Source: a virus
Virus record (IMG/VR): IMGVR_UViG_3300008012_000052
Coordinates: 1-41,748 of that record
Direction: 5' to 3' (one strand)
Length of the DNA stretch: 41,748 bases
Made by a program: the position numbers and the translations under genes. Of the stretch, positions 1 to 41,748 are shown in pieces; the stretch's first letter is position 1, and every line of letters starts with the position of its first letter. The notes under the pieces were generated by a model that saw nothing but the letters and a program-made list of their open reading frames with translations, was not told the DNA's origin and did no database searches.

Positions 1-3000
1 CAACGAAGATAGTACAGGCGATCCATGGGAAGTAAGCGCAGGAAACTTATTTGTGAATGGCGTAGACAGCGGTGTAAATATAAGTTCAAAAGGCGTTAGT
101 AGTGAAATTATTGACAATTTCTTCTTACGTAGTAGTAATTCAAGTCAGTATCTAGTATTAGATGTAGACGACACATATAACTTTACTACAGGAGTTACTA
201 TCAGTAACTTGGCAAGAACTAGTAATGTTGTTACCGTAACAACTAGCACTGCTCATGGATTTAAAATTGGAAACGTGGCTAGAGTTTATACTAGCGACGA
301 CGAAACATTCATACAAAACGGAGAAGTTTTAACCGTTCCTACTAGTACTTCATTTACAATTGCAAATACAGGTATAGATGTTAGTAGTTTTGCAGTTACA
401 GATGGAAAGGTTTACACAATTGTTACATCTGCTGATGGAAATGCTCAAGGTGCTGTTACAGAATCTAGATTTGGCGTATTAACTAATATTGATAATACAA
501 GCATCACAGCTGGTAGTGGTTATCTACCATCTGGAGGTACTCTAGTGTACAAAGATGTTCCTTTGACTGCAAACACAGGCGTAGGAACTGGTGCTACAGC
601 TGATATTACGGTTACAGCAGGAGCTGTTACAGATGTTGATATTGCAACTGGTGGTAGTGGATATGCAGTAGGAGATTTATTAAGTGCAAATAATTCTAAT
701 TTAGGAGGCGCAGGCTCTAGCTTCGAATGTGAAGTTGTAAGTGTAGAAAAACGTGCATATGTTGATATTTTAGGAGGTGAATTATTTGTTGCTAGTGCAT
801 CAAGTATTGACTTTGTTGAAGATAATGATAGTGTTGACACAAAGAAAACTATTAACCTAGATGATACAAGAGGATTTAATTTCTTAGCAGGTACTACAGG
901 CGGCGGCGGTGCTGTTGACTATATTGATTACAGAATTAATATTCCAAATCATGGATTTACAAGCGGTGATCCTTTAAAATATGATACATTAGGCAATGTT
1001 GCAATTGGTGGGTTGTTGAATGGAAATGTATATTATGCAAAAAGTATCGACGCAAATAATATAGAATTATACGAAGGATTTTCTCTTTTAAACAAAGTTG
1101 AATTTACTAGTACACCTGCAAACAACAACCATAATTTGACTAGATATGTAGTTAATGTTGTTGATAATAGTATTTTAGTTGAAGGACATGGATTAACAAC
1201 AGGCGATGCTATCAGAATTGAAAGTTTAGACGACGGTTCTAGTGCAAATGTTCTTCCTGATATCACAGGAGACGCAATTACTAGTGGTAGTAGATTCTTT
1301 GTAGGATCTGTAACAACTAATTCATTTACTTTGCACGAACTTAGAAGTGATGCATTGAGCAGTATTAATGACCTAGTAACAAACGCTAAAGATATCGACG
1401 ATGTAGGTGTAGGTAGTGCAGATATTATTGCAAACAACGTTAGTGTACAGGCAGTTGTAAACACATCGAGTAAAACAAAAGATAACTGGAGTACACTTGC
1501 TGTCACAAACATTGATGCAGAAAATATTATTTCAGGTACTATTTCTCCATCACGCTTAGGTGCAAGTGGTACACCAAACAGCGATACAGCATTATTTGGT
1601 GATAGTGGATACAAGGTTGTTGTGCAAACACTGAAAAAAGCAACAACAACAGACAATCCAATTACACTTACAGGCTCAAGTATAGGTGCAGAATTCTATG
1701 GTGATCCTGTAAACATTGGTATTGCAAACGTTGATTTTGATGCACTTGCAACATTCTCAAAACTAGGTACAGCAAGATTCTTACAAACACAATTTGATGT
1801 TGCAAGTGATGGTAGCGGACAAGTGTTTATCAAAGACGGTGTAGTAGATGCTGGTACACTTGACGGACTTGATAGTAGTTATTTCTTAAACCCTGCTAAC
1901 TTAACTAGCCTTGTACCAGTTACAAGAGGTGGTACTGCTATCGGTACATATGCTATAGGTGATATACTTTATGCACAATCTTCAGGTTCATTAAATACTC
2001 TAAATATAGGTAGAGCAAATAACTTCTTAAAGTCAAATGGTACTACACCAGAATGGGGTACAGCACTTGACTTGTCAGAAGGTTTGGACGTTGGATCTGC
2101 AAAACTAAGCTCAACTAGTACAGGTACAGGTAGCTTATATAATGAAAATGTAACAAGTTTAGATATTGGCGGCGCAGCAACAAATATTAAAATTGGTAGT
2201 GTTGATGTAACTAGAAACTTGTTACCATTTATTGATGGGTACGAAGCTACTATTTCTCAAAGTGTTGTTGTTAATTTAGGAAGTTTAACTGCTAACACAA
2301 ATGATCCAGTAGCCAACGGTGAAACTGAAGTTCCAATGGCAGACACAAGCTCAATACTTGTTGGTATGCTTGTTACTGGCAGTGGTAGTATTCCTGCAAA
2401 TACAACGGTTAGTGGTGTTACAGATGATTACATTTACTTGAGTGCAAATACAACAGGAACTATCTTTAGTGGTACTACACTAACCTTTACTTATACACCG
2501 TTTACAATTGGTGTACGTGATGGTGATACTATCAACTTAAACGGCACAACGGTAACTAATTTAGACGGTAGCTGGCCTGTAATTGGTGCAACAAGTATTG
2601 CTACATCATTTACAATTAGAACAACATCTAATGTGACAGCTGATCCTAATGATGTTGTACAAGGTACAGCTACTATTGATGCTAACATGGTTATTAAAAC
2701 ACCAAAAGTTATTATTGGTGCTGCTGAAGCAAGTACAAGTCCAACAAATGCATCACTAGAAGGTAGTGATGGTATTGGTACTGATGTTGCTGGCGGATCT
2801 ATGACAATTGAAGCAGGTATCGGTACAGGTAATTCAACAGGCGCAGATATTATCTTTAAAACAGGTGAAGTTTCTACTACAAGCAATAATCCTCAAACAT
2901 CAACAGAACGTTTGAGAATTGATACTAGTGGTAAAGCAACCTTCACTGGTGAAGTAGAAGTTAACAACACTATTAGTACAACTGAAACCACGGTTGCTCT

Positions 3001-6000
3001 TTTAGACGATACTGCAACTACAATTAATATGGGCGGCGCTGCAACTACCGTCGAAATTGGTGCAGCTACAGGTACAACTACAATCCATAACAATGTTGAT
3101 ATTGATTTAGATTTAAATGTAGATGGTAGTGATATAACAACTAATCAAACAGGTACATTTAATCTGATTAATACAAACGCTACAACACTTAACATAGGTG
3201 GTGCAGCTACAACAATTAACATGGGTACAGGTGGTGATGGCGGTGGTACTACTACTATTGGACATGATTTAGTTGTTACAGGCGATCTTACCGTAAACGG
3301 CAATACAACAACAATCAATAGTACAACATTGACCGTTGATGACTTGAATATCGTTATAGCAAGTGGTGCTGCAAGTGCAGCAGCAGCTAATGGTGCTGGA
3401 TTAACAATTGATGGTGCAAATGTAACATTTACATATGACAGCGGTCAAGATAGAATGGATCTTAATGAAGATCTAAACTTAGAATCTGGTAACGCATTCT
3501 TTATAAATGATCAAAGTGTGTTAAATGCCACAACACTTGGTGCAGCAGTAGTAAACTCTAGTTTACAAACTCTAGGTACAATTAGTACAGGTATATGGCA
3601 AGGTACAATTATTTCTCCAACCTACGGTGGTACAGGAATAAACAATGGTACTAAAACTATTACTTTAGGCGGAAATTTAACAACAAGTGGTGCATTTAAT
3701 AGTACATTTACTATGACAGGTGCAACAAGTGTTACATTCCCAACAAGCGGTACACTTGCAATTACAGGTAATCCGTTAAGTCAGTTTGCGTCTACAACAA
3801 GTGCTCAATTACGTGGAGTGTTAAGTGACGAAACAGGTACAGGTGTTGCAGTGTTTGGTACAAGTCCAACATTTACAACAGGTATTAATGCTGCAAGCAC
3901 AACTATGGCATTGTTTGATACAACAGCAACTACATTAAACTTAGCTAGAGCTGCAACATCAATTACAATAGGTGCTACAACAGGTACTACAAACATTAGA
4001 CATAACTTAAATGTTACAGGCGATCTAGACATAGATGGTGGTGACTTAACATTTAGTGATGCAAGTATTAATATTGCAAACACTACACCAACTACAATTA
4101 CCATGGGTAATGCAGCAACAACATTTACATTAGGTGCTACAACAGGTACTTTAACCGTTAGAAATGCTACTACAACACTTAATGGTAATTTGAACGTTAA
4201 CGGAAACACAATTGATACTGACGAAACAGGTACATTTAATCTTGTAAAAGATAACGTAACAACGTTAGCATTTGCACAAGCAGCAACTGAAATAGTTGTT
4301 GGCGAAACCAAAGCAGCAGCAGATCTTGCTGGTGCGCTAGGTGAAATGGTTGTTAGACTAGATTTACGAACCAATAACGACATGTACATTGATGGTGATC
4401 TATTTGTTAGCCAAATTAACAACACACCAATTGGTAACGTAACTCCGAGTACAGGTGCATTTACTACACTTGCTGCAAATAACTTTGTAACATTCACTGA
4501 TGCAACAAATGCAACAGGTGCAACATTTGCAACAGGAACAGCAGCAGTAAAAATTACAGGCGGGTTGTACGTTGCAAAAGATATACGTGCAGATAATTTT
4601 ATTGGTGATATGGATGCTAGTTACTTAACAAGTGGTATAATTCCAGATGCACGTATTCAATCAAGTGGTGTTACACAGCACCAATTGGATATCACAGGTA
4701 CTGGTGCGCTAAACGCAGGTAGTATTACAAGTGGCTTTGGCAACATCAACATTGGTACAAGTATCTTCTCAGGTAATGGTAGTGGATTAACAACGCTAAA
4801 TGCAAGCAACTTATCAAGTGGTACCGTTGCAGATGCACGTATTCAATCAAGCAGTATTACACAACACCAAGGAGATATCACAGGTACTGGCGCACTAAAC
4901 AGCGGTAGTATTACAAATGGATTTGGTAGCATTGATATTGGTACTGACATATTTACTGGTAATGGTAGCGGACTTACAACTCTAAATGCAAGTAACTTGT
5001 CAAGCGGTACCGTAAGCGGTAGTAGACTTGGTGGAAATCAGTCAATGGCAGGTGTAAAAACATTTAGCGACACAACTGCTTCTACAAGTACTACAACAGG
5101 TGCAGTAAAAATTGCAGGCGGTTTAGGTGTTGCAGGCGACTTATATGCAGGTACACTTAACGGTAATGGTGCCGGATTAACCAGTCTAAATGCTTCTAAT
5201 TTAGGTAGTGGAACCGTGCCTAACGCACGTATCAGTGGTACATACAGCAACATAACTGGTACAGGTGCTCTTAATGCAGGTGAGATTACAAGCGGCTTTG
5301 GTAACATCAATATTGGTACAAGTACATTTACTGGTAACGGTAGTGGATTGACCAGCGTTAATGCTGCTACACTTGATGGCATTGATAGTTTAAGTTTCCT
5401 ACGTAGTGACCAAGCAGACACAATGACCGGACTACTTACACTTAATCATGCTGGTAATGAAATGTTACGTATGCAAGATACTGCTGCTGATGGATCGCCA
5501 TATATTACATGGTATCAAGCAGGAACACGTAGAGGTTACATCCAATATGTTGACGGCGGTGATAGAATGTATATTGCTAACGAAGGTGGAAGTACTGCTA
5601 TCGATCTTGACGGAGGTGTTAACGGACTTATCTTTAGAAATGGCGCAAATGCCTACACCGTTTGGCACAGCGGTAACGATGGTGCAGGTAGCGGACTAAG
5701 TGCTGATAACCTAGATGGTATTAGTTCAGGTAGTTTCTTACGCAGTGATGCTGATGATAGTTTCTCAGGAACACTTAGTGGTGCCGGTGCTATCAATATT
5801 ACAGGTAACGTAACTGCTAATGCATTTAGTGGTGACGGTAGTGGACTTACTGGTATTAGTGCAGACGATGCTAATACACTAGACGGTATTGATAGCAGTC
5901 AGTTCTTACGTAGCGATCAAAATGACACAATGGATGCAGGAGTCAACACTACACTAACTATTTTGTCAGACGACACCGGTGCGTCAACTATTCAGTTGTA

Positions 6001-6568
6001 CGGAAACAGCCAAGGTACTGGTAGAGTTTATGTAGGACAAAGTAGTGCATACGGTGGTGGTATTGAATACAACGGTGATAACTCTCCAGCAACAACTGGC
6101 GCTGGTAGTGATTACATCACACTATGGCGTAGAGATAACGGCACAGATAGTTGGACAGGTAGAAACCAGTATAACAGCAACAACTGGGAGTTTAGAGGCG
6201 AAGTTACAGCGTATGCGTCAGATGCTAGACTCAAAGATGTTACAGGCAATATTGATAATGCTATAGAAAAAGTCAAAGCACTAAACGGTGTAATTTATAC
6301 TTGGAATGATACTGCATATGAAAAAGGTTTAAAAACTTACGCAGATGATAAAGCACCAGAAGCTGGTTTGCTTGCCCAAGAAGTTCAAAAAGTATTACCA
6401 GAAGTAGTTGTACCTGCTCCGTTTGATAAAGAATACCTAACTATCAAATATGAGCGTGTTGTACCACTACTTGTTGAAGCAATCAAAGAGCAACAAGCAC
6501 AGATTGATGCTCAAGCAACGGAGATTGCAGAACTACGTGAAATGGTACAAAAACTACTGGATAAATAA
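1..6568 (+). CDS. Giant tail-fibre-type structural protein with C-terminal S74 chaperone (5' partial)
   Basis: The frame is open from base 2, so the gene begins upstream of the window; more than 2,180 residues are visible. Most of the protein is low-complexity Thr/Gly/Asn beta-rich repeat (units such as TTLNIGGAATTINMG and GNGSGLTTLNASNLSSGTV), as in trimeric beta-helical phage fibres. LDGIDSSQFLRSDQ-type units recur near the C-terminus. The last ~116 residues are an intramolecular chaperone (peptidase S74, endosialidase type): YASDARLKDV carries the expected cleavage Ser (codon 6218-6220), followed by GLLAQEVQKVLPE and a final coiled coil. In this family the domain trimerises the fibre and then cuts itself off. 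The protein is probably a tail or baseplate fibre that contacts the host. The exact T4 counterpart cannot be named. Confidence 0.88.
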   Translation, partial: NEDSTGDPWEVSAGNLFVNGVDSGVNISSKGVSSEIIDNFFLRSSNSSQYLVLDVDDTYNFTTGVTISNLARTSNVVTVTTSTAHGFKIGNVARVYTSDDETFIQNGEVLTVPTSTSFTIANTGIDVSSFAVTDGKVYTIVTSADGNAQGAVTESRFGVLTNIDNTSITAGSGYLPSGGTLVYKDVPLTANTGVGTGATADITVTAGAVTDVDIATGGSGYAVGDLLSANNSNLGGAGSSFECEVVSVEKRAYVDILGGELFVASASSIDFVEDNDSVDTKKTINLDDTRGFNFLAGTTGGGGAVDYIDYRINIPNHGFTSGDPLKYDTLGNVAIGGLLNGNVYYAKSIDANNIELYEGFSLLNKVEFTSTPANNNHNLTRYVVNVVDNSILVEGHGLTTGDAIRIESLDDGSSANVLPDITGDAITSGSRFFVGSVTTNSFTLHELRSDALSSINDLVTNAKDIDDVGVGSADIIANNVSVQAVVNTSSKTKDNWSTLAVTNIDAENIISGTISPSRLGASGTPNSDTALFGDSGYKVVVQTLKKATTTDNPITLTGSSIGAEFYGDPVNIGIANVDFDALATFSKLGTARFLQTQFDVASDGSGQVFIKDGVVDAGTLDGLDSSYFLNPANLTSLVPVTRGGTAIGTYAIGDILYAQSSGSLNTLNIGRANNFLKSNGTTPEWGTALDLSEGLDVGSAKLSSTSTGTGSLYNENVTSLDIGGAATNIKIGSVDVTRNLLPFIDGYEATISQSVVVNLGSLTANTNDPVANGETEVPMADTSSILVGMLVTGSGSIPANTTVSGVTDDYIYLSANTTGTIFSGTTLTFTYTPFTIGVRDGDTINLNGTTVTNLDGSWPVIGATSIATSFTIRTTSNVTADPNDVVQGTATIDANMVIKTPKVIIGAAEASTSPTNASLEGSDGIGTDVAGGSMTIEAGIGTGNSTGADIIFKTGEVSTTSNNPQTSTERLRIDTSGKATFTGEVEVNNTISTTETTVALLDDTATTINMGGAATTVEIGAATGTTTIHNNVDIDLDLNVDGSDITTNQTGTFNLINTNATTLNIGGAATTINMGTGGDGGGTTTIGHDLVVTGDLTVNGNTTTINSTTLTVDDLNIVIASGAASAAAANGAGLTIDGANVTFTYDSGQDRMDLNEDLNLESGNAFFINDQSVLNATTLGAAVVNSSLQTLGTISTGIWQGTIISPTYGGTGINNGTKTITLGGNLTTSGAFNSTFTMTGATSVTFPTSGTLAITGNPLSQFASTTSAQLRGVLSDETGTGVAVFGTSPTFTTGINAASTTMALFDTTATTLNLARAATSITIGATTGTTNIRHNLNVTGDLDIDGGDLTFSDASINIANTTPTTITMGNAATTFTLGATTGTLTVRNATTTLNGNLNVNGNTIDTDETGTFNLVKDNVTTLAFAQAATEIVVGETKAAADLAGALGEMVVRLDLRTNNDMYIDGDLFVSQINNTPIGNVTPSTGAFTTLAANNFVTFTDATNATGATFATGTAAVKITGGLYVAKDIRADNFIGDMDASYLTSGIIPDARIQSSGVTQHQLDITGTGALNAGSITSGFGNINIGTSIFSGNGSGLTTLNASNLSSGTVADARIQSSSITQHQGDITGTGALNSGSITNGFGSIDIGTDIFTGNGSGLTTLNASNLSSGTVSGSRLGGNQSMAGVKTFSDTTASTSTTTGAVKIAGGLGVAGDLYAGTLNGNGAGLTSLNASNLGSGTVPNARISGTYSNITGTGALNAGEITSGFGNINIGTSTFTGNGSGLTSVNAATLDGIDSLSFLRSDQADTMTGLLTLNHAGNEMLRMQDTAADGSPYITWYQAGTRRGYIQYVDGGDRMYIANEGGSTAIDLDGGVNGLIFRNGANAYTVWHSGNDGAGSGLSADNLDGISSGSFLRSDADDSFSGTLSGAGAINITGNVTANAFSGDGSGLTGISADDANTLDGIDSSQFLRSDQNDTMDAGVNTTLTILSDDTGASTIQLYGNSQGTGRVYVGQSSAYGGGIEYNGDNSPATTGAGSDYITLWRRDNGTDSWTGRNQYNSNNWEFRGEVTAYASDARLKDVTGNIDNAIEKVKALNGVIYTWNDTAYEKGLKTYADDKAPEAGLLAQEVQKVLPEVVVPAPFDKEYLTIKYERVVPLLVEAIKEQQAQIDAQATEIAELREMVQKLLDK
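4646..5017 (+). repeat. 186-bp in-frame tandem repeat in the fibre gene
   Basis: Two adjacent units begin with the same bases (gatgcacgtattcaatca at 4646 and 4832), giving a 62-codon period. They encode DARIQSS..TQHQ.DITGTGALN.GSIT.GFG.I.IGT.IF.GNGSGLTTLNASNLSSGTV. A third, diverged copy starts near 5222 after an inserted segment. The unit is protein-coding and consistent with a repeated fibre shaft module. Confidence 0.85.
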
Positions 6569-6573
6569 AATTA

Positions 6574-6598
6574 AGATAGCCGGATTTTTCGGCTATCT
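6574..6598 (+). terminator. Hairpin terminator after the fibre gene
   Basis: AGATAGCCG and CGGCTATCT form a perfect 9-bp stem around a 7-nt T-rich loop, 5 nt past the fibre stop codon. The downstream T-run is short (ATTTG), so termination may be partial. Confidence 0.7.
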
Positions 6599-6600
6599 AT

Positions 6601-6629
6601 TTGACACAATGTAAATAGTATGTTATTAT
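6601..6629 (+). promoter_or_regulatory. Sigma70-like promoter of the 6649-10431 operon
   Basis: TTGACA at 6601-6606 and TATTAT at 6624-6629 are separated by exactly 17 nt. The start codon of the 59-aa gene lies 19 nt past the -10 box. The promoter sits 2 nt after the terminator stem and drives a four-gene operon with short gaps or overlaps. This suggests expression by host RNA polymerase, distinct from the late class used by the virion genes. Confidence 0.75.
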
Positions 6630-6648
6630 AGAGTAAATAGGAAATAAT

Positions 6649-6828
6649 ATGGCACTACCAGCAACTGGATCTACGATTAGTATGACAAACATCAACAATT
6701 ATTTTGTTGCTGGTGGTTTTACATCTTCTTTTGTTTTAAGTGTATTAGGTACATACATCGGAATTTCTGCTGGTACTACAATAAGTATGAGTAGTTCGTT
6801 TGGTGGTTATTATTTCCCAGCAACTTAG
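6649..6828 (+). CDS. 59-aa fibre-tip-like small protein
   Basis: This short gene starts at an ATG behind AGGAAA and stops at TAG, whose bases run into the next gene's ribosome binding site (TAGGAGT). The product begins MALPATGSTISMTNINNYF and ends with TTISMSSSFGGYYFPAT. The duplicated ISM(S/T) motif followed by aromatic and Gly residues resembles short segments found at the ends of many marine phage fibre or adhesin proteins (from family knowledge, not searched). There is no signal peptide and no recognised enzyme motif. Its position directly after the fibre gene suggests a small virion appendage component, but the sigma70-like promoter sets it apart from the late virion genes. Function is not known. 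Confidence 0.7.
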   Translation: MALPATGSTISMTNINNYFVAGGFTSSFVLSVLGTYIGISAGTTISMSSSFGGYYFPAT

Positions 6829-6836
6829 GAGTTACA

Positions 6837-7217
6837 ATGAAATCTTTATACGAAGTGTTAAACATTGATTTAGCACAAGAATATACTAAAACTAGAAAAC
6901 TAGCAAAATTACAAACACTAGAAATCAGCGATGCTCAACTAGAAATTGAAGTTAAAAAAGCAATTGATAGCATGGATATTCCAGACGACGACGATCGTTA
7001 TCATTGGATTCAAAAACTAGGTCACGCAGCAGGTGCAGATTTGCTTACTATTGGTAAAGTACAACCTGAAAATATGCTTGCAATGGCAGCATTAAATGCT
7101 GATGATTTTCAAGAAGCAGTAAAAGTAGCTACAGGTACTGCACGTAATTGGAACAAACAAACTATTGAAGCTGAAAAGCAACTAGCAGAAGAATCTATGC
7201 CAACAACTATCTTGTAA
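6837..7217 (+). CDS. Conserved-looking hypothetical protein, 126 aa
   Basis: ATG follows TAGGAG at good spacing. The product is soluble, highly charged and predicted largely helical, with an acidic DIPDDDDR patch near the middle and no membrane segment. I recognise no domain. It lies 8 nt after the 59-aa gene, and its stop codon (TAATGA) overlaps the start of the glycosyltransferase gene, so it is translationally coupled to that enzyme. It may be an accessory of the glycosyltransferase pair or of the fibre; nothing in the sequence decides between them. Confidence 0.72.
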   Translation: MKSLYEVLNIDLAQEYTKTRKLAKLQTLEISDAQLEIEVKKAIDSMDIPDDDDRYHWIQKLGHAAGADLLTIGKVQPENMLAMAALNADDFQEAVKVATGTARNWNKQTIEAEKQLAEESMPTTIL

Positions 7218-7801
7218 TGAAACTAGCAATTTGTGTTCCAACAAGAGACACGGTACATACATTATTTGCAGTAAGTTTGTGTAATCTTACAAACACACTT
7301 ACAAAAAACAATATAGATTTTAATGTCCATATTGTTGCAGGAAGTGTAATATGCAATAGTCGAACTAGATTAGCCAAAGAAGCATTAGAAACAGGTGCAA
7401 CACATTTGCTTTGGTTAGATAGTGATATGGCTTTTGCATCAAATGTTGTAGAACAACTACTAAACCACAACAAAGACATAGTGGCTGCAAATTACAGCAC
7501 ACGGTATGCTCCTTATCAAAGTGTTGCTTTTGTAGACCCTGACGATATGGATTGTAGATTAAATGCAACCAATGGTTTACATAAAGTTTGGGCTGTAGGC
7601 ATGGGTTGTATGCTTGTAAAATCACAAGTTTACAAAGATTTACCAAAGCCTTGGTTTGATCACGAATATAATAAAAAATTAGACAACTTCAGCGGCGAGG
7701 ATATATATTTTTGTAATCAGGCGATGCATCACGGTTATGAAGTATATGTTGATGCAGATGTAAAATTATCGCATATAGGAATAAAGGCAAACACATTATG
7801 A
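7217..7801 (+). CDS. GT-A fold glycosyltransferase (family 2-like)
   Basis: The 194-residue product opens with a beta strand and substrate loop (MKLAICVPTRD), followed by SVICNSRTRLAKEAL and the metal-binding DxD motif in HLLWLDSDM (residues 68-70). Further on come AANYSTRYAPY, a GMGCMLV strand and the acceptor-side GEDIYFCNQA (GED is the usual catalytic-base region), ending in DADVKLSHIG. These are hallmarks of nucleotide-sugar-dependent GT-A enzymes; the sugar and acceptor are unknown. The length is close to a bare catalytic domain. It overlaps the next gene by ATGA and is probably co-expressed with it. It is likely cytoplasmic, acting on a phage virion protein or a host glycan. Confidence 0.85.
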   Translation: MKLAICVPTRDTVHTLFAVSLCNLTNTLTKNNIDFNVHIVAGSVICNSRTRLAKEALETGATHLLWLDSDMAFASNVVEQLLNHNKDIVAANYSTRYAPYQSVAFVDPDDMDCRLNATNGLHKVWAVGMGCMLVKSQVYKDLPKPWFDHEYNKKLDNFSGEDIYFCNQAMHHGYEVYVDADVKLSHIGIKANTL

Positions 7802-10431
7802 CAACAGCTTTTTCAGTTTTTGATAAATTTCAAACTAATCTTCACAATGGACAAGATTATTTAAAAAATCACATATTTGATAAATTTCCTATTTTATATA
7901 CAGATAATCCAAATGATTTAACACAAGTTTGGGATAGAAATCTTGATACTGAATATGTTTGGCTTGTTGATAAAAACATAAAAATTTATGATAGTTTTCC
8001 TTGGTTTTTTAGACCAAAGCCTGATGCACAAGTAGCAATTCATGCCTATCCATATGTTTATAAAAAAAGTAGAGATGTTAAAGACTGGAACAGAGTAAGA
8101 TTAGTTCCTACAAAACCAGGAGAATATGAAGTAACTCAACATCCTCACATTTGTGGACATTATGATCCATACAAAGGTGTTGACAAGTTTGATATCTTTT
8201 ACATTGGAAAAAACAAAGACAATTTAAAGCAACTTGAAGAAAGAGGTTTGAGTATACAGGTTGTTGAAGACTATGAATCTGCTAGACAACAAAGTTATAC
8301 TGATATGTTTTGGATTGTTTATGATGACACCGTTGTAAGAGAAACTTTTAAATTTAGTTATACACCTGACGAATGGAGCACAGATTTTGTTCATGTGTTT
8401 GGAAATGGTGATATTGATACATTAGATGGAATTGCTCTGTGTCCAAAAAGTTACAATCCTAGCAAAAAAGAATTAGACAATAGATTTTTTATTAATAAAA
8501 AAGAAATAAGAATTTTAGCAAGTAATCCAAGAAAATACGATAAGTTTGAAATGGACAACTATCAATCATATCTACATATGATGCGTCATAGTACCACAGA
8601 TTTATTTTGGGGAATTCCTAAGGATATTGTAATTGATGATAATTTTAAATTTGATTTTTATATTCCATATCACAATGTTGCAGATAAAAAACAAAATCAT
8701 GCTTGGCTAAATGGTAACAAATATGACGGAATTTATTTGTTCAGCAAAGAAGCAATCATTACAGAAAATGAATTTAACTATAGATTTTTAGTTAATAAAA
8801 TTGAACATGATGTTGTAGCAAGTAAACCAAAAGACTTTGAAAGATTTACAATCGATACTTACGAACAATATAGAAGTGCAATTGAAAGCTGCGGTACAAG
8901 TATGTTTTGGGCTATCCCTAGTGACGTAAAAGTATCACCGGATTTTGCTTGGGATGAATATATTAACAATCTTGATAGTTTAGATAGAAGTACTAACCAT
9001 GTATTTTTAAACGGTGATAGTTACGATGGTATTGTGTTAATGAACACAAAAGAATTTGTAAATGATAAAGAAATTAGACATAGATTTTATACCAATAAAA
9101 AAGAACATGAAGTAATTGCAAGTACACCAAAACCTTACGATAAATTTACAATTGATACATACGAAGATTACACTACAGCATTGTATCATACAGAATCTGA
9201 AATGTTTTGGGGTGTCCCTAGTGATGTTAATGTTGCTGAAGATTTTGACTTTAGTTTATATTTTAGCTATCATAATCAATACGATCGTAATATGAATCAC
9301 GTGTTTTTAAATGGAGAAAATTATGATGGTATTGTTTTATATAGTAAAAACTTATTAGTTAGTGAAAAAGAAATTGAACATAGGTTCTACATTAAGAAAA
9401 AAGAATGGGAAGTAATTGCAAGTAATCCTAAACCTTTCCCTGTGTATACAATTAATGATTATGAAGATTATTTGAATGTAAAAAATGAAACTAGTGCTGA
9501 TATGTTTTATATGATTAATGATAATATAAATTTGAAAGATGAATTTAATTTTGATTTGTATATTAGTCATCATAATCAGTACGAACGTAAAATTAATCAT
9601 GTTTGGAAAAATGGAGAATTTTATGATGGTGTTGCACTTACAAGTAAACACATCAATTTAAGTCAAAGAGAAATTGATTATAGATTTTATGCTGTAAAAA
9701 AAGAATACGAAGAAATTGCAAGTTTACCTGTGCCTTATGATATTGTTTTTATTCAAAATGGTGAGCCAAATGCTGACGAAAACTATGCTACACTTTTACA
9801 AAGATTTCCCCGTGCTAAACGTGTTCAAAACATCAAAGGTATACACCAAGCACACCAACGAGCAGCAGAACTTGTTGACACTGAAATGTTTTGGGTTGTA
9901 GACGCAGATGCAGAAATATTAGAAGAATTTGATTTTAATTATTATGTTCCTGCATACGATATTGATGGTAAGGATACCGTACATGTATGGCGTAGTTTCA
10001 ACCCTGTTAACGGATTGGTATACGGGTATGGTGGAGTTAAATTATTGCCAACAAGGCTAACACGTACAATGGATATGACTACAACTGACATGACTACAAG
10101 TATCAGTGATAAGTTTAAAAGTATTCCTGCAATGAGTAATGTTACAAACTTTAATACAGATGCCTATAGTGCATGGCGCAGCGGATTTAGAGAATGCGCA
10201 AAGTTAGCAAGTAAAACAATTGCAAGACAGGAAGACGACGAAACTGAATTTAGACTTAATGCTTGGTGTACCAGAGGCGACGATAAACCGTTTGGTAGAG
10301 CAGCAATTGCTGGTGCAAAAGCAGGTCGAGAATTTGGCGAAACTTACAAAGACAATAAAGAAGAATTAGAAAAAATTAACAATTTTCATTGGTTACACGA
10401 CCAGTTTATAAAATTATATCAATCAACTTAA
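7798..10431 (+). CDS. 877-aa protein of tandem glycosyltransferase-like modules
   Basis: The protein contains seven copies of an (M/L)FW..-type strand at residues 53, 170, 269, 369, 469, 569 and 697. The middle copies are spaced 99-100 residues apart. Each ~100-aa unit reads roughly YDKFTIDTYEDY...MFWGVPSDV...NHVFLNG..YDGIVL.SK....EI.HRFY.KKKE.EVIAS.PKP. Only the last copy keeps a true DxD (MFWVVDADAEI, residues 702-704), the metal site of GT-A glycosyltransferases; the others read YDD, PKD, PSD or NDN. The C-terminus (WRSGFRECAKLAS...LNAWC) adds a helical region. I infer one possibly active GT-like domain behind degenerate copies that may bind glycan or protein. It could instead be wholly structural. 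The gene overlaps the GT-A gene by 4 nt. Confidence 0.75.
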   Translation: MTTAFSVFDKFQTNLHNGQDYLKNHIFDKFPILYTDNPNDLTQVWDRNLDTEYVWLVDKNIKIYDSFPWFFRPKPDAQVAIHAYPYVYKKSRDVKDWNRVRLVPTKPGEYEVTQHPHICGHYDPYKGVDKFDIFYIGKNKDNLKQLEERGLSIQVVEDYESARQQSYTDMFWIVYDDTVVRETFKFSYTPDEWSTDFVHVFGNGDIDTLDGIALCPKSYNPSKKELDNRFFINKKEIRILASNPRKYDKFEMDNYQSYLHMMRHSTTDLFWGIPKDIVIDDNFKFDFYIPYHNVADKKQNHAWLNGNKYDGIYLFSKEAIITENEFNYRFLVNKIEHDVVASKPKDFERFTIDTYEQYRSAIESCGTSMFWAIPSDVKVSPDFAWDEYINNLDSLDRSTNHVFLNGDSYDGIVLMNTKEFVNDKEIRHRFYTNKKEHEVIASTPKPYDKFTIDTYEDYTTALYHTESEMFWGVPSDVNVAEDFDFSLYFSYHNQYDRNMNHVFLNGENYDGIVLYSKNLLVSEKEIEHRFYIKKKEWEVIASNPKPFPVYTINDYEDYLNVKNETSADMFYMINDNINLKDEFNFDLYISHHNQYERKINHVWKNGEFYDGVALTSKHINLSQREIDYRFYAVKKEYEEIASLPVPYDIVFIQNGEPNADENYATLLQRFPRAKRVQNIKGIHQAHQRAAELVDTEMFWVVDADAEILEEFDFNYYVPAYDIDGKDTVHVWRSFNPVNGLVYGYGGVKLLPTRLTRTMDMTTTDMTTSISDKFKSIPAMSNVTNFNTDAYSAWRSGFRECAKLASKTIARQEDDETEFRLNAWCTRGDDKPFGRAAIAGAKAGREFGETYKDNKEELEKINNFHWLHDQFIKLYQST
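8536..9735 (+). repeat. Four consecutive 300-bp coding repeats
   Basis: Residues 247-646 of the 877-aa protein are four units of exactly 100 codons, with diverged flanking copies on both sides. MFW-type codons fall at 8602, 8902, 9202 and 9502. The nucleotide sequences have diverged but keep the frame and period, which points to old internal duplication under protein-level selection. Confidence 0.88.
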
Positions 10432-10840
10432 ACAAATCTAATAATTTAGTTCTATTTCTTTTAACACGTAATGTATTTTGTAATCCGTGATGCAATGGCT
10501 TTGGCCACTTATCAAATGAAGTCCAAGCATATCCATCGTGTTCTCCGTTTAGCTTAGGCATAAATTCTTCTTGCACTATACACAAATATGTGTGAAAATG
10601 GAAGTGTTCGTCATTACTAATAAATGTTTCTAATGGAATAGTTTTTTTAATATTAGGTATAAAAGATATTTCTTCTTGTATTTCACGTTTCAATCCTTCC
10701 CAAGGTGTTTCGGTTCCTTCGTTAGTACCGCCAACTAATCCCCATAGGTTTTTTGCTTTACCCTGAGTACGATGTAAAAATAAAAAACGTTTTGTTTCTA
10801 ATGAATAAAATAGTGCACCACTACAAATAATTTTCTGCAT
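10406..10840 (-). CDS. Nudix hydrolase
   Basis: The product (144 aa) carries a Nudix box: GGTNEGTE, seven residues, then REIQEE (pattern G-x5-E-x7-REUxEE), with Ser where the usual Gly follows. Nudix enzymes cleave nucleoside diphosphates linked to another moiety, such as damaged nucleotides, nucleotide sugars or RNA caps; the substrate here cannot be told. I chose Met at 10840 (MQKIICSGALF): it opens the family's first strand and leaves a 13-nt gap to gp15, whereas an upstream Met at 10894 would only translate the end of gp15. There is no clear ribosome binding site, so coupling to gp15 translation is likely. The 3' end overlaps the convergent 877-aa gene by 26 nt. Confidence 0.88.
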   Translation of the reverse strand: MQKIICSGALFYSLETKRFLFLHRTQGKAKNLWGLVGGTNEGTETPWEGLKREIQEEISFIPNIKKTIPLETFISNDEHFHFHTYLCIVQEEFMPKLNGEHDGYAWTSFDKWPKPLHHGLQNTLRVKRNRTKLLDLFKLIDIIL

Positions 10841-10853
10841 AAAAATAATTATT

Positions 10854-12560
10854 TTATAATTGTATACGCCATGTTCCTCTTGGATAATATCCATCTACAC
10901 TGCTTTGCCAATAATATTGATTCCAATAATATTGTTGTCCATTATCTAAATTAGTAATATATGTTTTTCCAGATTCACTAGCATCAAAAACAATATTCCA
11001 TTTTGATCCGTCCCATTCGATAATGTCATTCGCATCTGCTACAAAGTCAGAGTTGTCTAAATTTTTCCACGCATCTGCTCCATCTTCGTTTAAGTTTAAG
11101 ATGTAAACAATTTTGTCATCAACTGATGGCATTTCGTCTAAGTCTATTACAAACTTATCATCAATATTACGTGACGTTGAAGAAACAGGAATATCATTAA
11201 TAACAACTTGCCAACTTGTTACCGTGTCTGCTCTGCGTCCAGGAGTTGACCCTGATGCAGATTCAGCAACATAATAATCTATATCTGTATCAATTCTTGT
11301 TGATGCTGTTTCTACGGTAAAGCGTCTTTCAACTTTGAAACCAATTGGATCTAGTGTAAGTAATCTATAACCAGCAGTTTTTGTAGATGGATTGAATACT
11401 TTAGGATTAATAATTTTGTTAATACTTCCTGATGTAGTAACCGGACCTTCTATAATAGTGTCGCTAGGTAAAGTGTCAACATCCCATATTATATCAATTA
11501 GTTTATCATTATCAGCATTTAATGTAAATGTTCCTACAATTTCATTTATTAATTCAGCACGTTTTAATCTAAGCTGACTAATACCAGGTTGGTATCTTGC
11601 TGGCAATTCTGCTTCTAAAATATTAAGCCAACTAATATCTCCAACACGCAAACTTCTGTTTTTAGCAATTTTACCTGTTTCGTCTTCTACAATTAAGTCA
11701 AAATTTCTATAACTTACAACGATAGGATTATTCAAATCAAATCTGCCATCTTGTCCTGTTGCTACAATTGTATTCAATCTAATTCCATCTTCGTTTACTA
11801 GAGTTCCATCTGGTAATACGGTTACTCCACTTGCTGCCCCAACATTGTTATCTGTTGAAGGATTAAATCCTTCTAAACTAATTGTACCTGCGTCTTGGTT
11901 AAAAATACTTGTAATAATATCTGTAATGATTCCAAGTTTTTTAACTTTGACAGGTGGCGAAATGTAAACAGGCGCAGTAAATCCAAGTGTTGCAACATCA
12001 ATTTCAGTTTCGGTTCCTGTAGGAATAGTTCTATTACTAAAGTTAATATTTTCTAATTGTAATACGCTTAAACTTGTCCAATCGATATAATTGTCTGTGG
12101 TTTGAAATTCTAAGTCAGGATTAAACAACATAAAAATTTGTTCAAGTATTTGTAGTTTTTGATCAGTACTTGTACTCCAAACATCTACATTGACACTTAA
12201 TGTATATGGTGTTGGATGCAATCTTTCTACGGTATATCCTTTTGCTTGTTCGGTTGAATACTCACCTGTGGCAGTATCATAAGCTCTTTCTCTAAGATTA
12301 ATTTTGCTTACATAACTGCTATCACTTAGTCTAGATCTATCCATCTGGAAGCCAGTAATATAAACACCCATACGCGGAGCACTTGGCAGTTTGTTTTCGC
12401 TGTTGTCTCTAATTATACTTGCTACTTGTCTAGTTATATCACCATACATAACAGGAACTTCACGTAAATCCCCATCAGCATCTTTGTAACTGAATTTACT
12501 AAATGCTCTTACAATTTGAGTTATATACCTACGTATTTGTCCGTCATAAAAATATTGCAT
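10854..12560 (-). CDS. 15: Tail sheath stabiliser / tail completion protein gp15
   Basis: The N-terminus (YFYDGQIRRYITQIVRAFSKF) matches the T4 gp15 start pattern YFY..x.RRY...., and residues 1-220 have the look of marine T4-like gp15 (RDNSENKLPSAPRM, LQILEQIFMLFNPDLEFQTTDNYIDW, ISPPVKVKKLG). gp15 caps the tail tube and sheath at the neck and joins the tail to the head. At 568 aa it is about twice T4 gp15 (272 aa). The extra C-terminal half contains WEVD-type strands and an EWDGSKW module similar to ones in gp14 and gp18. It is coupled to gp14 by a TAATG overlap and has no promoter of its own. Confidence 0.88.
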   Translation of the reverse strand: MQYFYDGQIRRYITQIVRAFSKFSYKDADGDLREVPVMYGDITRQVASIIRDNSENKLPSAPRMGVYITGFQMDRSRLSDSSYVSKINLRERAYDTATGEYSTEQAKGYTVERLHPTPYTLSVNVDVWSTSTDQKLQILEQIFMLFNPDLEFQTTDNYIDWTSLSVLQLENINFSNRTIPTGTETEIDVATLGFTAPVYISPPVKVKKLGIITDIITSIFNQDAGTISLEGFNPSTDNNVGAASGVTVLPDGTLVNEDGIRLNTIVATGQDGRFDLNNPIVVSYRNFDLIVEDETGKIAKNRSLRVGDISWLNILEAELPARYQPGISQLRLKRAELINEIVGTFTLNADNDKLIDIIWDVDTLPSDTIIEGPVTTSGSINKIINPKVFNPSTKTAGYRLLTLDPIGFKVERRFTVETASTRIDTDIDYYVAESASGSTPGRRADTVTSWQVVINDIPVSSTSRNIDDKFVIDLDEMPSVDDKIVYILNLNEDGADAWKNLDNSDFVADANDIIEWDGSKWNIVFDASESGKTYITNLDNGQQYYWNQYYWQSSVDGYYPRGTWRIQL

Positions 12561-13714
12561 TAATTATTAGCCTTTGCTCTAAGTGCTTTACTCAATGATT
12601 GTCTCTCGACAACTTCTTCTCCAGCAATGGTATTTACATTTGTATTGTTTATAAACGAACCTTTTAGAGTATCTTTGTCTTTTGTTGGTGTTAGTGTTGT
12701 TCTCACTTTATCCTCTACCTTTCTCCAACTATTTCCATCATATCTAAATAATCTATTTGGAGATAAATCTATACGTAAAAAATAATCACCCTCGCCTGCT
12801 TGCGATGGAAAGCCTGTTCCCTGTCCGTACAATGCACCATTTGGTGGAATACCGTCGCCAACTAAATAACCAATATATCCTGTTCCGTTAGGACTTTCAA
12901 AAACTTGATCAGATGTTATAAGTTCGTCAGAAATTAATGTTTCTTGGTCAACGGTAACAATAGCCATTTCTCCATCTTCTGTAACACTTAATGTGTAAAA
13001 TTGTGTTGTTTCATAACCACTGAGTCTTGCATTTTCTTCTGCTTGTTGGATGATAGCTTCGTTTATTTGCATTTCTTTTTCGTAAGTGCTTAAAACATCA
13101 CGTAAAGTATTACTACTACCTTCTTCTGCAGGTAAATCTAAAATATCTTTGTATTCTTGTGAATCCATTATTTGTTTGCATTTTAGTCGATACAAATGCG
13201 GATACCAAGTTTGTGAAAATCCTTCTGCTGCTCGTGTAACATCTTCTACAACATAAAATCTTTTTAACGCAACACTGAAGTCATTTAAAGCATATTCATC
13301 AATCATATGTGGTAATTCTATAACATCGCCACTCATTATTTTTCTGCCTAAAGTTTTTACACTGCTGGCAATATGTATTGTCAAAAATATTGTATCATTT
13401 TGTAAAAATAAGCCAAATTGACTTAAATCAAAATCAGTATCTTGAACATTATAATGACCTCTGAGTGTGTAAATATCGTTGTCATATTTTCTATCTCTGT
13501 TTTCTAGAAATAACAAGTCTTGAATGTTTGTTTCTGAAATTACATCGTATATAGGTTGTTCGATAGTTGCATCATCTGCTGATACATTCTTTGGACCGAT
13601 ATATTTGTGTATATTTAAATCTGTACCGCCAACCGTGAATTGTTCATAGATAATACTATCTAAAAAGTCAAAGTCTTTGGATTTTTCCGGTCTATATAAA
13701 CTTAATCTAGGCAT
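12560..13714 (-). CDS. 14: Neck protein gp14
   Basis: The product (384 aa) begins MPRLSLYRPEKSKDFDFLD and contains FTVGGTDLNIHKYIGPK, NIQDLLFLENRDRKYD and GLFLQNDTIFLTIH, all typical of T4-like gp14. This protein forms the neck ring with gp13 that connects a filled head to the tail. Residues ~311-336 (GDYFLRIDLSPNRLFRYDGNSW) are an inserted aromatic module also recognisable in gp18. The start ATG lies 5 nt downstream of a minus-strand GATAAATA late promoter octamer and has no ribosome binding site, so a leaderless mRNA is predicted. It is divergent from gp13, unlike the co-directional 13-14-15 order of T4. Confidence 0.92.
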   Translation of the reverse strand: MPRLSLYRPEKSKDFDFLDSIIYEQFTVGGTDLNIHKYIGPKNVSADDATIEQPIYDVISETNIQDLLFLENRDRKYDNDIYTLRGHYNVQDTDFDLSQFGLFLQNDTIFLTIHIASSVKTLGRKIMSGDVIELPHMIDEYALNDFSVALKRFYVVEDVTRAAEGFSQTWYPHLYRLKCKQIMDSQEYKDILDLPAEEGSSNTLRDVLSTYEKEMQINEAIIQQAEENARLSGYETTQFYTLSVTEDGEMAIVTVDQETLISDELITSDQVFESPNGTGYIGYLVGDGIPPNGALYGQGTGFPSQAGEGDYFLRIDLSPNRLFRYDGNSWRKVEDKVRTTLTPTKDKDTLKGSFINNTNVNTIAGEEVVERQSLSKALRAKANN

Positions 13715-13719
13715 ATGTA

Positions 13720-13727
13720 TATTTATC
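13720..13727 (-). promoter_or_regulatory. Late promoter octamer for gp14-gp15-Nudix
   Basis: The minus strand reads GATAAATA followed by TACAT and then the gp14 ATG. It is one arm of a 21-bp perfect dyad (13720-13740) whose other arm is the gp13 promoter. Confidence 0.8.
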
Positions 13728-13732
13728 GTTAC

Positions 13733-13740
13733 GATAAATA
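13733..13740 (+). promoter_or_regulatory. Late promoter octamer for gp13
   Basis: GATAAATAC matches the T4-type late promoter and ends 15 nt before the gp13 ATG, leaving room for GGAG. It forms a perfect inverted repeat with the gp14 promoter across a 3-nt centre. Confidence 0.82.
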
Positions 13741-13755
13741 CTAGTGGAGAACAAT

Positions 13756-14517
13756 ATGGCAGACTTGACTACTGAAAAACAAGAAATTTTTGATTACGTA
13801 AATGCATTCCTCGGCGGAGGAATGGTAGATGTTGAACTTGATCCAATACACTACGAAACAGCACTTGTAAAAAGTTTAAGTAAATTTAGACAAAGAAGTG
13901 AAAATAGTGTAGAAGAAAGTTATTTGGTAATTGCACTAAATCCAGATCAAAACGAATATACATTGCCAAATGAAGTTATCGAAGTTAGACAACTATTTAG
14001 ACGCAATGTAGGTAGTAGATTAGGTGCTAGTGCTGATGGCGGGAGTTTGTTTGAACCATTTAACTTAGCTTACACAAATACATATTTGTTAGCAGGTAGC
14101 GGCATCGGTGGTCTAGCAACTTATGATTTCTTTGCACAACAACAAGAACTAGTAGGTCGTATGTTTGGTAGTTTTCTTGAATTTTATTGGAATACTAGTA
14201 CAAAAAAATTAACTATATTACAACGTCCTAGAGCCGATGAAGAAATTTTAGCATATTGCTATAATCATAGACCTGACTTTGAACTATTCAAAGATTACAA
14301 AGCATATCAGTGGATTAAAGATTATACTTTAGCTAACTGCAAATATATGTTAGGTGAAGCACGTAGCAAATTTGCAACCATAGCTGGACCAGGAGGTGGC
14401 ACTACACTGAATGGCGATACATTAAAAGCCGAAGCACAAGCCGAAATGGAAAAATTAGAAAAAGAACTAGATACAGCAGTTGCAGGCGGTACAGGTTATA
14501 CGTTCTTAATTGGCTAA
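13756..14517 (+). CDS. 13: Neck protein gp13
   Basis: The product (253 aa) reads MADLTTEKQEIFDYVNAFLGG, ELDPIHYETALVKSLSKFRQRSENSVEES, NEVIEVRQLFRRNVG and SKFATIAGPGGGTTLNG, the pattern of gp13 in marine T4-like phages. gp13 and gp14 form the neck that seals the portal after DNA packaging. ATG 13756 is preferred over GTG 13744, because that upstream codon lies inside the GGAG ribosome binding site. The gene is slightly shorter than T4 gp13 (309 aa), losing C-terminal sequence. Its stop overlaps the end of the convergent DUF3310-like gene by 4 nt. Confidence 0.93.
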   Translation: MADLTTEKQEIFDYVNAFLGGGMVDVELDPIHYETALVKSLSKFRQRSENSVEESYLVIALNPDQNEYTLPNEVIEVRQLFRRNVGSRLGASADGGSLFEPFNLAYTNTYLLAGSGIGGLATYDFFAQQQELVGRMFGSFLEFYWNTSTKKLTILQRPRADEEILAYCYNHRPDFELFKDYKAYQWIKDYTLANCKYMLGEARSKFATIAGPGGGTTLNGDTLKAEAQAEMEKLEKELDTAVAGGTGYTFLIG

Positions 14518-14789
14518 AGATCGTTATCGTGAATGTACAATTGAATTAATGCATAATGCAAAATTTTCATTAAATCTTTTCGAGCATCTTCTGCTGTACC
14601 TTTTTTTCCATAGCGATTAGAATACTTGTCAACATTGCCCATGCAAAAACCAGTTCCGTGTCCTCTATCAATAATTACTTCAGTTGATTGAAATTTATTG
14701 GTACTATAATGTCCATCATATGTTTTGTCAATGTATGCTTGGAATTCATCAATGTATTTTTTTTCGTCAAATTTATAATCAATGCTCAT
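14514..14789 (-). CDS. Small DUF3310-like protein
   Basis: The product (91 aa) begins MSIDYKFDEKKYIDEF and ends in an amphipathic GTGFCMGNVDKYSNRYGKKGTAEDARKDLMKILHYALIQLY segment. The G-N-x-x-K-Y-x-x-R-x-G-K-K-G core with following helix is the signature of phage DUF3310 proteins, whose function is unproven (a nucleotide-metabolism role has been suggested). I moved the start from 14816 to 14789: the upstream Met lies in the -10 box of a sigma70-like promoter, while 14789 has AAAAGGA at 6-nt spacing. The host-type promoter and the reversed orientation inside the late neck-tail block mark it as an early or middle gene inserted there. Confidence 0.72.
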   Translation of the reverse strand: MSIDYKFDEKKYIDEFQAYIDKTYDGHYSTNKFQSTEVIIDRGHGTGFCMGNVDKYSNRYGKKGTAEDARKDLMKILHYALIQLYIHDNDL

Positions 14790-14807
14790 AGTAAATCCTT
14801 TTCTATT

Positions 14808-14836
14808 ATAATACATGATACAAGTTGTAAAGTCAA
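14808..14836 (-). promoter_or_regulatory. Sigma70-like promoter of the DUF3310-like gene
   Basis: On the minus strand TTGACT (14836-14831) and TATTAT (14813-14808) are separated by 17 nt. The predicted start site is about 12 nt before the ATG, leaving a short leader with AAAAGGA. Confidence 0.78.
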
Positions 14837-14887
14837 TAATAAAATGCGCACATAACGGCTAAAACCCCCTATTTTCTACCATAAGTA

Positions 14888-14895
14888 GATAAATA
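14888..14895 (+). promoter_or_regulatory. Late promoter octamer for the tail sheath gene
   Basis: AGATAAATATTATT contains GATAAATA, 35 nt upstream of the gp18 ATG, with TAGGAG in the leader. The rest of the 14790-14930 gap holds the opposing sigma70-like promoter; nothing else is recognised there. Confidence 0.82.
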
Positions 14896-14930
14896 TTATT
14901 GATAGACATAATCCATAGGAGAAATAAAAA

Positions 14931-17900
14931 ATGGCATTAACATCACCAGGCGTAGAGGTCAGCGTAATTGACGAGAGTTTTTACACTCCGGCTGAACCAG
15001 GTACAACACCTATTATTTTTGTTGCAACAGCAGAAAATAAACTAAATGGTGCAGGCACAGGAATAGCACCAGGAACAACCGCAGCAAATGCGGGTAAAGT
15101 ATATCTAATGACATCACAACGTGACTTAGTAGAAACATTTGGTGATCCATTATTTTATACAGATACAAATAATAATCCAATACATGGCGGAGAACAGAAC
15201 GAATATGGCTTACAAGCCGCATATTCATATCTAGGTGTAAGTAACAGAGCATGGGTAGTTAGAGCTGATATTGATTTATCAGCATTGAATGCAAGTTCAA
15301 CTGCAACAGCAGCAGATCCTGAAAATGGTACATACTGGTTAGATACACAAACTACATCATGGGGTGTATTTGAATGGAACGGAAGTGCGCTATCAACTTC
15401 AAATACATCAGGACAAACATTTACTAACAAGGCTCCTATTGTTATTACTGATTCAACAAAAGTTGCAGGTTCAAGTCCTTACACACCAAATGGTAGTGTA
15501 GGTCAGCCAGGTGAATATGCTATCGTTGCAATTTCAACAATACCACGTTTATGGTACAAAAACTCAAGTGGTACTTGGGTGCAAGTAGGAAGTGCAAACT
15601 GGAAGGCATCATGGCCTTCAGTAAGTAGTTCAGGTTCGACTGCACCAGGCGCAGGCGAAGACTTTACTCTAAATGGTGCAACTATCACAACATCTGGTAC
15701 AACATTCACAACACTTGCTAGTGATATTGAAGGTGCAGGCGTTACCGGTGTAACAGCAGCAGTAGTAGATGGTGTATTAGAAATATACAATGACGGAACT
15801 GGAACTGATAGTATTATCCTTGTTGACGGTACAGGAACACCGTTAGCAGATGCAGGTATTTCAGCAGGCACATATTATGCTCCTAAGTTACAAGCATCAA
15901 AACATACTAGTGTTCCAGAATACAAAACATCAGATTCAAATCCTCGTCCAACTGGAAGTATTTGGGTTAAAACAACAGAACCAAACTCAGGCGCACGTTG
16001 GAGAACCAAAGTATGGAACGGCGATACAGCAACATGGGATGCAGTTGATGCACCAATTTTTGATAATGGCGCAAGTGCAATTTATGAATTAGACAAAGCA
16101 GGTGGTGGTGCTAACTTACTTCCAGCAAATCTTTATGTAAAAACAAACGTAACTGAAGCAGCAACTAATCTTGCTAATTTTACAATTTACAAAAGAGCAG
16201 CAGCAGGCCGCACAAAAATTGTAGGTACAGCAGTAAGTTCTGTTGCAGTAGCAACATATAGTGTAACAATCCAAGAAACTATTAAAAATTCAGCTGCTTA
16301 TGCATCAGCACGTACGGTATCAATCACAACTACAGGTGCATCAACAGATGCGGAAGTAGTTGCAACACAAATTAACGCAGCAGGTTTTGCTAACATTGTT
16401 GCAAGTGTTGATAGCACAAACAGAGTTGTAATTGAACATACCTTAGGTGGAGAAATTCGTATTACTGATACAGATGGACTACTACCATTAATTGGTTTTA
16501 CAAAATACAACTACTCAACTAAAGCTGGAACAGCAAACTTATATGCTTGGCCAGGTGCAAGTTCTAACCAATATGAAGCAAGTTTGTGGACTGAATTAAC
16601 ATACACAGCAAGCAATGATGCACCAACTGCTCTTGCAGCACAAGGAGCATTATGGTATAGTAGTGTTGTTGATGAAGTAGATATGCTTGTACACGATGGC
16701 ACTAAGTGGGTTGGGCTATTACATAGCGATTCTCCATACTATGCAGGTGGTGTAGCAGCTGATCAACCAGATCCAAAAGGTCCAATTGTAAGTGCAACTG
16801 AGCCAGATGAGCAATCAGACGGTACAGCACTTAAAACAGGCGATATTTGGATTAGCACAGCAGATTTAGATAATTATCCAACAATTTATCGTTACAATGG
16901 TAACTTAGCATCTTGGATTTTACTAGACGCTACAGATCAAACAACTGAAAACGGTGTACTATTTGCAGATGCACGTTGGAGTATTAACGGCGGTTCATCG
17001 TCAGCACATGAAGCAGGAACTATTGCCGATCTGTTAACAAGTTCTTTTGTTGATCCAGATGCTCCAGATCCAGCACTATATCCAAAAGGTATGTTGTTAT
17101 GGAACCTACGTAGAAGTGGCTTTAACGTAAAACGTTTTGAGCGCAACTATATTGATTTAACAGCTGACAACACACGCTTTGGCGACGAAGATATGTCAAC
17201 ATATTATCCACATCGTTGGGTAACAGAATCAGCTAACGAATCAGACGGTAAAGGTAGTTTTGGACGTAAGGCACAGCGTAAAGTTGTTGTACAAAAATTA
17301 CAATCATTACTAAATGAAAATCAAGACATACGTGATGACGAATCAAGAACATTTAACTTGATTGCAACACCAGGTTATCCTGAGCTAATTGGTGAAATGA
17401 TCACACTTAACTATGACAGAGGCTTAACAGCATTTGTTGTTGGTGATTCGCCGATGCGTTTAACAAGCGATGCAACTTCATTAAACGAATGGGCAACAAA
17501 CGTTAACACAGCAGTTGAAGACAACGATAATGGATTAGTAAGTAGAGATGAATATCTAGGCGTTTACTATCCAAGTGGTTTTACAAGTGACAACGCAGGT
17601 AACAATGTAGTTGTTCCGGCTTCACATATGGTGCTAAGAACTATTGCACTTAATGACCAAGTTGCTTATCCATGGTTTGCACCAGCAGGTACAAGACGTG
17701 GTGGCGTAACAAACGCAACTTCAACAGGTTACATTAACAGCGAAGGCGAATTTGTTGCAGCAGCACTTAACGAAGGCACAAGAGATACATTGTATCAAAA
17801 CAATGTAAACCCAATTACATTCTTGAGCGGAGCAGGCTTAGTTGTGTTTGGACAGAAAACTCGTGCAAGAAATGCAAGTGCATTAGACAGAGTTAACGTA

Positions 17901-18203
17901 GCTAGACTTGTAATTTACTTACGTAGTCAACTTAACACACTAGCTAAACCATACTTGTTTGAACCAAATGATAAGATTACCCGTGATGAAATTAAACAAC
18001 AGGTAGAAAGTTTAATGGTTGAACTAGTTGGTCTAAGAGCACTATATGACTTCCTAGTTGTATGTGACGAAACAAACAACACTCCTGCTAGAATTGATAG
18101 AAATGAGCTTTATGTAGATATTGCTATTGAACCAGTCAAAGCAGTTGAATTTATTTACATTCCGCTACGTATCAAGAACACAGGAGAGATCGCAGGTCTA
18201 TAA
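14931..18203 (+). CDS. 18: Tail sheath protein gp18
   Basis: The N-terminus (MALTSPGVEVSVIDESFYTP, RDLVETFGDP, YGLQAAYSYLGVSNRAWVVRAD) and the C-terminal ~400 residues (FNLIATPGYPELIGEMITLNYDRG, YPWFAPAGTRRGG, ARNASALDRVNVARLVIYLRSQLN, DEIKQQVESLMVELV) are typical contractile sheath. It polymerises around the tube and contracts at infection. At 1,090 aa it is far longer than T4 gp18 (659). The extra ~550 residues in the middle carry repeated NG-x-x-W modules (GVFEWNGS, LWYKNSSGTW, TKVWNGDTATW, VHDGTKW, IYRYNGNLASW), probably displayed on the sheath surface. A late promoter and a strong ribosome binding site precede it. Confidence 0.95.
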   Translation: MALTSPGVEVSVIDESFYTPAEPGTTPIIFVATAENKLNGAGTGIAPGTTAANAGKVYLMTSQRDLVETFGDPLFYTDTNNNPIHGGEQNEYGLQAAYSYLGVSNRAWVVRADIDLSALNASSTATAADPENGTYWLDTQTTSWGVFEWNGSALSTSNTSGQTFTNKAPIVITDSTKVAGSSPYTPNGSVGQPGEYAIVAISTIPRLWYKNSSGTWVQVGSANWKASWPSVSSSGSTAPGAGEDFTLNGATITTSGTTFTTLASDIEGAGVTGVTAAVVDGVLEIYNDGTGTDSIILVDGTGTPLADAGISAGTYYAPKLQASKHTSVPEYKTSDSNPRPTGSIWVKTTEPNSGARWRTKVWNGDTATWDAVDAPIFDNGASAIYELDKAGGGANLLPANLYVKTNVTEAATNLANFTIYKRAAAGRTKIVGTAVSSVAVATYSVTIQETIKNSAAYASARTVSITTTGASTDAEVVATQINAAGFANIVASVDSTNRVVIEHTLGGEIRITDTDGLLPLIGFTKYNYSTKAGTANLYAWPGASSNQYEASLWTELTYTASNDAPTALAAQGALWYSSVVDEVDMLVHDGTKWVGLLHSDSPYYAGGVAADQPDPKGPIVSATEPDEQSDGTALKTGDIWISTADLDNYPTIYRYNGNLASWILLDATDQTTENGVLFADARWSINGGSSSAHEAGTIADLLTSSFVDPDAPDPALYPKGMLLWNLRRSGFNVKRFERNYIDLTADNTRFGDEDMSTYYPHRWVTESANESDGKGSFGRKAQRKVVVQKLQSLLNENQDIRDDESRTFNLIATPGYPELIGEMITLNYDRGLTAFVVGDSPMRLTSDATSLNEWATNVNTAVEDNDNGLVSRDEYLGVYYPSGFTSDNAGNNVVVPASHMVLRTIALNDQVAYPWFAPAGTRRGGVTNATSTGYINSEGEFVAAALNEGTRDTLYQNNVNPITFLSGAGLVVFGQKTRARNASALDRVNVARLVIYLRSQLNTLAKPYLFEPNDKITRDEIKQQVESLMVELVGLRALYDFLVVCDETNNTPARIDRNELYVDIAIEPVKAVEFIYIPLRIKNTGEIAGL

Positions 18204-18204
18204 A

Positions 18205-18234
18205 AATTGGGGTCAAGGAAACTTGGCCCTAATT
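18205..18234 (+). terminator. Terminator-like hairpin after gp18
   Basis: AATTGGGGTCAAG and CTTGGCCCTAATT pair around a GAAA tetraloop (13 bp with two G-U pairs). The hairpin is followed by TTGATAAATA rather than a long T-run, so it may attenuate rather than stop transcription. It starts 1 nt after the gp18 stop codon. Confidence 0.65.
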
Positions 18235-18235
18235 T

Positions 18236-18243
18236 GATAAATA
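18236..18243 (+). promoter_or_regulatory. Late promoter octamer for the tail tube gene
   Basis: GATAAATACTT begins 1 nt after the hairpin and ends 24 nt before the gp19 ATG. The leader contains AAGGAG. Confidence 0.82.
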
Positions 18244-18267
18244 CTTGTGTATTAAGGAGAACAATAG

Positions 18268-18906
18268 ATGGCAATCTCAACACTATTAAATTTAACGGTA
18301 CCATTAGCTAATGATACAACATCAAGCTCACAAGGCTTGTTGATGCCTAAGCTACAATATCGTTTCCGTGTTACATTAGAAAACTTTGGTATTTCAGGTG
18401 ACACTCAAGAACTTACAAAACAAGTTATTGATGCTACTCGTCCTACTTTGAGTTTTGATCCAATTGTACTTGAAGTGTACAACTCAAAAATTCATATGGC
18501 GGGTAAACACACATGGAACACCGTGTCATTAAACTTACGTGATGATGTAAGTGGTAATGTGCAAAAACTAGTTGGTGAACAACTACAGAAACAATTTGAC
18601 TTTTTTGAACAAGCAAGCGCAGCTACTGGCCAAGATTACAAATTCTTACAAAGAATTGAAGTCCTTGATGGTGGTAACGGTACAAACACTCCAGCAGTGC
18701 TTGAAACTTGGGAACTATATGGATGTTTCCTAACACAAGTTGATTACGGCAGCATGTCATATGGTGAATCAAACCCAATGACGGTTGCACTAACAATTCA
18801 ATACGATAATGCAGTGCAACTTGATCAAGGTGTTGGTACACCAAATGGGTTCCAAGATAGAACCATTGATAGCGGCACTGGTGCAACAGGCGCAGCAGCT
18901 CTTTAA
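18268..18906 (+). CDS. 19: Tail tube protein gp19
   Basis: The product (212 aa) matches marine T4-like gp19: LMPKLQYRFRVTLENFG, ELTKQVIDATRPTLSFDPIVLEVYNS, GKHTWNTVSLNLRDD and LQKQFDFFEQASAATGQDYKF. gp19 stacks as hexamers to form the inner tube through which DNA passes. The length is near that of marine homologues and longer than T4 gp19 (163 aa). AAGGAG lies at good spacing. The gene is bracketed by its own late promoter and by a strong terminator, so it is probably a separate, highly expressed transcript. Confidence 0.95.
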   Translation: MAISTLLNLTVPLANDTTSSSQGLLMPKLQYRFRVTLENFGISGDTQELTKQVIDATRPTLSFDPIVLEVYNSKIHMAGKHTWNTVSLNLRDDVSGNVQKLVGEQLQKQFDFFEQASAATGQDYKFLQRIEVLDGGNGTNTPAVLETWELYGCFLTQVDYGSMSYGESNPMTVALTIQYDNAVQLDQGVGTPNGFQDRTIDSGTGATGAAAL

Positions 18907-18926
18907 TAATTAAATGAGATTGTCTT

Positions 18927-18959
18927 AAATAAGGAGTCTTTACGGCTCCTTATTTTTTT
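18927..18959 (+). terminator. Rho-independent terminator after gp19
   Basis: AAATAAGGAG and CTCCTTATTT form a 10-bp stem with a 9-nt loop, followed by a run of 7 T. This is one of the clearest terminators in the window. Confidence 0.9.
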
Positions 18960-18960
18960 G

Positions 18961-18968
18961 GATAAATA
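18961..18968 (+). promoter_or_regulatory. Late promoter octamer, 4 nt before the next ATG
   Basis: GATAAATACTATATG: the octamer starts 1 nt after the terminator T-run and stops 4 nt before the start codon, leaving no room for a ribosome binding site. Confidence 0.78.
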
Positions 18969-18972
18969 CTAT

Positions 18973-20280
18973 ATGGCAAGTAAACTTTATGATAATTTTA
19001 GTGGTAGAGGAAATCCTAAAGGTATTTTAGGAGACTTTCAACATGCTGCCGAGCTTTATAGAAAAAATAACTTTAGACTAAGTCCTAAAGTTAAATTTTT
19101 ATATCACGTTGTATTGAATATAAATCCAATTGCACTTGCATCGTTAGGATCGAGTATACAAAGTGCTTTAAGTACAAGAGAGATAAATCTACTTGCACAA
19201 ACCGTTGACTTGCCAACATATACAACTCAAATGGAAACAAAGAATCAATACAACAGAAAAAAACTTGTGCAAACAAAACTTAATTATGATCCTGTGTCTT
19301 TAATTTTCCATGATGATAATGCAGGATTAACTACACTACTCTGGGAAGCATATTACAGATATTATTTTCAAGATGGCAACTATTCTACTAGAACATCAAC
19401 AGGTAGACCAAATTCCTATCGTGTTGGACTATATGATCCTGAACCATTAAACTTGTATAGGCACGGTCTTGATAGATATAATTTTACAGAAGCACCGTTT
19501 TTTGATAGCATAGTTATACATCAACTACATCCGCAAAATGAAATATCAAAATTTACAAGTTATACACTTGTTAATCCATTAATTGAAAGTCATAGACATG
19601 ATACTTTAGATCAAACATCCGGAAGTGGATTAATGAAAAACACAATGTCTATTCAATATGAAACCGTGCTGTATAATAGAGGTACTACTACACAAGATAA
19701 TCCTGCAGGATTTGGAGATGATGCACATTATGATACAACACCAAGTCCATATGCTTATAGCTCGGCTAACGAAAGCGATGTAACACCTTTTGAAAATAAC
19801 AGCATAAGTTTAGAGGGTTGGGCAGGAATATTTTTTGATGCTGTGTTAAAAACAATTACACAATCTGATTTACAAAATCAACGTAGTGTAATTGACAAGC
19901 AAGCAATTACACCTCCTATAACAACTAATCAACCATTGAGTTTGTTTAATAATGTTATTGTTCCTAGACCAGATACAATAACAGGCACAACTCAAACATC
20001 TGCAACAAATACAAACTGGGCATCAGTACTTAATGGCATAGCAAAAGACAAAAACACTTTAACTAATCAGCAAAAATTAAATGATTTTAGTAGAGTAGCA
20101 TTTGGACTAGCAGACAACGATAGCGGTAGAAGTATATTTGAAAGTAAACTTGCATATGATAATCTTTCAGACGCTGCTACTTTACAAGTTCAAACAGCAG
20201 TTACTTTAAATGCAAACGAAATTGCAAACGGTAATGTACAAGGACTTAGAAACGATTTACAAAAACTAGGAATATTATAA
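18973..20280 (+). CDS. Virion structural protein, tail-tube-like (gp19-like)
   Basis: The product (435 aa from ATG 18973) contains KFLYHVVLNINP, LLAQTVDLPTYTTQMETKNQYNRKKLVQTKLNYDPVSLIFHDDNAG, LLWEAYYRYYFQDGNY and MSIQYETVLYN. The order of strands (substrate strand, VDLP.Y, NQYNRK, FHDDN, YEAVLYN) is that of tube-fold proteins such as gp19 and the baseplate tube cap and initiator (gp48, gp54). I therefore infer a tube-like or baseplate-hub component. It is not the portal gp20, whose motifs are absent. The upstream TTG at 18958 was rejected because it lies inside the promoter. The 3' part is Thr/Asn-rich and more variable. Confidence 0.75.
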   Translation: MASKLYDNFSGRGNPKGILGDFQHAAELYRKNNFRLSPKVKFLYHVVLNINPIALASLGSSIQSALSTREINLLAQTVDLPTYTTQMETKNQYNRKKLVQTKLNYDPVSLIFHDDNAGLTTLLWEAYYRYYFQDGNYSTRTSTGRPNSYRVGLYDPEPLNLYRHGLDRYNFTEAPFFDSIVIHQLHPQNEISKFTSYTLVNPLIESHRHDTLDQTSGSGLMKNTMSIQYETVLYNRGTTTQDNPAGFGDDAHYDTTPSPYAYSSANESDVTPFENNSISLEGWAGIFFDAVLKTITQSDLQNQRSVIDKQAITPPITTNQPLSLFNNVIVPRPDTITGTTQTSATNTNWASVLNGIAKDKNTLTNQQKLNDFSRVAFGLADNDSGRSIFESKLAYDNLSDAATLQVQTAVTLNANEIANGNVQGLRNDLQKLGIL

Positions 20281-20281
20281 T

Positions 20282-20656
20282 ATGAGTTCAGTAACAGATG
20301 CAAGTATTAATCCATCAACAGATAGTGCAAGTGAAATAAAACAATTCTTTGATCAGTATTTTTCTAATCCAATACAATATTCTAGTAACGAAGTTGATAG
20401 TGTTGTAGGATTTTTTACAAAACGTGGTTTTGATCAACAAGCCAGTATCAGTGTAGCAACTACATTATTACAACAAGCAAAAGTAGAAAAGAAACCAATC
20501 TTTCAATTATTAGATACACTGAAAGGTTTAGATAGTATACAATTAAGTAAATTAATTGCAGCAATACTTAATAGTAATCGTAGTTATACAAGTGCTTTAG
20601 GATATGTTAATAATGAAAATGGTGAAACAACCGAAAGTAGGAACATTATTGTTTAA
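20282..20656 (+). CDS. Hypothetical structural-cluster protein, 124 aa
   Basis: The soluble product has the segments EIKQFFDQYFSNPIQYSSNEVDSVVGFFTKRGFDQQASISVATTLLQQAK and LLDTLKGLDSIQLSKLIAAILNSNR. A similar small helical protein accompanies the tube-like gene and gp4 in marine T4-like phages as I recall them, so it is probably a conserved virion or assembly protein, but no function is known. It starts 1 nt after the preceding stop and overlaps the gp4 start (TAATG), so it is part of the 18973-21656 transcript. Confidence 0.75.
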   Translation: MSSVTDASINPSTDSASEIKQFFDQYFSNPIQYSSNEVDSVVGFFTKRGFDQQASISVATTLLQQAKVEKKPIFQLLDTLKGLDSIQLSKLIAAILNSNRSYTSALGYVNNENGETTESRNIIV

Positions 20657-21093
20657 TGGCACGCTTTGCACAAGGAAAGTATACTTTAAAAAATCCTTCT
20701 AAGTACATTGGTGGTAGAACACCGACTTATAGAAGTAGTTGGGAATTTGCTTTCATGCGTATGTGTGATACTAATGAAAGTATTACAAAATGGGCCAGTG
20801 AAGCAATAAAGATTCCATACAGAAATCCTTTAAGTGGAAAATTTACAATCTACGTTCCAGATTTTTTTGTTGTTTACACTGATAGAAATGGCAAGCAACA
20901 TGTAGAACTTATAGAAGTAAAACCTAGTAATCACACTCTTAAAGAAAAAACTGGCCGCAGTAGAACTAACCAATTACATTTTGCAGTTAATCAAGCCAAA
21001 TGGACTGCTGCTAGAGCATATTGTAAACAAAAAGGTATGACGTTTAGAATAGTTACTGAAAATGAAATGTTTCACCAAGGTAAAAGAAGATGA
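20656..21093 (+). CDS. 4: Head completion protein gp4
   Basis: The product (145 aa) matches T4 gp4 in length (150) and order: QGKYTLKNPSKYIGG, YRSSWEFAFMRMCD, KWASEAIKIPYRNPL, YVPDFFVVYTDRNGKQHVELIEVKP. Asp69 and Glu87-x-Lys89 reproduce the PD-(D/E)xK nuclease-like active site known in this family. In T4 the protein completes the filled head and is needed for tail joining, possibly by trimming DNA ends. Its start and end overlap the neighbouring genes, so translation is coupled. Confidence 0.92.
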   Translation: MARFAQGKYTLKNPSKYIGGRTPTYRSSWEFAFMRMCDTNESITKWASEAIKIPYRNPLSGKFTIYVPDFFVVYTDRNGKQHVELIEVKPSNHTLKEKTGRSRTNQLHFAVNQAKWTAARAYCKQKGMTFRIVTENEMFHQGKRR

Positions 21094-21656
21094 AAATAGC
21101 ATTTGTTCATATTCCTAAAACAGGAGGTGCAAGTGTTTATCGTTGGTGGTATAAAAATTTAAGAAATTCTAACTTTCAATTTGTAAGAAACGGACATGAA
21201 TTCATAGGAAACATAAAAGAAGATTACGATAAAAGTTTTACAATAACAAGAAATACATGGAATAGATTAATAAGTCTTTATGTATTTCAAGAACAAAAAT
21301 GTTATCAAAAAATAAGAAAAAATCACAAAGTAGATTTTTATAAAGATATTTTAAATGCATGGAATAAAGGAATAGAATACTATATTGAATATAGTCTTGA
21401 CAATAATTTTAATGGAACACATTGTCAAATAGAATATACAAAAGGTGTAGAACATATATTTTCAACTGAAAACTTGAAACAAGATTTTGCTACTATACAA
21501 CAATGGGCCGATTGTTATATTCCTTTAGAAAAAAATGTGCATGTTGGAAAATATAATAAAAAAGAATTTATGACAAAAAAATTTATAGACTTTGTGGGTA
21601 ATAAATTTCAAAAAGAAATAGAATACTTTTCCTATGCTCCTATACTAGATAAATAA
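21090..21656 (+). CDS. Sulfotransferase-like protein
   Basis: The product (188 aa) starts with FVHIPKTGGASVYRWW; HIPKTGG (residues 7-13) is the 5'-phosphosulfate loop of PAPS-dependent sulfotransferases of the Sulfotransfer_2 type. FTITRNTWNRLISLY supplies the 3'-phosphate site (R54, S62). The rest is short and AT-rich, so it is near the minimum size for the fold. Such enzymes transfer sulfate to carbohydrate hydroxyls or amines. It is fused into the late head-gene transcript by an ATGA overlap with gp4, which suggests action during virion assembly. The acceptor is unknown: a virion glycan or a host surface sugar. Confidence 0.82.
   Translation: MKIAFVHIPKTGGASVYRWWYKNLRNSNFQFVRNGHEFIGNIKEDYDKSFTITRNTWNRLISLYVFQEQKCYQKIRKNHKVDFYKDILNAWNKGIEYYIEYSLDNNFNGTHCQIEYTKGVEHIFSTENLKQDFATIQQWADCYIPLEKNVHVGKYNKKEFMTKKFIDFVGNKFQKEIEYFSYAPILDK
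21648..21655 (+). promoter_or_regulatory. Late promoter octamer for gp16
   Basis: GATAAATA overlaps the Asp-Lys-stop codons of the sulfotransferase gene and ends 26 nt before the gp16 ATG. Confidence 0.75.
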
Positions 21657-21681
21657 TAGTAGCATATAATGGATAACTACT

Positions 21682-22173
21682 ATGACAAAAAAATTAGAAG
21701 AATTGTTAAATTTACCTGATAACCAAGACATTGTTGATGAACAACAAGAAAAAGCAGAAGCAGCAGTTATTTCACATGAAGATACATTCCGTGATATTGC
21801 AGAGTTTGACAAAATAGCAAGTGCATTGCCTGCTGTAAAAGGTTTAGGTGATTTGGCAGACAAAGAACTAAATGAAGTTGCTGACAAAGCAATGACTGCA
21901 TATGACGACCTAATGGACTTGGGTATGAATGTTGAAAGTCGTTATAGTGGCAGAGTTTTTGAAGTTGCAGGTACTATGTTAAAAACCAGTCTTGATGCAA
22001 AAGTTGCAAAACTAGATAAAAAACTTAAAATGGTAGAACTACAACTTAAAAAAGAAAAAATGGATAGAGACAGCGGATCCGGTGATGGCGGTATTACTGA
22101 AGGCGAAGGGTTTGTAGTTACAGATAGAAATAGTCTTTTACAAAAGCTAAAAGGACTTGATAATGATAAATAG
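21682..22173 (+). CDS. 16: Small terminase subunit gp16
   Basis: The product (163 aa; T4 gp16 is 164) has the marine gp16 pattern: FRDIAEFDKIASALPAVKGLGDLADKELNEVADKAM, YDDLMDLGMNVESRYSGRVFEVAGTMLKTSLDAKVAKLDKKLKMVELQLKKEKMD (central coiled coil) and TDRNSLLQKLKGLD. gp16 forms a ring that recognises DNA and regulates gp17 during packaging. The ribosome binding site is weak. A nearby ATG at 21669 is out of frame. Two genes separate it from gp17, unlike the adjacent 16-17 pair of T4. Confidence 0.9.
   Translation: MTKKLEELLNLPDNQDIVDEQQEKAEAAVISHEDTFRDIAEFDKIASALPAVKGLGDLADKELNEVADKAMTAYDDLMDLGMNVESRYSGRVFEVAGTMLKTSLDAKVAKLDKKLKMVELQLKKEKMDRDSGSGDGGITEGEGFVVTDRNSLLQKLKGLDNDK
22165..22172 (+). 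promoter_or_regulatory. Late promoter octamer for the 22196 gene
   Basis: GATAAATAG overlaps the Asp-Lys-stop of gp16 and ends 23 nt before the next ATG, which has AGGA in its leader. Confidence 0.75.
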
Positions 22174-22195
22174 TAGTATAGTTTAGGATACGACA

Positions 22196-22750
22196 ATGAA
22201 AAAATTTGCAGATTATTTAATTGAATCTAAAAAAACATATGAATTTAAAATCGGAGTTGCTGGCGAGCTGCCTGAAGATTTTGAAAACCGCATGGAAACT
22301 GCACTACAAAAGTTTGCTTGTACAAAGATGAGTGCAGGTAAAAAAACACCTATTCAAGAACGTCCGTTGGACTTTCCTCAATTACAAAATACAGACGTTA
22401 CCTACTATGAAGTAGAATGTTCATATCCTACAACAATACAAGTTTTACAAGAATACATTGGTAGTTGCTGTGCTATTCCTCAAAGCCACATTATTGTACG
22501 TAATCCAAACGAACCACAAGAACTATATCAGCAAGAAGATACAAAAGACGAATATGTAGCAAAACTTACACAAGAAGACATGGGCGGAGAAAGCGCACAA
22601 GAAGATGCAGGCAGCGCTCGTGTTATGAATTTGTTGAAAGAATTAGAAACAGTCCGTAAAGAAAGATCAAACGATTATGTTGGTGAGGCTCCTGCAGGAG
22701 AGAGCAAAGATATCGGCGATGCTGAAAACAGCAAGGCAGTGTTATCATGA
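22196..22750 (+). CDS. Conserved T4-like hypothetical protein, 184 aa
   Basis: The product begins MKKFADYLIESKKTYEFKIGVAGELPEDFE, then TALQKFACTKMSAGKKTPIQERPLDFPQLQNTDVTYYEVECSYPTT and a tail rich in Gln, Glu and Asp. The GELP.DFE..METALQK and TPIQE.PLDFP patterns recall a conserved protein beside the terminase genes in marine T4-like phages; its function is unassigned as far as I know. It is probably a structural or core component, since it is under a late promoter and coupled to the next gene by ATGA. Confidence 0.75.
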   Translation: MKKFADYLIESKKTYEFKIGVAGELPEDFENRMETALQKFACTKMSAGKKTPIQERPLDFPQLQNTDVTYYEVECSYPTTIQVLQEYIGSCCAIPQSHIIVRNPNEPQELYQQEDTKDEYVAKLTQEDMGGESAQEDAGSARVMNLLKELETVRKERSNDYVGEAPAGESKDIGDAENSKAVLS

Positions 22751-24201
22751 AACGTAAAGAAATCCTAACAGAAAATCCTCTAGCAATTGCACTTATGGGC
22801 GCACTAGTTGGTATGGGACTAGAAAAAGAAAAAGCAAAAAAAGCAGCAGCACAAGCTGTAAATCAAGCACAATCAGGTAAAGCAGCACCAGCAGCAGCAA
22901 CAGCACCACAGGGTGCAGATTATAATCAAATTATGAAACGTGGCAGTAGAGGCGAAGGTGTTAAGCAACTACAAATAAACTTAGGTATGACAGGTCCAGA
23001 AGTTGATGGTATTTTTGGTCCTGCTACAGAAAAAGCAGTTAAAACATTTCAACAAAATTCAGGTGCAAAGGTTGATGGTATTGTTGGTCCAGAAACTAGA
23101 GGCATGATTGAAAAATATGCAGGTAATAATGATGAACCAGCAGCAAGTTCTCCTCCACAAAGTACAACCCCAAGTTCAACAAAGCCGTGGAGAGCTGTAA
23201 ATCCTCAACCACCAGGTTATGGACGTCAAGTAAATAAAATTCTAATTACAGATGGTAGTAGATATTATTATGTAGGTGCCGAACCAGAAAATGGAAAATA
23301 TACAGGCGGTGGACCAGTAAAGATAGGTGCCGACGGCAAACCAACTGGTATTGAAAATTTAAAAGGATTTCAAACTGATGCTGATAACGTAGACATGAGC
23401 GGGGTAAAGGAGTCAATTATGACAGACAAAAAACAATTAGACGAAGCAAGCATTAACATTAATGGTGCTGATGCAAGTGAAGTAGCAGAAATACTACGTA
23501 TGATGCAACTAGCAGGAGCACCGGGTGCAAAAGTAGTTGAACCAGACGATATTAATCCAGGTCCAAAACCTTGCCCAATATGCGGAAAGATTCACGGTCC
23601 AAGTCAACCAATGGGCGGCTGTGGTGCAAAACCAAAAGAGCCAGGCATGGGCGATATGATCAAATTAATGGCCCCAGAAGAAGCAGTTGCAGAAGGCGAA
23701 GATAAAATAAACAATCCAGCATATTTAGATATAATAAAAAATTTACTAATGCGAGCAAAAAGCACTGAAGAATTTAAAGATTATCTAAACAATGAAATGG
23801 ACGAAGATCCTAAATTTGGACAATGGATGAATTATTATGCAAAACACACTCCACTAGGTAAAAGAGCAATAAACGTTTATTTCGGTCGTGACGTAATAGG
23901 CGAAGAAGAAGATTATGACGGTGATTTTCAAGATGCTAGTACAGAGCCAGATGAAACATATATGAATGATGTTAGTGCTAGTATTCCAGCAGGAAATGAC
24001 ATGCACAAAGAAAAAGGATCATACCCAGCAACAGCAGGTGGTGACAATCCTATGAATACCAAAGAAAGCATCAAGGCAAGATTGTTACAAGCTCTTTCAG
24101 AAAAGAAAGCAAAACCAGATTATATTGATATTGACGGTGACGGTGACAAAAAAGAGCCAATGAAAAAAGCCATCAAAGATAAAGAGAAAAAGAAGGACTA
24201 A
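22747..24201 (+). CDS. Virion-associated protein with peptidoglycan-binding domain
   Basis: The product (484 aa) has an Ala-rich N-terminus, then a PG_binding_1 domain at residues ~64-122 (RGSRGEGVKQLQINLG, VDGIFGPATEKAVKTFQ, VDGIVGPETRGMI). A small Cys/His cluster follows (C276-x2-C279, H283, C292) that could bind zinc. The C-terminus has DYIDIDGDGDKKEPMKKAIKDKEKKKD, a DxDxDG calcium-loop-like motif with a basic tail. No lytic catalytic domain is visible, so it probably binds rather than cuts the cell wall. Long disordered Pro/Ser linkers join the parts. It may be carried in the virion for cell entry, or be a core component processed in the head. It is upstream of gp17, separated by a terminator. 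Confidence 0.78.
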   Translation: MKRKEILTENPLAIALMGALVGMGLEKEKAKKAAAQAVNQAQSGKAAPAAATAPQGADYNQIMKRGSRGEGVKQLQINLGMTGPEVDGIFGPATEKAVKTFQQNSGAKVDGIVGPETRGMIEKYAGNNDEPAASSPPQSTTPSSTKPWRAVNPQPPGYGRQVNKILITDGSRYYYVGAEPENGKYTGGGPVKIGADGKPTGIENLKGFQTDADNVDMSGVKESIMTDKKQLDEASININGADASEVAEILRMMQLAGAPGAKVVEPDDINPGPKPCPICGKIHGPSQPMGGCGAKPKEPGMGDMIKLMAPEEAVAEGEDKINNPAYLDIIKNLLMRAKSTEEFKDYLNNEMDEDPKFGQWMNYYAKHTPLGKRAINVYFGRDVIGEEEDYDGDFQDASTEPDETYMNDVSASIPAGNDMHKEKGSYPATAGGDNPMNTKESIKARLLQALSEKKAKPDYIDIDGDGDKKEPMKKAIKDKEKKKD

Positions 24202-24219
24202 TTCATCCCCCCAGAACTC

Positions 24220-24246
24220 AATAGCGCCTTAGGGCGCTATTTTTTT
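24220..24246 (+). terminator. Rho-independent terminator before gp17
   Basis: AATAGCGCC and GGCGCTATT form a 9-bp perfect stem with a TTAG loop, followed by 7 T. It lies 18 nt after the stop of the peptidoglycan-binding gene. Confidence 0.9.
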
Positions 24247-24247
24247 G

Positions 24248-24255
24248 GTTAAATA
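24248..24255 (+). promoter_or_regulatory. Late promoter variant for gp17
   Basis: GTTAAATAC starts 1 nt after the terminator T-run and ends 4 nt before the gp17 ATG. It departs from the octamer at two positions (GTTAAATA), so it may be weaker. Confidence 0.6.
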
Positions 24256-24259
24256 CAAC

Positions 24260-25840
24260 ATGAGTAAAAGTTTAGACGGTGTATTAACAAAAAAAGCAAA
24301 TCAGAAAGAAACATATACAGAAACACAAATTCAAGATCTATTGAATTGTATGGATCCTGATGAAGGTTACTTGTATTTTGCAAAACGATTTGCACACATT
24401 CAGCATCCAGTAAAAGGAAAACTTTTGTTTGATCCTTACGAATATCAGTTGAGGTTGATGCATTCGTATCATAATTTTAGATTTAATATTAATATGATGC
24501 CTAGACAAACAGGTAAAACTACATGTGCTAGTATATATTTGTGTTGGTATGCAATGTTCAATCCAGATCAAACTATTCTTATTGCAGCACACAAATACAC
24601 AGGTGCGCAGGAGATTATGCAGCGTATACGCTATGTATATGAACTATGTCCTGATTACATAAGAGCAGGTGTAACTAGTTATAATAAAGGTAGTATTGAG
24701 TTTGAAAATGGGTCACGTATTATCAGTCAAACAACAACAGGCACTACTGGACGTGGTTTGTCTATCTCGCTACTATATTGTGACGAGTTTGCGTTTGTGC
24801 AACCAAACATTGCTGAAGAATTTTGGACTTCAATTTCGCCTACACTAGCAACAGGTGGTAGAGCTATTATTACAAGCACACCAAACTCAGACGAAGATAC
24901 ATTTGCAGTTATATGGAAACAAGCTGAACAAAAGTTTGATGAGCATGGAAATGAACAAGAAATTGGTATAAATGGTTTTCACGCTTATAGAGCTCATTGG
25001 AGTGAACACCCCGACCGTGACGACGAATGGAAAGTTAATGAAATAGGTCGTATTGGTGAAGAAATGTTTCGTAGAGAATATGGCTGTGAATTTTTAATCT
25101 TTGATGAAACACTGATCAATAGTATAAAACTTGCTGCAATGGAAGGCATTGAACCTACATTGCATATGGGTCAAGTGCGATGGTACAAAAAACCTGATGC
25201 AAAAAAATCTTATGTTATAGGATTAGATCCTGCTATGGGAACAGGTGGAGATTTTGCTGCTATACAAGTGATAGAACTGCCTACATATGAACAAGTTGCT
25301 GAGTGGCAACATAACACTACAGCTATTCCAGGACAAATTAGGGTTTTGCGAGATATTTGTAGTTATATTGCAGAAGAAACAAAAACTACTTCTAATATTT
25401 ATTGGAGCGTTGAAAACAATGGTATAGGAGAAGCAGCACTACTTGTAATACAAGATTTTGGCGAAGAAAACATTCCTGGATTATTCATTAGTGAACCAAT
25501 ACGAAAAGGTCATGTAAGAAAATTTAGAAAAGGTTTTAATACTACACATGGAAGTAAAACTACAAGTTGTGCTAGATTAAAAACAATGATTGAAAATGAT
25601 AAACTAATATTAAAAAGTAAGCCTTGTATTAGTGAACTTAAAGCATACATAGCAGCAGGTAGTAGTTTTCAAGCAAAACCAGGACATCATGATGATTTAA
25701 TTAGCAGTTTAATTTTAACATTAAGAATAATGAGCGTTATGAAAGATTGGGATCCTACGGTTTATAATACGTTTAGCCAAATTGAAGCAGATGAAGAATA
25801 TGAAATGCCCATGCCTATCTTCGTAAGTAGCAGTTATTGA
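24260..25840 (+). CDS. 17: Large terminase subunit gp17
   Basis: This is the packaging ATPase-nuclease (526 aa; T4 gp17 is 610). Residues 81-88 PRQTGKTT are the Walker A, 171-176 LLYCDE the Walker B with catalytic Glu176, and 205-209 TSTPN the coupling motif. The RNase H-like nuclease has D323 (GLDPAMG), E385 (SVENNG) and D478/D479 (HHDDL). All catalytic residues are present, so a complete enzyme is expected. It drives DNA through the portal using ATP and cuts concatemers. ATG 24260 is chosen over TTG 24245, which lies in the terminator-promoter junction. There is no ribosome binding site, because the promoter octamer ends 4 nt upstream. Confidence 0.96.
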   Translation: MSKSLDGVLTKKANQKETYTETQIQDLLNCMDPDEGYLYFAKRFAHIQHPVKGKLLFDPYEYQLRLMHSYHNFRFNINMMPRQTGKTTCASIYLCWYAMFNPDQTILIAAHKYTGAQEIMQRIRYVYELCPDYIRAGVTSYNKGSIEFENGSRIISQTTTGTTGRGLSISLLYCDEFAFVQPNIAEEFWTSISPTLATGGRAIITSTPNSDEDTFAVIWKQAEQKFDEHGNEQEIGINGFHAYRAHWSEHPDRDDEWKVNEIGRIGEEMFRREYGCEFLIFDETLINSIKLAAMEGIEPTLHMGQVRWYKKPDAKKSYVIGLDPAMGTGGDFAAIQVIELPTYEQVAEWQHNTTAIPGQIRVLRDICSYIAEETKTTSNIYWSVENNGIGEAALLVIQDFGEENIPGLFISEPIRKGHVRKFRKGFNTTHGSKTTSCARLKTMIENDKLILKSKPCISELKAYIAAGSSFQAKPGHHDDLISSLILTLRIMSVMKDWDPTVYNTFSQIEADEEYEMPMPIFVSSSY

Positions 25841-25846
25841 TAAATA
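25839..25846 (+). promoter_or_regulatory. Late promoter octamer for the LysM-domain gene
   Basis: GATAAATAGTATACAATG: it overlaps the gp17 TGA stop by two bases and ends 7 nt before the next ATG. Confidence 0.75.
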
Positions 25847-25853
25847 GTATACA

Positions 25854-28076
25854 ATGAGAAATTTAAATACCGTAGCAGAACAATTATTTAATGAAATTAG
25901 AGGACGTTATTCAAGCGTGTCAATTGGCGATGCTGATGGTAACATTACCAATGAACCTAAGCAAGCAAGATTTTATGAATTTGATTTTAAATCAGGAATG
26001 CAGGATTTAGGAAAAGTAAGTGTAACACTTGACGAAGAATCTGGTGTTACAATTATGTATAATAATAATTTTACAGAAAATGCACTAGTAAGTGAAAAAC
26101 AAGATTGGTATAATTTTTTAAAAAATATTAGAATGTTTGCAAAAAAACGTTTATTAAATTTCGAAGTAAGAGATATTAATAAATCAAATCTAACTAAACG
26201 TGATTATTCTTATCTAGCTAAAAATCGTAGCGGAGATCAAACTATGGCTGAGTCTAAAATGTACGGCAGTAATAAAACAAGTTTTCAAAAAATTGGTAAT
26301 GCAAAATTATCAATTAAACATACAAAACCTATGGAAGAAAGTGAAAGTAGAACAAAAAATATTGGTTCTATTTACATCGAAAATAACCAAGGTGAAAAAT
26401 TTAAATATCCTTACAAACATCTTAGTGGTGCAAGAGCTTTAGCTATGCATGTTAGCGAAGGTGGCAATCCTTATGACGACTTTGGTAAACACATTACAGG
26501 TTTAAGTGAAGAACTATCTAATCTCCGCAAGTTCAAAACTTATATGGGCCGTAGCAGTGTAATGGCAGAAAGCCTTGCTGAACATATGGATATTGTTAAT
26601 GAAAGAATTGCAACAATTAAAAAGTCTATACAAAATCTTCAAAAGGAATCTCATTACAAACAAGCATTTGAAGAATTTGTACCAATTGAAGACATAGAAG
26701 TACCAGAAGATATATCAGCTAATTGGATCGACCAATTAACCGTAAAACAATTTAATGAAGAATTAAAAGATGTATTTCCATACATTTACAATTTAGTTAG
26801 TGAAAATACAAAACCAGAAGAAATAACTTTTGAAGACATTTTTTATGAAGCAAAAGATACAATGATAAAAACACAACCTGGTGAAGATTCTGTATCGCAA
26901 GTTGCACAAAGATTCAGAGTGCCTGCAGAAAAAATGAAAGATTTTATTCAAGACGTCATCGAAGTTAATGGGTTAGATAGTGACAAACTACAACCAGGAA
27001 TAGATTTGGTTATACCAGCAGGTTATATTCCTGGTAATGTATCATCGAGTCCAAGACCGCAAATGAGACCAACTAATAATACAAATATCGGCAGTATAGA
27101 AATAGCACCAAATGGTCAAGTTACAGGCAGCACAAGAGGCTTCAATACAGAGTCTGCAATTGATGCTGCATTTGATAAATTGTTAGGACAATTTGCAGAT
27201 AATTTTAGTGCGCAAGTAGAAGGCGATACAGATGAAGGCAACGCATACGCACATGCTGTAAGACAAGCAAAAATGAATGGCGCTAAAAAAGGCGACAAAA
27301 TAGATCATCCAGATTCAGACGAAGATGATATTGTAATTGAAAAAGACAAAACACCATTAGGCGAGTTTATACTAAGTTACTTTGATAGACAAACAGGCCA
27401 GTTTCCAAAAGGCGAAACAGCAGTATTGACCAGTGTAGAAAAAGACTATGGCGATCAATACGTCAAACCAGCAAGTCAGTTCATAGAACGTCTAGGTCAA
27501 GTATACGAAAAATATCAACAGAAAAAACTAGGACAAGTTAATTTAGACGAAGCAGGTGCCGGAGACTTTGAATCTCAATTCAGACGTATTCAACAAAGAG
27601 GTGGCAACGTAGCAGTTAGTATACATGGACTTCTTAAAGACTCTGGGTTAGATGCAGATCAAATTATGGGATTTGATCCTAATGTTCCGAGCAACCGTAC
27701 TAAAGTTAACCAATTTCAACAAGGTAATCAAGAAGAAGTTTTACAAAAAGCACAGCAGGCATTGGGCAGCGCACAAGGCGGACAAGCACAGCCAGCAGCA
27801 GGTAGTGCGCAAGGCGGACAAGATTTAGGCAATGGCTTCCAAAAAATAAAACATCCACAATATGGTGATGCTATATTGGATACTCAAAGCGGAAGTGTTA
27901 TTTTTGTAAATGCAGGAAAATTAAGATCTCCAGGCAAATATGCAGTTTTACAAAGAAATGGAAAAATTCAAACGACAAACCAATTAGGACCGATGTCTAC
28001 ACAAGCAATGCAAGATGCAGGTTTAGGCGAGTCACAAAATTTAAACAGAATTCAAGAGTTAGCCGGTTTAAGATAA
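25854..28076 (+). CDS. LysM-like domain virion protein, 740 aa
   Basis: The N-terminal ~300 residues (YEFDFKSGMQDLGKVSVTLD, KQDWYNFLKNIRMFAKKRLLNFEVRD, YGSNKTSFQKIGNAKLSIKHTK, RARALAMHVSEGG-type helices) resemble a conserved marine T4-like protein of unknown role. Residues ~335-388 (KTQPGEDSVSQVAQRFRVP, VNGLDSDKLQPGIDLVIP) fit a LysM fold, which binds N-acetylglucosamine-containing wall polymers. The Gln/Gly/Ala-rich C-terminal part ends in a small folded segment (HPQYGDAILDTQSGSVIFV). No hydrolase domain is seen. It lies directly after gp17 under its own late promoter and, with the 22747 gene, gives two wall-binding proteins around the terminase. Confidence 0.75.
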   Translation: MRNLNTVAEQLFNEIRGRYSSVSIGDADGNITNEPKQARFYEFDFKSGMQDLGKVSVTLDEESGVTIMYNNNFTENALVSEKQDWYNFLKNIRMFAKKRLLNFEVRDINKSNLTKRDYSYLAKNRSGDQTMAESKMYGSNKTSFQKIGNAKLSIKHTKPMEESESRTKNIGSIYIENNQGEKFKYPYKHLSGARALAMHVSEGGNPYDDFGKHITGLSEELSNLRKFKTYMGRSSVMAESLAEHMDIVNERIATIKKSIQNLQKESHYKQAFEEFVPIEDIEVPEDISANWIDQLTVKQFNEELKDVFPYIYNLVSENTKPEEITFEDIFYEAKDTMIKTQPGEDSVSQVAQRFRVPAEKMKDFIQDVIEVNGLDSDKLQPGIDLVIPAGYIPGNVSSSPRPQMRPTNNTNIGSIEIAPNGQVTGSTRGFNTESAIDAAFDKLLGQFADNFSAQVEGDTDEGNAYAHAVRQAKMNGAKKGDKIDHPDSDEDDIVIEKDKTPLGEFILSYFDRQTGQFPKGETAVLTSVEKDYGDQYVKPASQFIERLGQVYEKYQQKKLGQVNLDEAGAGDFESQFRRIQQRGGNVAVSIHGLLKDSGLDADQIMGFDPNVPSNRTKVNQFQQGNQEEVLQKAQQALGSAQGGQAQPAAGSAQGGQDLGNGFQKIKHPQYGDAILDTQSGSVIFVNAGKLRSPGKYAVLQRNGKIQTTNQLGPMSTQAMQDAGLGESQNLNRIQELAGLR

Positions 28077-28085
28077 TCGGCTAAC
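28058..28085 (+). terminator. Possible hairpin at the end of the LysM gene
   Basis: GTTAGCCG and CGGCTAAC can form an 8-bp stem with a 12-nt loop that includes the stop codon. No strong T-run follows, so it could be an RNA-processing or attenuation structure rather than a terminator. Confidence 0.45.
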
Positions 28086-28112
28086 CATTTGAAAATATTG
28101 TCAAAAAAATAG

Positions 28113-28141
28113 TTGACAAGATAAATAACATTGTGTAGTAT
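28113..28141 (+). promoter_or_regulatory. Sigma70-like promoter of gene 32
   Basis: TTGACA at 28113-28118 and TAGTAT at 28136-28141 are separated by 17 nt; the -10 box matches consensus at 4 of 6 positions. A GATAAATA late octamer is embedded in the spacer. The 59-nt leader to the ATG contains TGTGC-t-GCACA, a possible hairpin. Confidence 0.62.
28120..28127 (+). promoter_or_regulatory. Late promoter octamer inside the gene 32 promoter
   Basis: GATAAATA lies between the -35 and -10 boxes of the sigma70-like promoter, 73 nt upstream of the gp32 ATG. It would allow continued expression late in infection. Confidence 0.65.
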
Positions 28142-28200
28142 AGTAATTGTGCTGCACACTAAAGGCACATAGAACATAGGCAATATAAGGAGGCATAACT

Positions 28201-29190
28201 ATGGCATCATTAGCAGAAATTAGAGCAAAGCTCAAAGAACAAGAAAATCGTTCAAGCGGTGGCAACACAGGCGGCGATAACGCAATTTACCCATTTTGGA
28301 ATATGAAAGAAGGCGATCAGGCAACCCTGCGCTTCTTGCCTGACGGCGATGATTCAAACACTTTCTTTTGGAAAGAGCGTTTGATGATTAAACTTCCATT
28401 TGCTGGTGTAAAAGGCGAAACTGACTCACGTCCAGTACAAGTACAAGTACCATGCATGGAAATGTATGGCGAATCTTGCCCAATCTTGCAAGAAGTACGT
28501 GGCTGGTTTAAAGATCCAAGTTTAGAAGATATGGGTCGTAAGTATTGGAAGAAACGTAGTTATATCTTCCAAGGTTTTGTTGTAGATGATCCATTGAAAG
28601 AAGATTCACAACCAGAAAATCCTATTCGTAGATTTATTATTGGTCCGCAAATCTTCCAACTAATCAAAGCAGCACTAATGGACCCAGATATGGAAGAACT
28701 GCCAACAGATTATACTGCTGGTGTAGACTTCCGTCTTGCTAAAGGTTCAAAAGGTGGTTATGCAGATTACGGCGCAAGTAATTGGGCACGTAGAGAGCGT
28801 CCACTAGGTGATGCAGAGATGGCAGCAGTGAACACACACGGGTTGTTTAATCTAAATGATTTCCTTCCTAAAAAGCCAGGCGAAGTAGAACTTAAAGTTC
28901 TTACTGAAATGTTTGAAGCAAGTGTTGACGGTGAAGCATATGATGCAGAGCGTTGGAGTAATTACTTCCGTCCTGCAGGTATGCAAGCACGTACAGGTGA
29001 TCCAAACACAGCACCTGCTCCGACACCTGCTCCACAACCAGCAGCACCTGCACCTGCACCAGCAGCAGTTGAAGATGATATTCCTTTTAAATCAAATGAG
29101 GAAGTAGCAGCTGAAGCAGCACCAGCAGAAAACGCCGGCGGCGGCGCACAAGACATCCTAGCGATGATTCGTGCTCGTCAAGGACAATAA
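28201..29190 (+). CDS. 32: Single-stranded DNA-binding protein gp32
   Basis: The product (329 aa) has the gp32 order: an N-terminal cooperativity region (MASLAEIRAKLKEQE), the OB-fold core (YPFWNMKEGDQATLRFLPDGD, FWKERLMIKLPFAG, PCMEMYGESCPILQEVRGWF, KKRSYIFQGFVV, NPIRRFIIGPQIFQLI) and a disordered Pro/Ala tail. It coats ssDNA in replication and recombination and partners UvsX and UvsY downstream. The T4 zinc site is incomplete: C85 and C93 remain but the Cys of SCPxC is Leu96. The tail holds EDDIPF (291-296), identical in its core to the tip of bacterial SSB. AAGGAGG gives strong translation. The two promoter types upstream fit expression throughout infection. Confidence 0.94.
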   Translation: MASLAEIRAKLKEQENRSSGGNTGGDNAIYPFWNMKEGDQATLRFLPDGDDSNTFFWKERLMIKLPFAGVKGETDSRPVQVQVPCMEMYGESCPILQEVRGWFKDPSLEDMGRKYWKKRSYIFQGFVVDDPLKEDSQPENPIRRFIIGPQIFQLIKAALMDPDMEELPTDYTAGVDFRLAKGSKGGYADYGASNWARRERPLGDAEMAAVNTHGLFNLNDFLPKKPGEVELKVLTEMFEASVDGEAYDAERWSNYFRPAGMQARTGDPNTAPAPTPAPQPAAPAPAPAAVEDDIPFKSNEEVAAEAAPAENAGGGAQDILAMIRARQGQ

Positions 29191-29192
29191 TA

Positions 29193-29212
29193 GAAAGGGC
29201 TTCGGCCCTTTC
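29193..29212 (+). terminator. UUCG-loop terminator after gene 32
   Basis: GAAAGGGC and GCCCTTTC form an 8-bp stem closed by the stable TTCG tetraloop, followed by CTTTGCTTTTT. It lies 2 nt after the gp32 stop and would separate abundant gp32 mRNA from uvsX mRNA. No promoter is obvious before uvsX, so some read-through is expected. Confidence 0.85.
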
Positions 29213-29239
29213 CTTTGCTTTTTAGAATAGGAGATATGT

Positions 29240-30334
29240 ATGGCTACTAAAGCATTCGATCCTTCAAAGTTTCGAAACTCATTAACAAAATCTATTAAAG
29301 GTATGAGTGCAGGCTTTAATGATCCACAAGATTGGATCAGCACAGGCAACTATGCACTTAACTATCTGCTAAGTGGTGATTTCCGCAAAGGTATTCCGCT
29401 AGGTAAAGTAAGCGTGTTTGCAGGCGAATCAGGCGCAGGCAAGTCTTACATTGTGTCTGGTAATATTGTAAAGTCAGCACAAGAGCAAGACATCTTTGTG
29501 GTGCTTATTGACTCAGAAAACGCACTAGATCAAACATGGCTAGAAGCATTAGGTGTTGACTGCGATGACAGCAAACTACTAAAACTTAACATGGCAATGA
29601 TTGACGATGTTGCTAAAACTATTAGCACATTTATGGATGATTATAAATCAATGAACGAAGAAGATCGTCCTAAAGTATTGTTTGTTGTTGACTCATTAGG
29701 TATGCTTATGTCACCAACTGAAGTAAATCAGTTTGAAGCAGGTGATATGAAGGGTGATATGGGTCGTAAGGCAAAAGCACTGAAGGCATTGGTTACTAAC
29801 TGCGTAAATATGTTTGGTAGTTACAATGTTGGTATGTGTGTTACTAACCACACTTATGCATCGCAGGATATGTTTGATCCAGATGATAAGATTTCAGGTG
29901 GTAGTGGCTTTGTGTATGCAAGTTCAATGGTTGTAGCAATGAAAAAGCTGAAACTAAAAGAAGATGCAGACGGCAACAAAACATCACAAGTACACGGTAT
30001 TAGAGCAGCGTGTAAGGTTATGAAAACACGTTACGCTAAACCGTTTGAAGCAGTACAAGTGAAGATTCCTTATGAAACAGGAATGGATCCATATTCAGGC
30101 ATGTTTGATTTGCTTGAAGCAAAAGGACTGCTTGAAAAACAAGGTAATCGCTACAAGTATGTTGATAGCGAAGGAAATGAAACACTAGAATATCGTAAAA
30201 ACTGGACAGGTGAACTACTCGAAATGATTATGGCCGATTTACCGGCAAAAGAAGCACAAATGGTAAATATCGCTAACGCAACCGACGAAGAAGTTGTGAT
30301 TGATCATAACGAGGAGTTAGCTGAGAATGAATGA
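29240..30334 (+). CDS. uvsX: UvsX RecA-like recombinase
   Basis: The product (364 aa; T4 UvsX is 391) carries Walker A GESGAGKS (62-69), a Walker B strand ending VVD (to residue 151), DSENALDQTW and the DNA-binding loop region (MGRKAKALKALVTNC, HTYASQDMFDPDDKISGGSG). It polymerises on ssDNA and catalyses strand exchange in recombination-dependent replication, with gp32 and UvsY. The ATG is preceded by TAGGAG. The tail is acidic (EEVVIDHNEELAENE) and overlaps the next gene's start by 8 nt. Confidence 0.95.
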   Translation: MATKAFDPSKFRNSLTKSIKGMSAGFNDPQDWISTGNYALNYLLSGDFRKGIPLGKVSVFAGESGAGKSYIVSGNIVKSAQEQDIFVVLIDSENALDQTWLEALGVDCDDSKLLKLNMAMIDDVAKTISTFMDDYKSMNEEDRPKVLFVVDSLGMLMSPTEVNQFEAGDMKGDMGRKAKALKALVTNCVNMFGSYNVGMCVTNHTYASQDMFDPDDKISGGSGFVYASSMVVAMKKLKLKEDADGNKTSQVHGIRAACKVMKTRYAKPFEAVQVKIPYETGMDPYSGMFDLLEAKGLLEKQGNRYKYVDSEGNETLEYRKNWTGELLEMIMADLPAKEAQMVNIANATDEEVVIDHNEELAENE

Positions 30335-30551
30335 AGAATTTGTTTCTGATCTATGGAACTTGTTTAAAGAATATTTGGATAAAAAGCATATTGAATTAGC
30401 AGCAGAAAGATATGTAGATACTCTTATTGATTACGGAGTTTCGGATATTCAGTTGCAAGAAATGTTAGGCGGTGATAAAACACTTGATGCTGCAATTCAA
30501 TATTACTTAGAGTTAGACGACGATAACGATGACGACGATTGGGATGAATAA
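30327..30551 (+). CDS. Small acidic hypothetical protein between uvsX and uvsY
   Basis: The product (74 aa) reads MNEEFVSDLWNLFKEYLDKKHIELAAERYVDTLIDYG and ends in a strongly acidic ELDDDNDDDDWDE tail. A short helical protein of this pattern follows UvsX in marine T4-like phages as I recall. The acidic tail could mimic DNA or contact gp32, UvsX or UvsY, but this is unproven. It overlaps uvsX (ATGAATGA) and uvsY (TAATG) and is therefore coupled to both. Confidence 0.8.
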   Translation: MNEEFVSDLWNLFKEYLDKKHIELAAERYVDTLIDYGVSDIQLQEMLGGDKTLDAAIQYYLELDDDNDDDDWDE

Positions 30552-31006
30552 TGGGTTGGTACAGCCAAGTAAGCAGAGATATATCACAAATTCCTTCTGC
30601 TATACAATACTTTGAAACTGAACTAGTTCAAGCAAAACAAGAATGTAAGTTACACGGTAATGTTGAAAAACAAGCATCAATGATGCCAGGTATTGTCGAG
30701 CATAGATTTAATCAGTTACAAGAAATTGAAGCCATATTAGAATTCTTAAACATTGAACTGCGTAAACTACGCAGTTCTTTTTTCAAAAAATATCTTGAAA
30801 ATTATCAAAGAGCATTATCAAGCCGAGATGTAGAAAAGTATGTTGATGGCGAACAAGATGTATGTGATTATGAAAAAATTATAAACGAATTTGCACTTAT
30901 GCGTAACAAATGGTTAGGTGTGTTAAAAGCACTAGATCAGAAACAATGGCAGATAACTAATATTGTAAAACTAAGAGTAGCAGGTATGGAAGATGCAAGT
31001 TTATAA
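30551..31006 (+). CDS. uvsY: UvsY recombination mediator
   Basis: The product (151 aa; T4 UvsY is 137) is mostly helical: SQVSRDISQIPSAIQYFETELVQAK, VEHRFNQLQEIEAILEFLNIELRKLRSSFFKKYLENYQRALSSRDVEKYV and MRNKWLGVLKALDQKQWQITNIVKLR. Its size and position two genes after uvsX fit UvsY, which loads UvsX onto gp32-covered ssDNA. The assignment rests on pattern and synteny. A TATAAATA late promoter overlaps its 3' end. Confidence 0.88.
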   Translation: MGWYSQVSRDISQIPSAIQYFETELVQAKQECKLHGNVEKQASMMPGIVEHRFNQLQEIEAILEFLNIELRKLRSSFFKKYLENYQRALSSRDVEKYVDGEQDVCDYEKIINEFALMRNKWLGVLKALDQKQWQITNIVKLRVAGMEDASL

Positions 31007-31009
31007 ATA
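31002..31009 (+). promoter_or_regulatory. Late promoter (TATAAATA) heading the glycan island
   Basis: An exact T4 late consensus overlaps the uvsY TAA stop and ends 22 nt before the GSCFA gene ATG, with CGGAG in the leader. Confidence 0.82.
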
Positions 31010-31031
31010 ACTTACGGAGTATAAAATATAT

Positions 31032-31973
31032 ATGGGAAAATATCGTGTTTCTGGGGTACTTAATCCAACAGAAAGTATTAAAGCAAGTAACATTACTAAA
31101 TGGCACAAAGGTGATAGAGTTGACTATTGGCCAAAAGATATGATGGCTGAAAATAATGTTAACGGAGTGTTAAATGAATTGTTTTCTGCATACGGACCTC
31201 CAAAACCTATTTTTAGACCACAAGATAAAGTTTTGACTATGGGAAGTTGCTTTGCATTACGCATTAGAGAATGGATGGAAAAGAACGGAAGAGGCACAGA
31301 AGCACTTTTTATTCCAGAAGGATTAAACAATAGTTTTGCAGTAAGACAATTTATAGAATGGGCATTAACAGGTAATCGTAGTCACGATGCTTATTGGTAT
31401 GATGAATTAGCAGACGGTGTAGGTAAATGGGAATCTCCTGAAGAGCAAGAACAAATAAAAAAACATTTTATCAATCACAACGGATTTGTTATTACTTTTG
31501 GTTTAGCAGAAGTTTGGAAAGACAAAGAAACCGGAGGCGTATTTTGGAGAGGTGTGCCTAATGATATGTTTGATCCCAACAAACACGAATCTGTTGTTAG
31601 TACCGTAGAAGAAAATATTGCAAATATAAAAACAATTGTTGAGTTGTTAAGAAAATACTGCGGCAATAAACCTATTATTATTACACTAAGTCCTGTACCA
31701 CTTAATGCTACATTTCAAGAAAGACCATGTGTAGTTAGTGATTGTGTAAGCAAAAGTATATTACGTGTTTCAATAGACGAAGCATTAAGAAACATTAATG
31801 ATAAAAATGTATATTACTGGCCTAGTTTTGAATATGTTAAATGGATTCCTAGCCATATGCCAATTGTAACATTTGGTGGCAAAAAAGGAAAGAAAATTAC
31901 TGATAGTAGACATGTAGCAGAGACTGCTGTATCAAACATTATTAGTAATTTTGCTAAAAAGTTTTTTATATAA
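31032..31973 (+). CDS. GSCFA-domain (SGNH-like) hydrolase
   Basis: The product (313 aa) contains VLTMGSCFALRIREW: GSCFA (71-75) is the signature of the family, whose Ser72 corresponds to the SGNH/GDSL nucleophile. FVITFGLAEVW (Asn replaced by Ala-Glu region), PIIITLSPVPL and DSRHVAE (D291, H294) supply the other blocks, including the catalytic Asp-His pair. GSCFA proteins are thought to act on cell-surface carbohydrates, for example as acyl transferases or esterases; substrates are unproven. It opens the glycan island under a late promoter, so a role in acylating or deacylating the glycan made by the following genes is plausible. Confidence 0.85.
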   Translation: MGKYRVSGVLNPTESIKASNITKWHKGDRVDYWPKDMMAENNVNGVLNELFSAYGPPKPIFRPQDKVLTMGSCFALRIREWMEKNGRGTEALFIPEGLNNSFAVRQFIEWALTGNRSHDAYWYDELADGVGKWESPEEQEQIKKHFINHNGFVITFGLAEVWKDKETGGVFWRGVPNDMFDPNKHESVVSTVEENIANIKTIVELLRKYCGNKPIIITLSPVPLNATFQERPCVVSDCVSKSILRVSIDEALRNINDKNVYYWPSFEYVKWIPSHMPIVTFGGKKGKKITDSRHVAETAVSNIISNFAKKFFI

Positions 31974-31983
31974 GGTGTAAGAA

Positions 31984-32646
31984 ATGGATACTGATCTCCT
32001 TTATGGTTGGCATGTATTACAAGGTGATAGTACTCTAGAGAGAGCTTTTAATAAATCTAAAATTTCAAATATTTTAGATTATCAAAAAGATCAATTAGAT
32101 ACAGCAATATCTTTTTGTAAAAACTTTAGACATACTATTGACATTGGAGCCAATTATGGACTAATGTCGGCTAATATGTCTAATATATTTAAAAAAGTTT
32201 CTGCATTTGAAATAGTTCCTGAAATTAATGCTTGCTTTAAAATGAATGCAAAAAAATTTAATTTACAAAATGTAGAAATATATGACTGCGGATTAGGCGA
32301 CAAAAAAGAAAAAGTTTCTATAAATTTTAATCCTAAAAGTACCTTTTCAACTCATATTAGTACAAATCAAGAAAATACTACCAAGGTAAAAATTTCTACA
32401 TTAGATTCATTTAATTTTACAAATGTAGATTTTATTAAAATTGATGCAGAAGGGTTTGAACCTTTTATTATCAAAGGTGGTTTAAAAACAATTTTAAAAT
32501 ATAAACCTGTAATTCTTTATGAAAGAAAAGGACATGAAAAAAGATATGGATTTCAAAAAAATTCAGTACTAGATATTTTATCTCGCCATGGATATACAGA
32601 GTTAGCTAATATAGGAAGCAAAAATGCTTTGATAGGTGTGAAATGA
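31984..32646 (+). CDS. FkbM-family methyltransferase (copy 1)
   Basis: The product (220 aa) has the SAM-binding motif TIDIGANYG (D53-G59), VSAFEIVPEINACF, LGDKKEKVSIN, then DFIKIDAEGFEPFIIKGG, the FkbM acidic loop. FkbM enzymes O-methylate sugars or small molecules. The gene is strikingly AT-rich compared with its structural neighbours. AAGGTG precedes the ATG. It overlaps the second FkbM gene by ATGA; the two are only distantly similar, so they likely act on different hydroxyls. Confidence 0.88.
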   Translation: MDTDLLYGWHVLQGDSTLERAFNKSKISNILDYQKDQLDTAISFCKNFRHTIDIGANYGLMSANMSNIFKKVSAFEIVPEINACFKMNAKKFNLQNVEIYDCGLGDKKEKVSINFNPKSTFSTHISTNQENTTKVKISTLDSFNFTNVDFIKIDAEGFEPFIIKGGLKTILKYKPVILYERKGHEKRYGFQKNSVLDILSRHGYTELANIGSKNALIGVK

Positions 32647-33263
32647 AAAAAGTATTTGAATACTGGATGCCAGATACAGATGAACACTTTGAAAGATTAA
32701 TTGCAAAAAGAGTTAAAAATGGTGGCCCGCCGCAGTATCAAGATGATGTAAGAGATGAAGCATACAAGTATGTAAGTGACTTTAACATTGCAGTTGACAT
32801 AGGTGCTAATGTTGGTCTGTGGTCTAAACCTCTTACAGAAAAGTTTAACCAAGTAATAGCTTACGAACCTCTTGAGCAAGTATATTCGTGCTTAGAAAGA
32901 AATGTAAGTGGACTGCCTGTACAAATTCATAAACACGCATTAGGCAGTGTTAATGATGTAGTTGAAATGGTATTTGACGAAGAAAACACAGGCGGCAGTT
33001 TTGTTAGTGAAGTTGGCACCGGTAGTATTCAAATTAAAAGATTAGATGATTTAAATTTACCAAAGTTTGGATTATTAAAAATTGATTGTGAAAGACATGA
33101 ATTAGAAGTGTTAAAAGGCGCAATGGATACTATCCTTAGATACAAACCAATTATAGTATGTGAACAGCAAGCTGACACAGATCAATGTGCAGGTATGTAT
33201 TTGAAATCTTTTGGCGCCAGAGAAATAACAAACGTAAGGAAAGACTATATCTTTGGATGGTAA
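32643..33263 (+). CDS. FkbM-family methyltransferase (copy 2)
   Basis: The product (206 aa) has AVDIGANVGLWS (52-58 motif), VIAYEPLEQVYSCLERNV, ALGSVNDVVEM and LLKIDCERHELEVLKGA, where the usual IDAEG loop reads IDCER. It is a SAM-dependent O-methyltransferase of the same family as the preceding gene. The N-terminal extension EYWMPDTDEHFERLIAKRV has no counterpart in copy 1. The end overlaps the epimerase start by 11 nt. Confidence 0.87.
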   Translation: MKKVFEYWMPDTDEHFERLIAKRVKNGGPPQYQDDVRDEAYKYVSDFNIAVDIGANVGLWSKPLTEKFNQVIAYEPLEQVYSCLERNVSGLPVQIHKHALGSVNDVVEMVFDEENTGGSFVSEVGTGSIQIKRLDDLNLPKFGLLKIDCERHELEVLKGAMDTILRYKPIIVCEQQADTDQCAGMYLKSFGAREITNVRKDYIFGW

Positions 33264-34122
33264 AATTTTATTAACTGGTTCACACGGATTTATTGGCAGT
33301 CATTACTACAAACATTTACAAAAACAAAATGCATATGTAGTACCTTACGATAAAAAAATCCGCGGTGAAGATTTATCAGATAAAAATACTACACAATTAT
33401 TACCTGACTATGATATTGTAGTACACCTTGCTGCAACTAATGGCACTAAATTATTTTATGAACAGCCAACTGATGTACTAATAAATAATACACTACCAAC
33501 AATAAATTTAATTGAACGTTATAAAAATACCAATACTAAATTTGTTTTTGCTAGTACTTGTGAAATATTTAATGGAGCAATTGATGCAGGTTATTACCAT
33601 GTGCCAACTGATGAGCAAGTACCGGTTGTGTTTAACGACATTACGAATCCAAGATGGAGTTATAGCATTCCGAAAGCTCTAGGTGAAAACCTAGTAGCAA
33701 ACAGCGGATTAGATTATTTAATTATTAGATATTTTAATGTTTATGGTCCAGGACAAGTAGATCATTTCGTCAACGAATTTGTAGAACGCTGTAAACGTGG
33801 CGAGTATTATATTAAAGGCGATGATACTAGAAGTTTTTGTTATATAGATGATGCAGTGCAAATGACTGACATTCTTATCAAAAAATCTTGTAGTAACATA
33901 GTGCATGTTGGAAATGACAACGAAGTAAAGATAAGCGTAGTAGCAAAACTTATTATGGGCTTTATGGGTATAAATCCTGACAAGTTACAAATACTACCAG
34001 GTCCAGAAGGCAGTGCAAAACGTAGATGTCCTGATACAACACTAGTACAAATGCTAACAGGATTTACTAATTATACTCCTTTAGACGTTGGACTTAAAAA
34101 AACAATAGAAAGTTTATTATGA
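33253..34122 (+). CDS. NAD-dependent sugar epimerase/dehydratase (extended SDR)
   Basis: The product (289 aa) starts KILLTGSHGFIGSH, the Rossmann GxxGxxG (G9, G12, G15). HLAATNG, FASTCEIF and the catalytic Y137SIPK141 follow, then YFNVYGPGQ and DDTRSFCYIDDAVQ, typical of nucleotide-sugar epimerases and dehydratases. The NDP-sugar is not determinable. No in-frame ATG lies near the N-terminus; TTG 33253, with AAGGA 11 nt upstream, puts the Rossmann strand at the very start, as expected. It partners the dehydrogenase-like gene that follows (ATGA overlap). Confidence 0.88.
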   Translation: MDGKILLTGSHGFIGSHYYKHLQKQNAYVVPYDKKIRGEDLSDKNTTQLLPDYDIVVHLAATNGTKLFYEQPTDVLINNTLPTINLIERYKNTNTKFVFASTCEIFNGAIDAGYYHVPTDEQVPVVFNDITNPRWSYSIPKALGENLVANSGLDYLIIRYFNVYGPGQVDHFVNEFVERCKRGEYYIKGDDTRSFCYIDDAVQMTDILIKKSCSNIVHVGNDNEVKISVVAKLIMGFMGINPDKLQILPGPEGSAKRRCPDTTLVQMLTGFTNYTPLDVGLKKTIESLL

Positions 34123-34862
34123 TTATAGGTGTAGTAGGTATAGGTGTTGTTGGAAAAGCAAATGTTAACGGCTTTAAAAGGTTAGGACACACCGTACTTG
34201 AGCACGATGTCAAATATAATACAGCTTTAAGAGATGTGTTGACTGCAGAAATTATTTTTATTTGCACTCCTGAAGACCAAGTTAATAATGTTGTAAAAGA
34301 TATTAGCCTGTATGATTATAAAGGAGTAGTAGCAATTCGAAGCACAACTACTCCGGGTACTACAGATGAACTAATAAAAAAACATAACATAGATATTTGT
34401 TTTGTACCTGAATTTCTTAGACAAAATTATGCTGACAAAGATTTTGAACAATGTGATTTATTAGCTATTGGTACAAATAATTTAAAAATAGGACGTAAAG
34501 TAAGAAACGCTTTTGGTAAGTTACCTAAAAATGTAGATTATATGATGCCAGCAGAAGCAGAAATATTGAAATTATATAATAACTCTTATGCAGCACTTAG
34601 AGTTGTGTTTGCTAATATTATGTACGATATTGCCAACAAATATGATGCAGATTATAGTGTTATAAAAAATGCGTATAAAAAAACAAATAAAACAAGTGGA
34701 AATTATTTAGATGTAAATAAAAATTTACGTGGTTATAGCGGTGCCTGTTTACCTAAAGACACTTTAGCTCTTTCTAAATTAATTAATGATCTTAAATTAG
34801 ATTACACACTTGTACAATCGATTCATAACGATAATTTAAAATTACCAAAAAATAAAACTTAG
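34119..34862 (+). CDS. Short UDP-glucose/GDP-mannose dehydrogenase-like protein
   Basis: The product (247 aa) has the NAD-binding GVVGIGVVG, the middle-domain FVPEFLRQNYADKDF and KLYNNSYAALRVVFANI (K151, N155), and the catalytic Cys loop GYSGACLPKDTLAL (C210, K213). It stops soon after this loop. Typical enzymes (about 390-450 aa) go on with a third, nucleotide-sugar-binding domain, which is missing here and is not present in another frame: only 23 nt separate it from the next gene. It may be a minimal oxidoreductase using a different substrate, or an inactive remnant. The intact catalytic residues argue that it is functional. Confidence 0.85.
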   Translation: MIIGVVGIGVVGKANVNGFKRLGHTVLEHDVKYNTALRDVLTAEIIFICTPEDQVNNVVKDISLYDYKGVVAIRSTTTPGTTDELIKKHNIDICFVPEFLRQNYADKDFEQCDLLAIGTNNLKIGRKVRNAFGKLPKNVDYMMPAEAEILKLYNNSYAALRVVFANIMYDIANKYDADYSVIKNAYKKTNKTSGNYLDVNKNLRGYSGACLPKDTLALSKLINDLKLDYTLVQSIHNDNLKLPKNKT

Positions 34863-34873
34863 TAAAGTACGCA

Positions 34874-34881
34874 TATAAATA
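34874..34881 (+). promoter_or_regulatory. Late promoter (TATAAATA) inside the glycan island
   Basis: An exact TATAAATA followed by CTAC and then ATG of the nucleotidyltransferase-cupin gene; no ribosome binding site fits in the 4-nt gap. Confidence 0.78.
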
Positions 34882-34885
34882 CTAC

Positions 34886-35653
34886 ATGAAAGTAGTACTA
34901 GTTACAGGTGGATTTGATCCTCTACATTCCGGGCACATTGCCTATTTTAAAGCAGCACGAGAACTTGGAGATCACTTAGTAGTTGGTCTTAATTCTGATG
35001 CTTGGCTTACACGCAAAAAGGGTCGTCCGTTTATGTCAATTGATGAACGGGCTGCCATTGTTAAAGAACTAGAATGTGTAGATGAAGTTATAGCATTTGA
35101 CGATAACGACAACACAGCATGTCTTGCTATAGGGCAAGTTTTATCTACAAAGGCAAGTAGTTGGAAACTTATCTTTGCTAATGGCGGTGATAGAACAAAT
35201 AAAACAACACCAGAATTTGAAACTTGGGGCAATCATCCTGATGTTGAATTTGCCTGGGGTGTTGGCGGTAAAGATAAGAAAAACTCAAGCAGTTGGATAC
35301 TCAAAGATTGGAGTCAACCTACAACAGAACGTGCTTGGGGCAAATACACTATATTAGATAAAGGTGAAGGTTGGCAAGTTAAACAACTTGAGTTTGCAGC
35401 AGGTAAAGCACTTAGTGATCAAAGACACTTTAAACGCAGCGAACACTGGCACGTTGTTAATGGCGTTATCAATATGTTCCTTGAAGATAAAATAGGAAGA
35501 AGAACTAGCACACTATTAACGCCAGGTGATAGTATTGACATTCCAATAGGCTATTGGCATAAGGCTGTAAATTTAGATAACAAAGCAGCAAAAGTTATAG
35601 AAGTCTGGATGGGTAAAGAATTAAGTGAAGAAGATATAGAAAGAAGAGATTAA
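34886..35653 (+). CDS. Cytidylyltransferase-mannose phosphate isomerase cupin fusion
   Basis: The product (255 aa) has two parts. Residues 1-140 are a HIGH-type nucleotidyltransferase: VTGGFDPLHSGHIAYF (HSGH 14-17) and FANGGDR (100-103), like RfaE/HldE and glycerol-phosphate cytidylyltransferases. Residues ~148-255 are a cupin of the mannose-6-phosphate isomerase type II kind: ERAWGKYTILDKGEGWQVKQLEF, RHFKRSEHWHVVNGV, IPIGYWHKAVN, with metal-ligand His residues at 181, 187, 189 and 225. The fusion could isomerise a sugar phosphate and activate it with CMP or a similar nucleotide. The substrate is unknown. It is downstream of the short dehydrogenase and overlaps the next gene (TAATG). Confidence 0.86.
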   Translation: MKVVLVTGGFDPLHSGHIAYFKAARELGDHLVVGLNSDAWLTRKKGRPFMSIDERAAIVKELECVDEVIAFDDNDNTACLAIGQVLSTKASSWKLIFANGGDRTNKTTPEFETWGNHPDVEFAWGVGGKDKKNSSSWILKDWSQPTTERAWGKYTILDKGEGWQVKQLEFAAGKALSDQRHFKRSEHWHVVNGVINMFLEDKIGRRTSTLLTPGDSIDIPIGYWHKAVNLDNKAAKVIEVWMGKELSEEDIERRD

Positions 35654-37332
35654 TGAAAGTATTTGTAGGATGGGATAGCAGAGAAGATATTGCTTATCAA
35701 GTTTGTAAAAGTAGTATTGAAGAAACAAGTAGTGTACCTGTAGAAATTATTCCATTGAAACAAAAGTCACTGAGAGGTGACGGTGTATACACTCGTGAAA
35801 TAGATCAACTCGCAAGCACAGAATTTACATTTACAAGATTTTTAATTCCGCATTTGTGTAACTATGAAGGTTGGGCATTGTTTATTGACTGCGATTTTGT
35901 TTTTCTAGAAGATATTAAACTGCTTTGGGATCAACGTGACGAAAGCAAAGCTGTAATGTGTGCTCATCATGATTATACACCTAAACCTGGGTCAACTAAA
36001 ATGGATGGACAAGTACAACACGCTTATCCAAGAAAAAATTGGTCGAGTATGATGCTAATAAATTGTGGTCATCCTGGTAATGCTAAATTAACTTTAGATG
36101 TAGTAAATGACATGGCAAGAACTGGTGCATACTTTCATAGATTTAGCTGGTTAAAAGACGAAGAAGTAGGTGAGCTTAGTCATGAATGGAATTGGCTAGT
36201 AGGTTGGTATGAAGAACCGGTTGATGGAAAGCCAAAAGCACTACATTACACAGAAGGCGGACCTTGGTTTGATGATTATGCTACCTGTGAATATAATATA
36301 GAATGGTATAGAGCTCATATTCAATATGCTAAAAAAATGGAGCAAAGTTATCAATATAAGTTATATAGGGAACGTAACAAAGAAATAAATGTCGACGATT
36401 TATCCTATACGGAGTCAAAAAAAAAATTAATTAAGCAATTTTTAAATAACTTAATTGATCCTAACCAAGTTTATTTTAAAAATGAAACAATAGAGAATGA
36501 TGATGATATGGGAATAAAAACTGCTGCAATTGCTGTGCAAAAAGAAGAATTTAATTTAGAAAAAAAGGGATTAGAATACGATCCTTATCTGAAAGCATTT
36601 ATAAATGGCAGCGGCGGTTTTATTAGCGACTTTGATAGAGAACAATATACAGATAACACTCTTGTTATTAGAGGCTTAGGCGGCGGTGGACAAAAAGCAA
36701 TAAAATATTGTTTAGAAAATAAAAGAGATTTCTACGCAATTGATACTGGTTATATCCAACCAGGAACAAAAAAAGAATACCATCGTATTACAAAAAATAG
36801 TTTACAAGCATTAAATTTTAAACCTATGGCAAGCGATCGTTTAGCAAAATTAAATTGGAAACCTGGCAAACCAAAAACTGGAAGTAAAATTTTAGTTGTT
36901 CCTCCGAGCGAAAAAGTTATGAAATTTTACGATCAAGATCTTGATGCTTGGATGAAATTAACAATTGAAAACATCAAAAAACATACTGATCGTCCTATTG
37001 AAGTTAGATTAAAACCAGGAAGATCAGAAAGAGTTACAAAAAACACAATTTGGGATGCTATGGCTAATGATGTGTATTGCCTAGTAACATTTAATAGTAT
37101 TGCTGCATCAGAAGCATTCTTATTTGGATTGCCTGCTATTGCACTAGCACCAAATGCTGCTAGTGCATTTTGCAATACTAGTATTGCAGACATTGAAAAC
37201 AATTTACGTATACCTCATAGATCAACACAAGTAGAACTTGCAAATTTTTTAAGTTATAATCAATTTACACAAGCAGAAATGAAAGACGGAACAGCATGGA
37301 GAATTCTCACAGAAAATTATGAAAGTAGTTAG
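35653..37332 (+). CDS. Two-domain glycosyltransferase (GT8-like plus KpsC/S-like)
   Basis: The product (559 aa) has an N-terminal GT-A domain: MKVFVGWDSREDIAYQVCKSSI and LFIDCDFVFLED (D79-C-D81, the metal DxD), SSMMLINCG and HYTEGGPWFDDY, the pattern of GT8-type or alpha-sugar transferases. Residues ~330-559 (TLVIRGLGGGGQKAIKYC, ILVVPPSEKVMKFY, RPIEVRLKPGRSERV, FNSIAASEAFLFGLPAIA) resemble capsule polysaccharide modification transferases of the KpsC/KpsS kind (GT-B-like). The same second domain recurs as separate proteins in two nearby genes. One enzyme could therefore make two successive linkages. The stop overlaps the next start by 14 nt. Confidence 0.82.
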   Translation: MKVFVGWDSREDIAYQVCKSSIEETSSVPVEIIPLKQKSLRGDGVYTREIDQLASTEFTFTRFLIPHLCNYEGWALFIDCDFVFLEDIKLLWDQRDESKAVMCAHHDYTPKPGSTKMDGQVQHAYPRKNWSSMMLINCGHPGNAKLTLDVVNDMARTGAYFHRFSWLKDEEVGELSHEWNWLVGWYEEPVDGKPKALHYTEGGPWFDDYATCEYNIEWYRAHIQYAKKMEQSYQYKLYRERNKEINVDDLSYTESKKKLIKQFLNNLIDPNQVYFKNETIENDDDMGIKTAAIAVQKEEFNLEKKGLEYDPYLKAFINGSGGFISDFDREQYTDNTLVIRGLGGGGQKAIKYCLENKRDFYAIDTGYIQPGTKKEYHRITKNSLQALNFKPMASDRLAKLNWKPGKPKTGSKILVVPPSEKVMKFYDQDLDAWMKLTIENIKKHTDRPIEVRLKPGRSERVTKNTIWDAMANDVYCLVTFNSIAASEAFLFGLPAIALAPNAASAFCNTSIADIENNLRIPHRSTQVELANFLSYNQFTQAEMKDGTAWRILTENYESS

Positions 37333-38248
37333 TTATCTAAGTGTTGTTCCTACTAAAAACAGCAATCAACAAAAAACAGAATTACTAAGAAGGTATGTAG
37401 AAGGCGTTCAAAAAAATGGTGACACTGGTATACTACACACAGGCTATCAACTTATCCCTGCAGATGTAGCAGTAATTCAAGGATGGGTGTATGAAAATAA
37501 AGCACCTGTACATTTAAAGTTACGTAATGATGTTATAGAATATCAAAAATTGCGAGACAGGTATACGTGTGCTGCTGATGCAAATTTATTAAATTATGCA
37601 AACAAACAAAATCCATTAGGATATCTACGGTATAGTTTTAATGGAGTTTTCCCTCATACTGGAATATATTGTGATAATAACATAGATGTTCAACGATGGA
37701 ATAAAATTTCTGCAAATTATAAGATAAAGATAGAACCAACAAAAAGAAAAGGTAAATGGATTATACTTATGCTCCAACGAAACGGAGGTTGGAGTATGCA
37801 AGGAGAAGATGTACAAGATTGGGCATTAAAAACTATAAAAAGAATACGCAAATACACAGATAGACCTATTCTAATAAGAGCACATCCTGGCGACCAAAAA
37901 GCACAGCATTATCTAAATGAAAGACGCACTAGACTAAAAAATTTACCAGGAGTAAAAATATCTCCAATTGGCAGAAGTTTAGAAGAAGATTTAACTAAAT
38001 GTTGGGCAGTTGTAAATCATAATAGTAGTGCAGTAGTTGGTCCTATGATACAAGGCTATCATACATTTATTACAGATGCAGGAGCAAGTCAATGTAGAGA
38101 CGCTGCAAATACCGAATTGCAGTATATCGAGAATCCTTTAGAATTTGATAGAGAAAAATGGGCTCAACGAATAAGTATGTTTACTTGGAACTTTGCAGAA
38201 TTATCATCTGGTGAATGCTGGTCACATATGAAAAATTATTGCCAATAA
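37319..38248 (+). CDS. KpsC/S-like glycosyltransferase (copy 2)
   Basis: The product (309 aa) contains WIILMLQRNGGWSMQG, TDRPILIRAHPGDQKAQH, CWAVVNHNSSAVVGPMIQGYHTFITDAG and ENPLEFDREKWAQRISMFTWNF. The RP(I)..R.HPG, N(H)NSS and QG.H/.GVP..... pattern matches domain 2 of the previous gene and the 39099 gene, as in capsule glycosyltransferases that lack a DxD. It is coupled to the preceding gene by a 14-nt overlap. It is convergent with the minus-strand GT that follows, overlapping it by 13 nt. Confidence 0.76.
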   Translation: MKVVSYLSVVPTKNSNQQKTELLRRYVEGVQKNGDTGILHTGYQLIPADVAVIQGWVYENKAPVHLKLRNDVIEYQKLRDRYTCAADANLLNYANKQNPLGYLRYSFNGVFPHTGIYCDNNIDVQRWNKISANYKIKIEPTKRKGKWIILMLQRNGGWSMQGEDVQDWALKTIKRIRKYTDRPILIRAHPGDQKAQHYLNERRTRLKNLPGVKISPIGRSLEEDLTKCWAVVNHNSSAVVGPMIQGYHTFITDAGASQCRDAANTELQYIENPLEFDREKWAQRISMFTWNFAELSSGECWSHMKNYCQ

Positions 38249-39060
38249 GATTCATTGCGTTGCACAATTAAATCTTTAGGTTTGTTACTTTTACCTACTT
38301 CTTTTCTGTCACCTTTTAGGTGATCAAAATATTTTCCTAAATCGCTATTAATCATAGGATGTCCTTCACCGTTAATCAAGTTACCACTTATATTGTAATA
38401 CTTGCTTTGAGGACTTTTACTTTGTATTGTTTTTCTAACTTCTTCAAATACATAACTATCGTGCCATTCTTCCATTTTGAAAATTCCGTTTTCTGCATCT
38501 TCGTAAACACGTTCAAATTCTTTTAAAAAGTTTTGCCCAATTTTAGTTTTCAAATTAATACCGTAGAAGCCGCACTCTGGCCATTTCTTACCTCTACCCA
38601 AATAGCTCATCCATGCTTGTTCTGGACAAAATCTTGCAATGTCGTTGTATGTTGCAGGTGAATGTACATATGTATCTGCATCTAACCAAATTAACCAATC
38701 TGTATTACAACGTTGTGCAGCATCAAACACAGCATACACTTTGTTAGCAAAACGTATGGCATGCCATTTAAATTCTTTATGCCAGTCTCTTGGTCTACGT
38801 GCTTTTATCTCAGGTGGACATTTACCATTTGCTTTTGGTACATTTTTCCATCGTTCCTTAAACGCAACAAGTTTTGGAAGTTCTGCTTTTTGATCTAAAA
38901 TTATAATACGACTATCATTTGTTTGCGGTACGCAATCTTCTGCATATAAGTACAATGTAAATTGTTTATCAATGTTTTTACTAAAACTATCGATAAATCG
39001 TTGCCCGTACAAGTCAAGTACAGGTTTATGAAAAGTTGAAACAAATGAAATAGTTTGCAC
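38236..39060 (-). CDS. GT-A type glycosyltransferase on the minus strand
   Basis: The product (274 aa) has ISFVSTFHKPVLDLYGQRFIDSFSKN, an acceptor-side RWHKEFKWHAIRFANKVYAVFDAA-type helix (actual order RDWHKEFKWHAIRFANK) and the metal site DWLIWLDADTYVH (DAD 127-129), followed by CGFYGINL and EEWHDSYVFEEV. It is a nucleotide-sugar GT-A enzyme; donor and acceptor are unknown. The start is GTG 39060 with AAGGA at 8-nt spacing. It is the only island gene on this strand and shares a palindromic promoter region with the plus-strand GT at 39099. Confidence 0.84.
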   Translation of the reverse strand: MQTISFVSTFHKPVLDLYGQRFIDSFSKNIDKQFTLYLYAEDCVPQTNDSRIIILDQKAELPKLVAFKERWKNVPKANGKCPPEIKARRPRDWHKEFKWHAIRFANKVYAVFDAAQRCNTDWLIWLDADTYVHSPATYNDIARFCPEQAWMSYLGRGKKWPECGFYGINLKTKIGQNFLKEFERVYEDAENGIFKMEEWHDSYVFEEVRKTIQSKSPQSKYYNISGNLINGEGHPMINSDLGKYFDHLKGDRKEVGKSNKPKDLIVQRNESYWQ

Positions 39061-39072
39061 AATAAAGTCCTT

Positions 39073-39080
39073 GTTAAATA
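39073..39080 (+). promoter_or_regulatory. Late promoter variant for the 39099 gene
   Basis: GTTAAATA lies 18 nt before the ATG and next to a palindrome, AATACT-GG-AGTATT (39080-39093), whose GGAG also serves as ribosome binding site. Confidence 0.6.
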
Positions 39081-39089
39081 ATACTGGAG

Positions 39090-39097
39090 TATTTACA
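39090..39097 (-). promoter_or_regulatory. Late promoter variant for the minus-strand GT
   Basis: The minus strand reads TGTAAATAC, facing away from the plus-strand GTTAAATA. It lies 29 nt before the GTG start, with the shared palindrome between the two octamers. Confidence 0.55.
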
Positions 39098-39098
39098 A

Positions 39099-39944
39099 AT
39101 GAGATTTAGTTTATTTCCGCAATTTGGTGCAATGAACAGCAAACCTGTCTTTGAAGCATTTGAACACAGCTTACGCAAAGCTGGCCATATGGTAGAATAC
39201 GATAGTATGCACGCCGATGTAGCTGTTATATGGAGCGTGTTATTTCACGGCAGAATGGCTGCAAATAAACCTATTTGGGATTACTATACAAAGACAGGTA
39301 AAAAAGTTATTGTATTAGAAGTTGGCGGAATCAAAAGAGGAACAACATGGAAGGTAGGACTTAATGGTATTAATCGTGATGGTTATTTTGGCAATACTGG
39401 TGCCAGCGGTGATCGTGCTACTGCGCTCGAAATAAATCTTAAACAATGGAAAGACGAAGGCGAGTATATATTAATATGCGGCCAACATGATAAAAGTCTA
39501 CAATGGCAGAATATGCCACGTATGAGTCATTGGATAATGAATATAATAGATGAAGTACAAAGGTATTGTGATAAACCAATTGTTTTTAGACCACATCCAA
39601 GATGTAGATTAGATCACATTGAAAGACAATACAAAAATGTTTATAGAGACGATCCTATAAAACTTGATAATACATACGACGACTATAATTTAAGTTTTAA
39701 AGATTGTCATGCTGTAATAAGTTGGAGTAGTAATCCAGGACCGCAAGCTATATTAGCAGGTGTTCCAGTTTTTTGTGGTCCAAGTAGTTTAGCATATGAT
39801 GTAGGTAACAAAGATATTAGTACAATAAAATATCCATTAAAACCAAATAGAAAACAATGGCTTAACGATTACGCTTGGACTGAATTTACTATAGAAGAAA
39901 TAGCCAACGGTATCCCTTTGAAAAGATTGACTTCTCGCTTATAA
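39099..39944 (+). CDS. KpsC/S-like glycosyltransferase (copy 3)
   Basis: The product (281 aa) contains MRFSLFPQFGAMNSKPVFEAFEHSLRKAGH, VAVIWSVLFHGRMAAN, KKVIVLEVGGIKRGTTWKVG, YILICGQHDKSLQW, KPIVFRPHPRCR and ISWSSNPGPQAILAGVPVFCGPSSLAYDVGN. It is the clearest member of the capsule-type transferase trio: an HPR/HPG loop and a GVPVFCGP sugar-nucleotide region. It lacks a GT-A domain. Sequence similarity to copy 2 is only at motif level, so substrates may differ. It ends the island; a sigma70-like promoter for the next gene lies inside its 3' end. Confidence 0.78.
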   Translation: MRFSLFPQFGAMNSKPVFEAFEHSLRKAGHMVEYDSMHADVAVIWSVLFHGRMAANKPIWDYYTKTGKKVIVLEVGGIKRGTTWKVGLNGINRDGYFGNTGASGDRATALEINLKQWKDEGEYILICGQHDKSLQWQNMPRMSHWIMNIIDEVQRYCDKPIVFRPHPRCRLDHIERQYKNVYRDDPIKLDNTYDDYNLSFKDCHAVISWSSNPGPQAILAGVPVFCGPSSLAYDVGNKDISTIKYPLKPNRKQWLNDYAWTEFTIEEIANGIPLKRLTSRL

Positions 39945-39955
39945 TTTGTTATACT
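39927..39955 (+). promoter_or_regulatory. Sigma70-like promoter of the 394-aa gene
   Basis: TTGACT and TATACT are separated by 17 nt. The -10 box ends 6 nt before the ATG at 39962, so transcription is predicted to start at the start codon itself. Confidence 0.74.
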
Positions 39956-39961
39956 TAACGT

Positions 39962-41146
39962 ATGGAATTTATAGAAGATTATCTACAACATATTTGTGAA
40001 AAAAAGCTAGATAGCTTTAACAGGGTTGATTCAATTTACTTTAGTATTTACAAACAAGTTACTAAAGGAATTGGATTGACAGATAGGCAATACAATCTTA
40101 TACACAAAAAAATAAGTGAATATTTTGACATTAGCGTAGATGTACAAACAAAAATACCTATGCGCAAAATTGATAGAAGCAAGTATATAAAGTTAGTTGA
40201 TACATCAGATGTCTATGGACACGATAATGTTTATGAAAGTTACAAATCTAAATGGACATGGATTAAAGTACGGTTTCCTTTTAGTAAAAAAGATATTTGT
40301 AAAATTGAAAAATTAAAATATGATGTTGGCATAAGTGAATACTATCATAGTAAAGGTTCTCACGAACACTATTTTAAATTGTCTTACATTAATGCATTTC
40401 ATGTTTGTAAATATTTTAAAAATACAGAATTTGATATTGCAGATGATATTTTATTATATGCAGATGAAACAAAAAAAGTATTAGAAAACAGAGACAATCA
40501 TGTTCCTATGCTTAGTGGAAATACAATAATTAATGTACATGATAACATTACTAATCTAACAAAAAATTTAACTTACATACAAAAAGTTGATCAACATATA
40601 AGATACGGTTATGAAATACAAAGAATTAAACCACGCTATCTTATAGAAAAAATTGCATATAGAAATAATCGTATTGTTCCTGTTGATCCAAATGAAAACA
40701 GCCTGTATGATATTGCAAAAGCAATAAATACTTTGCAAAGATTTCCTTTGCTTGTATTAATTGATACTGATTTACCAAATTCTAGTATGTATGAACAAAT
40801 AGTAGAATGGCACACTGCTTTTTCTAATTTTGTTGAAGTTAAACAACAAAGTGTTTTGTTTAGAGTAGAAACAAAAGATATTGAAAATAATTCATTAAAT
40901 GATTTTGTAAAAGATAAACAACTAAACAATTGGGTTGACGAAAACACAAAAGTAGTGTATATTAAAAAGAACAAATTACCTAAATTACTAATCGATAGTT
41001 TTAAACCAATTTGTGCTGTTAGTAAAACTGCTACAAGATGGGGTGGTAATTTAGGTGCGTATGTAGATCATAATTGTGATTGTGTTATTGTACATGAAAC
41101 AATCGATTATGGATTTTACAAAGGAAGATTTAGTGACAACCTGTAA
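39962..41146 (+). CDS. Hypothetical protein preceding uvsW, 394 aa
   Basis: I do not recognise this protein. It begins MEFIEDYLQHICEKKLDSFNRVDSIYFSIYKQVTKG and is rich in Lys, Asp and aromatic residues, with no signal peptide or membrane segment. The C-terminal half (DLPNSSMYEQIVEWHTAFSNFV, VVYIKKNKLPKLLIDSFKPICAVS, WGGNLGAYVDHNCDCVIVHETIDYG) has alternating strands and helices like a Rossmann-type or helicase C-terminal fold, but lacks clear motifs. It has a host-type promoter, no ribosome binding site, and overlaps the start of uvsW. It may be a replication or recombination accessory; this is inferred only from position. Confidence 0.78.
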   Translation: MEFIEDYLQHICEKKLDSFNRVDSIYFSIYKQVTKGIGLTDRQYNLIHKKISEYFDISVDVQTKIPMRKIDRSKYIKLVDTSDVYGHDNVYESYKSKWTWIKVRFPFSKKDICKIEKLKYDVGISEYYHSKGSHEHYFKLSYINAFHVCKYFKNTEFDIADDILLYADETKKVLENRDNHVPMLSGNTIINVHDNITNLTKNLTYIQKVDQHIRYGYEIQRIKPRYLIEKIAYRNNRIVPVDPNENSLYDIAKAINTLQRFPLLVLIDTDLPNSSMYEQIVEWHTAFSNFVEVKQQSVLFRVETKDIENNSLNDFVKDKQLNNWVDENTKVVYIKKNKLPKLLIDSFKPICAVSKTATRWGGNLGAYVDHNCDCVIVHETIDYGFYKGRFSDNL

Positions 41147-41748
41147 ACTTATTATCGAGGATGAAGTAAACATCAAACTAGAAGGATTAGATGTAGATGT
41201 ACGGAGAAAGTTATCAAATGCTCTCAAGTTCGATGTGCCATACGCACGATATATGCCGCAGTATAAACTTGGACGTTGGGACGGCAAAGTTGCTTTTTTT
41301 GGTATTGGGGGTACAGGCTATGTTAATCATCTTGACGTCATTGTGGATGTACTTGAAAAAAACAGAGTAAGCATTGTAGACATTGAAGACAATCGTCATC
41401 CTATTCAACTTGACTTTCCACAAGTAACTGAACGCTATTGGGCAGATCAAGGTGTATGTTGGCCTAAAGGACATCCGGCCGAAGGCGAAGAAATCATTCT
41501 GCGTGACTATCAAGTAGAAGCAATCAATAACTTTGCAAACAATCCACAGAGTCTACAACAGATTGCTACAGGTGCAGGCAAGACTATTACTACTGCTACA
41601 CTATCACATATGAGTGAAAAGTATGGACGCAGTTTGGTTATTGTCCCCAATAAGTCGCTAGTTGAGCAAACTGAAGAAGACTATATTAACTGCGGCTTAG
41701 ATGTAGGTGTATACTTTGGTGATAGAAAGATGTTAAACAAAACACATA
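41133..41748 (+). CDS. uvsW: UvsW RNA/DNA helicase (3' partial)
   Basis: The visible 205 residues run off the window end. The N-terminal domain (CKLIIEDEVNIKLEGLDVDVRRKLSNALKFDVPYARYMPQYKLGRWDGKVAFF) matches the T4 UvsW pattern FRYGNWDG. The superfamily 2 helicase core follows: motif Q-like LRDYQVEAI, motif I QIATGAGKT and motif Ia VIVPNKSLVEQ. UvsW unwinds R-loops and branched DNA and shifts T4 from origin- to recombination-dependent replication. I chose GTG 41133 because AAGGAAG lies 5 nt upstream and the N-terminus then aligns with T4; ATG 41109 is the alternative. The start overlaps the 394-aa gene by 14 nt. Confidence 0.9.
   Translation, partial: MTTCKLIIEDEVNIKLEGLDVDVRRKLSNALKFDVPYARYMPQYKLGRWDGKVAFFGIGGTGYVNHLDVIVDVLEKNRVSIVDIEDNRHPIQLDFPQVTERYWADQGVCWPKGHPAEGEEIILRDYQVEAINNFANNPQSLQQIATGAGKTITTATLSHMSEKYGRSLVIVPNKSLVEQTEEDYINCGLDVGVYFGDRKMLNKTH

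Follow-up and report, generated by a model that had tools for sequence, protein, structure and literature searches.

The ten open reading frames (ORFs) between uvsY and uvsW are glycan enzymes, and comparison with relatives indicates that this island, far from being ten genes of one phage, occupies a fixed place in the genome and is made up of a constant core and a left arm that can be exchanged. Marine-phage glycan clusters are already known; the two-part architecture at a fixed locus is new. Within the window, the whole 41,748-nucleotide stretch of DNA analysed here, the ORFs occupy 31032-39944, nine on the + strand and one (38236-39060) on the - strand. The coordinates given by an earlier, sequence-only reading of this DNA are correct, and profile searches, homology and fold support its families.

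The comparison set comprises about 240 related public contigs from uncultured marine T4-like viruses, with 39 distinct uvsY-uvsW intervals. It was the comparison of these intervals, proposed by the sequence-only reading as a check, that revealed a constant core beside a variable arm. The core consists of a nucleotidyltransferase-cupin, a GT-A/GT-B glycosyltransferase (GT) fusion, two KpsC/WbbB-like GT-Bs and one GT-A, and is present in 37-39 of the 39 distinct intervals; relatives of gene 7 lie beside uvsY or uvsW in 76 of 76 cases. The left arm is hypervariable. Here it contains a GSCFA protein, two FkbM proteins, an SDR protein and a UGD-like protein, and elsewhere sulfotransferases, GT25, GMD, an aminotransferase or a pyruvyltransferase; 42 of 72 close pairs of relatives have no arm family in common. 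Arm content correlates with uvsX distance at 0.17, against 0.28-0.38 for the core genes and 0.365 for uvsY. Judged by sequence comparison, the core descends together with the rest of the phage backbone, and the arm is exchanged between close relatives.

The left boundary is uvsY (30551-31006, + strand), which also precedes the island in relatives, mostly at 77-91% identity; the Phosso homologue (PHROG 231, UvsY) is 53% identical. The right boundary is uvsW (41112-41747, + strand; ResIII, 1.3e-11; UvsW_N, 9e-4), which is incomplete at the window end and has an uncertain start codon. On the right flank, gene 11 (39962-41146, + strand; 394 amino acids) matches no Pfam family. It weakly matches a gene that precedes uvsW in Phosso, a phage without the island, and a direct hhalign comparison with Phosso gene 419 was negative. 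A fold search with Foldseek returned helicases and other proteins, none significant. In view of the weak Phosso match and the non-significant fold search, gene 11 was set aside as a glycan gene and is probably outside the pathway. Searches against named phages gave no match for the island at the DNA-DNA level, nor for the GSCFA protein and gene 11.

All five arm genes lie on the + strand and belong to families of glycan-tailoring enzymes. Gene 1 (31032-31973) encodes a GSCFA-family protein (Pfam GSCFA, 2.1e-29) found in 2 of 39 distinct intervals. Genes 2 (31984-32646; Pfam, 4.4e-14) and 3 (32643-33263; Pfam, 6.8e-11) encode FkbM methyltransferases, both over the TIGR01444 cut-off; gene 3 is a common arm gene that in relatives frequently lies immediately 5' of gene 6. 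Gene 4 (33253-34122) encodes an SDR nucleotide-sugar epimerase/dehydratase (Pfam Epimerase, 5.1e-33; 5 of 39 intervals). Gene 5 (34119-34862) encodes a short UDP-sugar dehydrogenase-like protein of the UDPG_MGDP_dh type, with the N-terminal and central domains (PF00984, 2.7e-15; PF03721, 4e-8) and no Pfam match to the C-terminal domain. The description of the island as a near-complete sugar-building set was too strong, given a gene 5 product without its C-terminal domain, the lack of a sugar kinase and a gene 6 whose counterpart is a lone marine-bacterial gene.

The core opens with gene 6 (34886-35653, + strand; 37 of 39 intervals), a single protein joining an HxGH nucleotidyltransferase (PF01467, CTP_transf_like, E=6e-15) to a PMI-type cupin (PF01050, MannoseP_isomer, E=2e-20), whose HSGH and NSSSWIL motifs are the same in all 27 sequences compared. 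In the near-clonal relatives L003, L004 and L086, a recombination tract (34912-35284, + strand) has replaced the nucleotidyltransferase domain alone; it holds 82 of their 83 nucleotide differences in gene 6, and the cupin is nearly unchanged. Gene 7 (35653-37332, + strand; 39 of 39 intervals) fuses a GT8-like GT-A domain (7N, residues 1-225) to a KpsC-like GT-B domain (7C). Its Glyco_transf_8 match (E=0.0011) falls below the family cut-off, it matches PHROG 28018, and its C-terminal half matches genes 8 and 10 in profile comparison. In relatives it is either one gene or two. A search of three bacterial genomes (SAR11, SAR86 and a gammaproteobacterium) gave no match for it, a negative that carries no weight.

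Genes 8 (37319-38248, + strand) and 10 (39099-39944, + strand), each in 39 of 39 intervals, have no Pfam match and are identified as KpsC/WbbB-like GT-Bs through homology, including a profile match to each other (E=9e-21), and fold. For the gene 10 model (AlphaFold2, pLDDT 91.5), every one of the top 20 Foldseek matches is a Kdo transferase (best E=3e-7, probability 1.00). Its candidate catalytic residue, D131, is Asp in 23, Glu in four and Asn in one of 28 sequences, and the QRNGGWS region of gene 8 contains no Asp. Gene 9 (38236-39060, - strand) is GT-A-like, with a weak Glycos_transf_2 match (0.008) and an invariant DAD motif (D127 A128 D129); 27 members of its family lie on the - strand and 22 on the + strand (49 in all). 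A sequence-profile search of solved structures gave nothing significant for genes 9, 10 and 11. The constant set is thus five GT domains, GT-A in 7N and 9 and GT-B in 7C, 8 and 10, so that the earlier count of four glycosyltransferase genes was right but missed that gene 7 carries two of these domains. Core catalytic motifs are invariant across 25-28 relatives, and the locus is a real, conserved one, not a set of inactive remnants. The sequence-only reading had also linked the island to a GT pair at 7217-10431 and a sulfotransferase at 21090. The latter (PHROG 3347, E=4e-8) and the first GT (Anp1, E=2e-8) have profile support, but the second protein of the pair (877 amino acids) has a Glycos_transf_2 match at E=0.044 alone.

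The case for late-type promoters differs between the two parts of the island. The window holds two exact copies of TATAAATA (31002 and 34874), each directly upstream of a + strand ORF. About 7.5 are expected by chance, so the motif is depleted; the idea of enrichment was rejected and the argument rests on position and conservation. Virion genes of the same phage use GATAAATA, present in 10 copies, a number attained in 0 of 100 shuffles; almost every copy lies immediately 5' of an ORF start. The conserved promoter, TATAAATA at 34874-34881 (+ strand), has its first base 12 nt upstream of the gene 6 ATG, and a motif of the form NNTAARTA stands exactly 12 or 13 nt upstream of the gene 6 start in 73 of 87 distinct upstream regions (shuffled mean 0.55, maximum 2). 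Late-type motifs are absent from the 25 nt upstream of genes 7 and 8 and number at most one near uvsX and uvsY. A divergent pair at 39073-39097 consists of GTTAAATA (39073-39080, + strand) for gene 10 and TGTAAATA (39097-39090, - strand) for gene 9, and 31 of 48 distinct regions preceding gene 10 contain the motif. These motifs strongly support late control of the core, although we infer late transcription from the motif only.

For the arm, the case for late control is weak. Its candidate promoter, TATAAATA at 31002-31009 (+ strand), was the ground for the earlier claim that the island opens with an exact late motif and is therefore late. This site overlaps the uvsY stop codon and is missing from relative L088, whose arm likewise opens with GSCFA. 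Any NNTAAATA occurs in 22 of 109 distinct post-uvsY regions, some instances being the gene 6 promoter itself, and the motif precedes the arm start in 11 of 93 arm-first loci. Because the 31002 site is not conserved and, in 64 of the 93, the arm begins so close to uvsY that its first gene overlaps the stop codon or directly adjoins it, the arm is probably co-transcribed with uvsY in most relatives. The whole pathway may therefore not be late; the claim of late control is strongly supported for the core and weakly for the arm.

No polytopic membrane protein was found among 421 island ORFs at a threshold of at least three hydrophobic segments. The same test detects 116 such proteins among 810 in bacterial loci and counts 8-9 segments in proteins of SAR86 sugar-gene loci. 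The island therefore supplies no flippase, polymerase or exporter, and its pathway would be cytosolic; the polytopic component required by a Wzx/Wzy or ABC-exported capsule or O-antigen locus is not found in these ORFs. Host lipopolysaccharide (LPS) is still compatible with this result, because soluble enzymes working at the inner leaflet also assemble the LPS core.

The explanation we favour, to which we give about an even chance, is that a short decorated glycan is assembled late and in the cytosol, with virion proteins as its most likely carriers. Gene 6 would make a nucleotide-activated sugar or polyol, and the GT-A domains (7N and 9) and KpsC/WbbB-like GT-B domains (7C, 8 and 10) would build a short constant oligosaccharide, the GT-Bs probably drawing on host CMP-Kdo or a similar CMP-sugar. 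Arm enzymes would then add strain-specific residues and methyl groups, with sulfate, amino or pyruvyl groups being added in other strains. Since all the enzymes are soluble and the core is late, a virion protein, produced alongside them in both place and time, would be the most likely acceptor, and strain-specific virion glycans may then alter adsorption or protect particles. More tentatively, the particle may carry serotype-like glycans, a constant, late core oligosaccharide plus an exchangeable decorating cassette at a single fixed locus, such that close relatives among large marine T4-like phages differ in coat sugars as chloroviruses do. The fixed locus, vertical core, swapped arm, late-type core promoter and lack of multi-span proteins are read directly from sequence. 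Virion decoration, as the sequence-only reading also suggested, fits the absence of membrane machinery and is otherwise still a proposal; a virion target is the most likely one for the predicted glycan, and the host LPS core is its main rival. The imperfect conservation of the candidate catalytic Asp in gene 10 speaks against the favoured scheme, as do a possibly earlier arm and the published interpretation of similar pelagimyophage gene sets.

In that rival, which is less probable but carries real weight, the soluble enzymes work at the inner leaflet, where they lengthen or decorate the LPS core of the host or else a lipid-linked unit, and the host exports the product; acting late in infection, this might keep progeny off debris or stop superinfection. 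The fold of gene 10 points this way, as it matches KpsC, WbbB and KrkA, which work on lipid-linked or LPS glycans, and an arm often read with uvsY could precede the late phase. A late promoter on the core, however, leaves little time for surface turnover, the island has no ligase, flippase or polymerase, and a related cassette in a Caulobacter phage adjoins tail fibres. Remodelling of the host surface is also the published reading of pelagimyophage (PMC7029224) and cyanophage (PMC7824862) clusters; the authors of the former interpret similar gene sets as modifying the host O-chain.

The remaining readings are much less probable. That the product is a small glycoconjugate or metabolite, kept inside the cell or released, for example a CDP-alcohol derivative instead of a polymer-bound glycan, is improbable but has some basis in gene 6. 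The closest solved relatives of that protein include ethanolamine-phosphate and glycerol-3-phosphate cytidylyltransferases, and its counterpart in SAR11 (where it follows polA) and in SAR86 is a lone gene that belongs to no polysaccharide cluster. On the other hand, this counterpart lies near SDR and polytopic genes in SAR86 loci L179 and L180, and five GT domains in the constant set make a small metabolite unlikely. Slightly less probable still is DNA hypermodification, in which the transferases would glycosylate modified phage bases and so block restriction: the GT folds are of the surface-glycan type, the known substrates of FkbM proteins and sulfotransferases are small molecules or glycans, and the thymidylate-synthase/hydroxymethylase family (PF00303) is absent from six of seven large relatives, which are possibly incomplete, the window itself being a fragment. 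In its favour, phage GTs are known to serve this purpose (see PMC12619734), and the island lies among DNA-metabolism genes. Least credible is the idea that a recombination hotspot has gathered stuffer or selfish cargo that plays no defined part in infection. The hypervariable arm would suit it, and Sullivan et al. raised "stuffer DNA" for cyanophage LPS clusters (PMC3037559), but the core is retained with invariant active sites, and the recombined domain of gene 6 has changed mostly synonymously (47 synonymous versus 20 non-synonymous codons).

Glycan clusters have been reported in marine T4-like phages since the early cyanophage genomes, and whether they target the host surface, the particle or nothing is a long-standing question. 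In the clade studied here, represented by hundreds of public contigs, almost every member has the core, which is tied to a late-type promoter and is free of membrane machinery. A cultivated phage with homologues of it, Mosig, which grows on SAR11 HTCC1062, makes the question of target testable. Should the virion prove to be the target, marine phages would have in sugar-coat diversification a general strategy.

Among known systems, Pelagibacter phage Mosig EXVC030M (MT647606, about 124832-130666), a SAR11 isolate, has a contiguous cassette with homologues of gene 9 (E=2e-33), 7N (49% identity) and two 8/10-type GT-Bs, together with two FkbM genes and a sulfotransferase. That cassette follows ribonucleotide reductase and RuvC, whereas the island lies between uvsY and uvsW; no nucleotidyltransferase-cupin was found in it, and a scan saw no late-type motif just upstream of its genes. 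The pelagimyophage host-recognition cluster (PMC7029224) resembles the island in its GT8-type GTs, rfaE-like nucleotidyltransferase and UDP-glucose dehydrogenase in marine T4-like phages. Its GTs sit beside tail fibres or are scattered in twos and threes, and the sections of that paper on these genes describe no constant core. The LPS clusters of cyanophages P-SSM2, S-SSM7 and S-SM2 (PMC3037559, PMC7824862) also group epimerases, HIGH nucleotidyltransferases, cupins and several GTs in large T4-like phages, functions that the island shares with the P-SSM2 type. Unlike the island, they sit near hli03 or phoH with tRNAs, and whether they function is not known (PMC3037559). By tblastn, genes 7, 8, 9 and 10 have no match in P-SSM2 or S-SSM7. 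S-SSM7 has an unfused nucleotidyltransferase relative adjoining gp43, and a cyanophage relative of 7N has annotated KdsA and KdsB genes close by (CTP_transf_3 and DAHP-synthase domains).

In Caulobacter Bertelyvirus, a jumbo phage that is not T4-like, a cassette (CcrSC gp169-174) combines 7N, 7C/8/10-type GT-B and FkbM genes directly after tail-fibre genes and before lysozyme, with no nucleotidyltransferase-cupin. The FkbM genes of Sinorhizobium phage phiM12 and Ochrobactrum phage OC were discarded as parallels, being isolated and outside any GT cassette. Among enzymes, gene 10 shares the fold and HPR motif of the Kdo transferases KpsC, WbbB and KrkA, but at 11-17% identity and a TM of about 0.5; it is smaller than most of them and its catalytic Asp is uncertain. 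The capsid of chlorovirus PBCV-1 (PMC7826918, PMC5408694) carries glycans with a conserved core, which enzymes of the virus, most of them soluble, make in the cytoplasm. Chloroviruses infect eukaryotes, their GT genes are scattered and early, and their glycans are proven. Because chlorovirus capsid GTs are expressed early (PMC5408694), early expression of the island would not refute virion decoration. The chlorovirus-like combination of soluble enzymes and a constant core with variable decoration is seen here at the gene level only.

The window, the whole 41,748-base IMG/VR record, is T4-like myovirus DNA and probably a genome fragment. Ten ORFs (31032-39944) lie between uvsY on one side and a 394-aa gene followed by uvsW on the other, and the sequence-only reading was right to see a glycan island in them. 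Profile matches include GSCFA, two FkbM methyltransferases, an SDR epimerase and a short UDP-sugar dehydrogenase-like protein in the left arm (genes 1-5), followed by gene 6, a fusion of an HxGH nucleotidyltransferase and a PMI-type cupin. The core (genes 6-10) contains five glycosyltransferase domains, as judged from several lines of evidence. An AlphaFold2 model of gene 10, built from 28 relatives (pLDDT 91.5), has its closest fold matches in the Kdo transferases KpsC, WbbB and KrkA (E=3e-7), and profile searches identify two homologues of gene 10: gene 8 and, within gene 7, the C-terminal half. Gene 7 also has a GT8-like domain with weak profile support, and a DAD motif is invariant in gene 9. 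Downstream of the tail fibre, a protein of 877 aa (7798-10431) carries several similar ~95-aa repeats (NHVWLNG..YDG); it too had been called a glycosyltransferase, and its only such match is a weak GT2 one in the last third.

Relatives were collected as viral contigs matching gene 6, gene 1, uvsY or gene 7, yielding 39 distinct complete uvsY-uvsW intervals of 6.6-17.2 kb. Every interval has genes 7-10 and 37 have gene 6; uvsY or uvsW adjoins each of 76 newly fetched gene 7 loci, and locus-bearing contigs reach 358 kb. The core tracks uvsX distances (0.28-0.38) about as well as uvsY does (0.365). The gene 9 family (38236-39060 in the window) occurs on both strands (27 minus, 22 plus), indicating that the gene has flipped at the same position. 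Two contigs labelled as a Neomarinimicrobiota MAG (L177 and L178) contain this phage clade's complete stretch from uvsX through the island to uvsW, which makes binning errors the probable source of their labels. An empty-site comparison is provided by Sinorhizobium phage Phosso, which is syntenic with the window (identity 66% for uvsX, 53% for uvsY and 56% for uvsW); its uvsY-uvsW interval holds three other genes and no recognisable glycosyltransferase.

The left arm is exchangeable. As little as 12 and as much as 9,550 bases separate uvsY from gene 6, arm content follows uvsX distance at 0.17, below the core genes, and 42 of 72 close pairs have no arm family in common. The families are glycan-tailoring ones: FkbM, TylF-type and other methyltransferases, sulfotransferases, GT25, GDP-mannose dehydratase, DegT aminotransferase, CTP_transf_3-RraA and polysaccharide pyruvyltransferase.

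Many full-length relatives of gene 6, at 40-61% identity, occur among the genome records of marine bacteria. Since the counterpart stands alone in dozens of SAR11 genomes, with polA on one side and an MFS gene on the other, and lies upstream of a gyrA-like gene in SAR86, gene 6 need not be a polysaccharide gene. (Bacterial neighbours polA, MFS and PEPCK were assigned by Pfam, gyrA by reading the sequence.) Near-clonal relatives of the window are ~99% or more identical outside gene 6, and 82 of 83 differences within it fall in 34912-35284, the nucleotidyltransferase domain alone (47 synonymous and 20 non-synonymous codon changes). This segment looks like a recombination tract that would represent natural domain exchange. 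A second phage type (L023, L030-L034, L174-L176 and L195) has a nucleotidyltransferase-cupin gene and lacks the rest of the core; the identity of its gp15-, gp17- and gp18-like genes is 24-35%.

The virion genes of the clade themselves reveal its late motif: there are ten copies of GATAAATA, a total that none of 100 shuffles reached, and most stand where an ORF begins. Gene 6 has a promoter conserved among relatives: NNTAARTA starts at a distance of precisely 12 or 13 nt upstream of the ATG in 73 of 87 distinct upstream sequences (shuffled mean 0.55, maximum 2), whereas the 25 nt upstream of uvsX, uvsY, gene 7 and gene 8 show the motif 0-1 times per 60-104 sequences each. Gene 10 is preceded by a second conserved element, mostly GTTAAATA (31 of 48). 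Late transcription, proposed earlier for the entire island, is probable for the core, judging from its motif; lateness of the arm is no general feature of the locus. The arm start carries the motif in 11 of 93 relatives, and in 64 of the 93 the first arm gene begins no later than the last base of the stop codon of uvsY. L088, a related locus whose arm also opens with GSCFA, lacks the motif there; the site at 31002 in the window may still function as a promoter.

The T4 late start site lies ~13 nt downstream of the motif's first base. The spacing to the ATG is 12 nt at 18961-18975, 24248-24262 and 34874-34888, and 12-13 nt in most relatives for gene 6, gp17 and the 25854 gene, so these late mRNAs may be leaderless. 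Opposite-strand late motifs stand back to back between divergent gp13 and the 12560 gene (13720-13740) and between divergent genes 9 and 10 (39073-39097). Tail-tube PHROGs also match the ORF at 18973-20280 (4e-15); besides gp19, then, the phage apparently encodes a second, longer tube-like protein.

A hydropathy scan found at least three membrane segments in none of 421 ORFs from the 39 intervals. The same scan detected 11 segments in a SAR11 MFS transporter; among 810 ORFs taken from bacterial loci, 116 had at least four, and SAR86 loci holding gene 6 and SDR genes include proteins with 8-9. By this measure the island encodes neither a flippase nor a polymerase nor a multi-span exporter. The acceptor must be reachable from the cytosol, as a virion protein, the inner-leaflet LPS core or DNA would be. 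Decoration of the virion is the best single reading, with about an even chance of being correct. Modification of the host LPS core by the island enzymes is the main rival and less likely, and transfer to DNA is weakened by a search that met no hydroxymethylase-family gene in six of seven large relatives.

Phage glycan clusters are already known as a general kind, given the large LPS gene clusters of cyanophages P-SSM2, S-SM2 and S-SSM7 (PMC3037559), the capsular systems of jumbo phages (PMC7824862) and the GT8, rfaE and UDP-glucose dehydrogenase genes described for pelagimyophages (PMC7029224). Genes 7-10 have no matches in P-SSM2 or S-SSM7. The nearest cultivated cassette is that of Pelagibacter phage Mosig, and a Caulobacter jumbo phage has a smaller related one adjoining tail genes. 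A cyanophage relative of the N-terminal part of gene 7 lies close to genes annotated KdsA and KdsB, in keeping with a donor of the CMP-Kdo type. Functionally, the closest analogy is chlorovirus capsid glycosylation, which is cytoplasmic and virus-encoded with a constant core (PMC7826918, PMC5408694); the resemblance claimed is one of design, not homology, and chlorovirus glycosyltransferases are early. What is new here is the architecture: the locus is fixed, its core has a late-type promoter, its arm is exchangeable, and membrane machinery is absent.
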